The notes below the pieces were generated by a model. The model ran no database searches. It was not told the origin of the DNA and worked only from the letters and a program-made list of their open reading frames with translations. Below, one piece after another: positions 1 through 64,000 of a DNA stretch of 64,000 nucleotides. Made by a program: the position numbers and the translations under genes. Source of the DNA: Hydractinia symbiolongicarpus (Eukaryota > Cnidaria > Hydrozoa > Anthoathecata > Hydractiniidae); assembly GCF_029227915.1 (NCBI RefSeq), contig NC_079875.1, forward strand, positions 24,171,001 through 24,235,000. The letters are read 5' to 3'. Positions within the stretch are counted from its first letter, which is position 1. Each line of letters opens with the position of its first letter.

Positions 1-266
1 TCCAGGAGGGGCCATGGCGTAGATGGAGAGTCCTAGAGTATTTAATGCTCATTTTGAGCTACGCAGACCCAATTAGAGCCCGCGCTCTACTAGACAACTC
101 CCGGCAACATCCAACGACCCACACAGTGTGCCATCTTCCCAATTTCCCTCACATGGCTTGGGTTAACCCGGGGCTATGGTAACATTCACTCGCCCATGTT
201 GAATCGCCGTCAAGAGGAATCGAACCCCGGTCTCCCGCACAGAGTACGAGAGCTGTAACCACTAAT
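1..266 (-). repeat. tRNA-derived SINE, tRNA-Asp-like head
   Basis: Read on the minus strand, 212-266 contains a near-perfect RNA polymerase III B box (GGTTCGATTCC) preceded by an A-box-like TTAGTGGTTAC. The segment GCGGGAGACCGGGGTTCGA resembles the anticodon/T arms of tRNA-Asp. The anticodon loop is too long and the acceptor stem does not pair, so this is not a functional tRNA. The remaining 1-211 would be the SINE body and runs off the window edge. It differs in body from the three SINEs further on. Confidence 0.6.
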
Positions 267-1902
267 TTTCTCATATACAACATTGTTTCCATAAGAAAAA
301 AAAAACATCTAGTATTTTATATATGTGAGATAACAACCTAATTTATGTATAACACAGTTAATGTTAATAAAAAAGTTAGTTTGTTTTATATAAATGACCA
401 ATCAGAAACTAAAGCTCTTTATATTTCTTAACAACGATTTTTACTTTATTGGTAGCAGATTGAACCAACTCATTGCTGGAGAAAGAAAAGTTTCTTAATT
501 GTTTGCCTTAATTTTTCTTTCTCATACTTCTATTTGTATTCTAACAAGATTGCAGTTTCTTTTACTTTCGGGTATTTTTTTTTATTTGTTTACATATTTA
601 TTCACCTATACTTTATAGTTAGCTAGCTGGCTAAGCTGCCTATTCAGCCACCTAAAGATTTGTATTAGTTTTATTTGCCTCTTACTGTCACGTGTTCTCT
701 AGTCATATAATAATCTTAAAAAAAAACCAATTTTAAGATTCTGGCTACCAACGTAGATGTTGTTAGCTAACATTTCTGATTTTTGTGTTAACTTTGCGAA
801 TCTGATTTTTACTTAGTCGGGAATCACGTCTGTACATGTGTGCAACACTGTTTACCTGGACTAACCGCTCAACCTGTGTTGGTAATGGACTGTTACTTGT
901 GTTTTTGTTTAAACAGAGTCTGCGAGAAAGTTTTTTCAAAAGGGTATTGTCCCTACACGCCTCTTCAACTCTGTTTAACTGTACTAAACGCTTAGCCCGA
1001 TATCACAATTAATTTTTTAACATTTACTGAAACTTATTCCGCGAAATAAAATAATATTGACTAATTGGTTTTGCTATGACGGAGTAACAACGGTTTGTAA
1101 ACTCTGTTTTTATTTCAGCTTTTGCTGCGGGAAAGTTACTTTTTGAAAAATATGTGACAGTTGCAACACTATAATGGTGTATGCGCTTTACTTGATTTAC
1201 GGCATACTGCATACCTGTACTAAAGCACCCACCTGACTGTGTGGCACAGTTTACGACTCTTATTAAGCACTCCTCAGGGCGTTCAACGCATGGTCACACC
1301 TTGACTTGTGGCTTACCCCGGTGTTTCGACGCCGGGTTTCCGGGCTAGTCTATATTATAATACCTGTATACGTCTGTCTGTCTGTCACGCAAAATGGTAG
1401 CTTAGCTGCGCAATGACGAGAAGCACGTAATGCAGTATAAAAAGGGCGGGCAAACCCGTGGATTTTCCACAGGCTAACTACTAGTGTATTTATATAATTG
1501 CAGAAATGATAAACTTTCCACAATAATATGAATACTGAGCAGATAAATTAAAATAATATCTCTAATACTATCATGCACAAGTAATAGAGTGAACCTTATT
1601 CCGTGATCCCGTTCTCTCAAGCCTCTTATTGTTTCCCTGCCTTCGCTTTTTTTGTAATTTTTATTGCAGTCGAGTTGTGCAATGTCTAGAATATGCAATG
1701 ACTTTTCTGAATGACTTTTCAGATACACATTTGCTAGTCAATGTACTACTAATAGGCGGGGGAACATCGAGTCGACTTGAGGTGTATTTTATATAACATT
1801 TAAATAAATAAATTAGTCAAAAAGAACTTATGTATGTGCTATTCCGTACTACAATTTATAGCCGTCAAAGGTAAGATATTGTCTCAAAGGTATTTTTTTT
1901 AG
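267..1902. other. Non-coding stretch upstream of the first visible exon
   Basis: AT-rich sequence without a convincing exon on either strand. It holds one inverted copy of the hairpin/microsatellite element (1349-1485). It may be an upstream intron of the receptor gene, because the first visible exon starts in phase 1 and therefore needs an exon further 5'. Confidence 0.6.
1349..1485 (-). mobile_element. Hairpin/microsatellite element (HINE-like), copy 1
   Basis: In reverse orientation it begins ACTAGTAGTTAGCC, carries the hairpin near GTGGAAAATCCAC, then a GCCC...CC tract, a short GACA repeat and an ending in TATTATAATATAGA. This matches the copies at 9866, 23153, 28628, 28774 and 28937. 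A short 5' hairpin, a tetranucleotide repeat core and no terminal inverted repeats fit non-autonomous Helitron/Helentron derivatives (HINEs). That class assignment is inference. Confidence 0.55.
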
Positions 1903-2625
1903 TTCATGGTGAATTTTCAGAATGGACAGCTTGGTCGAAATGTGACAAAAGTTGCAATTTTGGGACTTCCCGTCGATCGCGCAAATGCGACAACCCAGTA
2001 CCAGCTTATGGTGGCTTAGATTGCTACGGTTCGTCGTTCCAAACAAAAGAATGCAATCCGCAATATTGTCCAGGTAATAAATAAGACTAAAAATAAAAAA
2101 TCCTTTATTTTCCTTATCAACGCAATTCTTCAACAAGATGTCTTTTGTTGCAGAAGCTACTTCTTTTAATTACTTGCAATTTATATATCTTACTTTCTTA
2201 AGCCTAAAATTTGCTAACTTCTGACAAATCAATTGAAATAAAAGCGTGAATTTGCGTAATCAACCAAAAAATATGCATTACTGGGTGCAATTAAAAAGCT
2301 GCGTGCGTAGCAGGAATTCTTTTAAAGAGGTGTATACAGTAGAAATTATTTTTAAAAATTTCTGATTATAACAGTTCCAAGGCGTGTTGCTAGCATTTCA
2401 TATTAAACATTCTTATGTTACCTTGATATTCAGAAAAGTCCCAAAATGTATTTTTAGTTGATGCAGAGGTTGGTGAATGGACAATATGGTCTGCATGTGA
2501 CCAACCTTGTAATGACGGTTGGATGATTCGCACAAGAGAATGCGTCAAAGGAATATATGGCGGCGTAAGAGAGTGTACTGAAAAATTAAAAGAATTTAAA
2601 AGATGCTTCAATAACCCTTGCCCTG
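1903..2625 (+). CDS. Two thrombospondin type 1 repeat exons
   Basis: Exon 1903-2073 encodes a TSP1 module with the hallmarks EWTAWSKCDKSC, an RRSRKC strand and a closing KECNPQYC; exon 2458-2625 encodes another with GEWTIWSACDQPC, RTREC and CFNNPCP. Both carry the six cysteines of the fold and the WxxW Trp ladder that can be C-mannosylated. Both start after one codon base and end one base into a codon (phase 1-1), the usual arrangement for shuffled extracellular modules. TSP1 repeats bind matrix proteins and glycosaminoglycans, so this part of the protein should face outside. Confidence 0.85.
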
Positions 2626-5600
2626 GTAGCTGTTATTTCTTATTTATTTTATGAAAAAGAATGGATCACAAACCCTCTCTATAATATATTGTAGATTTCA
2701 CAATAAAAATAAGTACGAGAAGTTTGATTGATGATGACATCTTTTTTATTTTATTTTAACGGATATTTCGTCTTGTTACTACAAGACATTATCAACGTAA
2801 ATTGTTACAATTATCTTACAAGTTTTTTTAAATATAATTTTCAACAACTACATAATACACAGGTGACGTATAAAACAATATTTAACAAAACATAACCGAA
2901 ATCTTAGCGACTCAAAAATTATATTGGAAGGCAAACTTCTTCTTAACGTTCCGATTGATTTACGTAGTTCTTTCTTTAAACCCTCAGTTTGGATAATGAT
3001 ATTGGCGATTTTAAATTTCACTGAGTATATACCGACAAAGAAAGTAATTTTTGCATTCTGTTTGAAGTTTCTGAAAGCTAAATAAAGTTATTTAACATAT
3101 TTTCCGGTTTTTATGTGGATCGCATAAAAAATTGCCAAAAATTGCCCGAAAATCCATTTCTTTTCAATTTTTAGGTAAAATCCGACAAAATCGGGAAATC
3201 GGAATAATCATGTGTCCAGATTATGCAAAATGATTCTTCTTAATAAAACAAAGTTGTATTGCAAGTTTGAAGTTTTAAGAATAATCCTAACAAGAGTTAT
3301 TAAATTTTCCTCATTATAAGGATTTCATAGAGATATTTAGCGGTAGTTTCGAGTAATGGCCAATATCAAAGTCTCTGAAAGGTATAGGACCTAAAAATTT
3401 GGCTTGCAGGTGTCTAATAAATAAATATTGAAATTCAGTGAGTTTCATAGCCATATAACATAGCAATAAGGAGTTATTAAAAAAAGCCGTCAGGGGGTGG
3501 GGTGGGGGGTGGAATCTGCCCCCGGACCGAATAGGGTTAAAAAACGTTCTAAAAAGCTGTACTTTTCATTATATAGGGTCATCATATATAGGGACGCATT
3601 AACCAGTAACAATTTCATTTTCTTTTTAGAGGCAAGGGTCAACTTTAACATCACAATAGACGCCGTTTATCAACCAGAACTAAGTAACACTAATAGTGAA
3701 AGCTTTCGAATTCTTGAAAAGAATATCCAGAACCAGGTGCGGTCTTTTGTTTTGCAATTAATGTTTTAAGTTCTTTGCAGACATCTTTTAACGATCAGCT
3801 AAGGCTTGCATCATTCAACTCGATAAAAACATATCATACAACAAAAAGGGAATACGAAATGTCAGTGGTAAAAATTTAAGTAGAAGGAAGTGTGTTTAAG
3901 ATCGCAGCTACTTTCTCCCTTTAAATAACAATTCTTTTCGTTTTTAATGTGCTACTCCGAAATTATACAATCATATAGTGATGTAGGAGCTATTTCAGGC
4001 TGTTTCAATTTCAACTTTTTTTATGGTGCTAAATTTTTAAGGCAGCCTCTTCTCGATAAAGAACGTAATTGTTGTGTGAGGAAGAGTACTGAAACAGCTT
4101 TCACCTCTCTTTAGGTGCTTTCGATGTACGATGAACAGTTTCAAGATTCAATAGAAGCTGTAATACTCCTGTCAGCTAGGTATGAATATACGATTCGCAT
4201 ATTGCAACGTAAAAACTAGTTAATTAGTCACAATTAAAGAGCTGTCGCATATTTTCGTAGCTGCTAGAACGACAAAACATATTTAATACATAAGTAATCA
4301 TATTTCAAATGTCACTTTTAAAAGTTTTATTTCCATTGGAGATGTTGACAACAGGAAAATTTAAAACACCCTGGAACCTTGTTAGACTTCTTTGAAACAA
4401 GTGTAGCAGATGTCACATATCGTTCATATTATACCCGCTGTTTCAACAAAACATGAATTAAAAGCATATTTCTTCACTCTTAATGCACATTCATTGACTA
4501 ATAAATATATAGTCGTTATTCCGTAGAAAATCCACAGGAACTCCCGGCAGGAATTTATCCGTTGCTTCTTCCAGCTAGCATCCTACTTTATAACGTTAGA
4601 CACACAATGATCATTAAACAATTTGATGGTGTCGGTAAAAAACCTTTAATAAATACCCGCTTTTGTCTTTCGAAATAGCAGAAGTAATATATTTTTATCC
4701 TCTTTGATGCGGCGGGCGCATTCGCGTGTAATTTTAAGGACGGGCAAACGCGTTCATTTTGCAACAGACTAACTACTAGTTATCCTATTAATTAAATTGC
4801 TAATTGTTTTTGTAAGGTGGGGATAAAACGTAACAATAAAAATTACTCACCTGTAAGATTTTCATAATAAAATTAGCAAGTAGCAAATGAGATGTAACAA
4901 AATCCGCTTCGCGCATTACAGGGGCGCATATTGATACAACAAATGACGTTTTAATTCGTAAATTTAGGAAAGGAAGCATAGTGACGAATTTTACCATAAT
5001 TTACAAAAGCCTTGATTCATATCAACTAGTATTTTTACAAGACAGCATTGAGAAGGAAGAAAGTGTCGGCAAACTTCCCTTGATTGAAGGAAAGAGTCAT
5101 TTTTACATTGAAAGCAACGGTATGTAGCGCGTGAATGTGTCTTTTTAAAAAAGTCAAGTTAATAAGAGAGAAATCAAATCTGTTCTCCAACTTTTTATTT
5201 TTTTACTACAAAACATTTTGACAGCCATATTAACTCCATATTCCATACTTCGAATGTTTGGCAAGCCATATTCACATGCATTTTCAAAGAAACGACTCAA
5301 ATTAGTCTTCATATGAGAAAAAGACGGAAAGATGATCAAAAAATAATTTAAGTTCTATTTTAAAATGAAAATAAAAATAATTTTTAATTCAATTAATTTG
5401 AATATCCCTTCCGTGTAGTTCCCCAATATGCACCTACTGGAATCAAACTTAAATCCACGTCGCCAACGTCAATTCAATTATCATGGAATGAAGTTGATAA
5501 TGCAGTTGCATATGTTGTATGTTTTCGCAAGAGGTTACAACTCTCTGAACCATATCAAAGGTATGCAGCTGCGACCTCGCCAGCAATCATATCAAACCTG

Positions 5601-8600
5601 GAACCAAGAACGGAGTATGTATTTAGAATACTTGCTTATAACCATAAAGGTAATGGCTTTCCATCCGAACAGATAGCATTTTCTACTCAAGGCAAAGGTA
5701 TGTAAATGTCTATATATGACTGTTGAAACAACAAGCCTGTACTATTAATATTTTTCAATGGCCATGATTAAACAAGAAGATTGTAATTTATAATATTTCG
5801 CCCCTTTTTATTCAATGGAAGTAATTATCTTCATGTTGATTTCACTCATTAAAATCATTCACGCGTTGCATTTTTTATTTCAACTTAAGACACCTGATTG
5901 GTTAAAAGTATTCAAAAATGATTAAGGCGGGAACTTTGTAAACATCTCATCTCCAACGCATTTTTACTTTCTTTTTTAATTTCTGAAAAAACATGATTTA
6001 ATACAAAAAGCAACATCTAATATCAATTGTAGCTATATAATCAAAAAAAAATTGCATTCTTGTTAAATATCATATTTATTCACTCTCATTAAAACAATGT
6101 TCAACTCAGCTACCCTCATTAAATATGGCTTTACATTGGGCGAATAAGTATTGGATGCAATATCTTCTTTATCAGTCAAATAATGAAAAACGTCTGATGT
6201 GAGGAAGTACCTTATTTACAATTTTGTTTTCAAAGTTTAATATAATTGCAAGAACCAAACGCAAATCCACTTAGGCATGAGAACAATGGAAAAGAGAATC
6301 ATCATTGAGGTTTTTGAAGACGTCTGCAAGGACCTGTCGTCCATACACAAAAAATAGTTTTTTGGAATTCATCAGCATAATTTTGCAGTTAGATGTAAAA
6401 ACGAAACAAAACAAAATGTTAAGTGTTTATACTTTACATGAAGAAGATCTTTCTTTACGCTCCTTTCTTTAGCACCTGATCAAGCACCAACGAATCTCCA
6501 CATCCACAATTTAAATTCAACTTCTCTTTTCCTGGAATGGGACAGACTCTACAAAAATGAAATCCCAATATCTGGTTACAAAATAGTATATTATGACTAC
6601 AACGTAAATTTGTGGATAGATAAAACGGAGGACCATTACGTTTACATTTCCGATCTTACCCCCGGCTTTACGTATGAATTTGAAGTGTGTGCATATAATG
6701 ACGCGGGTGATGGACCGTCTGAACGAATTCTAACTACTATTGTAGGTTAGTAAGCAGGTTATCCTTTAATCTTATCTGATGCGAAGAAAAATGAAATATT
6801 AAGTACTTAAAAGAAAATTCATTTTTTTTCTTCAAATTTTAACCTTATTTAGATTTAGATGTGACTGACCTGGTCAAAGGTAGGGGGCATTATAATGGGG
6901 CGCCAAGTTAAAATTTAAAAGAAAAACCAATTTTTTTGATTTTAACCCAATATACAACAACCTGGATAGGATTAAAGGGGTTTTTTGAAAAGGAAAAAGC
7001 CCCTATTCTATTTTTTTCAAAATGGTTTCCCGTGAATGTGCATCAAGTTTGATCCTCTTTTTCCCTAGGTGGGGTTAGGGGTGCTGTGTGTTCCAGTAAA
7101 TACGGCAATATACGTTTGAGTGATCTCCCTAGGTAAAGTTTCGCAGTCCTGAAACAAAAGCCATTACTTTTTACTTTTATGAGCTGATAAAGAACAATAT
7201 TTAGATGCTTTCTCTTTTATCTGTTGCAGAAAAGCCAATTGTGAAGGTAGAACTTGCTGAATGCAATACCCATAATACTATCACTGTAAAATGGAAACCA
7301 CCAACTGGTAAACAATCAGTAGATGATATCCTTGGATACTTGATAGAATACTACAAGGTGGAGGATGAACAACTGAGAACGGAGGAGAGATACGAGCATC
7401 AGTTTCTTCTTCATCCCCAAATAGCTGAACAAGTTCTACCAAACCTAAATCCCAATACAGATTATCAGATTGATTTCAACATTGTTCAAGATCACTTGGT
7501 GTTTTTGGAGAAAACGTTGACAGCAAGTACGTGTCTTACTATGACACTGTCATAATATATTAACTGCAAGCCCCGTAGTAGAATATATCTACTTTGCTTG
7601 TCACAAAAACACAAACAAAGTACATGAAGGTCTTATCAATTGAAGAAACAACCTATAGTGCCTGGTATAAGTGTGAAAAGAAGTCAGAAAGATATATTCT
7701 TTATATGGCTTCAATATCATTACCTATATTAATACAGCTAGCCTTTTATAGCATAATAAACTAAGTGTGTGAGTGTGAAAATCGAAGTGGCCTAGAAGTG
7801 TACTTTTCACGGACATGTTGTCTTATATCGCAAAGCCGTGCATTATAATAGATAGAGTGTATTTTGCTTTTTTAACTTAGGAAAAGAAGCATCCCAATAC
7901 AGTTATCAGTCTGAATTATGATTTTGCACTTTTCTGCAATATCTGTTTAGGAACATGTCGCTGCCCACCTGTTGTATCCATCAATTATTACATTGTCAAA
8001 CCATACGTTTATCTTGAAGACAACGAGCTCCGTGGAATATTTGCTGAACTTCTTGACGAAATGATTGATTTTGCTTGTGGAGAATGTCCCTGTAAATTAA
8101 ACGTCACAATGACAAGTATTGACAAAGACCGTGATGGAAGAGGGTCACCTGCGCAAAAATCAACCCTTGATAAAGTGATCCGAGAAATAGACCAGTTTAC
8201 GGATCTATCTTTCCCTATAGTCGGACAAAAAACGTTAAAAAATTATTTAGAAAACGAGTATGTTCCATTAGTTGACCACCCAGGTGTAGTGTTTATTACA
8301 AAGGATAAATCAGTCAATGAAGCTGTAGTCAGCATGTTAATGGTAATGTCAAATGTGATTCCGTTGATCGCGTTGAACATGTTGTTCATGGTGGTGGTGG
8401 GAATGTTGATGTGGTTCATTGTATGACTTTGATTGCGCAAGCTATTACTGCATATATAACTGAAGAAAAAGGGTGTGTGGGAGGGGAAAGCGGCATATTT
8501 TTATCCCCTCCCCCCCTCGAAAAAACTTCTGATAGGCTTTCTCAAACTGGAGTATGTCATCAAGAAAACAAAACAGTAGCAATAAATTTCTTGCTAATGT

Positions 8601-11600
8601 CATTTTTTTCTGACAGGTTATCAGAAGATTTTATATGGTATCTGCAATTTGTTAAATAATTTCTGAGTTTTACGCTGTTACAATTTATCAAAATCAAAAA
8701 CATTCAACTTGATGAAACCTCGGCAAAAAATTGATCTTGAAGATTTTTAAATAACTTATTTAAGCCCAACATTTTTTACTGTGATCATCAACTTTGTTGC
8801 AAAATATTGGTTTTCCCTTTTAGGAAGGTTATCATCAGAATGGTCACACTGACTTTTCTGAGAGAATAATAAAAGGTCTGCAAGATTCTATCTACTGGGC
8901 GTTCATTACCCAAGGAACACACGGGTATAGTAATTCTCTGTTAGCGGCTGTTGATATTTTTAACTAACTCTAAAAAGAACCTGTCATAAAATTGATGGCA
9001 ACTGCTCAATCGAGCATGTTCCAATATCTTACAAAATGTATTGGTTGATATTTAGGTATGGTGACTACGTTCCACGTCATTTTAGAAGTAGGCTCCTTGC
9101 CATGGTTTGGATCATAATCGGTTTGGTTTTAACGGCGCTAGTTACAGGTGCTATCGTGTCCGCTATTAGCAGTGTGGAGTATTCCTCACAAAAAAATATT
9201 TATGACACACATGTAAGTGTTATTTTTCTCTAAAAAATTCTGCCAAAAATTATTTTTAGACACTGACCATAGCCAGAAAAAGAATCAGAAAATTTTATGT
9301 TCCTGCCCAATCTGCGATAACCGGGTTTCTTTACATTTTTACTTTATGTTGAATTTTTACTTCACATGCCTTCTCCTTCCCCTTCCCCCTCTCCCCCACC
9401 CTATAGAGAAGACATATTCTTATATTTTTGCTACTTTGTAAATGTAGATTTTTTTTAGATCGGCGCCTTGAACGGGTCGTTTGAAGAAATGTTTGGAATT
9501 CTTAGAAATGGCAAAGTGAATCGAAGTATGTAGACTTTAAGAAGCTAAAATGTTTAAAAAAGTGAGAAAAAAAGTCTGTACAGAGCATAATCTCGCAAAA
9601 TACACTCCCATAAATAAAGAAAAAAAATAGCTTTGCTAAATCATTAACTGTCTAAAACACTACGCTAGGGAACGTAATCTTCAGCCGACCAAAGCTGACA
9701 TAATTTCATCTCTAAAACATGCTATTTCACAAAAGTTTCTTTCTTCAGAGTCACCATTAGCTAGGGGTATATATTTATATCCTCCTAGCTAATAGTGAAG
9801 TAGGCCTCTGCTAATAAAAAAATGACGTGTGCTATTAAAAAATGACGTGTGCTATTATAAAATGACTAGTCGTTGCCTGTGGAAAAATCCACGGGTTTGC
9901 CCGTCGTTTATATTTACCCGCCGCAACAAAGTGGATAAAATATGTCGCATTTGATATTCGTGTTTCCGTAACATCATTTTCTAACTCGGCTGGGGGTCCG
10001 CGCAGAGACAGACAGACGACGGCTATTATTATAGAGACGTGTGCTATTAAAAAATGACGTGTGTTATTAAAAAATGACGTGTGCTATTAAGCAATGACGT
10101 GTGCTATTAAAAAATGACGTGTGCTATTAAAAAATGACGTGTGTTATTAAAAAATGACGTGTGCTATTAAGCAATGACGTGTGCTATTAAAAAATGACGT
10201 GTGCTATTTAAAAATGACGTGTGAATTAGAAAACATGTAATGTGGAAGCATGTCATCAAACTACTCACTTTACCTGCATGTAATATTTTAACCTGTGCAG
10301 TTACTATTTTTATGTAGAAGCGGTTTATACATCAACTTCACAGCTTGCGGATGCGTTGATCGACGGGGAAATAGATGGTATTCTAGTTGACGCTTACACA
10401 GCCGGGAGTAACAGGGAAGATTTTCAACGCCCTAACTTACGCCCGACAAAAATGTTAAAATACCCTAGAACGTATGGATTCGTAGTGTCTGGTGATCTGA
10501 AAAACGTGGCGAATGCAATGAGAGACTTTATTCGAATCAATGAAAAACGCATATTAGACAGTCTGTCAATGAATACTCATTTGATGGAGGTAAAGAATGT
10601 GTTTGTTGTTGTTTTTCTTCTTACTAACTTACTAACTTTATAGACACAACACTACATAATACTCACGTTAAGAGGGTCTTCTAAGGATATTAAAAATTGG
10701 TCCAATTTAGCAAATGTTCCACTTAAACAAATATACTTAAAAAAGAGAGATTATGATGAAGAGTTCTAAAGGTACCGCTTACCGAAAGTTGATGCAGCTT
10801 GTGAGTAGTAGCGTGAGAAAAGGCAAAGGTAAAGAGATTTTGTAAAAGTATTTGTGCTTTTTCAACGCAATGTATTTATTCGTATTCATTTTTCTATCTC
10901 CTGTGTCAAAAGTCATTGCACTGAAGTGCCATTTAAGCAGAGTGTTTTGTGTCACTAAACGAAAGTTCCACTTACCCGGCTTATGTTTTTATTTAGTAAG
11001 GAAGTTCATGGGAGCGAGTTCCACTTATCCATGATTTCTCTTAATGCAAGTAGTAGTTAGAACATTGCTGGCTTTACCTTCAACTTTCTTATCTTGATAG
11101 ATATGGAACTAAATATCTTTGCGTAGCTTATTTAATCCACCGACTCCTAGATTCTATGCCTCTTCTTATTACCAATTTTCCGTCGGGAGATATCAAGTTA
11201 CGTCTTTTATTTAGTATCGTACAACTTACTAACCCCAGTATAATCGTAAGGCATTTTGTCTAGCAAAAACCGGCCCGAAAATAACTTCAATAAAAAGGAC
11301 CTTTTATCGAAAATTAACTCATTAATATTTCACAGTATGGGATGCAGCGATATAATGAAACCCATAATTTTCACGTTATCCAAGATTATTTAAGAACGCT
11401 AGGCGAATATTACAGAAACCGGTTATTAAGTTAAAATTCGTAAAAAAATGAGAAGGAAGGTGTAGCCCTGCTTAAAACAGTATAACATAGGACCAAAAGA
11501 TAGGGTGTGGTCACGTATATTTTGTGTCTAGATAAAACTGAAGTGGTAATTTAAATATTAATCTACATAGGCTTTACTTTTCGTTTCAGCCGGTTTCGTT

Positions 11601-13136
11601 GAACGAGCCAACATCAGTATTTAATCCGACATCAAGCGTTTTTAAATCCGCTATCATTGCGCTCTCCAGTATGTTGATGTTTGCTTCTTGCGTTGGAATG
11701 GTGTACACGTGTTGTAAACGAAGTCGAAGACGAAAAGTTGCAGCAGACGCTAAAGGTGAGAATTTATCGTGTTACTAACGTGTTCTCTACAGATGCAACC
11801 AACCGTGTTCCTAAGGTAATATGCCTTTCTAAAATGATTAAGGGACCAAATGACTGAGGGCGTGATTAAGATGCATCGTTATAGACTCGTATTAAGCATC
11901 TCTATATTAAAGTGGAGATACAGAGATGTTCATTCTTTTCAATAATTAACTAAACCTCCAAAAATCAAACAATTGCAGCTAACAGGCAAAAATGATTGAA
12001 CAAAAATGATCGGTTATGTCCTTAATAAAGACTCTCTAAACAGCAGAGAGCGGACGGAAGGTTTCCTAGTAACGGAAATTCTCTCGAATTAAGGGACAGG
12101 TGATAAATACAATTGCTTTACAATTGTTTTTTTGTATAGTGTCAACACACCGGCAGATACGGACATAGCTATCTTATTATTTTATACTTTATACCTGTTA
12201 AATAAAATAGTGGAGGAATAAATTTCTAATAATAATAATAATAAGTTTTTTTAATTCTTTTGCCTAAAATAAGAAGCGATGCCGAATTGTCGAAATACTG
12301 CAGCGTGTGTAACGAGGGGAAATTGAGAAAAACCACCTCATTAGCGGTCAAAAAGTAATTTCACCAAACGTTTGCAATTACTGTATTTTCAACAGGGTAA
12401 GCACAAATTGAAACTTGATGCGGTCATGCCAAGAAAGTTGAAATTATTTTCCGTGGTATTGGCCTTTATTTCCAGGTTTAAAATTAATCCGTACAACATA
12501 TAGCAAAGTTTACGTGTATTATGTCAGATAAAAATTCCCAACAAAGTATGTTTGAAACAATTAAAAATCAAGTTGAATTGGCTAAAAAGAAGCGTCATAA
12601 TTTAGACTTTTATTTGTTTAGCTTTAAAACGACTTCAGAAAACGGAGAATTTAAAAGACATTCTTCAAACCTTTGCTTCATCGTTTCAAAATAACTGCAA
12701 GGAATTAGCCAGGAAGCATGATTTACAAAGAATTAAGCTTTATCGTGCCATACTGTCTGGAGAGAGGGTAAACACCATGGGCACGAGGCCGAACACATCA
12801 ACTCGAAACGCATGGTTCGTACCGGAAGGAAAAGAAGAAGAAAAACGGTTCGATGGCAGAGGGGAGGATAACCCATCATTTAGTGGGATGGAGGTAAAGA
12901 AATGTCAACAAGCTTTACCGAACACACAAAATGATTTCGAGGAGATGACAGTGAAAACAAAATTTGGCGATGTGACATGCTATGATTTATCACCTCAACC
13001 AACGACTTTAGTAACAGCAGAGGGAGAAGAAACGAGACAAGATAACAAGACGAAATGCACAGGTGACAAGCAGAAGGGTAATTTATCATGTAGTAAGAAG
13101 AAGCAAGATTACAAAAAACTGATACCGTGGTACTAA
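1903..13136 (+). CDS. Chimeric TSP1-SEA-FN3 glutamate-receptor-like channel with K+-type filter (5' partial)
   Basis: Fifteen exons (1903-2073, 2458-2625, 3630-3736, 4115-4179, 4968-5119, 5419-5697, 6473-6745, 7230-7526, 7951-8420, 8824-8924, 9056-9212, 9459-9525, 10318-10589, 11590-11755, 12622-13136) join with matching phases and GT/AG borders into at least 1085 residues ending at TAA 13134-13136. Counting from the first complete codon at 1905, the order is TSP1 (1-56), TSP1 (57-112), SEA (113-220), FN3-like modules (221-503), ligand-binding half S1 (504-630), M1 (about 632-660), pore loop with GYGD (694-697), M2 (700-735), S2 half (740-860), last TM (about 880-902), cytoplasmic tail (903-1085). 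The topology S1-M1-P-M2-S2-M3 is that of ionotropic glutamate receptors, but the amino-terminal ATD is replaced by adhesion-type modules and the filter is potassium-channel-like. The upstream exon(s) with the signal peptide lie outside or were not recognised. The ligand is unknown. Confidence 0.85.
3340..3538 (+). repeat. Dispersed repeat, copy in receptor-gene intron
   Basis: The 3' part (CATAGCCATATAA..., then CCGTCAGGGGG, a G/C-rich hairpin, and GGACCGAATAGGGTTAAA) recurs at 32538-32655. The G-rich run followed by C-rich sequence can fold on itself or form a G-quadruplex. Family not recognised. Confidence 0.55.
3630..5119 (+). CDS. SEA domain encoded by three exons
   Basis: Exons 3630-3736, 4115-4179 and 4968-5119 join in phases 0 and 2 to give a SEA-type module: opening strand VNFNITIDAVYQPEL, helix SFRILEKNIQNQ, helix SMYDEQFQDSIEAV, then the turn RKGSIVTNF, where the G-S pair lies at the usual autoproteolysis point of SEA domains (family knowledge), and a closing FTIIYKS strand. 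The acceptor at 4967 was chosen over one at 4921 because only it keeps the frame with the donor at 4180 and it places the GS motif correctly. Cleavage here would leave a non-covalently held TSP1 ectodomain on the channel. Confidence 0.72.
4690..4780 (-). mobile_element. Degenerate hairpin/microsatellite element, copy 2
   Basis: The minus strand reads ACTAGTAGTTAGTCTG then a decayed hairpin, GTTTGCCCGTCC and GCGGCGGG-type sequence as in the other family members. No microsatellite core or clean 3' end is visible, so this is a truncated or older copy inside a receptor-gene intron. Confidence 0.4.
5419..7526 (+). CDS. Three fibronectin type III-like module exons
   Basis: Each module is one phase 1-1 exon: 5419-5697, 6473-6745 and 7230-7526. 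The first two are clear FN3 domains, with APT starts, the conserved tryptophan (LSWNEV; LEWDRL), the L.P.T.Y motif (LEPRTEYVFRI; LTPGFTYEFEV) and A.N..G.G.PS ends. The third has the tryptophan (VKWKPP), a YLIEYYKV strand and LNPNTDY, but a long insert with two acidic stretches, so it is a divergent FN3. These form a stalk between the SEA module and the ligand-binding domain. Confidence 0.82.
7951..11755 (+). CDS. Ligand-binding halves, pore and transmembrane helices of the channel
   Basis: Exon 7951-8420 carries S1 (INYYIVKPYVYLEDNELRG, IFAELLDEMIDFACGECPC, a LSFPIVGQ element) and M1 ending GMLMWFI. Exons 8824-8924 and 9056-9212 give the pore helix DSIYWAFITQGTH, filter GYGD, YVPR and the following helix LLAMVWIIIGLVLTALVTGA. 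Exons 9459-9525 and 10318-10589 hold S2 (IGALNGSFEEMFGI, LADALIDGEIDGILVDAYTA, RTYGFVV). Exon 11590-11755 is the last helix (SAIIALSSMLMFASCVGMVY) with a basic stop-transfer CCKRSRRRK. In animal glutamate receptors the P loop lacks GYGD; a TVGYG-type filter is known from the bacterial receptor GluR0 (family knowledge). The usual S1 arginine for the amino-acid carboxylate is not obvious. Confidence 0.82.
9811..10226 (+). repeat. 20-bp minisatellite with CRE-like units, split by a transposon
   Basis: The unit is AAAAATGACGTGTGCTATTA. Two units lie at 9819-9860 and nine more follow at 10051-10226; the hairpin element 9866-10035 sits inside one unit. Variant units (TTATTAA and GCAATGACGT forms) recur every 80 bp, so there is a four-unit higher-order period. 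Every unit holds TGACGTG. It lies in the intron between the two S2 exons. Confidence 0.85.
9866..10035 (+). mobile_element. Hairpin/microsatellite element (HINE-like), copy 3
   Basis: It starts CTAGTCGTTGCC, has the hairpin GTGGAAAAATCCAC, then GGGTTTGCCCGTC, and ends ATTATTATAGA. It interrupts a 20-bp minisatellite unit, so its borders can be read directly: left flank AAAATGA, right flank GACGTG. Apart from a possible GA duplication no target-site duplication is visible. Confidence 0.65.
12622..13136 (+). CDS. Cytoplasmic tail exon of the channel gene
   Basis: The last exon encodes about 171 hydrophilic residues after the final transmembrane helix. It begins with a helical, amphipathic stretch (KRLQKTENLKDILQTF, RKHDLQRIKLYRAILSG) followed by a charged, Lys/Glu/Thr-rich disordered region ending KLIPWY and TAA. 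No known domain is recognised. The acceptor TTTGTTTAG at 12613-12621 and phase 1 entry fit the donor after 11755. Confidence 0.75.
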
Positions 13137-15401
13137 GTATGGCGATGTGACATTTTACGAGTAATAATGTGTTAAGTAATGATGTGTTTTTAAATGTAAT
13201 TATATTACCATGACTTGAAAGTACAGTCCTTGTTGCAATTATTATTATTATTATTATAAAGCATAGCAGACCTCTTTTATAGTTTCTTTTCCTTTCGTCA
13301 AGAACGAAGTCTGAAGTAGGTTTTTTGATTTATATTAATTATTCATTCTGAATGTGCGCATCAGTGGCTCAATCAGTAGAGCATTCCACTCACGCTCACG
13401 AGAATGGGTGTTCGATCCCCACATAAGGCCGTTGTCTACTTAGTCAGAACTCTCAAAGGGTTTCTGTGCACAAAAGGAAGCTTTAAACACTCTGGAACTG
13501 CCTTTGTGACATAACCTACTGGGAAAAAAATGACAGAGTATATCCTCGAAATTAGTTAAGGCTAACCACGCATATTAGCCAGATATCTTCATCTCTCAAC
13601 ACTGTTGTTTTTGAATTTGGTTAAGCAATTCTATACGATCCTCGCTGTATATTCGGGGCACCAAGATTAACTTGACTTGATAACGAGACTATATATTATT
13701 TTTTTTCGTGGCATAAAATTTCCGAACATTCAGAGTGCACATGTGCGTGCATTTTGAGTTTTTAACCTGTTGTCACGAAAAGAAATTTCAAAATATCAGC
13801 TTAAATTTCTCAATGTCAGCTTAATTTTCTCAGATCAATATTTTATGTTTTTGTATCGGTTCGTTAACAGCGGAGTGTATCAATGATTTTTGCGTGGTAT
13901 TTTCTTATGCTTGCAAAATCGCGATTTTATAGCGACAAGAGGGGATAAAAGTTTTTTTTAAAAAAGTTATTAGCAGGATTCTCTACATTTTTTCCACAAA
14001 CGCTTTCTTCTAAATAAACATTGATGCAGTTGATAAGAGTTTATGCTCCTCCGTTTTCCACAACTCACAATTACATTGTACCTGTTATCACAGCCCTTAA
14101 ACCAAAAGATCTTGATTTCACTTCAACTTTTCTCCTATGAAGAATATTTGTTTATTTCACCTGAAAAGATTACAAGATCATTTTTACAGCTTAATTACCC
14201 TCCTTCGCCTTCTGGCTCTTTTTTTTTATGCTTTTTTTATAAGGAACCAATAATATCGATAAGGGCTATTTTTTAATACAACGGCAACAACAGATTCCTA
14301 CGTATGTGTGCTTCCTTTTTTTAGGTGCCTGACTCTCTATAAATCTCTTTCTCATTAAATGTGAAAATTCTCATGGGAGATTTATTGTCATAAGCCAGCG
14401 TTTACTAGCAAGGGACGTTAATTTTCTTAATGATCTAAATTTTTAGTTAGATCAACATTTAAAGAAAATTCCCCTGTGTTTAAAAAAGCAGAAAACGCAA
14501 ACACATAAAGCAAAGTCGAAGTGGAAAAGTCTGTTGAAGGAGACATACGCATGGGTTTAATGAAGTGAGACTTTATGTTAGAAGTAGATGTGAGACCGTT
14601 AGAGAGACTGCATTGCTCAAACACGCCTTACAATTCCATCTCTCAATTTATCCACAACAAGTCTCACTATTAGTAGAATAATATCAATACGAAATATTCT
14701 CCCCACAAAATAATCTTAACACTAAGTTGTGAACAAAGACTTAATCTCACAACCTATTATTCTCACCAGGGATTATTATTTTTCCAACTTTTTGTAGAAG
14801 TACAATTTAATGGTACGACCTAAGGTAACTATCTTTTTTGGACAGTTAATTTAAAGGACAGATGGTAGATTAGTCAAGACACCTGTCATTTCTTCTTTCC
14901 GGAATTTTTTGTGCAATTAAAAACCATCACGAATTTTCTCAGGAAGGAACTGGTCGCAAAGTTATTGAATGGGGAAGTCATAATGTTTCATGCGGTTTTA
15001 TAAAATACTTTAAATATAACGCTCATTTGATTAATTTACAAAACGTTATACGACGTATGTTATACGCTAGATAGTGAAGCCAGCTCCCTACGCAACTTTA
15101 TCACAAAAAATATTTGTTGAAGATAAAAGTAGTCCACGATGGATCGCTTTGTATAAATATTTGAATCGTGGGCAAGCTATTAACCATATGAATCGGCTAC
15201 CGGATAAAGTGCTGTTACGGCTGTGGCTTATCTCGCGTAGATTAAATTTAAATATTTTTACTTTTTATATTTTAGTATGTGTGTATAATAAATATTTACC
15301 ATCAAAATATACACAAAATAGTCACGAAAGAGTACAAACGAGCCGAATTATCCCTACTAAAGTTTATTTTATGAACAGGACTGCACAGGAATTTTACAGA
15401 T
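13137..15401. other. Intergenic region between the channel and EPB41L4 genes
   Basis: Contains the 3' untranslated region of the channel gene, an ATT repeat near 13240, one tRNA-derived SINE (13358-13520) and AT-rich sequence. The promoter and 5' untranslated exon(s) of the downstream gene must lie in its right half, but no defined promoter element could be assigned. Confidence 0.6.
13358..13520 (+). repeat. tRNA-derived SINE
   Basis: A head with A box TGGCTCAATCAG at 13374 and B box TGTTCGATCCC near 13410 is followed by CACATAAGGC and a body containing GTTGTCTACTTAGTCAGAA and CTGGAACTGCCTTTGTG. The same head-body order occurs on the minus strand at 23391-23572. Confidence 0.65.
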
Positions 15402-18400
15402 ATGCCTCTGTTTGGAGGTAGTAAGGGGAAATACGAATGCCGAGTCATATTGTTGGATAATAATGAGCAGAAGCATGAAATCACTGTAAGAATCTTGTTA
15501 TTATCGCCGAGAGAGAGAATTTTTTCCCAGTTAAGGTTAGCCCCCCTTTTTAACAGATAGAAAGGAAATCTCTCCATCCTCTGAGAGAACACAAACTATC
15601 TTTTATACAATTCTGTGTATGGCTATAATTTGAGAGGCTGTCTGTCATTAAAATATCTAGCTAGCTAGCTAAAATGCAGTCAAACAAATTTTGAGAATTT
15701 CAATCCTTAACAGATAGATGGATAGATGGATAGATGTGCATATTTTACATGGCTAGCCTCACAAATATTGAGGGTTATATTCTGTCTATTCATTTTTTCA
15801 AAGTGTTACGTAATGACTTTATAGTCGTTTCTCCTATTTTTCCTTTATATGGTAACAAAATCGTTTTACATCTCTCTGATTTTCACAATGATTAAGCTTC
15901 TAGTTATGATATTTTAATACAAAATAATATTTTCCAATATATAGACAAGTTTTCATTGTTCACTAGGTTCTCCGTAATGTACAAGCATTCATTGGGGGCA
16001 GAAAACAGAGCCAGATAAGAAAACATTGGCTAATTTTAATTGTCACAGCTTAGTTGGTAGAGCACTTAACTCATCTAATAAGTTGTGGGTTCACCTGCCA
16101 CACAAAAACATTTGTTAGTTGGACGAAAACTTCAGAGATTTTCGTAACTCAAATGGGAGCTCTCATGGCGATGGTGAGAAACACTTTTGTGGTCCCTCTT
16201 GAAGCAATTAATGGATGCATCGCTCAAAATTATAGTTTACCACATAAAATATAAATCACCACTAGTAACTATATAAGTTTAATTCATGCTCATTCTGCAT
16301 GTGAATGTATGTATTGATACCGAATATGAAAAATATTTCCTTTTTAAATTGAGTTTAAATGGCAATGTTTTTAATCATTCCGTAGTTAGGGTTTATTTGT
16401 TTTATTTTTTGCCACATTGATTTGACCCTGAGTGACTCACTTGTCTATATATTGGAAAATATCATTTCGTATTAAAATATCATAACCAGAAGCTTAATCA
16501 TTGTGAAAATCAGAGAGATGTAAAACCATTTTGTTACCATATAAAGGAAAAATAGGAGAAACGACTATAAAGTCATTACGTAACACTTTGAAAAAATGAA
16601 TAGGCCTAGATTTTATAGCTTGATTTCTACTTATGACTGTCATGTATATGGGAAAATTCTTTGAAATCTAACTACTAGCAGTTTTTTAAACATTCAGTTA
16701 AATACTAAAAGAGGGCTTTCTTACATAAAAATAAGGTAAAAGAATCTTGTTGTAGCTTTAGTAAACAAACTTACAGAAGGTCTAGGATACAAAAATATAA
16801 TTAAATTTATAGAACAATTTATAGAACTTAATATATATGATTCTGATTTAAGTAAGGGATAAATTATTTAATAGGTTTTAAACAGCTTGGTGTTGTGAGA
16901 GATAAGTTTTATACAATTTATATTTTGATATTGTTTAGTCTGTAAATTGTTTGGGTTCATCGTATTTTTATTTTCTTATTTCTTTTTTTTTTGCAGTTTG
17001 AATGGTCCTTTGTTTTTTTGAATGTTGTCAGCTTTTATAAAATTTTAAAATTTGTGCTTATGTGGTTAGACTGGTTAGAAAGTTTATACATGTTTCAATT
17101 ATTTATATAAATATGAATTTATTTTTGTTATATATAAATAATGACTCAGCTACTAAATAAAAAAGATATATTGATATCATTCATCCTTAGTTTAATATAA
17201 ACTATAAACTTTCTAATTAAATGCTTTTTGTGGGTAGGGTAAAAGGGATCAAAATTTTGACATTTATATACATTTTAAGAAATATTTTAATATGTCAAAA
17301 GCTAGTGAAGGGTATATGGAAGGATATGTTTGAGTTTGGCAAGTATATGAAAAACTTCAAGATTTTTAATTTTAAAAAAAAAAATTTGCAGAAGTTTTTT
17401 TTTTTTGTATTAATTGTTTTGTTAAAAAGAAATGTTGATGGTTAAAAACATTAGGGAACTAAAAGTAAATATCAGCAATAAAAGATAGAAGAACCTACAA
17501 ATGTACATGAAGTAAAAAAATCCAATTTAGGTGCAAAAAGTGGGGTAATAAATACCTATTTATGTGTAAGTGGCACGTGAATTATGAAACCAATATACTG
17601 GTGAAGCTGGGAGAGAAAGTTAAAAAGTATTATCAGAAAGTTTTCTCTTACATTGTTAAAACATAATTACAACTTAAACTGTATATAACTTTATATACTC
17701 AATAAGTAAATGCTTTTTTACCCCCCCCCCCCCCCCCCCCATTGACTAATACACTAAATGGTCTGTTGTTTGTTTCTTTTAAATCTTTTTGTGCACAACC
17801 TATAAGCTTTCTATGGTAAGGCGGAATGACACTCTGTATCAAAAATTTTTTGTTTGCACCATTTTATGACAAAGTGTACCAGTGTACCAGTGTTACGGCT
17901 TGGTGTGATTTTAAAATAAAATATATCAGTATTTGTACTGCATGCAAATTCTTGTATAAGAAAAATAAATACATTCTAGTTCCTGTAGTAGTTGTAATTA
18001 TAATTAAGGTTGGCATTAGTGCCAAGATGAGTAATTCACTGCCAATTGTTGTGTTTATCATTTACAGCACCCATGGTGTTTGGGTCTTAGGGTTTTTGGT
18101 TGATGGACATGTTATAGTATTTGTACAAAGACTTGTAATTTTAAATGTGTTTTGTATTTTAACTGAATTTCCTGTGTGAGATTAATATAAAAAAAGTTTC
18201 TTATCTTTTCAGCACAAAACATTCGGTGATGAATTGTTGTCAAAAGTCTTCTCTGCTTTGAATCTCTATGAAAAAGAATATTTTGGATTACGCTATAAAG
18301 ATAGGAATGGTGAAGCTGTATGTGGGTTTTTGTGGTTTTGTTTTTCTTTGCTGTAGTATGGTAACTTATTTTATCTTACAGTATTTAAAAATTAAATTTC

Positions 18401-21339
18401 TGTATTTAGCACTGGCTGGATCCAAATAAAATTGTAAAGAAACAGATGTTGAGTAAGTACACTTGCTTTGTTGACCGCCTAATAAGACACTATAAGTCAT
18501 CTATATCTGAACGTACATTTATCGTAAAGTGCTGCCTTTTGGATTTTGCTAGGTTTATTGCTAGCTTGAACCTTACGGTATTTATATTTTAAAGTTTGTT
18601 TATCATCAAGAGCTGCGTTTAGTTTTTCACCAGGTCTGTTACTGTGTTTTTCTTAGATAAAATTCTCTTTCGCAAGAAATTTTCCTGTTGTGGTACAGAA
18701 ACCATCAATGATGCTACAATAAAAAAACAATCATGTACAATATATCAGTTAAATACCACTATTAAGGCAATGTTTTGATACATCTGCAGACAATAAGACA
18801 GGACAAAGTCCATTTTCTGCAATAGATCTAATCTATTGCTTCCCCACATATTCGAGCAATAAAATAAGGATGAATGAACCTATAGATATAAATGGCCTAG
18901 TGATACTAGTGGATTAAAATGGAGTTTTGTTGTGTGTGGCATATGACTTAAAGCCTATTTTCATAATTAAGTCAGTAATTTCTATACTTTTTTGTGTTTT
19001 AGATCATAACCCACCATTTATACTTTATTTTGGAGTCAAATTCTATGCCGCAGATCCAACAAAATTACGGGAAGAAATAACAAGGTCTGTCTCTGAACTG
19101 TTTTTTAAATTTTAACATTCCATTGTTTAGAACTATAAATAATTTGGTACAGTACATTGAGTTAAAACAAGGAAAATGTTTTAAAACGACAAATTTTTCT
19201 GGAAACAAGTTTTATCATTAGAAATTAATTAAAGGGGTGTTTGAAAACCTAAAACAGTTATGCCTCTGTGGGGTTGTGATCATGCGTAAAACAGAGAGTA
19301 TTTGTTTTTACAAAATTTGTTATAATAACAAAAAGGTTGACTTTCTTTCTTATAGGTATCAATTTTTTCTTCAAGTTAAAAAAGATATTTTGCAAGGAAG
19401 GTTAGTTTAAATTAACTACACTGGTGATGTATTTTCACCCTGAATTATATTGCGCGAATTTGCTGTTCTAACCAACCTCTCTTTCACTCTTTACTTTGAA
19501 CTTAATAAATATTAAATTTATAGACTTTGGATAACTTCATTTAGTTTTCCGTGTTTCTTTTTTAGAATACCATGTGAGGATAAAATCGCAGCCGATTTGT
19601 GCGCATATTGTGTTCAATGTAAGATATATATTTACTTAGAAATGCAGTACCTCAAGAGTATGGATTAGGCTTTTATAACTAACAACGAAATTGTATAACC
19701 ATTTACTGTACTAGCATTTTTCTTTCTGTGTTTTGTGCATTTGAATGTCAACATAGGAGTTTATATTGTATTCAAGTCAAATATCGAAATAATTTAAACA
19801 AACCAAATTTACCTTCCAGCTGAGCTTGGAGATTTTGACCCATCACTACATACCGATGGTTTTATTTCTGAGTTTAGATTCGTTCCTCAGCAGGTATTTA
19901 TATTTGTTAGCTTTATTAAAAACAACATCACTGAACTTCATCACTGATTTTTACATTTTTTATTATTAGACAATCGTGTTGGAAAATATGATAACTGAGA
20001 CATACCCGAAACTAAAGTAAGAAAAGACAACTGTATTTTTAGTGTGGTGACAAGTATGCATCATAAAACTTTTGTATCAGCAAGAAATTTTGCCCCTGTG
20101 TCGGGTGACACATTTGTTACAGGATTTACACAACATGAGATTTTATGCCGGCATAATTTTACACCTGGACAGATTTCATATCTCATGCTGGCTTGAAAAT
20201 AAACAGACTTTGTCATGTATCCCTAATTATATTTTCATGTCACTCCGAAAGTTGCCTAAGCAACAGATTTAGCTGTGGTATATATGAATGGTATTGTGCT
20301 GCAACATCAATGTAACTTGGTTTGGATTATATAGACCCATATGAGAATCCCATAACCCCATATATTTTATGCTGGAATAACTTTAAAGCTACCTACATGT
20401 AACCATACTTTGAAAGCATTATTTTTTTACACTTATAGTGTAATATTGCGTAAAAAATGTTTCGATTCTTCTGTTTTTTCTGTTATATGTTTAAATGATT
20501 TTATAAACTTGTTTTGTATAGAGGCATGATACCAGCAGAAGCAGAGTTCAAGTTTCTGGAGCGTGTGAAATGGCTAGAAATGTATGGCGTAGATTTGCAT
20601 CAAGTTAAAGGCCAAGATAATATGGAATATTTACTGGGTCTCACACCAACAGGAATTGTATTGTTTAAAAATAAAAGCAAGATCGGAAGTTTCATATGGT
20701 AAGTGTGGCCAAACATTTTTTTCTATCTTTCACATGTTTGTGGGTTATTAGGAGGCGCTTTTGTTTTTGGTCCTTTTTTAATTTACTAACCTTCTCCGAT
20801 ATTAAAAAAAATATTAGGAAAATTTACCTCTCTCTTATTAGAACCGTTATAGAAAATGACATGTTTTTTTCCAATGTATGTCTGAATAAAAATCGACCCA
20901 CCTCGATTTATTATTACGCTTCTAAACTATCGTTTTGCAAAAATATGTCTTGCTCCTGCTTATTAACAACCACCCGTTTACTATGGTTAAGCTACGTTAT
21001 CACATCCTTTGTTAAATCAATTCTAAAATATATTGTGATATGACTGAAATGTTGAAGCTATGAAATTGTGTATTAACAGCTATCTTTACTTCATTTTGCA
21101 GGCCAAAGATTACCAAGCTAAAATATAAGGGCAACTGTTTCCTTCTTCGAGCTACTCAAGGGAGAAATGTAAGATTTCGTTCACGCTCATACTAGCTTTG
21201 ATATGTGGTCATAAAAAATGTTTGCTAATGTTTGCAGTTTGTTTCAGAACGAAGAAAAAGAATATACCTTTATATGCATTAATAAAGATTATGCGAAAAA
21301 CTTGTGGAAAAACTGTGCGGAGCATCATACATTTTTTAG
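15402..21339 (+). CDS. EPB41L4A: FERM domain exons of the EPB41L4-type gene
   Basis: Exons 1-11 encode the F1 lobe ([35 protein letters not shown]), F2 lobe ([55 protein letters not shown]) and F3/PH-like lobe ([58 protein letters not shown]). These are the standard band 4.1 signatures in order. The F3 lobe normally binds short cytoplasmic tails of membrane proteins, and F1-F2 help bind phosphoinositides; no key hallmark is missing. Confidence 0.88.
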
Positions 21340-23250
21340 GTAAACCTTTTAATGTTTACAAATTTAAAAATTGTTTTTGTTTGTTTGTTTGTTTGTTTGT
21401 TTCGACTCTTTTTTGCCTAATTTGAACATAACTTCACAAATACTATATGATGTAGATTATAATCTTTCCTCAGATTAGAAAAAGCAAATGATGTCCCAGC
21501 TTCAGCATATAATTTCCTATTCCGGAAAGGCTCAGGATTTAAGTTTAGGTAAATTTGGTTATTTATCCCTACCTGTTATTACCTGTCCCCAGTCCACCCT
21601 AACTCCTTCCAACTACTCTTTAATCCCTGGAAGTTCCACAAACACCTAAGCTCTTTTTTGTTGTCAATTGTCATCGAATACTACTGCCAATCTGTTTTAT
21701 ATACGCTCTTAGGATTTTAAGCATTGAATTCACACTTAGAAGTGTAGCTCTTAACTCCCAATGCTCCTAACAGCTTTTATTCAAAATATCGTCACTATAG
21801 TTTTGCAAAAAATATTCGAGTAAAATCTTGAATAAGAATGTCATTAGTTTCAATACTACAAAAGTAACAAATTTACCACAGCCTACAATCGTGGTCACAA
21901 TATGTTGGGACAAGACAACGAATTTCAAAGTTCGCCACCACAAGTAATTGCGTAGGCTCATTCTATATTAGATTCACACATCTTGAACTTGTCAAAGTTC
22001 ACTTGTCAATGTTCAGAGTGGACTTAGCACTTCGGATCTTAGGTTATTTGGTAAATACAAAATTCTTAAAATGTGCTAATTGTTGCTGACGTCAGCAAGG
22101 TTATATCACGAATTTCGGGGCCTTCGTGGTCCCCGACGTGAATTATTTCGGTGTGCGGGCGTGCTGAAGAATGTGACTAGCAACTTTTCAACCCTCTGTG
22201 TGCAAAAGTAGCGACTTTGCAGCCTGCCGACTGCAGAGTATTGACTATTTGACTGTTTTGTCCATATTTGGATAACGAGTAAAAAACTGCCTTAGTCTCA
22301 ATATTTCTGTCCACGATTGTAGTAGCTTTGAAAGCGAGTTTAAAAGACCTGCACTTCTTAATATTCTTTGTACGGAATCAAGTTCATCCACACCCACGCA
22401 ACAGAGCAAGAAATTTTATCACCACAGCAAATATTAATTTTATATTGATTTAGTGGCCGCACGCAACAAGAGTTAGAGAGAGATGTTGATAAAAGACCAA
22501 GAAATGAACAGCCAATTAATAGGTAGAAACATGTTGTTGTACAAAACTGTCTGATATTCAGTTGCAAATACATTTAGCGTTTAGTAATCTAAAACACTCA
22601 ATGATGTGTATTCTAACCCTAGAAAGCCAAGTCAAAGATTTACTAGAAGAAGCCAAGAAAGTGAGTGTCATCTTTGAATTGTGATAATTAAATAAATAAA
22701 AATGTTTCCTATGTTTCTAATCAAATTAATTAAAATGTTTTTCTTCATCAGACTTATCGTACATAGATGGCGCGGATCGAGATTTGTAAGTCTTACATTT
22801 ATGTCTCTTCTCACTTTATAATAACCTGCTAATAATTTTTAAATTTCATTTTTTTTAATAAATATCATATTTACTAATTTTACAACCCACCAATTTTATA
22901 TTTAATTTATATATATATTATTCGATTTTATTTTTACTAATTTTACTAATCTTTTCGTTTATTTTCTTTCTACTAACGAAGACCAAAAAGTCCTATAAGT
23001 AACGCTAGCACCATATCAGCACCTTGGGAGGCTGCATTTACACAACAAAGGTAATTTCTGTTGTAAATATATTTCAAAAACTCAACCGTTGAAATCAAGC
23101 AGTATTAGTATACAAACTCATCTACACATTTACGTAGTAATATTAGTAATAACTAGTCGTTAGCCCGTGGAAAATCCACGGGTTCGCCCGTCCTTTTTAC
23201 ACCGCATTGCGTGCTTCTCGCTATTGCGCAGCTAAGTTACCATTTTGCGT

Positions 23251-23317
<67 letters not shown>

Positions 23318-26300
23318 GTATACGGGTATTATAATATAGATGATTTATTAATGAATAATTAATTTTAACTTATTAATTTCGAGAGTTAACAATTGTTTCC
23401 AAGAGGGACCACAAAGGTAGTTCTAATGTGTTTACAGCTCCCGTTAGTGCTAGAGAAATATTTTTGAAACTTCTGCCCAACTAGACAACAGTCTTATGCG
23501 GGGATCGAACCCAAGACCTCTTGGATATGAGTCGGATGCTCTACTGACTGAGCTATCGATCCCACGGCACAAGAGTAAACTGTGTACATTTTCTAGTTGA
23601 ATGAGATGGGTATTATTGTTTCATGTTTACTTCAATAGAGATGAGATCTAAAATATTATTTTGTTACGAAGTCGGAAATGAAGACCAGTGGGAAACTACC
23701 AAATACAGTACCTTAACCTAAAATTCATTGATGTGAAAACTGATTTTTGTTGGTTATTGTGATCATCATTGTACTTGTTCAGTTTTCTTTACCCTTAAAT
23801 CATACCTCGCCGCAATATAAGCTTGGGATATCCTCTTGGAAAACCTGATATATACAGAAAAGTAACCAGTAACAACAACAGACCAATAGTACTGTATGTA
23901 TGCCATTTTGAAATTGTTTAGCTAATAATTTCTTTCGTAGTGGTTTATATTCCAATGGGAAGCGAAACTCTTTTCCAAACAAACCACATTCGATGAGTCA
24001 GGAGCGTGGGACGTCTCCGAAATTTTCTAGGTAAGCGTATGCTTTCTAGTTAAAAGCACCGAAACATAAATTTAGCATTTATTTTCTACAGTGTTTGTCT
24101 TCAGTTTGTTTTTTTATTTTATTTTTCCTAAATTTTATATTTTTTTCATGGCATGACCACGCCAATTTATTTTTTAGTTCTTCATTGCTTAAGCACTTTT
24201 TAAGGAAAAGGCCTTTAAATGACAAGGTTTCAATGCAATAAAACTCCTTGAAGAATACCCAAAAATTCCCCAACTATGCCGAAGCTAATTTTTAAAAAGA
24301 TTTAATTATTTATAAAAGACAACATTTCATTTTTTTTCTGTTACAGACGCGCAACTGGATATTGTTCGAGTGGAGAAGCTGAAACGAAACGAAAAAGGTT
24401 TGTTTAAACTTCACTTCACTTTCCACAGTCACTTGCATGCAATGTTTGAAATCACTTATAATTTCGACATGTGTGTGATGGTTTGTTTCTTCTTCGTAGA
24501 TCGCATTACTATAGTGGATATACCAGTGCTACTGATGTCGAATCAAACCGAACACGAAACAGTGCTAAGTAAGTTACGCTTGTGTGCTCGAATAGTTTCT
24601 TGGAACTTTTAATACAGTGGACTATAACTCACCTTACTTTTACATGGACCCCTGCTTGACTCAAATAGTTTACCTGGCACGGTAAACACTTCGTAATGAA
24701 TTCTCATAATAAGTGTCTCTTCTAGAACCTCCGTAACGTGAACACGCCCTTAATTCGGAGATATGTTTTTGTTCTCTATGACATGTTTAGCTTTTACATG
24801 ATTACAATGTCACATGAACAACACACGCCGGGGTGTCGTACACGATTATTAGTCATTTTTTATTACTCAAACACTCTCTACTCGAGCGATTTTTAACCCC
24901 CCGTGCTTGTTCGAGTTTTAAAGAGTTTACGAGCGGTGAACATGCACAGTGATCTTTATAGCTGGCTTTAAATACATATATATAAAAAGAAAGGCGATGT
25001 GGAGGAGATTGTCTTGTGGTTTCAAGCTATGTTCGATGTTGCTAAGAATCGAAACTAAAACAGAAATACACATGTCGAGCCTTTTTTAGCTTTTAGTCCT
25101 TCTTCACGTAATTTCGCGTGTTTTGTATGTGTAGTTGTTATTGTCACTACTTTTGCACACACCTCTAATTTAATAAGAGCCGACATGAAACTTCGAAAAG
25201 CAATACACCAAATCTAAACAGGTGATTTCCCCTCGTTTGAAATAATCGCTAGCATATACACCTCAGTAAAATTGCTCCTTGTTCATATCGCACAAATATG
25301 TATGTACAAAGTGCAAAGTTACACAGTGCAATGCTCGGACACTGTCCCACCACCACAAATCATATTATTATGGTGAACTCACGGTGTTTATAGGTATGGC
25401 TCCGCTCCAAACATTCAATATAAAACCAACCTGTATCAGGATGACGGTACACCTAGCTATGTGCAACAAAACATACACCGGCATCATCGCCATCATAGCA
25501 GAGAGTGAGTAGATTGTGAAATTTATTTTGTATCAACTTACATACGAATCATACCTTTCTAAACACTTTTTCCGAAATAGTTTTTTCTTTCATGTACCTT
25601 GCCAACTTTGTCAAACAGAATGAATATGATTTTGAAGTTCTCACCTGAAACTTGATAAAATGTGAAATGAAACGTACATGTTAAAACGGTTTTTTTTTTA
25701 ATTTTGTACTAATTAGCTTCTGCTTGAAACAGAAGCTAATTAACACAATTCGAAAATTAAGAAGATTTTGACTGTAACGTTAATACCACCAAAACAGCAT
25801 TTTCATATGTCGGATTAAGTTAAAAATTTATGCACACACCAATTTAATGATGCTGAATATAATCTTAAAGTCAAAACATCAAAATTTTTAAAATTTTAGA
25901 AAACATGTAGTTCGAGATTCGAACGTGGTTCGAACGAAATTCACTACGCTGGATTATAAGTCGGCCTAAATGACATCAGGTTAATAAACAAAACGAGTCG
26001 TGACAGAAGTAAAGACAATTCGGTGCATCTGTTCTCGCCATCCCTGTTTTGTAAATAGAATGAAATGTAGAACAGGATGCTAGCATTACGTGAGAAATAA
26101 AAAGGATTCAATTGAAGTGCAACAACTTCCATGGTTTTTCGTTTTTATGAGAAGAGTTGAGATTCTGTGCCTGACATTGGCTTTACAAGAAAGTTTTTTC
26201 TTCTTTACAAATCTATCATAAAAAAATTGCAGGTTTTTTATTTTTCCCCCTTTGATTTGCAAATCAAGAGTTTTTTTCCTTCCTCTATTAGTGATGGGAA

Positions 26301-29300
26301 AATTCAGTAACTTTTTAACCTCTCATTTCTCAGCAAGTTCGAATTATAAATCTTTTAAATTACTTTAAATATATTTTTTCACGTTTCAAGTGTCCTGCGA
26401 AATTCGTACTTGATACTGTCCTTCGCGAAATTTCATGTCGTAAAATAATAATTGGTGCTGAAACCAAACGTGAATTTTGAAAAAGAATTCTTGAACAAAC
26501 GCGTTTCTTCCTTTTTTTTAATGTCCTTTCTTCTAATACATGGTTGCACGAAAATTAAATGCGGGAAAATAAATTGTTCGGAATTAACGGTGAAGCGAAA
26601 ATCTGTTTGTTCAGACTTTTCTACACAGTCGATAGTATATAATATTACTGGTTCATACTTAGGTCTTTGCCCATGGTTGGACACGTTATGCCCCACATGG
26701 ATACACCGAACAGTCAAGATCGCAAGTAAATAGATTTTTTTTCCTCTTTTTCTTCGATGTATACAATTGTTTACGTAAAAATTCGGTCACATATTTAGCA
26801 AATCTGGACTTAACTCGCATAAGTTTAAGGACTTCAAAAATAATTCTGACTACATTGGCATCGAAAATGTTCGCAAAAAAATATTCCTTCCTAACTTATT
26901 TTTACAGAAAAATAATTTAAAAAAATTATTCTTTAGAAACTCTAAGCTTTTCTTGTATTCTAAATGAATTATACATTTTAATATTTCTTACTCAAAACAG
27001 TTTCCAGTGGTTTTTTAACTATTCAAGTTTTTGAAAGTTTATTCAACATCCCACACATCAAAGTATAGCAGTGTTGTATGTACTGCGTGTGTGTAAAGGA
27101 CCGTCTGATTTGTTGGTCGATTGTTTTTTTTGTATTTATTTAGTAGAAGATACCGTCCGTCAGGTTCAAAAAGCGACAGTGAAGAAAGCAGTCGTCGACG
27201 GCGACATCAGCATCATCACTACCAGGGAGGTGCAATCACGGATAAGTAAGTTATTCTAATAACTGCCTAACTTAATCTTTATATATCGCTTTTGTTTTGT
27301 TCTGCTATTTATCGTTGATTCATTTTTTGTTGTTTGTGTCCTATTTAGAATAAGTGTAGAAATGTCTGCAGGCACTCGAACGTTTGTTTTTTTTATAAAA
27401 TACGGCATTTTTATAGCGAAATGGTAGCACCGCTCGATATCTATCGCAATAGCATGGGAGTTGCCACTGGTAACGAAGAAGAAAGGCGCCGTCGCCATCG
27501 TCACCACCACCATTCTCAACACCGTCAGCAACGTAACCGACACAGCGGATACCAATATGATCCTAACCAAGCTGAGGTACGTTCTCTTAGTCATGCCTCC
27601 TTAAAATTCCTAAAATCCCGTACAGATTGAAAATCCTCAATTATAAAAAAGAAAACATGTGTGACCCTTCTTCATTTCCTTTTCAAAAAATTTAATAATT
27701 CGAAATTGTCTCTTGCACAATTTTTCTCACGGAGTATTTTTATATGACTTCATCCTCCCCCTGACTTGCATCTTCACGAAGAAGTGTGAAAAAATACTCA
27801 GTTACGCTCAGATCTATAAACTGGTTTTACATCTGTTTTTCCTGTTTTTGTCTAGCAACAAAATTATTTGCTTTTCAGTAAATACGAATAAATAAGTCGT
27901 CAACCTGTGGAAACTCAATAGGAATTCCCCCGTCGTGCATATTTCCCTCATCGGTGTTCCGTGCATTCGTGTTCGCCTTTCAGCATGAAGTAATGAAATT
28001 ACTTTCCAGGGGTCTGAAATCAAAGGAGTGGAAACCTTCTTTTCTTTAACTCTAACAAAAAACCGTTTAATCGGAGTGTATCTGAAGGTCTAAGTGGAAT
28101 ATGATAGGCTGACCTCAATGTTGATATAACAATTTTTTTAGCTGCTGCTAGAGCTAGGACCTGACAGCGCCTCCGCTGAAGTGTTGACAGGCGGTTATTC
28201 CGCTCCTCCGTCGGCTTCTAATAAAGAAAACATGAATCCAATGAACGGTGTTTCTTATCGCCAGTACAGTTCCTCCAGTATGCCGTACCAAAGTAGCACG
28301 CCGACTGGTGTACCTGGTCACACACCCCAAAGATTTATTCACCAATATTTACCTGCGTAAGTCACTTTACTTTTTTTTGAAACATGCTGGCTGTACGAAG
28401 GGTGAAAAGTGTTGAACGTTGAGCATGGCTTTTTTGAGAAGGAATTAAATTTTATGCAATGTTCTATCTTATATTCCATTACTGCATTTGTATACTTCTA
28501 TCACTTTTCAGCCATCTGCTAAAGCAGAGCGGTCGACCGCCGGTAAGAAATTTTTAAATAACATCTTTTATACTTTTTCGTTATTTTCTACTGATCAAAC
28601 CTCGTGACTTAATGACATTTGTACATACTAGTCGTTAGCCCGTGAAAAAATCCACGGGTTCGCCCGTCCTTTTTATACCGTATTGTGTGCGTCTCGCTAC
28701 CGGCGCAGCTAAGCTACCATTTTGCGTGACAGACAGACGGACGGACAGACTTATACGGGTATTATAATATAGATAGTCGTTAGCCCGTGGAAAAATCCAC
28801 GGGTTCGCCCGTCCTTTATATTTACCCGTCGGAGATAAAAATATATCGCATTTGATATTCGTGTTTCCGTAACATCATTTTCTAACTCAGCGGGGGGTCC
28901 GCGCAGAGACAGACAGACGACGGCTATTATTATAGACTAGCCGTTAACCCGTGGAAAAATCCACGGGGTCGCCCGTCCTTTATATACCGCATTTCGTGTT
29001 TCCGTAACAGGACGCAAAATACGGCTATTATTAAAGAGATATACAAAGCATCTCAACCTTTTTATTTCTTTCAGATGACGGTGATGCATTCGCACGGCTC
29101 GCAAGCGATGTATCGACCACAATATGTAGAACAGGTTTGCATTGTTTGCTATTTTTACACCACTACGAGGCTGCGCAATCTTAATGCCACTCTTAGAAAG
29201 CAGAAACTAAATCTTTAGGAAAAAGTTGAGAGAATTAGGAGCTAGCACAAAAAGAAAGTTTCTTGCACAGCGGTGTGTTAATCGCAGCCATGTTGATTTA

Positions 29301-30353
29301 AATTGTCTTGTTGATTAGGCTCTCCTTTCTAACTGTCAAAGTGTTATCCTCCGTCTTAATAATCGTCGAAGCGACCTAAATTGTAGTATAAAATGTGTAA
29401 CTTATAAATTAATGTGTAAACTTATAAATAATCAAATGAATGTTATAATCTTTAACGAAAAAATAAACAAATGAATGTGGTAATGTCAAAGTAAATATTT
29501 AAACTTTCAGTACTGTGACGAAGTTCCTTACAACTATCGATTGCCATTCACACGAAGTCGTTCGGTAATTTATCGACACAGTGTATCGTTCGAGGATCGC
29601 AACAGCCTAAAAAGTAAACGTAATTATTTAAAAAAACATAGTGTAAATAGAGCTTAAACTGTTTCTTTACGTATAAATATGTAAACAAAAATGCTAAAAG
29701 TGAATTTAATTTTTAACTGTGTATAATCATAGTTCCAGTAAAATCTGGTCGGTGTAAATTTTTGCGAATGTTAAAAAGCAGTATTTCCGTAATTTTCCGT
29801 AATTCGATACTCTCTCTAATTCGATCAAATTTCACCGTCAAGTTTCCTTATGAAACTCTCATAAATGAACCTCCATAATTCTATACTCTCTAACTCGATA
29901 AACTGTGTAATTCGATCCAAATTTTAGGACCATATGGAGAAATTTTAAGATACTTGTAAAAATTCTTTAATATTCCTACTGAGATTTCTTTTTTTGCGAG
30001 TTTTCAAATATTTACGTTTGTAATTCGATTTTTTCCACTTTGACGCTTAAAAATTCGAATTAGAGAGACACTCTCTAATTCGATAGAAAATTTTATCCTT
30101 CCTGGAAAATCAAATTAGAGAGAGTCGCCTGTATATATATTTCTTAAAAAATCTGTTTTAAAAATTTCTAAAACTAGCTAACTTTATGTATTTATCGGAA
30201 TGAAGTTCATGAAAAGAATGTTGCATTTGTTAACGGAAAACTTCGGCATTCGTACGTCCCTTTTGTACATTATGTTAAGTTCCGGTTTTGTCTTTAGGTG
30301 ATCGGTCCCGGCCGAAATCATCAATTGGCGAGAACACCTTCAAGAAACAATGA
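15402..30353 (+). CDS. EPB41L4A: FERM domain protein of the band 4.1 family, EPB41L4 type
   Basis: Twenty-eight coding exons (15402-15485, 18213-18317, 18410-18452, 19003-19084, 19356-19400, 19566-19618, 19820-19893, 19970-20016, 20522-20698, 21102-21168, 21248-21339, 21474-21548, 22454-22522, 22623-22660, 22752-22785, 22982-23050, 23941-24030, 24347-24397, 24500-24568, 25394-25504, 26663-26725, 27144-27245, 27417-27576, 28142-28356, 28512-28542, 29075-29134, 29511-29613, 30298-30353) sum to 2265 bases: 754 residues and a TGA. All junction phases agree. The protein has a three-lobed FERM domain (about 10-290), a FERM-adjacent region and a long basic, His/Arg-rich tail. The family links membrane proteins to cortical actin. 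Tail blocks such as APWE, SGLY and SPKFSRRR are why I prefer EPB41L4A over other band 4.1 relatives; orthology needs a tree. ATG 15402 is the first in frame and fits the usual short N-terminus. Confidence 0.82.
15786..16603. mobile_element. 818-bp foldback element with 165-bp inverted arms
   Basis: Bases 15786-15950 and 16439-16603 are reverse complements of equal length with only a handful of mismatches (outer end CTATTCATTTTTTCAAAGTG). The 488-bp loop contains a tRNA-derived SINE at 16040-16222. There is no coding capacity, so this is a non-autonomous foldback or MITE-type element in intron 1 of the EPB41L4-type gene. Target-site duplication is not evident. Confidence 0.75.
16040..16222 (+). 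repeat. tRNA-derived SINE nested in the foldback element
   Basis: The head CAGCTTAGTTGGTAGAGC (A box) and GTGGGTTCACCTGCC (decayed B box) precede a body ending in TTTTGTGGTCCCTCTTGAAG, which is shared with the SINE at 23391-23572. It is the same family as at 13358 but more diverged in the B box. Confidence 0.6.
17721..17740 (+). repeat. Run of 20 cytosines
   Basis: An uninterrupted C20 tract in intron 1 of the EPB41L4-type gene, G20 on the other strand. It could form a G-quadruplex. Its exact length may be unreliable in any assembly. Confidence 0.9.
21474..22660 (+). CDS. EPB41L4A: FERM-adjacent region exons
   Basis: Exons 12-14 follow the FERM core: [19 protein letters not shown] then a basic [12 protein letters not shown] segment. 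The K/R-F-x-SGRT element followed by R-x-PS-x-R-x is the FERM-adjacent (FA) motif of several 4.1 family members, where phosphorylation of the Ser/Thr in the basic run regulates FERM binding (family knowledge). Exon 14 is only 38 bases but carries this basic motif and has correct phases. Confidence 0.75.
22752..30353 (+). CDS. EPB41L4A: Tail exons of the EPB41L4-type protein
   Basis: Exons 15-28 encode about 400 residues without a folded domain: Ser/Pro-rich stretches, SAPWEAAF (exon 16), [12 protein letters not shown] (exon 17), [18 protein letters not shown] (exons 18-19), then two basic-histidine clusters, [13 protein letters not shown] (exon 22) and [17 protein letters not shown] (exon 23), and a Tyr/Gln/Ser-rich segment (exons 24-27). 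There is no SAB or C-terminal domain as in protein 4.1 itself. The end GENTFKKQ is not a classical PDZ ligand. The largest intergenic-like gaps are filled by transposon copies (23153-23340, 28628-29037, 29779-30131). Confidence 0.75.
23153..23340 (+). mobile_element. Hairpin/microsatellite element, copy with long GACA tract
   Basis: It starts CTAGTCGTTAGCCC, has the perfect hairpin CCCGTGGAAAATCCACGGG, then TTCGCCCGTCC, CGTGCTTCTCGCTATTGCGCAG and an expanded (CAGA)n run at about 23250-23316, and ends TATTATAATATAGA. It is the best-preserved member of the family, located in an EPB41L4 intron. Confidence 0.7.
23391..23572 (-). repeat. tRNA-derived SINE
   Basis: The minus-strand head GATAGCTCAGTCAGTAGAGC (A box) and GGGTTCGATCCCC (B box, 23501-23513) is followed by GCATAAGACTGTTGTCTAG and a body ending ACCTTTGTGGTCCCTCTTGG. 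It is the best-preserved SINE in the window, with both polymerase III boxes intact. Confidence 0.75.
27893..27990 (+). mobile_element. Decayed hairpin/microsatellite element
   Basis: AAGTCGTCAACCTGTGGAAA, then a broken second hairpin arm, CCCCGTCGTGC and CGTGCATTCGTGTTCGCC, match the family consensus loosely. There is no microsatellite core and no defined 3' end. Confidence 0.35.
28628..28773 (+). mobile_element. Hairpin/microsatellite element, first of a tandem trio
   Basis: Complete copy from CTAGTCGTTAGCCCG to TATTATAATATAGA, with the hairpin and a short GACA/GACG tract. The next copy starts directly after its end. Confidence 0.7.
28774..28936 (+). mobile_element. Hairpin/microsatellite element, second of the trio
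   Basis: TAGTCGTTAGCCCGTGG to GGCTATTATTATAGA. The internal part (CGCATTTGATATTCGTGTTTCC) matches the copy at 9866-10035 rather than its left neighbour, so the three copies belong to at least two subfamilies and the array did not arise by simple tandem duplication of one unit. Confidence 0.7.
28937..29037 (+). mobile_element. Hairpin/microsatellite element, third of the trio (short)
   Basis: CTAGCCGTTAACCCGTGG with hairpin, then GTCGCCCGTCC and an ending CGGCTATTATTAAAGAG. It lacks the microsatellite core. Confidence 0.6.
29779..30131. mobile_element. pogo/Tigger-like MITE remnant
   Basis: The right end, read inward, is CAGGCGACTCTCTCTAATTT. The left end carries CAG...ATACTCTCTCTAATTCG, and internal copies of the TCTCTAATTCGAT motif occur in both orientations. 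CAG-ended inverted repeats with TCTCTAATTCGA are typical of non-autonomous pogo/Tigger elements (family knowledge). It sits in the last intron of the EPB41L4-type gene. Confidence 0.5.
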
Positions 30354-32537
30354 AATGGCTAACTACAGTGTTTCAACGGAGCTGTGAACATGTCAACCGT
30401 GCTGTGCTTCGGAGAGACAGGATTCAAATGTAAAATCTACCCGTGATTTATATTTGAGGTGGATGGACGGACACACTTCGATAGACAAGACAGGAGTAAA
30501 TTGTTGAAATTTTTCGAAACTGTGATCTACCATCACGTGTTTATTATTTTTTGATTAGTTTTCCTCATTTCCTTCATAAAAAATCTTTGCATAGAAATTA
30601 AAAACGAGTAGGTTCTTTTTCTTAATTACTTCTTCTGTCGTAAGAAATCTCTTTTTTAACTCCAAGCTTGTTGTCTTTTGTTACTCTAAAACTCTACTTA
30701 CACTGACACATTTTGTAAATACAAGATGTATCGAAATGTGTACGGTACGATTGTCAGTCTGGTATGGCCCTTCGAACTAACTCTGACTCTTATACAGACA
30801 TGTTAAAATACAACATAGGAGCATTTTGAAAGATAAGCTTCAATGAAAGGAAATATTTTCTCTGAACGTCTTTCAGGTATTTGTTACAATTTGTAGGTGC
30901 AGATGTCATTTTCAAGGAATCTTTGCTGTCGATACGTCTACCGTTATCCTGTTTCAGGATTAAGGCGTATTTTTTAAAAATTCTGTTTTGTGAAATTGTA
31001 CAGGAGATTTTATAACGAGATTTTATAACGTAACATGCTTTATGAAATCATATTTTTAATATACCTTATTTATTTGGTGGGTGCTTACAAAATTATTTGG
31101 CTTCATCTTTTTACGTTTCGTAGAGCCGTCGTAAATCGTAAACGCTCAAGCTGATGCGAAAGTTTATATGAATGAAAAATTTCAATATGGTTTAACGTCA
31201 GAAACTTTTATGAGAAGTTAGTTTCGCGGTACAAAAAGAAAAAAGTTGGCTAAATATTTGCGATTAGTCCACTTTGTAACAAATAATTTTCGTCTATTTT
31301 TCGTGGAAAAAAGTCAATGGGCATTAAAAAGAAAAAATCTTGCAAAATGAAGTTTCGCAATTTAACGATAAAAACGCGAAACTACGATATTTTTCGCGAA
31401 ATTGCGACATTTTTGGTTTCTGACGTTGAAGTAATATTTTTACAATTGTTATGAAAATACCACGTGTTGGGGAGACATTAAAGTTTTTTAGATCGGAATA
31501 TTTATGAGTGTTTTTTATTTGTATAATTATAATTTATTGAACATATTGATTTTTATATTTTTTCCCATCCTGCTTTGCAAGCTTCCAAACTGTTGAGTGA
31601 AGATATACAGTTGTGTTTTATTGAACTGAAACATTTTTTTAAACTTTGAAATATAAGCGAGAGAGAAAACGTTTTTTGCTCTCATGATTGCGAAACATAA
31701 CTTACACCTCACTCATTTTATATCTCCATAAATGTAAATCCTTACGTTAAAATCACACAACAGCTTGATCTACATGTAGACATGTGTACTTTTGATGCGG
31801 CTAAGGTGACCATTTGTTTAGTGGCCAATATTTTAACTGATTTTATTTTTTAATTCTTCGCTTTGCTCAACTGAAAATAACCTCATTCATTTTCTAAACT
31901 CCATGCGGGACAATAAGAACACGGTATTTAGTAGTGTAGTCGTCTTCGTTATGAGTGTAGTCGGCGTAGTTATCAGAGTTGTGCATTACATTGCAGGCCT
32001 TTATTGCGTTTTTAAAACATTCACGGGCTCGAGTATACGATAATGGCTCGCTTTTGGCCTCAATCGTTCATTTTTTCTTGAAGATGTTGTGGCTCTGAAA
32101 ATATACTCATCACCTCTTTTGTTTTACACCTGTCAATATAATTAGATAAATTAGAGAATGGACAAAATTTTGTGGTAGTTCTACTGGTAAATACTGGTAA
32201 GTACCCCGGTACTGGTAAATACCCAAGTTCCATCGCGATGAAAATATGTTTTGCTTTTTGGGATAAAAACTTTCAATGTGTTTTCTTGAAGATTAAATCA
32301 AAAAGCCGTAAGTGTGCAAGTTCTTTATAGCGGAGAAGTCCTAGAAAAAGCCAAGCAAAGATATATTGATAGTTCTTAGATTTTGTAAGGTATCAACAAC
32401 AGATCACTGATCTTATAACTTAGATAACAATTCTACTGTTATTGGCCGTTTCTTGTTAACTTTATGATAGTCACGCGCTTTGCGGTTTCAAACATGTTCA
32501 TAACGATGATCGTTGACATGGGTCATTAAAACATACA
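30354..32537. other. 3' flank of the EPB41L4-type gene
   Basis: The 3' untranslated region and intergenic AT-rich sequence. A short MITE candidate lies at 31192-31430. No exon or other gene could be supported on either strand. Confidence 0.6.
31192..31430. mobile_element. Short MITE candidate
   Basis: About 15-bp imperfect terminal inverted repeats (TTAACGTCAGAAACT and GTTTCTGACGTTGAA) bound 239 bp that is rich in CGCGAA/TTCGCG motifs on both strands. There is no coding capacity. The element class is not known. Confidence 0.4.
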
Positions 32538-32652
32538 GTTTAAAAACTCAGTAAGTATCATAGCCATATAAGAAAGCAATCAGAAGTTAAAAAAAAAAAA
32601 CCGTCAGGGGGGAGCGGAATCCGCCCCCCTCTCCCCCCCGGACCGAATAGGG
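32538..32652 (+). repeat. Dispersed repeat, second copy, abutting the DUF4116 ORF
   Basis: CATAGCCATATAAGAAAGCAAT, CCGTCAGGGGGGA, GCGGAATCCGCCCCCC and GGACCGAATAGGG correspond to 3340-3538. It ends exactly where the DUF4116 reading frame begins. GGGGGGAGCGGAATCCGC followed by a C run can form a strong hairpin. Confidence 0.6.
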
Positions 32653-33345
32653 TTAAAGACCCAGGAAATGTGTAACTGGATGGTTGAAGAAATACCCAAC
32701 ATGCTCGAGTTTGTTCCAGACCATTTCAAGAGCCAAGAAGTGTGTGCCAGGGCAGTTGAACGGTATTCCGGCCTACTTGAGTATGTACCTGAACGTTTTA
32801 GGACTCCGGAATTGTGTAATGGGGTAGTTCACGGAGCGCCATGGATGATACGGGATGTTCCGGACCATTTAAAAACGCGAAAAATGTGTACCAGGGCGAT
32901 TGAATGGGATCACTGGGCGCTCAGGTATGTTCCGGATCATTTAAAAACCCAAGAAATATGTACACAAGCAGTTGAACAGTATCCCCAAGCACTCAGGTAT
33001 GTTCCGGATCATTTTAAAACCCAGGAAATGTGTATCGAGGCAGTCCAGCAGAACTCCAGGGTACTCGACTATGTTCCGGATCATTTAAAAACCCAAAAAA
33101 TATGTACGCAAGCAATTCAAGGGAGGGACTGGCTGTTCAGGTGTGTTCCGGACTGGTTCAAAACTCGGGAAATGCGAAGGGATAAAATTTATTCCCAATT
33201 GCTCGAGGAATATCGACAGAGAAAAGTGGCAAAGGCCAAAATTAAGGAGGAGCTGCTTCCAATGGCTTGGAATCCCGATAGGGTCATAGACTGGTGTTTT
33301 TCGGTGGATGAAAAAGAGGACCTTGAGCTCTTGTGGAGTAAATAA
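32653..33345 (+). CDS. DUF4116 repeat protein, 5'-truncated
   Basis: From ATG 32668 the frame gives 225 residues, mostly tandem repeats of about 37 residues built on VPDHLKTQEMC and AVEQYPQALRY, at least six units, then a charged helical C-terminus with WNPDRVIDWCF. This is the DUF4116 type of repeat, known from large DNA viruses and some protists and animals (family knowledge); its function is unknown. The frame stays open upstream of the ATG with another LKTQEM start of a repeat until the dispersed repeat at 32652, so the real N-terminus has been lost. It heads a cassette of six further short genes. Confidence 0.7.
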   Translation, partial: LKTQEMCNWMVEEIPNMLEFVPDHFKSQEVCARAVERYSGLLEYVPERFRTPELCNGVVHGAPWMIRDVPDHLKTRKMCTRAIEWDHWALRYVPDHLKTQEICTQAVEQYPQALRYVPDHFKTQEMCIEAVQQNSRVLDYVPDHLKTQKICTQAIQGRDWLFRCVPDWFKTREMRRDKIYSQLLEEYRQRKVAKAKIKEELLPMAWNPDRVIDWCFSVDEKEDLELLWSK

Positions 33346-33347
33346 AG

Positions 33348-33489
33348 ATGAATGAACAATGCGATGAATGTGAACGGGTACTCGACACCTATAATAGATG
33401 CTCCTGCGGACGGAGATTTCTCATAAAAGGTACTGCTACCAGGAGTATATCATGTATAATGATGGTAGCTGTACCTGTAACAAACCCTA
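33348..33489 (+). pseudogene. Small cysteine-rich protein, frameshifted
   Basis: A short ORF starting ATG 33348, two bases after the previous stop codon, with CDECERVL and CSCGRR, i.e. CxxC and CxC spacing like a small zinc-binding protein. A second frame from about 33430 to 33489 continues with further Cys pairs (CTC), which suggests one small protein of about 47 residues split by a frameshift near 33425. Too short for confident family assignment. Confidence 0.45.
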
Positions 33490-33517
33490 GTTGAAATTGA
33501 ACATCCATAAATAAAGG

Positions 33518-34129
33518 ATGTTCAAATTCGGTAACGAGAATGTTAATTCAAGAGACTTTTATGCCAAAGCAACTCCACTAAATATCGAAGACGTAAACAT
33601 TGAAAATATCGTGCTAAGCGACCCTATTCCAGCAAACAAGGATAAAGATGAACGCTTCGTTATTGGCTATAAAAATAGTGACAACAAGTTATCCCCTCTA
33701 TTGATTAAAGCGCCTAAAAATTCCAATGGTGCCTCGCGTTATGACGAGGGCTGCTCTCTTACCATGTCATTCGACATCTATAACCACCCCGAGTGGTTAG
33801 AGAAGTTTTAGAGTATCCTGACCAAGGTAGAGTCGTTGGAGGGTCATTGCTTCACTACCCCACCTGTGTAAAAAGGTAAATACATCACCACCAAAGTGAA
33901 GGAATGGGAGGGTAAAGTCAGAACCGACTTCCATTCCAAAAAAGCACCAGTAAAACAAGCCTGTGAGTGCAATGCCATCATCAAGCTATCTGGCATCTAC
34001 AGGCAAGGTTCAAATTACTACATGCAAACCTACTTGGAGGAGTGTAAGTATAAGGTTGTCGAGTTTTATGGCTCCCGCTACCTTAGTGATTCCGACTCTG
34101 ATGACGAATCCTTCGTCGTAGTAGATTAG
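33518..34129 (+). pseudogene. Unrecognised cassette protein with two in-frame stops
   Basis: ATG 33518 opens a 204-codon frame interrupted by TAG at 33809 and TAA at 33869 and closed by TAG after an acidic SDSDSDDESFVVVD tail. The N-terminal part (NIEDVNIENIVLSDPIPANK, RFVIGYKN, CSLTMSFDIYNHPEW) and the C-terminal part (IIKLSGIYRQGSNYYMQTYL) look like one folded protein. I recognise no domain. It reminds me of anonymous multicopy cnidarian proteins found beside DUF4116 genes, but I cannot verify this. Confidence 0.6.
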
Positions 34130-34176
34130 ATGTGAGAGGTTTTGATGTGTATTGATCTAACACATCAAAAACAAAC

Positions 34177-34465
34177 ATGTTCATTACCGAATTAAAAAAG
34201 GAAGCCAAGGTGTTAGGTATCCGTAACATTTCAACCATGAATAAGGCCACCCTTATCGAGGCGATTCGTAAGGTTAAATACAAGGATGCCTCCACATGCA
34301 CCGATGGACCCTACTGCCAACCATGTTCAATGATATGATAAGCATCTTGAACAATGCTCGAGAGACCCTAAGGAGAAGCGTAGACGAGTGATACATGATG
34401 GAGACTTGCTGATAGACGCATATACTGGAGAATTGCTCAATTCACGCAACAATCAATTAATCTAG
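34177..34465 (+). pseudogene. SAP/HeH-like small protein, frameshifted
   Basis: ATG 34177 starts MFITELKKEAKVLGI, then MNKATLIEAIRKV: a helix-extended loop-helix pattern as in SAP or Rho-N domains, which bind nucleic acids. It is followed by a Cys pair (CTDGPYCQPC). The frame closes at 34338, and a second frame continues to TAG 34463-34465 with a basic, hydrophilic segment, so one frameshift near 34335 is likely. It lies between the two divergent halves of the cassette. Confidence 0.5.
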
Positions 34466-34506
34466 TTTGAACAACACACTAGATTATGAATAAGTCGGAG
34501 GCTCAC

Positions 34507-35151
34507 CTAGATACCGCTTACATGTTGAACAGATTGAAGTTTTTTCATAAAATCCTGTTTGCCCTCCTCGCGTCCCTTTTCGACTAGCTGCTGTCTCTCC
34601 CGTTCACTAAGCGACTCTACAATTTTTTTGGTTCTCTGACGTATTTGCTCCTTGAGCAGCATATAGCGTTGCTTTTCCTGCATAATTAAACTAAATTCAT
34701 AATCACTAATAATCCCATTCTCCACAGCTCTACTGATAAGGTCGATAACGGAGTTGAGTTTGGTCTCCGCCAGTAACCTTATACCCTCGTGCTTCTTGCT
34801 TTTAATATCCAACCTCTTACCAGTATTTTTCAGACCTGCTAGGCCCAATCCCATAGTTATGGTGATGCCACCCATAGCTACGGCCAGAGGCACGCCAATT
34901 CCGGATAACATACTTCCAATCCCAACACCTGAAGTAATGACACCCACGGCCAGCAGACCATGATCGGTGTATCTAACCCACGTACCGTGCATTTCGAACT
35001 TTTTGGCAAGTTTCTCCCGCTCTTTAATCTCATTACGTAGATATTGTTCTACCTCCTCTATTTTTTTGAGTCTGTACATTTGACTTTCATCAGCCTCCCC
35101 CTCATGAGGAGCACTAGGTAGGCTTGGATAAAGCTTAGCAATATCTGTCAT
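34507..35151 (-). CDS. Coiled-coil protein with glycine-rich hydrophobic hairpin
   Basis: An intact 214-residue minus-strand ORF from ATG 35149-35151. The N-terminus has a Pro/Tyr motif (LYPSLPSAPHE), then a charged coiled coil (about 25-55), a Gly-rich hydrophobic stretch of about 45 residues (65-110, LLAVGVITSGVGIGSMLSGI and following) able to form two membrane passes, and a long basic C-terminal coiled coil (115-205). No enzyme motif. LYPSLPSAP resembles late-domain-like PSAP signals, but this may be chance. It is the only full-length undamaged ORF in the cassette apart from the truncated DUF4116 gene. Confidence 0.65.
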   Translation of the reverse strand: MTDIAKLYPSLPSAPHEGEADESQMYRLKKIEEVEQYLRNEIKEREKLAKKFEMHGTWVRYTDHGLLAVGVITSGVGIGSMLSGIGVPLAVAMGGITITMGLGLAGLKNTGKRLDIKSKKHEGIRLLAETKLNSVIDLISRAVENGIISDYEFSLIMQEKQRYMLLKEQIRQRTKKIVESLSERERQQLVEKGREEGKQDFMKKLQSVQHVSGI

Positions 35152-35173
35152 TTATTCTATAAGCATATGCATA

Positions 35174-35818
35174 TTAATTCCAACGAAAGGGTTCTTTTCG
35201 TCTTGATATTCGTTTATGAGTATGTTGAACCTTTAAGGGGGGAGGTATACAGGAGTGTCGAAACTTCATGTGAACATATCTCCCCCAAGAGTTTAGCTCT
35301 TTGATGGGAACCAGAGCTAATATATTGGATTTCTCACCATTTAAAAGAGAATAATCCGGATCCAGCTGGGAGCATACGAGTCTCAGCTGCTGGTGAACGT
35401 CAGTCTTGTAGATGCCGTCGTGGTCGCCTTTGGTAAACTTTACCTTGTTATCGAAGGTCCGTCCCATAATGTCGTGCAGTGCTTGATCGATTATGACATC
35501 GTACCCCTCGTTGACACGCAGTCTACATACCCCGTTCCTGAGTACGAAGAGCTTAATCCTCCCTCCCGCTTGGTCGTTGATTATGGTCGCGAGATCCTCG
35601 ATTCAATACAAACCCAGCGCAATCGAGATGGAGACTTCCAAATCCCCGACTTCAGTCGGCTTAGACCCCGCCTTATGGATGTTGATCTCGCTCTTAGTGC
35701 AGAGGTTCACCCACCTAGGCCGGATACTGATGGATTTTAGAGCGATCCTCGTGTCCTCCCCTAGATGAGGTTTGAATATCGTAGGCTTTTCGATATCTGT
35801 TATATACAGCTGTCTCAA
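35174..35818 (-). pseudogene. Unrecognised cassette protein with in-frame TGA
   Basis: One minus-strand frame runs from 35818 to 35174, interrupted by TGA at 35603-35605. The presumed start is TTG rather than ATG, and the C-terminal end turns into basic low-quality sequence (KRISRRKEPF), suggesting a second lesion. The N-terminal part (IEKPTIFKPHLGEDTRIALK, EVGDLEVSI) and the part after the stop (VNEGYDVIIDQALHDIMG, VHQQLRLVCSQL) look like one protein of about 215 residues. It lies 22 bases from the neighbouring minus-strand gene. No known domain. Confidence 0.55.
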
Positions 35819-35834
35819 GTTTCTTTAAACAAAC

Positions 35835-36313
35835 ATGAACATTTACTCGTATAACCCTAGAGCAAAATACAAGTCCAACAGAGGTGAGTGGCCTCTCGGT
35901 GCAACTTTGGAGCATCAGGATCTCTACGTGTCTACGACTCAGCACATTTCCGTGGCATTCCCACAGTTCACCAAGTACCCTATTAAAGTTCCAACTAACC
36001 TGTTGAACGATCCTGTGAGTGTAAATTGGGAGGGGCAAGCCTTGGACTATTGGAACATTCAGGTGAATTTCGCTTGTCATTGCGCGACAACGGCGTTGGG
36101 GATCTCTGTCAAGCACATGAGTGGCTCCGTTCAATCCATTTTCAAATTCCACGTGTACTACCACATGAGACGTATTCTCGCGAGAATGAAGGTACCTCAA
36201 CCTCGTCCCCAGGGCATCTTGTATCTTTTTTGACCCCGGGACGGCGATACGAACATGGCCCTGGAGGAGGCTGGTCCGATATGAAACCTGATTGGCGCAG
36301 ATATGTCAAGTAA
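35835..36313 (+). pseudogene. Unrecognised beta-rich cassette protein, frameshifted
   Basis: ATG 35835 gives 132 codons with YNPRAKYKSNRGEWPLGAT, ISVAFPQFTKYPIKVPTNLL, a DYWNIQVNFACH core and FKFHVYYHMRRI, before the frame fails near 36185. Another frame remains open to the stop codon at 36311-36313. The alternating hydrophobic pattern could fit a jelly-roll or other beta fold and the protein is divergently arranged with the preceding gene, but there is no recognisable motif. A structural (capsid-type) role is speculation. Confidence 0.5.
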
Positions 36314-36949
36314 TTATTGCGTCATACAAAACATTTTGACGAGGCGGCGAGTCTGACCAACAGGAGGAAGCTGTTCGTATTAAAATGGCGGAGGAGGTGT
36401 ATCAGCAGTGTCAAGTTTTTTTCAAAGTGAAAAATTTAATAAAAAGCATTACTAAGCAATGAGAGTATAAAATAAGACATCATAAAGTAATACTGCTTAC
36501 ATGACAATATTTCAATAGCTGGGAATGTTTAATAAAGCTAAAAAAGTAGCTAGCTAGCACACTATACCTAGCAAACTATCAAGATAAGAAAAAAAGAAAG
36601 AAACTCAACTTGTTTCCAAGTGGCCAGGTTTAATTTTCAGCTTTTTGCAAAGAATGACGTTGCATAAAATTGCCGCCCATGTCCTTTATAGACAAAATAA
36701 TATTGCACAAAATATCAAAAATGTTTTTTTTACAAAATATATATACATTATGTGTTAAATTATATCAGGTTGTTATTAGTGGCCATTTTCAATTACCTTA
36801 TATGCTTTGGTTACTATAAATGATATAAAAATATTGAGAATAAAAAATAAGAGCCATTTTATCATTGAATGCACATTTACCTAATTCAAGAAAATTCAAA
36901 GTGCAAAAGCTTCAGTAACCAGTATAGAAAGTGTTGCGGAGATGTTGCC

Positions 36950-37168
36950 AAGGCAAAGGCATTAAGTACGGCACGGCAAAGGCAGGCAAGGAAATAGGAA
37001 GAGGAATCAGCAGGGGTAGGCACAGGCAAGGGCATAGTTAGGCAGGCACCAGAAGAGGCAAAGGCATTAAGCACGGCAAGGAAAGGGCACGGCAAAGGCA
37101 GGCAAGGAAACAGAAATCAGCAAGGCAAGGCATGGAAGGCACAGGCACAGGCGATAGTAGGCAGGCAA
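36950..37168 (+). repeat. G/A-rich degenerate minisatellite
   Basis: Repeated GGCAAAGGCA, GGCAAGGAAA, GGCACGGCAA and AGGCAGGCA words over about 220 bp, nearly pure purine plus C on this strand. The unit is irregular, with an approximate longer period of about 110 bp (CATTAAGCACGGCAAGGAAA recurs in similar form). Confidence 0.7.
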
Positions 37169-37839
37169 CATTTATTTATGACATGGATATTATTTGTACT
37201 GATCATTATTTTAGCTATATAATATTGTAATAGATTATAATTTGAGAATACATGATTTATTATTCTTTTCCTCCAGCCATTTTTTGTCCTCTTTGGTTCT
37301 CCCCTATAGACACTGCATTTGTCCACTTGAAGCCTAGCTTGTGCTAAATATTTTAGAATTCAAAACAGTATGTGTCAGTTGTTAGGCTTAGCCCATCTTA
37401 CAATAATTAATGTTGATATTGTTGATATAATAATGTTGATATTTGCATTTACAATGAAGTTTTTTTTTTCCTGTCTGAATATACATTTTAACAAAGTTTT
37501 ATCCTAAAATAACAAAAGAAATCTTTTTTTTAAAAGATAAAAGTTCTTTTTAACTATAACCTCAAATAAAAGCATGCAACTAAGAAACAAATAAAAATTA
37601 AAAAAATTCAAGAAAATTTCAGCCAATATTCAGGCATTTTGCTAAGAATATTGAGGCTTAAGTCAAAAAACGATTTTCTTATAAACAAAATGGTATGCAA
37701 TTTTTCCTTTTCACAGAGTATATACTATTTTTCCTAATATACCTAAACGATACAGATTTTTGCGGTAATTAATTTTGCAGATGTGCAAAATAATACTATA
37801 AAGCTGGCTATAGATGCAAGATATATATTTTTTATCCTA

Positions 37840-37907
37840 GCCCTGTCCAGGATTTGAACCTGGATCTCTCATTTCTAAGAGTGTCATAACCATTAGACCA
37901 ACAGGGC
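37840..37907 (-). tRNA. tRNA-like cloverleaf, probably a pseudogene
   Basis: The minus strand gives a perfect 7-bp acceptor stem (GCCCTGT/ACAGGGC), a D arm GTCTAATGGTTATGAC, and a perfect T arm CCAGG-TTCAAAT-CCTGG with a B box. The anticodon arm CTCTTAGAAATGAGAG has a 6-base loop and the variable region is short, so the total is 68 bases against about 72 expected and no anticodon can be assigned. It could be a decayed tRNA or the head of a SINE. Confidence 0.5.
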
Positions 37908-38157
37908 TTGAATGTATATACAAAACACTACAGGTAAATATTATATACACTTAGAAATTTACAGCACAAATAAACCTTTTTTTAAGAAATGCTCAGTTAA
38001 GCTACAAGTGACTGTGTTATCTGACATTGAACGTCTAATGAAATGATTAATAAGATCTGTAAACTGTGCACACATTCAGGTGGAGCGCTTAAGTAAAGGT
38101 ATATATATGCAATATGTCGTAAATGAGGGTAGCAACACTAACGTGGTTCAGGTGTAG

Positions 38158-40430
<2,273 letters not shown>

Positions 40431-40520
40431 TTTCCATTTGTCACTTAATCCACACTGGTGATGCTCACCGACAGGGTTAAAAAAAGTTGATTTCCTGCCC
40501 TACAATGTGGCAATGTCTAA

Positions 40521-42080
40521 TTGCGGAGCGTAGTGAAGGGGAGCGCCAGCGAGCCGAGCGCAGCGAAGCTATTTTCCTCGTTCCCATAAATATATTAGAG
40601 CGTATCGAATTTCCGCGTTTTCTCCTAGTACATCAAATTTCAAAACGTCCGATTTTTGACCCACTTACCCAAATATTTTTTATGGTCATTTCTTCCGTGA
40701 AAATCTGGTTCGTCGAGACCATGCCGTTTCCAGTTGAGATCAGGTCGGCATACGGCTTTAGCCACGGTCACTCTTACTAATATCACGTGACATTGTCTCA
40801 CATACATAACGCTTGAAATGAAAATTGCGTTGATGGCCATATTGGCTTGTTGGACGTAATGGACAGAAGGGCATTTTCAAGAAAACGAAGAAAGGGTATG
40901 TTAGCTAGTATATCACTATTTTTTACATGTAATGAGCCCCTTTCTAGCCTCACTCACACCTAAAGCTAGCTAGTATAAAACTGCCGACTTAGCTGGGATA
41001 ATATTAAAACTTAGATAGCATATATAGCTATAGCTAGCTAACTACTTTAAGAAGAGTTAGCTAGCTCGCATAAAAAAGAAAACAAACAGTGCCATATAGC
41101 TAGCATAAAATTATCAATGTTGCTAGCATAAAATTAGATATTTGTGCTGACAAAATAGCTAGCTAGCTAGCATAGAAATATTCTTTCACACAGATTTTCT
41201 AGCTTTTGCTAGCTAGCTTTAGCTACATATATATACTACACAGTGAGTGAGATAATTCTACTCTCACATACCTTGTTCTAGCTACAATTGTGCACAAAAT
41301 TTGTTGACTTTGCCAATTTTATATATCAAAAACCAAAAACCAAAAAGTTTAGAAAAGTCAGCAAAAAAACATAGCTATAGCTATAGTCACATATTTTGCA
41401 AATAGTACGTGGTCTCGTCCGCTGATGATTAATGTTTATATAGAGGTACTGCCGGTGAGCTTACACCAGTGCGGCTCAAGTTACAGAAACTAAAATTATT
41501 TTAATAAATATGTATCGGGGAAACATTTTCAACATGTATATACATTTGTTATTACTGAGGCGTTTTGAATTCTGACAAGCGGTTCTCATGCAATCATCAA
41601 CGCCTACTGAAAATCTTCAAATATATATACATATAATTCATTTTTTGGGTTCAATCAGAACAAATTTCAGAAAAATGAAAAAATTTCCTGTTCGGGAAAT
41701 CTCATAATTTTTTAAACCAGAAAATAATTTCACGATAAAGAAATATTTTCCGTTTTTGTAACTTGACCCGAACTGTACACTGATGTCGGACACCATTCTT
41801 GTTCCGTTTAACCTTTTTTTTTGGATACATCAGGTTCTAAATATATGTCCCTGGTGCAAGTAATATTGCGTCCGGAACACACTACGGTGCTGCTAATGCG
41901 GAAACCCCAGGAAATGTTTCATCAAGGCGAAGATGAAACAGTTTGATCGATTACCATGGAGCACGTGGGAACTTTGTTTTTTATACGATTCGTTATACAA
42001 TTCAACCGAAAGGGGCATCTAAAATTTTTCGCTTGCGAACCTAGAGGACTCAGTCCCACGTTCCGCAACACTTTCTATAT
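40521..42080. repeat. Second copy of the 1.6-kb repeat block
   Basis: Nearly identical to 38936-40430 over most of its length (GAGCGCCAGCGAGCCGAGCG, then the GCTAGC-rich middle, then the inverted-arm sequence AATTCTGACAAGCGGTTCTC and GGAACACACTACGGTGCTGC). About 80 bp of extra GCTAGC-rich palindromic sequence is present around 41100-41280. A third, more diverged partial copy follows at 42589-42960. Confidence 0.75.
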
Positions 42081-42588
42081 TGATAAACCACTTTTTTGTG
42101 ATGTTCCAACATTATATATAGCTACAATCATCCACAAAAATATGGCTCTCACCCCTTCTACTATGACATTCAATGTTATAAAGTTCCCAACTTGACCTCT
42201 ATAAAACATTGATCGCAAGTGAATCTGTTAGAATATAGAGGTATGTACTTTTGCTGATTTCGCTAAACATTTTTGTCTAAAATTGGACGATTGTGGATTG
42301 TGGCTAGAACAAGCTATGTAATGGGACATTCCTAATCAGGAGTAGAATTATATCACTTACTGTGTCATAGTATAGGTAGTGTATGGTAGCTACCTGATAG
42401 AAAATATGTCGAAAATAATTTTCTATGCTAGCTTGTGTAGCTGATTTTATAGGTAAAGTAGCTAATTTTATGCTAGCTTTGTAGCTAGTTTTATGCTAGC
42501 TGTATATGTTATATGTTTGCTCTATTTTATGCCAGCTAGCTTAAAAAGTCTTAAAAATCTTTAAATCTATTTAAGTTCTATTTTTGCG

Positions 42589-42960
42589 GAGAGAGAGCCA
42601 TTGTTCGAACGGAGCTATTTTCCTCGTTCCCATAAATATATTAGAGCGTAACGAATTTCCGCGTTTTCTCCTAGTACATCAAATTTTAAAACGTCCGACT
42701 TTTGACCCACTTACCCAAATATTTTTTATGGTCATTTCTTCCGTGAAAATCCGGTTGGTCGAGACACGCCATTTTCAGTTAAGATCAGGTCGGCATACAG
42801 CATTAGCCACGTGATTCATAAGTTACTCTTACTAATATCACATGACATTTCCTCAGATACATAGCGCTTGAAACGAAAATTTAGTTGATGATAGCTTGAT
42901 GATAGGGTAGAAGGGTATTTTGAGGAAAACGAAGAAAGGGTATGTACAGCTAGTAGATCA
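42589..42960. repeat. Third, partial copy of the repeat block
   Basis: GCTATTTTCCTCGTTCCCAT, ATTAGAGCGTAACGAATTTC and AACGAAGAAAGGGTATG repeat the start of the two upstream copies with more substitutions. It ends soon after the GCTAGC-rich part. Confidence 0.65.
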
Positions 42961-43161
42961 CTATTTCTTTACATTGATAACCCCTTCTTATCCCTACTGC
43001 CACCTAAAGCTAGCTAGTATAAAACTGCCCACTTTGCTGGCATAATAACAGAACTTAGATAACATATAGCTAGCTTACTTTAACCGTTTAGCTAGCATAA
43101 AATTAACTACATAAATAAGGATATCTTCTTCTTCTATTTAAACCTTATAAACGAACTCCGA

Positions 43162-44650
43162 ATGGAAGTCGATTTATATCGAGAGAAACTCGAAAAAGAA
43201 AAGTTGTTGCGTTTAATTGCCGAAGAAAAAGTGAATAAGTTAGAAACAGAAAAGGAAAAACTTCTGCGAGGAATGAACAATAGAAATACATCAAAGGTAA
43301 TTATTTTTGTTGCTTCTCTTGAAGTGAAAATAACAAATTGACCATTTTTTAAGGAATTAAATTTAGGTTATGTCAGGGTTAACTGTGGGACCGGTAGTAA
43401 AATATAATTGTTGCTCTTGTTGTTGGTGTTGTTTTTGTTTTGTTGATTTTTGTCCAATAGAATGCGAGTTAGACAAATCAGAATATTATGGAAAGTCATC
43501 AAGAAGGATGAACAACATTATTTTACAGAACAATTTATGGCTTACATTTTTTTATTATTCTTTTTTACACATGCGAGGAAAAAGAATTGTATATGAAAAT
43601 GACCACTTATTGACACTTAACACGTTTTGACGTACATTGTGGAAAAGCTAATTTTGCCTGATTCATGTTATTTGTTGGCATTAACACTTCAGTGTGCGTA
43701 AAGAACTTATTATGAAGGATTTCAGTTTTGCTGGTTTTTTTTGCAATATTTTTATTAAACCTTTGTTGTGGTTAACAGTGTAATATATGCCAAGAAAGCT
43801 ATTTTTTCTTAATAGTATTATATTTGTGTATTTGTTGCACTTTACAATGCACAGAAGAACTAATTTTTACAGACTTCGATTTTACCTACTTTGTAGAATG
43901 TTTGTTAAACTTTTGTTGTTGAAGGATCAATGTGACATGCTAAAAAGGCTAATTTTGTCCAATTCAGATGTATTGTAAACTGTATATATATAGGTAGTGG
44001 TGTGTAAACTTTTGTATATTCTTTTTATTTGAATGTGTAACATGTTATGCCATTTCTTTTAATTTAAAATGATACAGTGTTCCCAAAGGACTCATTTTGA
44101 TTTTACTCTTTCTCTGCTTTGTGGAAATTTTGCTAAATTTATGTTATGCTTACCGCAATGTGAGATGCGTCAAAAAAACTTTGTCCAGTTCAAACTATAG
44201 TCATTGCTTTTCAAAAAATGGTAATGTCAATGATATTACCCCCAATATGAGAGCATAATTAGGATGAGTATATAAGTGTTTATTACACTACAGGATATGA
44301 AGTTTTGTGGTAATGTGGACAGGCCTTTCCTAAAATGCTTTGTATGGTGCCCTGGCTATTGCAGTAATCGAGGTAATAAGAGAATGCAAGGGATCTACTC
44401 GCTGCAAGTTGAGGAATGTTGTTCATGCTTGCCTCGTAAAATTTTAACCAAATTTTAACAGAATAACTTTGATTGGTCGCAAAAAAGTCTAAATTCGTTG
44501 TGGGCATTTAACAAGTTTAACACTGCATTGGTCTTTAATTCGTACGAGTACGACGAATCCGGTTCAGTTTATTACGCCGGATGGAAATTTAACAAAGTGA
44601 TGCCGAATCCTGATTCGTCAGATTTGATCACGTGCTTCGATTTTATTTGA
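43162..44650 (+). CDS. Possible two-exon gene for a short coiled-coil protein
   Basis: Exon 43162-43296 begins with ATG and encodes 45 residues of a strongly charged coiled coil (YREKLEKEKLLRLIAEEKVN), ending at a phase-0 donor AAAG|GTAATT. A phase-0 acceptor at 44461 (TTTTAACAG) opens 62 codons (FDWSQKSLNSLWAFNKFN, YYAGWKFNKVMP) to TGA 44648-44650. Joined they give 107 residues. No known domain. Exons between (for instance a Cys-rich stretch with CFVWCPGYC around 44294-44377) may also belong. The repeat copy just upstream contains sequence that could be its first exon and promoter. Confidence 0.35.
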
Positions 44651-45171
44651 CCAAAGCGTTTTGTGTCCGGGCGTGATTGCGCTTGTACTTAAAGTTCCCG
44701 CTTAAATTATTTTATTCAAACCCTCTTGAAATTGGAAATTTCGGGTGCGTGTTTTTATGAAAGTTTCTTGACGACAAGCCTTGGATTATTGGATAAGTTA
44801 TTATTTAATAATTTTGGTTTATTAAATAAGTTATTATTTGATAACTACTTTGGATTGTGTTTGAAACTTCTGTGTTTTGTTTATTTTTTTTGTTTGCCTG
44901 CTTTTGGATAACTTCTCTTGCCGACAGGTGGTTGGGGAGGCCACAAGTTTGATAAACTTTATATAGTTAATTTTTAAAGTTATTTTTTGGTTTATTTTGT
45001 TTGCCTGGTTGGATAACTTCATTTCCCCGAATTTAGCTCGCTGAGTTACTTTAGATTATTTTTGAAAGTTTTGCGTTCTGTGCAATTTCTTTTCCCCGGA
45101 AGTTAGCTAGCTGATATTTCACAGTGTCTCAAGGATCCCAAACAAGCCTTATTTTAGTTTGCCCACAAATC

Positions 45172-46293
45172 ATGATATCGATTCAAGCATATCGATCCAC
45201 CATTGGTGCTTTTTATACCGCAGCTGCTAGTCACTGCCATAACAATACATCAATAAATCATAACCACCACAAGTTATCAAATCATAAATTGGTTTTCGAC
45301 ACTACTAGCCAAGATTATTTTTGCTTTTTAAGAACTTTCATTTTAATGATTTTTGTGTCATTGCTGAGCTGTAATATAAACCTTGTGTCATTAAAATTAC
45401 TGTTGTTGTTGTCTGGTGACGTTGAAAGTAATCCTGGGCCTTTTACCAATAATGATATTGACTTCCAGATTGCATGTCAGGAATCATATGCCACACATCT
45501 TTTTAACAACTCAAATTCCGCCAATCAAATAGTTGCACATGCTAGAAGTATTGGTCTGTCGAATGTCACATATCAGGAAGTAACAGCCGGTGATGGTAAT
45601 TGTTTCTATAGAGCAGTGATACAACAACTTAATAGACCCGAAATTAGGGAGCGTATCCCCAATGCACTACATTTTGAGGATCACCTCCAACTTCGTGCGG
45701 CTGTTGTTAATTTTGTACGAAAAAATAACGATATGCCAGTTTTTGTAGTTAGTAGAACTGTTGAAATAATCAGCCCTGAACAATGGGAACATTTTTTAAA
45801 AGCTCAGTCAAGATCAACTGTGGACGTTGAAGAGATTTTTATACGGGCTGCAGCAATAATGTTAGGGATCAATATTTTAATAACATCAGATACTACCACT
45901 GCTGAGCATCCCTATACTGTTATAGCTCCTACTTTTGAAGAAACTGATGAACTTTCTGCTGATCAACAGGCAGCACAAATAATAAATGAAGGCTTCTTTA
46001 TTTTGCTTGGAAGGGTTAATAATAATCACTACCAGTCATTAATATTTCATAACAGTGTGAACACCTCTGCTAGTAATTCTGCAAGTAGTCCACCTAAAAA
46101 AACTACTCGGTTGTCATCAGAACATATCATTCAACCTAAAAATATAAATTGTCAAAAAACTGATTTGGGAGCGAACAGTTTCAGCCAAAGCCAGGATTTT
46201 CTAGTGGCAAAAATAATGAGTTCTATCATGTCAGCCAATAAATTAAAGAACAAATTTTCAGCTAGAGTATGCTTTAAAGCAAAAATGTGTTGA
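45172..46293 (+). CDS. Helitron N-terminal ORF: 2A-like peptide and OTU protease
   Basis: From ATG 45172, 373 residues. A hydrophobic segment (FLRTFILMIFVSLLSCN, then LLLLL) precedes GDVESNPGP at about residues 82-90, a canonical 2A ribosome-skipping motif. An OTU cysteine protease follows: AGDGNCFYRAV with Cys about 144, and NNNHYQSLIF with His about 286. The frame ends early: sequence past 46255 continues in another frame with charged helical residues, so the original ORF was longer. A 2A at the N-terminus after a signal-like segment recalls the arrangement known for some non-LTR retrotransposons. OTU could remove ubiquitin-like tags. Confidence 0.75.
   Translation: MISIQAYRSTIGAFYTAAASHCHNNTSINHNHHKLSNHKLVFDTTSQDYFCFLRTFILMIFVSLLSCNINLVSLKLLLLLSGDVESNPGPFTNNDIDFQIACQESYATHLFNNSNSANQIVAHARSIGLSNVTYQEVTAGDGNCFYRAVIQQLNRPEIRERIPNALHFEDHLQLRAAVVNFVRKNNDMPVFVVSRTVEIISPEQWEHFLKAQSRSTVDVEEIFIRAAAIMLGINILITSDTTTAEHPYTVIAPTFEETDELSADQQAAQIINEGFFILLGRVNNNHYQSLIFHNSVNTSASNSASSPPKKTTRLSSEHIIQPKNINCQKTDLGANSFSQSQDFLVAKIMSSIMSANKLKNKFSARVCFKAKMC
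45415..45441 (+). other. 2A-like ribosome-skipping motif
   Basis: Codes for GDVESNPGP, matching the DxExNPGP consensus exactly; the run of leucines immediately before is typical of active 2A contexts (family knowledge). Skipping would release the upstream hydrophobic leader from the OTU-Rep-helicase polyprotein. Confidence 0.8.
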
Positions 46294-46353
46294 TTCAAAT
46301 ATTACATATGAGGAACGAAAAGTAAACGAAATAACTACTGAAACCAAAAAAGA

Positions 46354-48915
46354 CGTAACCGAATAACTCATAGACTAAAACGTTCACAAACTCATTCTAC
46401 TTTTCGAAAAACAACAGTTCCACAACCAGTGTCTAAGAGTGGTAAAGGGAATATATTGCTAACAAATTTACCAACCCCAGAAACGAAAACTGCAAAGTCA
46501 ATATCAGTGAATTTACCTGTCAATCACCCAATACCCTCTAGCGTTACTATCAACCAACCAGTTAGCCAGCAAGAAATATTTCAAACAGAACTTTCTACCA
46601 TTCATCCAAATCCTGATGTTGTTGCAGCTGTACAAAAGTTTGAGGAGGGCGAGATGTTACATAGTTTAGCCTCTTGTAAAACTTGTCTTGAAATCCGACC
46701 AGTATTTCATGCTACCTCACCCATCAATCAAACTGCAAAAAATGGAACAAAACCAATTTCTCTCAAACCTTGGAAAATTTCAAGTGATGGAAGGTGTTCC
46801 AGATGTCATACTGAAAGTATTCGTAATTCAAAACAAAATATGGTGATAGCTGCCAGATATTCGGGTATATTTAGTGTTGACAATGACGATTTGGGTCCAA
46901 TACAAGATAATATTCGTCATAACGATATGCATTTTTCACCTGTACCGCCGTATCTTCAAAACTTGACAATATTAGAAGAAGCACTGATTCGTCGTATAAC
47001 CGTTATTATGAATGTACACCTCTTGCGTTATGGCATGCTTGCATCTAAAGGTCATTGTATTAGTTTTCCACAAAGAATGCAAATTGCTACTGAGTTACCG
47101 TCATTGCCAGCAAATGTGGGGATAATTGTTATAAAGAAAAAAGGAAGCCGGAATTCAATTCAACAATATACTGTGAAAAGAAGTAAAGTTGACAAAGCTT
47201 TGCGTGGTTTGTGTTTTGGTTTTCCTGAAGGTGGAGTTGACCAGCCAGATATTCTAAACAAGCATCTATATAATGGCCCTGACCACATTAATCATAAATT
47301 AAGAAGACGTTACTTTCAGTATTTACCTAACGAGTTCTACAAGGATGTCTCTATCAAAAACGATCGCATTCTAAATTTACCTGAGATACGCTCAGAATTA
47401 CCTGATTTACCTGTTGTTGAGTTACCGCATATCACACCTGAAGGAGACAAGGGTCCTGTCGAAAATCAATTCCAACAAGATCTTCCTGATGATGATGAAA
47501 GTATCACTCGATCAGGTTTAGTATGCCCTATTGAACCTAAAGATGCTGACAAAGAATTAAGAACAATATTACAAAAGATGTTAGGATCAGAAGAAGCAGT
47601 CAATCAAGCTCTACAACAAGGCACAGTTGCTAGTGCAAATTTGGAATACACCCGAGAAAGGCCAATTCGTGAATTAAAAACTCCAGGCTTTTTTACAATG
47701 GCATACCCTACTGTTTTTATTAATGGTCATTGTGACTTTACTGTTCCGAGGTTACAAAAAATCAAATTTGAGGACTACATTGAACATATATACCACTGCA
47801 CAGATAACCGTGTAACCAAACATCCTTACTTAAAATTTTTCTTATTGAACATGCGATTGCGGATGCAAGCATTGCAACAGGGTAGTTTTGTTGTTTCTCA
47901 GCAATTAAATGATGCTCATCTCACAATTGCAGAACTGAGAGAAAATTTGCAAAACAATGATGATTCTGTTCCACGGAAAATTATCAGCATTGGTAAAAAC
48001 TTGGTAAATACTGACCCTTACTGGAGAGAACAAAAAAAGAAGGTAGATGTCATGTTGTTTTTCAGACGCAAGGAGTTTGGTGATCTGCCAGCCTATTTTG
48101 ATACCAATAGTTGTGCAGAATTTCATTGGAAGCCCTTACACGAACTGCTGATACAGTATCATGCATTAATAAACAATTTAGATGAACAGGTTGTGCGTAG
48201 CCAGGTAGAAAGTGATGGAAAATTCAAACGGGAATTAATCTTGCATAATCTTCACATTGTCACACAGTACTTTGATGCCAGGACTATAAATTACTTTGCC
48301 ACTGTCAACAAGGAAGTATTTCAATATGATGATTATTGGTGGCGCTATGAATTTGCTAAAGGCAGAGGTGAAATTCATAGTCACTCTATCATATCATCCT
48401 CTAAACATGCACAAAAGGTTAAAACAATAATGGATAATTTATCTGATGATGCCACTGACTCTCAAGCATCCCAAACTGCTGCACATGACCTTCAACAATG
48501 GTTACAAACTACAAATGAAGATAGAGATGGAATATTTTCTCCCCAATTTACTTCATTACATCCTGCTGGAGGGACTGAAATGATAGACGATGTCACTGGA
48601 GTTACAACGTGGGTACCAAACAGAGATAAATGGGCAGTCCCGGAAGGAACTCAAGAAGCTCCTGGCTATAACCCATTGACACAACAACTTTCAGATGTTG
48701 CAAACCATGAAGGTGGTATAAGAGAACAGCACATTTATCTTGTAAATAGAATAGGACTACATAACTGTAATTCTAGTTGTTTGCGTTACCGTCGTAAAAA
48801 AAAAGCGAAAGGGATACTGCTCCACAAAAGTACTGCCGTTTTCACTTTGGTGATGTCGATCCACAAACCAAAAAAACAAGTGGCAAAGAAATTCACCCCT
48901 TTCACCCAATCATAA
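46354..48915 (+). CDS. Helitron Rep / Helitron-like N region
   Basis: An open frame with no reliable start codon of its own; it continues the OTU ORF after two apparent frameshifts (about 46260 and 46350). Order: basic segment, zinc-finger-like Cys pairs (CKTCLEI and CSRCHTES), the Helitron-like N domain (YFQYLPNEFYK, GFFTMAYPTVFINGHCDFTV), then WRYEFAKGRGEIHSHSI, where HSH is the HUH metal-binding motif of the Rep nickase. It ends in a wrong frame after a run of nine A at 48796-48804; the correct frame continues into the helicase ORF. Confidence 0.75.
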   Translation, partial: RNRITHRLKRSQTHSTFRKTTVPQPVSKSGKGNILLTNLPTPETKTAKSISVNLPVNHPIPSSVTINQPVSQQEIFQTELSTIHPNPDVVAAVQKFEEGEMLHSLASCKTCLEIRPVFHATSPINQTAKNGTKPISLKPWKISSDGRCSRCHTESIRNSKQNMVIAARYSGIFSVDNDDLGPIQDNIRHNDMHFSPVPPYLQNLTILEEALIRRITVIMNVHLLRYGMLASKGHCISFPQRMQIATELPSLPANVGIIVIKKKGSRNSIQQYTVKRSKVDKALRGLCFGFPEGGVDQPDILNKHLYNGPDHINHKLRRRYFQYLPNEFYKDVSIKNDRILNLPEIRSELPDLPVVELPHITPEGDKGPVENQFQQDLPDDDESITRSGLVCPIEPKDADKELRTILQKMLGSEEAVNQALQQGTVASANLEYTRERPIRELKTPGFFTMAYPTVFINGHCDFTVPRLQKIKFEDYIEHIYHCTDNRVTKHPYLKFFLLNMRLRMQALQQGSFVVSQQLNDAHLTIAELRENLQNNDDSVPRKIISIGKNLVNTDPYWREQKKKVDVMLFFRRKEFGDLPAYFDTNSCAEFHWKPLHELLIQYHALINNLDEQVVRSQVESDGKFKRELILHNLHIVTQYFDARTINYFATVNKEVFQYDDYWWRYEFAKGRGEIHSHSIISSSKHAQKVKTIMDNLSDDATDSQASQTAAHDLQQWLQTTNEDRDGIFSPQFTSLHPAGGTEMIDDVTGVTTWVPNRDKWAVPEGTQEAPGYNPLTQQLSDVANHEGGIREQHIYLVNRIGLHNCNSSCLRYRRKKKAKGILLHKSTAVFTLVMSIHKPKKQVAKKFTPFTQS

Positions 48916-48962
48916 CAAAAGGGGAACATCCAAGGTATGAAGGACCTATAGATCACAGCCGC

Positions 48963-51689
48963 ATGATAATGCATGTCAAGACGCGTTTACTTAGTTGGCT
49001 TGCAAACTGTGACAGTCAAGTAATTATTGACCAGGATCTTATTGCCCTTCAAAAATACATTGCTGGCTATGCTTGCAAAGGAGCAGCTTCAACTGAAGAT
49101 TTTGTACATATTTATCGACATTTAATAGAAAATGCTGCTGATGGAAGCACAGTAAAAAATTTAGCTCAAAGGTTGCTTCAAAAAATTACAGGGATGGTGG
49201 ATGTGCCAGCAGCTGCTGCTGATTTTATTAATAGTGGTGGTCATTTGACTAGATGTACTCGAAACTTCCGTTACATTGGTCTAAGTGGATTCCGGACCTT
49301 AAATACATCTGGTGAAGATGAAACTGTGACAAAAAGCAGTACACTTGACAAATTTTTAAGTGATAAGCGAAGACAGACTGAACCTGAAATCACTTTATGG
49401 GATTGGAGCAAGAAATGCAATTGCACTTGTAAGATGGATCATGTCCCAGTATTCACAGGATTATCAACAAAACCTGTTTGGCCTGTTACAGAGGACTTTG
49501 CAAAAGCCATGCTCATGATATTTACTGTTGGAACATGGCGCACTGTGGAAGAATTAAAGGGACAACAGGAGTCGTTTGCTGGCGCATTGGCTGACTTAGT
49601 TGAATCTGATAACTGTCCGCCAATACTAACTAATGCATTAAAAGAAGCCAAAAAATCTTTTGACTCGAAAAAAAGAAAAACACAATATCATGTACGACCA
49701 ATCAATGATAACAACACTCAGCCTTCATCACAATCATCCCAATCTACCATTGCAAGTTCTCAAGATTCAACTTTTGCAAATATGAACATAGGTAGGGCAA
49801 TAATGAGAGATATCGCTAGAAATCATGTTTCTGATATGGACGAGCCAAATGTAGAACAGATTCTTCCTGATGGAGGATCTTTTTTTGATTGGAATAATTA
49901 TGCAATTCAATGTTTTGGTTGTCAATGGCCTAATAACGCTGATACTTGGTTGAAATCTGTATCTGTAGAAGCTGAAAGAAATGAATTTACTCACGGTGAT
50001 GATTGCACATTACCTGTGATAAATGTCCTAAAAGCTAATGAACTACAAAGAACAGTCATTGGAATAAATCTTCAGCATTTGCTACTAGTTGCAAAAGGAA
50101 ATTTGCCAAAAGGCACCAAGCCATTAAATTTGTTAATTCAAGGCACAGCTGGTGTTGGAAAAACATTTATTATCACCGCTCTCACCAGAATTGTTCGTCG
50201 TTTATTTAATCGAAATTCTGCTGTTATGAACTTGGCCCCAACTGGTGCCGCATCTGTTCTTATACCAAATGGGCGAACTATACATTCCATGACACCACCA
50301 CCACATAAATTAAAAAAAGATAAGGATTCAAATTGTGTTCAGCTCTCTGATTATCCATTAGGTGATACATCTTTGAGGAAATTGAGAAAATATACAGGTC
50401 TGCATGAAGACAATGGACTTAAGTTATTTCAACTGAACATTGATGAGCGTAGCATGCAGTCTAAGCTTCTTGTAGCCTGGTGCAGTCAACGATTATGCGA
50501 GTCAACAGGTGATTTTGATAATTATTATGGAGGAGGAATACCAACTGTCAATTTCTTTGGTGACCTTGGCCAACTTGGGCCAGTGCGTGCTTTAGATCTT
50601 CATCAACCTCCTAAATATGATGACTCAACCATCAACTTAGCTGGTTATGCAATCTATCGCTCATTTGAAAATGTTATTGTTCTTACTGAAACGATGCGTC
50701 AAGGGCCAGATCAGTTACCTCTTTTACAGCGGCTTCTTCGTATACGTAATGGTTCAATTACCCAACAAGACTGGCTAGATATTAATAGTCGTTATGAAGG
50801 CGCCTTGTCACAAACTGAGAAATGTAACTTTTCACATGACCGTGTGCTCACATTAATGGAAACATGGAAGGAAGTTAATGAAGAAAACCACAATAAATTA
50901 GCTAACCTTGGTGTACCAGTTGCTGTTATTCCATCAACGGGTCGTGGTAAACATCATTCATTAACTGATAGACAATTGGGACAAATTCCATCACGGTCTT
51001 TGATTGCAGTTGGTGCCAGTGTAATACTAACTAAGAACCAAAAGGGTCTTACTGGACTTGGCCTTAATAATGGTGCAATGGGTAAAGTGATTGCAATTCT
51101 TTATGCTCCAGATACATCACCGCCTGAATTCCCTATTGCTGTTGTTGTCAATTTTCCAAATTATAAAGGACCAGTATGGCTTGTTGAACATCCCACATGG
51201 GTACCAATTACTCCTGTTGAAGGACGATGTGAGTCAGATTGTTGCGTTAGAAGTGGATTACCATTAATGCCAGGTTACGCTATAACAATTGCAAAAAGTC
51301 AAGGTATGTCTATTGGAGATAGTAAAACTGCCACACATATGCGTATAAAGTTACAACAAGGAATTGAAATGGAGAAAAATAACCTTGGTACAGCCTATAC
51401 TGCCTTTTCACGTTGCGAGAAGGAGAAAAATTGGGCCCTTGTTGAACCACTTACCCAGGAGAGACTCTTGTACATTAATTCACACCCACGTATGAAAGCA
51501 AGACAAGAAGAAGAAAAGCGATTGAAATTGTTATCAGGTAAAACTGTTGAGAAGTTTAGTATTACTACTCAAAGATATATTGATCTGTTAAGGGAACTTG
51601 ACGAATTTTGCAATGATGAAATTGAAGATGCAGTTTGTCCATCTCAATCTACTGTTTGCACATGTATTGTATGTAAATCTACACTGTAA
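48963..51689 (+). CDS. Helitron Rep tyrosine region and PIF1-type helicase
   Basis: 908 codons from ATG 48963, in frame with sequence from about 48805. It starts with the end of Rep (QKYIAGYACKG, two tyrosines four residues apart as in the Helitron nickase), then a Cys-rich spacer (CNCTCKMDHV). The helicase has Walker A GTAGVGKTF (50149 onward), motif Ia LAPTGAAS, Walker B-type NIDERSM, motif III FFGDLGQLGPV, motif V AITIAKSQGMS and motif VI TAFSRCEK, the PIF1/RecD-like set of SF1. All motifs are intact. The ORF ends with a Cys-rich CTCIVCKS and TAA; no apurinic endonuclease domain follows, unlike some Helentrons. Confidence 0.85.
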   Translation: MIMHVKTRLLSWLANCDSQVIIDQDLIALQKYIAGYACKGAASTEDFVHIYRHLIENAADGSTVKNLAQRLLQKITGMVDVPAAAADFINSGGHLTRCTRNFRYIGLSGFRTLNTSGEDETVTKSSTLDKFLSDKRRQTEPEITLWDWSKKCNCTCKMDHVPVFTGLSTKPVWPVTEDFAKAMLMIFTVGTWRTVEELKGQQESFAGALADLVESDNCPPILTNALKEAKKSFDSKKRKTQYHVRPINDNNTQPSSQSSQSTIASSQDSTFANMNIGRAIMRDIARNHVSDMDEPNVEQILPDGGSFFDWNNYAIQCFGCQWPNNADTWLKSVSVEAERNEFTHGDDCTLPVINVLKANELQRTVIGINLQHLLLVAKGNLPKGTKPLNLLIQGTAGVGKTFIITALTRIVRRLFNRNSAVMNLAPTGAASVLIPNGRTIHSMTPPPHKLKKDKDSNCVQLSDYPLGDTSLRKLRKYTGLHEDNGLKLFQLNIDERSMQSKLLVAWCSQRLCESTGDFDNYYGGGIPTVNFFGDLGQLGPVRALDLHQPPKYDDSTINLAGYAIYRSFENVIVLTETMRQGPDQLPLLQRLLRIRNGSITQQDWLDINSRYEGALSQTEKCNFSHDRVLTLMETWKEVNEENHNKLANLGVPVAVIPSTGRGKHHSLTDRQLGQIPSRSLIAVGASVILTKNQKGLTGLGLNNGAMGKVIAILYAPDTSPPEFPIAVVVNFPNYKGPVWLVEHPTWVPITPVEGRCESDCCVRSGLPLMPGYAITIAKSQGMSIGDSKTATHMRIKLQQGIEMEKNNLGTAYTAFSRCEKEKNWALVEPLTQERLLYINSHPRMKARQEEEKRLKLLSGKTVEKFSITTQRYIDLLRELDEFCNDEIEDAVCPSQSTVCTCIVCKSTL

Positions 51690-51855
51690 TGATAATCTGG
51701 ATCGAAAACCTATATATCACCATTATATTTAAACCACAAAGTTGTCTATTTATCGGAATGCCAGCCAAGTTATCGTGATTAATTCACCAAAAGAAACTTT
51801 ATTGCATAATTTGGTGATAATTTAGTTAATTATGGTGATACTGATGGTGGCATCA

Positions 51856-53575
51856 TTTCTAAGTGTTGGGCTTTGCATTGTGAGTGTGTAAGCAAAAACG
51901 ATACGATTTGGTAATTTTTTTATTATCAAAGTTGAGACGATTGCTTGCTGCTCACCAAGGTCATTTAGACTTTGTTGCACCCTCTCTTAGCACTGCTCTG
52001 CCTATGTCAAAGCAAAGACAAAGAAAAGACAAAGACCCTTGTCCGCATATCAAAATACCAGCCAAATTATCGTAATCATATATCATAATTATATCATGCA
52101 TATGTCGCATAATGTATTCCATTATTATTGCAAAGAAAACATTCCAGCACGCTTATTATAAAAACTTAACATTTATGGAGGTGGAGTGGAGGTAGGAGGC
52201 TTAAAAGCAACACATAGTATGTTGCTAGGACATTTGTGAGAAGATTATCGTTAATTAAAACCACAAAGTTGTCCATTTATCGGAATGCCAGCCAAATTAT
52301 CGTGACCATTTCACCAAAAGAAACGTTATATATTGAATAATTTGGTGATTATTTGGTTAATAATGGTGTTGTTCATGGTGGTAACCTTTCTAAGAGTTGG
52401 ACTTTGCATTGTGAGTGTGTGTGCAAAAAATAAAAAGATTAAAGTTCAGACAATTGCGGTAGTTCACTAGGGTGATTAAGACTTTGTTGTACCCTCTCTT
52501 AACACTGTGCTCTACCTGTTATGTTACAGCTAATGAAAGACAAAGAAAGGACTAATGGTTGCTTTAAGGTATCCTTTCTAAGTGTTGGGCTTTGCATTGT
52601 GAGTGTGTAAGCAAAAACGATACGATTTGGTAATTTTTTTATTATCAAAGTTGAGACGATTGCTTGCTGCTCACCAAGGTCATTTAGACTTTGTTGCACC
52701 CTCTCTTAGCACTGCTCTGCCTATGTCAAAGCAAAGACAAAGAAAAGACAAAGACCCTTGTCCGCATATCAAAATACCAGCCAAATTATCGTAATCATAT
52801 ATCATAATTATATCATGCATATGTCGCATAATGTATTCCATTATTATTGCAAAGAAAACATTCCAGCACGCTTATTATAAAAACTTAACATTTATGGAGG
52901 TGGAGTGGAGGTAGGAGGCTTAAAAGCAACACATAGTATGTTGCTAGGACATTTGTGAGAAGATTATCGTTAATTAAAACCACAAAGTTGTCCATTTATC
53001 GGAATGCCAGCCAAATTATCGTGACCATTTCACCAAAAGAAACGTTATATATTGAATAATTTGGTGATTATTTGGTTAATAATGGTGTTGTTCATGGTGG
53101 TAACCTTTCTAAGAGTTGGACTTTGCATTGTGAGTGTGTGTGCAAAAAATAAAAAGATTAAAGTTCAGACAATTGCGGTAGTTCACTAGGGTGATTAAGA
53201 CTTTGTTGTACCCTCTCTTAACACTGTGCTCTACCTGTTATGTTACAGCTAATGAAAGACAAAGAAAGGACTAATGGTTGCTTTAAGGTATCCTTTCTAA
53301 GTGTTGGGCTTTGCATTGTGAGTGTGTAAGCAAAAACGATACGATTTGGTAATTTTTTTATTATCAAAGTTGAGACGATTGCTTGCTGCTCACCAAGGTC
53401 ATTTAGACTTTGTTGCACCCTCTCTTAGCACTGCTCTGCCTATGTCAAAGCAAAGACAAAGAAAAGACAAAGACCCTTGTCCGCATATCAAAATACTAGC
53501 CAAATTATCGTAATCATGTATCATAATTATATAATGCATATGTGGCATAATGTATTCCATTATTATTGCAAAGAA
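51856..53575 (+). repeat. Tandem repeat with 719-bp unit, about 2.4 copies
   Basis: Sequence from 51856 (TTTCTAAGTGTTGGGC) recurs at 52575 and 53294 with essentially no differences until the third copy breaks off near 53575. Inside each unit two diverged halves share ACCACAAAGTTGTCCATTT and CTTTGCATTGTGAGTGTGT, and an older half-unit precedes at 51733. It lies directly after the Helitron helicase and may be part of its 3' region. Confidence 0.85.
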
Positions 53576-54293
53576 CCATCATTGCATAATTTCCAATCCC
53601 CGAAAGGTAGTGGAATGTCAAAACATTTCAGTCCTAAATCGAGATTATCCGTAAAAAATTCCAAGGAAATACAAAGTGCTAACAAAATATCAACCATAAT
53701 TATCGATCATAATATTTTTAGTATTTATGTGTCAACCCATTTCAATCTTGCATCGAAATGAGATATTATAAATGCCATTTATGTTTCATGCTGATTGTGG
53801 ATATGGTGTTATTAATGCTGTTGATGCTATGGTAATACTAATGTTAGTTGTGTTGGTAGGCAATATAAATTAAAAAGTCGTTAACTCTATTATACGGGAG
53901 TGAGTATGTGAGAGAGAAAAATGCCTGTACTTATATTCAAGTTTTATTTGTGGATTTCTTACAAACTTAATAGCAGAGGAAACTCTTACGTGTTACCTTA
54001 ATGACTTTAGTTTTTTGAGACATATTTTAATTCTTCCACAGGGAAAGTATTATGTCGAGATAAAATTATAAAAACAAACGGTTCAGGTTTTTTTTAAGGT
54101 AAGATAGAATAAAGCTAATAATAATAATAATATTGAAAAAAACTGCATATTTTTTAAGAACCTGCTTTTTTAAAGGAAATGTTTTCAACAATTTTATTTT
54201 AAAATTTTTAAAATTAATGTCATTAAGGTAACCATTCCTGGAAGAATAAATAAATAAAAGCTTTATTAAATTTAAATTTTTTTATATTGCCCT
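53576..54293. other. AT-rich sequence, nothing recognised
   Basis: No exon, repeat or motif could be supported apart from a short AAT repeat near 54115 and AAATAAATAAATAAA at 54245. Confidence 0.6.
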
Positions 54294-54363
54294 GGTTGCA
54301 CGGCATCATCGTGCAACCCTAGGAACAGGAAGGTTTTAACGACTTTTTCTTCCTGTTCTTAGG
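54294..54363. other. Two adjacent strong hairpins
   Basis: Hairpin 1: GGTTGCACG-7 nt-CGTGCAACC (54294-54318), 9 bp perfect. Hairpin 2: CCTAGGAACAGGAAG (54318-54332) pairs with CTTCCTGTTCTTAGG (54349-54363), 15 positions with one mismatch, 16-nt loop. They follow an AT-rich stretch with AATAAA words. They could be a transposon end, such as a Helitron 3' structure, or an RNA processing structure. Confidence 0.6.
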
Positions 54364-54605
54364 TAAAACTAAATACTGCACAGAAAAATAGCTTCATCTT
54401 CAAAATGTAAGTAGCAATTTAGTCTATTTAGTTTAAATTTTATCAGCTTGTTAATAAAAGTTAGTATATATAATTTAGAAATAGTGGAGATATAAGGTTT
54501 ATACGTCATTGACAATTTTTTTATTCTCCCGGTATTATTCAGTCATTTCTTATGGAAGCATTTCTTTCTTATTCGTATATTTAGAAATAATTATTTTTTT
54601 TGTAG

Positions 54606-54897
54606 ATTTTTACAGAGTACACTAACCACCTTCAAAGTAGTTAGAGGAACTGAAGAGAAAGGTAATTCATTCCAAATATATTATCGATAGTTGCGGACTT
54701 TAAAATCGAGTTCTTTTTTCGAGTTCTAATATAACATTCCTTTTATATATGAAGAACAAGAGACGGAAGATTTGTTACTGGAAAATGTCAAGCGTTTTTA
54801 CAAAGACAACCAGTTGGGCGTACGTGTCCGATCTAACATATATATAAAGATGGAATCTGACGCGAAGTTCACTTATATACGAACCATGACTGAGTGA
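54606..54897 (+). CDS. Possible terminal exons of a small gene
   Basis: Exon 54606-54661 (phase 2 in, phase 1 out, donor AAAG|GTAATT) and exon 54755-54897 (acceptor ATGAAG, phase 1 in) join to EEKEQETEDLLLENVKRFYK, then QLGVRVRSNIYIKMESDAKF and a TGA at 54895-54897. The 48-codon open frame and charged helical start are suggestive but short; no upstream exon or domain was identified. Confidence 0.25.
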
Positions 54898-55005
54898 AGA
54901 AATGTGCTGCTTTTGTCGATATAAAACGAGACCTATTAACAGACGTTGGGAAATATTGAAATCAGACTGATGTTGTGAATAGCGTTGTTTGGAAATCACT
55001 TGCTG

Positions 55006-55366
55006 TACACGCTTTTTTATATAAGAATATACTCTATAAGAATATTGAAGCTGAGGAATGGGTTAAAAATTAAGAATATCCTAAGAATATACCCAGGTTC
55101 GACCTTTCGTTTTAGATATGAAAATTTTTATGATGCACAAATTTTGATTAGAAGTTTAATTTCTTATACTGTATGTTTATTTTCTTGTCAGCTCACCTGT
55201 CTTTTACACTTTGTTTAATTAGGCACATTAAGGGTAATTACATGCTTTCCGGCTGTAGCCATGTTAAGAATATCTTTAAGAATATTCGAGGCTGAGATTT
55301 GTTAAAAAGTTAAGAATACTGAGGCTGAAACGAAAAAACACTATTCTTATATAAAAAAAGCGTGTA
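55006..55366. mobile_element. 361-bp MITE with TACACGC ends
   Basis: Ends TACACGCTTTTTTATATAAG and its inverse CTTATATAAAAAAAGCGTGT with A form about 24-bp terminal inverted repeats. The interior repeats AAGAATAT and GAGGCTGA words in several copies. There is no coding capacity and the target duplication is unclear. Confidence 0.65.
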
Positions 55367-55557
55367 AAATTGTAATTTTCCGTTTCCGATTTCAGATCGA
55401 GAATTCAATAATTTTTTTAACAAACTTGTAAACACTTGATAGTTGATTTTATGAAAGAGTTAATAATAGTAATAATAAAAATAACCAGTCTATAAGCTTG
55501 ACGTCACAAATTCTTTTCTTTTAAGAGTTAAAAAAACATTTTAGGAAAGTTGTTTTC

Positions 55558-55740
55558 TTCTCTTGCCGACTGGTTGGGGAGGCCACAAGTTGGATAAACT
55601 TTATAATAGTTTATTTTTAAAGTTATTTTTTGGTTTATTTTGTTTGCCTGCTTGGATAACTTCATTTCCCGAAGTTAGTTGCATAGCTCGCTGAGTTAAT
55701 TTAGATTATTTTTGAAACTTTTGTGTTCTGTGCAATTTCT
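55558..55740 (+). repeat. Fragment similar to the Helitron leader
   Basis: TCTTGCCGAC, GGTTGGGGAGGCCACAAGTT, TTATTTTTTGGTTTATTTTG and GTGTTCTGTGCAATTTCT match 44918-45100 with small indels. It is a second partial copy of the sequence upstream of the Helitron ORF, ending just before the inverted-repeat transposon. Confidence 0.65.
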
Positions 55741-55772
55741 GTGCTTGATTGGTTAACTCGTTTTGCTTGATA

Positions 55773-56205
55773 GTCCAGGAGCTCATAACAGAACTTTAGG
55801 TCCCATTTTCTACAAAAGGTTTGACCCTCTAAATAGGTTGGTAGTATCACGGACAATAAAAATCACATGGTCAGCTGACCCAATTTGGGGGCGTTTGGGT
55901 CCCAGGCCCCTAAAATTACCCTAATTCGAGACTCCTATTTGGTCCCATAATTCTCAAAGCTTAAAAGTTAGTAACGTGTGTCATTATATGAGAGAATCTG
56001 AAAAATGATAAAGCTTACCGAAAAATTGGGTCTTAAGACTGGGTCAGACCCCCCTCAAAGACCATATTTAGGACCTTAATTTGTCCCCATAAGCTACAAA
56101 CTCCAAATTTTGCACAAACATTCTCTAACATAGTGTAATGTCAGTGGTCATAAAGCTGACCAAAAATTTGGGTCTCTTGGCCTAGTCAGACCAAGTCTCG
56201 CCCCA
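55773..56205 (+). repeat. Terminal inverted repeat, left arm of copy 1
   Basis: Reverse complement of 59970-60402 with very few differences. It contains several paragraphs of GGTC/GACC-rich half-similar sequence (for instance GGTCTTAAGACTGGGTCAGA and GGTCTCTTGGCCTAGTCAGA), which could be repeated protein-binding sites. Confidence 0.85.
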
Positions 56206-56739
56206 AATCCCTATTTTAAACAACTTTTAGAGGGTAAAAAAAACCAATGACTACAAAGCCCAAACTCAATATTTGTGTTCTATACTAACTATGTAATACA
56301 TAAATGGTCGAGCTTACCAAAAAATGCGGTCCTATCAGCAGGTCAGACAAAGATCTGAACAGGGACTCAAATTAGACCTCATAAGGTACAAACTTAAAAT
56401 TTTGTAAGACTATTGTGATTTGGCAAAAAGCAAACCAAAAATTACGGTCTCTTGATCAGGTCAGACAATAGTTAGCGATATCAAATTAAAAAAGAAATGC
56501 TCTGATAGCATTTAATAAAATATAAATATGTACAATAGGTTATAGCAGCATGATTGATATTGTTCTGCATCAGCATCTAAAGATGAGAAATGTCATTCAG
56601 TCATAAGATCTAGTTTAAACTACAATACAACATTAAAAAATATTAAAAAGGTTACTCAGTTCTAGAATATATGACATTGAATCCTATTCTGTAAATTTTT
56701 TGTCATATCCCACAAAAAAAATCTAACCTTAAATTATCA

Positions 56740-59123
56740 TTACACGTCTTCGTCACTAGTTTCGTCATCACTGTCTGAATCGTCATCACTTGACAGTTCA
56801 TCAAACCCTTCAAAATCTTAAGGAGAATGAAATACTTTTAATATTTAAAATAGCGGCGGCAGTAGCGGAAATAAAGAATTGCTTCCGAGTAATAATTAAA
56901 AAACTAAGTGACTAGATTGTAAAACTTAATATCCAAAATTTTACCTTCTACTTCTCTGGAGAATCCATAATAATTTTCATTGCTGGTGACATCTACTGCT
57001 TTTGGAGACATTTCGCCTTCGTACCACTTAATGATATAGCTGCCATCTTTCAGCAGCCAACCCATGTCTTCAGGAAGGTGATTTGGAGGCTCGGACGTTA
57101 TTGATGACATCCATAACTGTGCAACATACTTTGTTCGATAAATCTTTTGACGCAACACTCGTAAACAAGGTGGTAGAGAACTTCCATCAAACTTTTTAAC
57201 ACAGGAAATTGCTTCATTTTCTCCTTTTGGTTTATACTTTTCCAAAAACATTACCAACCTAGCTTCATCTACAGATGATAGATTCCTTTTTCCATACATG
57301 CTGCATACAAATTTTTCCAACGTTGCAAAAGCGTCATCTGTGACATCAAGATTTGTTCCTAGCTGTTTAAATACATCTTGCACACTTTCATTTTTTTCTA
57401 GTAGTTTGAAAGGTCGAATTTTTCCTTTCCTACTAAACGATGCTGTATAGTCACATCCAGTGAAAGCATGGTATGCTGGCAAGGCCATGCAAATATTTTT
57501 GCCCAATTTCTGGTATATTTGATTAATACTTATGTACCTTAATGTATTTTTAGTGTAAACACCGGTTTCCATCCAAATATTCAAGCTGTTAGGTAACTTA
57601 CTAAGGCAGCCAAGAGCAATTATCAGCACGTCAGTATCTATGGTTCTTATCACAACGTTTGCTGGTGTTTGAATCGAAGATAGGTGGTACAAAATTCTGG
57701 AATCAGCTTCTTCATGAGTTGAAAACAATTTAACGATCTCGGTTTTGACCACGATCTCTCCTTCAACTCTAAACATGTAGCAGGTATCATTGCGATTCAT
57801 TATGACTGTTTTGTTTCCAAGTACTGTTGAATGCATGTTGTTTTCCCAAAAGAAGGCTAAGAACTCCACCAATGCTGCTTTGAAGTGATCATTTCTCAAT
57901 GCATTCAACCAGTTTGAAGGTCTTTTTTGCTCAGGTCCAGTTATCTGATAAGCTCCATGTCTCTCAGTACATCGCAAATCCCTTTCACAATCCTTGATAC
58001 TCGGGTGTACCATTTTGTCTAGAACAAAATGTATGATGTTTCCCTTGCTAGCACAAACGCGTTTCAAAATAAATGTTGCCAGAGCTCCAAATGTTGCTGG
58101 AAGGTCAACAAAAAGATGTAGGAAAAACATTCCATCAATTATGTTAACATCGACGCGATTTGGATCGTCAGTTTTTACTTTTGCTTCTAACTCGTTCAAT
58201 AATTTGACTTTAGGGGTCTTTTGCATTTTGCCATCAACATGTCCAAGAGATAAAGGGACAGGTGTTAGAGGATACTTCAGTACCTCTGCCATATCAATTT
58301 TCCTTTGTAGCGAATGGTACAAGATGCTACCAAACAAATCTCTCATCATCGTTACAGCAACCACTTTGTTGTCAGCAGCTTTAATATTATACTTCGTTCC
58401 CCCAGTTGCAAATGTGTGTAATGTTTGTCTTCGTATAGGTTTTTCGAATCTTGCTGGATCTTTAGAACATTCGTCAATAAATTTATCACGTGCTTTGCTT
58501 CCAACACTAACGATGTTGAGCAAAAACTTTGTTGTGTCTGGTGAGGCTGCTTTTCCTGATGCTATATTAAAAAGATATTGTTTTTCAATAGCATCGTTAA
58601 ATGGATTCATGGTTTCCTTGACCATGTTTATAACTTGATGTAAATCTTTAGAATTTTGTCGCATTCTGCTGGCCTTTAAATCTTGAGACACGTCTTCCTG
58701 TTTTGTCATCCCCAAATTTTCAAACACGTATGACACAATACTTGTTCGAATAGAATGACTTTGTGCCCATCGTTGACGAGCAGAAATAGAATTTGTTAAA
58801 GCTGATATACCTTTTCGCTGACATGCAGCATCTGCATTTATCGTTTGCTCTAATGTCAAGTCGATTGGTAATCTTGAGAATGACTTTTGGGTTCTTCGCA
58901 GCGAAAATAATCCCCTTTGAAATTCAGTGTAAACCTCGGGATGAGAGTCCTTTAGTTTGAGAAGATTATCATGATAACGGACAATCCAACGAGCGTAATT
59001 TGGATGGTTCATGCTAAAGAAATAGTTTGCGACTTTAGGCAAGCAACACACATACAGATCAAAGTTCCGATTAAGCAGTGATTTCAAAAACATTAAATAT
59101 ATTGTATAAATACAATACGCCAT
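56740..59123 (-). CDS. FEN1/XPG-like nuclease protein of the TIR transposon, copy 1
   Basis: Main exon 56945-59123 (first ATG 59121-59123; the frame is open to 59153) and a C-terminal exon 56740-56816 joined in phase 1, giving an acidic end (FDELSSDDDSDSDDETSDED). Numbered from 59153, the carboxylates line up with flap endonucleases: D340 in NIIDGM, D379 in FVLDK before KDCERDLR, E482/D484 in HEEADSR, D506/D508 in IDTDVL, and D568 in FTGCDYT. The N-terminal half (MNHPNYARW, LEQTINADA) matches a family I know as numerous anonymous proteins in corals, fish and insects. Two small phase-1 exons upstream (59327-59383, 59462-59506) may belong, but their phase does not fit the main exon directly. 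Probably the transposase or its nuclease. Confidence 0.75.
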
Positions 59124-59969
59124 GTCACTTAAATATAATATACAAAACAACAAAACGTTAATATGAAGATATATTGTAATTCTTCTGTAAATAGCGTAAA
59201 AAATCAGTTAATATAATTAGAACGTAAAAATGTACAAAGGAATTAATATTTACAAGGCTTCAACATAATCTAACAAGTATGTAAATCAAAGAAGGTCTCA
59301 TTTACATTAAAGCATCTTCAACTTACCATCACTGTCAGTATTTCCATTTGCATTTAAATTGTCATCTACAGTAGCTACAACATCTGCAAAATATCACAAT
59401 AATAACTTGTTATTGGTTATCTTAAATTAATGTATTCTAATTAATTATGTTTTCCTCTTACCATCGCTTTCATTGATCTTATTGAATATTTCTTTGTTCG
59501 AAAATTCTACGAAATGAGAAATTCAATCAATGAAGTAAAAATTGACAAAATATATGTTTAAAAAATTCAGTTCAACAACAGACTATTAAAACTTTTTTTG
59601 ACTTATCATCCGAAACTGACTACAACATGCAGTAACTAAAAACTTGATATAATTACATATATCTTTACCTGTCATATCTTCTATCTATCACATTTTATCT
59701 AAAGTTTCTAATTTTCTATATTTGATTAGTCTAATATGCAAATATCCCGGTAATTTGTTCACGTTTTTACTTCACTTGCTTCAAAATAACTGCTTCTCTT
59801 AACTTTTTTCTTTCACTGTCTGGTTTGTTATGTCGGTTTCCTGTTGTATTTGGACGAAAACGTTCTATTCTATTTAAAAAAATTCTAAAAATAAGTTAAG
59901 GCCCTGAACACATTGGAAATAAGACAAATGTTTTTCTATTGCTTCTCCTCCGCATTAAATATAGAGATA

Positions 59970-60402
59970 TGGGGCGAGACTTGGTCTGACTAGGCCAAGA
60001 GACCCAAATTTTTGGTCAGCTTTATGACCACTGACATTACACTATGTTAGAGAATGTTTGTGCAAAATTTGGAGTTTGTAGCTTATGGGGACAAATTAAG
60101 GTCCTAAATATGGTCTTTGAGGGGGGTCTGACCCAGTCTTAAGACCCAATTTTTCGGTAAGCTTTATCATTTTTCAGATTCTCTCATATAATGACACACG
60201 TTACTAACTTTTAAGCTTTGAGAATTATGGGACCAAATAGGAGTCTCGAATTAGGGTAATTTTAGGGGCCTGGGACCCAAACGCCCCCAAATTGGGTCAG
60301 CTGACCATGTGATTTTTATTGTCCGTGATACTACCAACCTATTTAGAGGGTCAAACCTTTTGTAGAAAATGGGACCTAAAGTTCTGTTATGAGCTCCTGG
60401 AC
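59970..60402 (-). repeat. Terminal inverted repeat, right arm of copy 1
   Basis: Pairs over its whole length with 55773-56205 and ends GAGCTCCTGGAC next to TA. The following GTCCAGGAGCTC begins the next copy, so the two copies meet as a palindrome around the shared TA. Confidence 0.85.
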
Positions 60403-60404
60403 TA

Positions 60405-63400
60405 GTCCAGGAGCTCATAACAGAACTTTAGGTCCCATTTTCTACAAAAGGTTTGACCCTCTAAATAGGTTGGTAGTATCACGGACAATAAAAATCACAT
60501 GGTCAGCTGACCCAATTTGGGGGCGTTTGGGTCCCAGGCCCCTAAAATTACCCTAATTCGAGACTCCTATTTGGTCCCATAACTCTCAAAGCTTAAAAGT
60601 TAGTAACGTGTGTCATTATATGAGAGAATCTGAAAAATGATAAAGCTTACCGAAAAATTGGGTCTTAAGACTGGGTCAGACCCCCCTCAAAGACCATATT
60701 TAGGACCTTAATTTGTCCCCATAAGCTACAAACTCCAAATTTTGCACAAACATTCTCTAACATAGTGTAATGTCAGTGGTCATAAAGCTGACCAAAAATT
60801 TGGGTCTCTTGGCCTAGTCAGACCAAGTCTCGCCCCAAATCCCTATTTTAAACAACTTTTAGAGGGTAAAAAAAACCAATGACTACAAAGCCCAAACTCA
60901 ATATTTGTGTTCTATACTAACTATGTAATACATAAATGGTCGAGCTTACCAAAAAATGCGGTCCTATCAGCAGGTCAGACAAAGATCTGAACAGGGACTC
61001 AAATTAGACCTCATAAGGTACAAACTTAAAATTTTGTAAGACTATTGTGATTTGGCAAAAAGCAAACCAAAAATTACGGTCTCTTGATCAGGTCAGACAA
61101 TAGTTAGCGATATCAAATTAAAAAAGAAATGCTCTGATAGCATTTAATAAAATATAAATATGTACAATAGGTTATAGCAGCATGATTGATATTGTTCTGC
61201 ATCAGCATCTAAAGATGAGAAATGTCATTCAGTCATAAGATCTAGTTTAAACTACAATACAACATTAAAAAATATTAAAAAGGTTACTCAGTTCTAGAAT
61301 ATATGACATTGAATCCTATTCTGTAAATTTTTTGTCATATCCCACAAAAAAAATCTAACCTTAAATTATCATTACACGTCTTCGTCACTAGTTTCGTCAT
61401 CACTGTCTGAATCGTCATCACTTGACAGTTCATCAAACCCTTCAAAATCTTAAGGAGAATGAAATACTTTTAATATTTAAAATAGCGGCGGCAGTAGCGG
61501 AAATAAAGAATTGCTTCCGAGTAATAATTAAAAAACTAAGTGACTAGATTGTAAAACTTAATATCCAAAATTTTACCTTCTACTTCTCTGGAGAATCCAT
61601 AATAATTTTCATTGCTGGTGACATCTACTGCTTTTGGAGACATTTCGCCTTCGTACCACTTAATGATATAGCTGCCATCTTTCAGCAGCCAACCCATGTC
61701 TTCAGGAAGGTGATTTGGAGGCTCGGACGTTATTGATGACATCCATAACTGTGCAACATACTTTGTTCGATAAATCTTTTGACGCAACACTCGTAAACAA
61801 GGTGGTAGAGAACTTCCATCAAACTTTTTAACACAGGAAATTGCTTCATTTTCTCCTTTTGGTTTATACTTTTCCAAAAACATTACCAACCTAGCTTCAT
61901 CTACAGATGATAGATTCCTTTTTCCATACATGCTGCATACAAATTTTTCCAACGTTGCAAAAGCGTCATCTGTGACATCAAGATTTGTTCCTAGCTGTTT
62001 AAATACATCTTGCACACTTTCATTTTTTTCTAGTAGTTTGAAAGGTCGAATTTTTCCTTTCCTACTAAACGATGCTGTATAGTCACATCCAGTGAAAGCA
62101 TGGTATGCTGGCAAGGCCATGCAAATATTTTTGCCCAATTTCTGGTATATTTGATTAATACTTATGTACCTTAATGTATTTTTAGTGTAAACACCGGTTT
62201 CCATCCAAATATTCAAGCTGTTAGGTAACTTACTAAGGCAGCCAAGAGCAATTATCAGCACGTCAGTATCTATGGTTCTTATCACAACGTTTGCTGGTGT
62301 TTGAATCGAAGATAGGTGGTACAAAATTCTGGAATCAGCTTCTTCATGAGTTGAAAACAATTTAACGATCTCGGTTTTGACCACGATCTCTCCTTCAACT
62401 CTAAACATGTAGCAGGTATCATTGCGATTCATTATGACTGTTTTGTTTCCAAGTACTGTTGAATGCATGTTGTTTTCCCAAAAGAAGGCTAAGAACTCCA
62501 CCAATGCTGCTTTGAAGTGATCATTTCTCAATGCATTCAACCAGTTTGAAGGTCTTTTTTGCTCAGGTCCAGTTATCTGATAAGCTCCATGTCTCTCAGT
62601 ACATCGCAAATCCCTTTCACAATCCTTGATACTCGGGTGTACCATTTTGTCTAGAACAAAATGTATGATGTTTCCCTTGCTAGCACAAACGCGTTTCAAA
62701 ATAAATGTTGCCAGAGCTCCAAATGTTGCTGGAAGGTCAACAAAAAGATGTAGGAAAAACATTCCATCAATTATGTTAACATCGACGCGATTTGGATCGT
62801 CAGTTTTTACTTTTGCTTCTAACTCGTTCAATAATTTGACTTTAGGGGTCTTTTGCATTTTGCCATCAACATGTCCAAGAGATAAAGGGACAGGTGTTAG
62901 AGGATACTTCAGTACCTCTGCCATATCAATTTTCCTTTGTAGCGAATGGTACAAGATGCTACCAAACAAATCTCTCATCATCGTTACAGCAACCACTTTG
63001 TTGTCAGCAGCTTTAATATTATACTTCGTTCCCCCAGTTGCAAATGTGTGTAATGTTTGTCTTCGTATAGGTTTTTCGAATCTTGCTGGATCTTTAGAAC
63101 ATTCGTCAATAAATTTATCACGTGCTTTGCTTCCAACACTAACGATGTTGAGCAAAAACTTTGTTGTGTCTGGTGAGGCTGCTTTTCCTGATGCTATATT
63201 AAAAAGATATTGTTTTTCAATAGCATCGTTAAATGGATTCATGGTTTCCTTGACCATGTTTATAACTTGATGTAAATCTTTAGAATTTTGTCGCATTCTG
63301 CTGGCCTTTAAATCTTGAGACACGTCTTCCTGTTTTGTCATCCCCAAATTTTCAAACACGTATGACACAATACTTGTTCGAATAGAATGACTTTGTGCCC

Positions 63401-64000
63401 ATCGTTGACGAGCAGAAATAGAATTTGTTAAAGCTGATATACCTTTTCGCTGACATGCAGCATCTGCATTTATCGTTTGCTCTAATGTCAAGTCGATTAG
63501 TAATCTTGAGAATGACTTTTGGGTTCTTCGCAGCGAAAATAATCCCCTTTGAAATTCAGTGTAAACCTCGGGATGAGAGTCCTTTAGTTTGAGAAGATTA
63601 TCATGATAACGGACAATCCAACGAGCGTAATTTGGATGGTTCATGCTAAAGAAATAGTTTGCGACTTTAGGCAAGCAACACACATACAGATCAAAGTTCC
63701 GATTAAGCAGTGATTTCAAAAACATTAAATATATTGTATAAATACAATACGCCATGTCACTTAAATATAATATACAAAACAACAAAACGTTAATATGAAG
63801 ATATATTGTAATTCTTCTGTAAATAGCGTAAAAAATCAGTTAATATAATTAGAACGTAAAAATGTACAAAGGAATTAATATTTACAAGGCTTCAACATAA
63901 TCTAACAAGTATGTAAATCAAAGAAGGTCTCATTTACATTAAAGCATCTTCAACTTACCATCACTGTCAGTATTTCCATTTGCATTTAAATTGTCATCTA
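60405..64000 (-). mobile_element. TIR transposon with FEN-like nuclease, copy 2, cut by window end
   Basis: Same as 55773-59368 shifted by 4632 bp with only isolated substitutions (for example AATTCTC to AACTCTC in the left repeat). It starts directly after the shared TA at 60403-60404. The right arm lies outside the window. Confidence 0.9.
61372..63755 (-). CDS. FEN1/XPG-like nuclease protein of the TIR transposon, copy 2
   Basis: Exons 61372-61448 and 61577-63755, identical in layout to copy 1. One amino-acid difference is visible in the main exon (Pro to Leu at position 96, counted from the start of the open frame), and all seven acidic residues are kept. The frame is undamaged, which with the near-identity points to a very recent origin of the pair. 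One upstream small exon (from 63959) is cut by the window edge. Confidence 0.75.

Follow-up and report, generated by a model that had tools for sequence, protein, structure and literature searches.

An adhesion-headed channel gene and its hydrozoan homologues

The window analysed here is a 64,000-nucleotide stretch (C1:24171001-24235000) of the 481-Mb Hydractinia symbiolongicarpus genome. On its plus strand lie the fifteen exons that an earlier note on this DNA had located at 1903-13136, with GT-AG borders at all 14 introns and consistent phases, and together they join into one 1085-aa frame closed by a TAA stop at 13136. Exons 1 (1903..2073) and 2 (2458..2625) each encode a TSP1 domain; exons 3 (3630..3736), 4 (4115..4179) and 5 (4968..5119) encode the first, middle and last parts of a SEA-like domain, the last part with a Gly-Ser pair (GSIVT) at the usual SEA cleavage place; and exons 6 (5419..5697), 7 (6473..6745) and 8 (7230..7526) carry one FN3 domain apiece. 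The channel core follows. Exon 9 (7951..8420) encodes the S1 half of a ligand-binding-like domain, marked by CxC and CxxC cysteines, and the M1 segment; exon 10 (8824..8924) the pore helix and the first part of the filter (TQGTHG); exon 11 (9056..9212) the remainder of the filter (YGDYVP) and the pore-lining helix; exon 12 (9459..9525) the start of S2 (ALNGSFEE); and exon 13 (10318..10589) the part of S2 with an invariant Asp-Ala. The end of S2, the last transmembrane helix (M4 of iGluRs) and a basic cytoplasmic stretch are encoded by exon 14 (11590..11755), and the cytoplasmic tail and stop by exon 15 (12622..13136), whose first 44 residues align with Hydra protein P0008.

Pfam matched the three FN3 domains (E 5e-36), the two TSP1 domains (TSP_1, E 1e-12) and the pore (Ion_trans_2, E 2e-11) of the window protein, with SEA (E 7e-5, 23.4 bits) below its cut-off of 26.4 and Lig_chan (E 5e-4, 20.2 bits) below its cut-off of 30.8. 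Taken with the exon reading, these matches bear out the proposed order TSP1-TSP1-SEA-like-FN3x3-S1-M1-P-M2-S2-M3, and hydropathy places three hydrophobic segments around the K+-channel-type P-loop found by Pfam, giving the iGluR-like layout that had been claimed. An ordinary voltage-gated K+ channel is ruled out by the match of the pore alone and by the three hydrophobic segments. Standard animal iGluRs carry an amino-terminal domain (ATD), in whose position the adhesion-type modules were said to stand; consistent with this, Pfam scans of the window protein, Clytia P0001 and P0007, Hydra P0008 and four upstream exons found no ATD/ANF-receptor domain, the window gene being scanned from after its first exon.

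The gene does not start at 1903. Exon 1 opens in phase 1, and the 20 kb examined upstream contain four further in-phase exons at C1:24160989-24163647, which puts them 7.4-10 kb ahead of the window. The first is 756 bases long, rich in Ser/Thr (31% Ser+Thr) and placed by phase alone; a TSP1, a Cys-rich and a second TSP1 exon follow, and Pfam recognizes both TSP1 domains. With these exons added the open frame reaches 1543 aa, the sequence at the border between upstream exon and window exon 1, CPIHG, agrees with that of Clytia P0001 and Hydra P0008, and the gene has at least four TSP1 modules in all. Among the ATGs within the window there was no clear candidate for a signal-peptide exon. By eye, the N-terminus of Hydra P0008 has a hydrophobic stretch resembling a signal peptide. 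Each ectodomain module is encoded by a phase 1-1 exon or exon group, a pattern typical of exon shuffling.

The nearest proteins to the window gene come from Clytia and Hydra. Hydra P0008 (1208 aa, LOC100211324 isoform X2) matches in a single BLASTP alignment of 975 columns with 321 identities (33%), which spans every module junction from TSP1 to the cytoplasmic tail, and Clytia P0001 (1279 aa), with four TSP1 domains, three FN3 domains and the pore, aligns over its full length with the window protein in the same order. The second Clytia protein, P0007 (923 aa), joins three FN3 domains to the channel and is without TSP1. TSP1 and FN3 modules exceed Pfam cut-offs in the window gene, P0001 and P0008, and FN3 alone does so in P0007; Lig_chan scores above its cut-off in P0007 (34.4 bits), below it in P0008 (16.3 bits) and is not among the matches listed for P0001 at E up to 1. 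P0008 and P0001 are each annotated as one protein, and both align across the border of exons 8 and 9, which upholds the claim of one gene and speaks against a chance joining of the parts; homologues with both parts thus exist in related genomes, where their absence had been named as grounds for refuting the architecture. In NCBI the homologues from Clytia and Hydra are labelled only 'uncharacterized', and the UniRef names of those from Clytia refer to the FN3 domain. Clytia and Hydra are both laboratory models. Three protein searches, two of which scored no more than the 8000 and 7997 candidates with the largest number of shared words, returned no homologue from a non-hydrozoan animal; a ciliate K+ channel, P0009, matched at E 4e-3.

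A paralogue family in the Hydractinia genome

The window gene is not the single odd gene that the earlier note had taken it for. When the genome was queried with the window core and with a distant paralogue, the S1-M1 exon was found at at least 21 of its loci (17 single matches, window gene included, and 4 split matches), all counts being lower bounds; the four split-match loci may be broken copies or have a different exon layout. Two pairs of loci score identically, and the one pair that was read is near-identical. For 17 of the 20 paralogues we sampled ~10 kb of upstream sequence; an eighteenth stretch, L048, holds a partial relative on C4 and was left out of the count. With tblastn at E 0.01, TSP1 and/or FN3 exons were detected in 16 of the 17 stretches and both kinds, on the channel strand, in 14; the remainder comprised L031 (SEA and FN3), L046 (TSP1 only) and L045 (neither TSP1 nor FN3), and modules absent from these stretches may be located further out.

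The same genome also encodes single-exon receptors with a K+ filter (L022, L025-L028), which share the S1-M1-P-M2-S2-M3 core with the window gene and differ from it in having no ectodomain modules and no introns in the core. With the pore removed, S1 plus S2 of this single-exon group was related to that of the family at E 1e-11, but did not itself match bacterial S1 plus S2 (E 0.073, probability 0.8%). A tree of 24 cores, in which support among family nodes ranged from 23 to 100 and from which no branching order within the family is drawn, was no more than compatible with a group-2 clade (support 99) that stands outside the family.

Filter, ligand-binding-like lobes and SEA-like site

The K+-channel filter that had been proposed is present as THGYGD in the window protein and is conserved in the paralogues read, in Clytia and in Hydra. 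TxGYGD occurred in all eight paralogues read (of 20), with H, L or I at x; this residue is H and Q in the Clytia proteins, A in Hydra and H in the window, a position usually occupied by Val or Ile in K+ channels. The window gene and the paralogues read share the position of an intron that splits the filter immediately ahead of the Tyr. All five single-exon receptors read TTVGYGD, and a metagenomic relative, P0002, has GFGD instead of GYGD, a variant used by some K+ channels. Canonical animal iGluRs (AKDF, NMDA and epsilon) have members in this genome and share the M1-P-M3-M4 topology but, unlike the window family, had GYG in the P-loop in none of the seven read. The window protein thus carries both sequence marks by which we judged a K+-channel pore, the TxGYG signature and an Ion_trans_2 match over the cut-off, and its S1 and S2 halves are split around a pore of two transmembrane segments and a P-loop, as in the broad iGluR superfamily including GluR0. 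It is probably a K+-selective, hyperpolarizing receptor.

The two halves of the ligand-binding-like domain were not equally well defined. Predicted S2 matched periplasmic-binding-protein lobes, with GluR0 among the top rows. Because the AlphaFold model of the core (mean pLDDT 53) could have been steered by the bacterial-type rows in its alignment, S2 was refolded without them; the match held, at a mean pLDDT of 59 that was good only for residues 5-73. S1 was poorly modelled (residues 1-110, pLDDT blocks of 24-41). In Pfam, S1 plus S2 without the pore gave no relevant family in any of ten members, and against solved sequences no binding protein scored better than E 0.73 (one substrate-binding protein). 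FAR1 proteins, which appeared in the latter search at E 3e-4, were judged a coincidence of cysteine pattern.

In iGluRs an S1 Arg binds the ligand carboxylate; in a ten-row alignment (A6) in which S1 is weakly aligned, no S1 column has Arg in most members. The stretch from FPI to a conserved Gly lacks Arg in five of the ten (window, Clytia P0001, C1:12.46, C1:5.81 and Hydra) and has one or two Arg at differing columns in the other five (C1:4.80, C1:5.78, C8:22.41, C11:7.61 and Clytia P0007). On the S2 side, where an acidic residue of glutamate receptors binds the ligand amino group, Asp178 of A6 is invariant in all ten members, with the Asp-Ala kept, and hhalign pairs it with the Asp found in GluR0-like proteins; Ser/Thr is also kept where binding residues sit in iGluRs.

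The SEA-like domain varied across the family. The window protein, Clytia P0001 and 9 of the 17 paralogue stretches have Gly-Ser at the cleavage place, with two of the stretches reading GSVIV; Hydra P0008 and Clytia P0007 have no such pair. The self-cleaving SEA consensus is GSxxV (PMC9478142, in the part available), and in MUC1, where the motif is GSVVV, the cut falls between the Gly and the Ser (PMC9564314, likewise in part). The window motif, GSIVT, has Thr where the consensus has Val, and of the two features taken to mark an autoproteolytic SEA domain, a Pfam score over the cut-off and GSxxV, the window protein shows neither. Given this motif and the lack of Gly-Ser in P0008 and P0007, SEA-like cleavage is plausible for some members only. 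Against solved sequences, the best match of the SEA profile was the adhesion GPCR ADGRF1, at a non-significant E of 0.15. MUC1 and the adhesion GPCRs ADGRF1 and GPR126 likewise mount an adhesion or mucin-like head on a membrane protein through a SEA domain; the window protein differs from them in that its membrane part is an ion channel, its SEA match lies below the cut-off and its motif is GSIVT.

Known relatives, mechanism and meaning

Two K+-selective glutamate receptors are named in the available parts of three papers (PMC12332018, PMC11479355, PMC12226733): the cyanobacterial GluR0 and the rotifer AvGluR1. GluR0 (Synechocystis Slr1257), K+-selective and glutamate-gated according to parts of PMC12332018 and PMC11479355, and bacterial GluR0-like proteins share with the window family the S1-M1-P-M2-S2 order, the TxGYGD filter and the predicted S2 fold, whereas the family adds a last transmembrane segment, a cytoplasmic tail, a cysteine-rich S1 and a large TSP1/SEA-like/FN3 head, lacks a conserved carboxylate Arg and comprises about 20 copies. 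AvGluR1 of Adineta vaga is, like the window gene, an animal iGluR-type channel with a K+-channel filter, and is K+-selective (same three papers, in part); its architecture is that of usual eukaryotic iGluRs (PMC12332018, in part) and, compared by these partial descriptions only, no TSP1/SEA/FN3 head is mentioned for it, unlike the window gene. Our literature search, covering titles and the starts of abstracts with most subscription journals outside its scope, returned no report of the window architecture or of cnidarian K+-filter iGluRs. Term searches of two animal iGluR phylogenies found no mention of fibronectin, potassium or Clytia (PMC6307864) or of Clytia or Hydra (PMC12226733). From this look at the literature, K+-filter iGluRs were already known through GluR0 and AvGluR1, and the adhesion ectodomain and the family expansion appear to be new; an occurrence of such receptors in hydrozoans was likewise absent from the literature searched.

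We consider it reasonably probable that the window family is a hydrozoan branch of the GluR0/iGluR superfamily whose members are K+-filter receptor-channel subunits with an adhesion ectodomain, working as follows. By kinship with GluR0 and iGluRs, four subunits would form a receptor channel in which S1 and S2 make an extracellular clam-shell domain; by closing around a ligand, the clam-shell would exert a pull on M1 and the inner helix that opens the TxGYGD-lined pore. Given the K+-channel filter, the open pore would let K+ out, so that the cell is hyperpolarized and inhibited. The TSP1, SEA-like and FN3 modules, standing in place of the amino-terminal domain, would anchor the channel, be it to matrix, to mucus or to a second cell; it is their adhesive character that suggests a head holding the channel in place at a contact. 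In some members, the SEA-like Gly-Ser may mean that the head is held by a cleaved, separable joint. Weighing against this reading are the poor model of S1, the lack of any relevant Pfam family or better binding-protein match for S1 plus S2, the failure of the single-exon group to match bacterial S1 plus S2, the missing conserved carboxylate Arg, the His in the window filter and the GFGD of P0002, and, for the joint, the SEA score below the cut-off, the Thr of GSIVT and the want of Gly-Ser in P0008 and P0007.

Less likely, yet the strongest of the alternatives, is that the adhesive ectodomain is itself the main gate or tuner, through binding or pull on TSP1/FN3 or separation at the SEA-like joint, making a contact- or force-operated K+ channel with a degenerate S1-S2 that serves as a ligand-free coupling lobe. 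Clytia and Hydra share the module order of the window gene, TSP1 precedes FN3 in 14 of the 17 paralogue stretches, and the recurrence of Gly-Ser at the SEA site fits this proposal, as do the weak conservation of S1 and the absence of any column that keeps the usual carboxylate Arg. However, S2 retains Ser/Thr at iGluR binding positions and an Asp-Ala invariant in 10/10, some members have Arg in the right S1 stretch, and the single-exon group has the same core without an ectodomain, so the core can presumably work alone. We regard it as improbable that the protein is an adhesion receptor which conducts non-selectively or not at all and for which the channel fold is a scaffold, a use proposed for delta receptors: the His in the filters of the window protein and Clytia P0001, the GFGD of P0002 and the long adhesive head would agree with it, whereas TxGYGD persists with a varying x in eight paralogues and Hydra, as if its backbone were selected for permeation. 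That an adhesion protein and a channel from two neighbouring genes have been joined only on paper is very improbable, for while the 15-exon model rests on genomic DNA and the ectodomain modules, all phase 1-1, could splice elsewhere, such an artefact is rejected on the full-length Hydra P0008 and Clytia P0001 alignments, which cross exons 8-9 in single annotated proteins, and is further opposed by the FN3-channel junction in Clytia P0007 and by the presence, upstream of 14/17 paralogues, of TSP1 exons together with FN3 exons on the strand of the channel.

A broader and more tentative proposal is that hydrozoans evolved K+ channels of an adhesion type, gated by ligand or by contact, as a gene family in which GluR0-like pores lie under breakable, SEA-tethered TSP1/FN3 heads. 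Touch, matrix or neighbouring cells would trigger fast inhibition through them, for example in the recognition of prey, substrate or self, and such a class would resemble no animal iGluR so far described. On the preferred, ligand-gated reading, hydrozoans would already be a second animal group, beside the rotifer with AvGluR1, to keep a K+ filter in glutamate-receptor-like channels. The family couples a K+-filter pore to adhesion modules, which opens three questions to experiment: how K+ pores gave rise to ligand-gated channels, whether fast inhibition in cnidarians uses K+-conducting receptors, and whether an iGluR-like channel can be gated by contact.

Filter intron and paralogue pairs

An intron splits the selectivity filter of the main gene, a multi-exon gene joining a TSP1/SEA-like/FN3 ectodomain to a glutamate-receptor-like channel core, at the border between exons 10 and 11 (window 8924 and 9056), and the position of this intron is common to the main gene and the paralogues that we read elsewhere in the genome. 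By eye, short tandem repeats roughly 20 bases in length are visible within intron 12 of the main gene (window 9800-10230). Match scores were identical within two pairs of paralogues, one on contig C1 (12.46 and 16.05 Mb) and the other on C8 (10.748 and 10.758 Mb), and the two C1 sequences proved near-identical when read. These pairs represent either recent duplicates or duplicates of the assembly.

Single-exon GluR0-like genes

Contigs C4 and C13 hold five stretches with single-exon GluR0-like genes (L022, L025, L026, L027 and L028), all of which lack the ectodomain and carry the filter TTVGYGD (5 of 5 read). Long open frames also accompany additional matches on C1, C4, C5, C6, C7, C11, C12 and C13, some of which may belong to this group.

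Other features of the window

A plus-strand ORF at window 32572-33345 matches DUF4116 (E 4e-22), which strikes us as an unusual neighbour for an animal gene. Both ARAGORN and Rfam place a tRNA gene on the minus strand at 37838-37908, its anticodon left unresolved by ARAGORN, and a long TA microsatellite fills 38193-38901, where several reading frames stay open on either strand. Two nearly identical 767-aa ORFs lie on the minus strand (56904-59207 and 61536-63839); a Pfam scan of the former copy returned no match.

On the plus strand, ORFs for an OTU protease, DUF6570 and a PIF1 helicase, the latter two overlapping in different frames, suggest that 45115-51689 is a Helitron-like element. Its first ORF contains GDVESNPGP, which resembles a 2A skipping motif.
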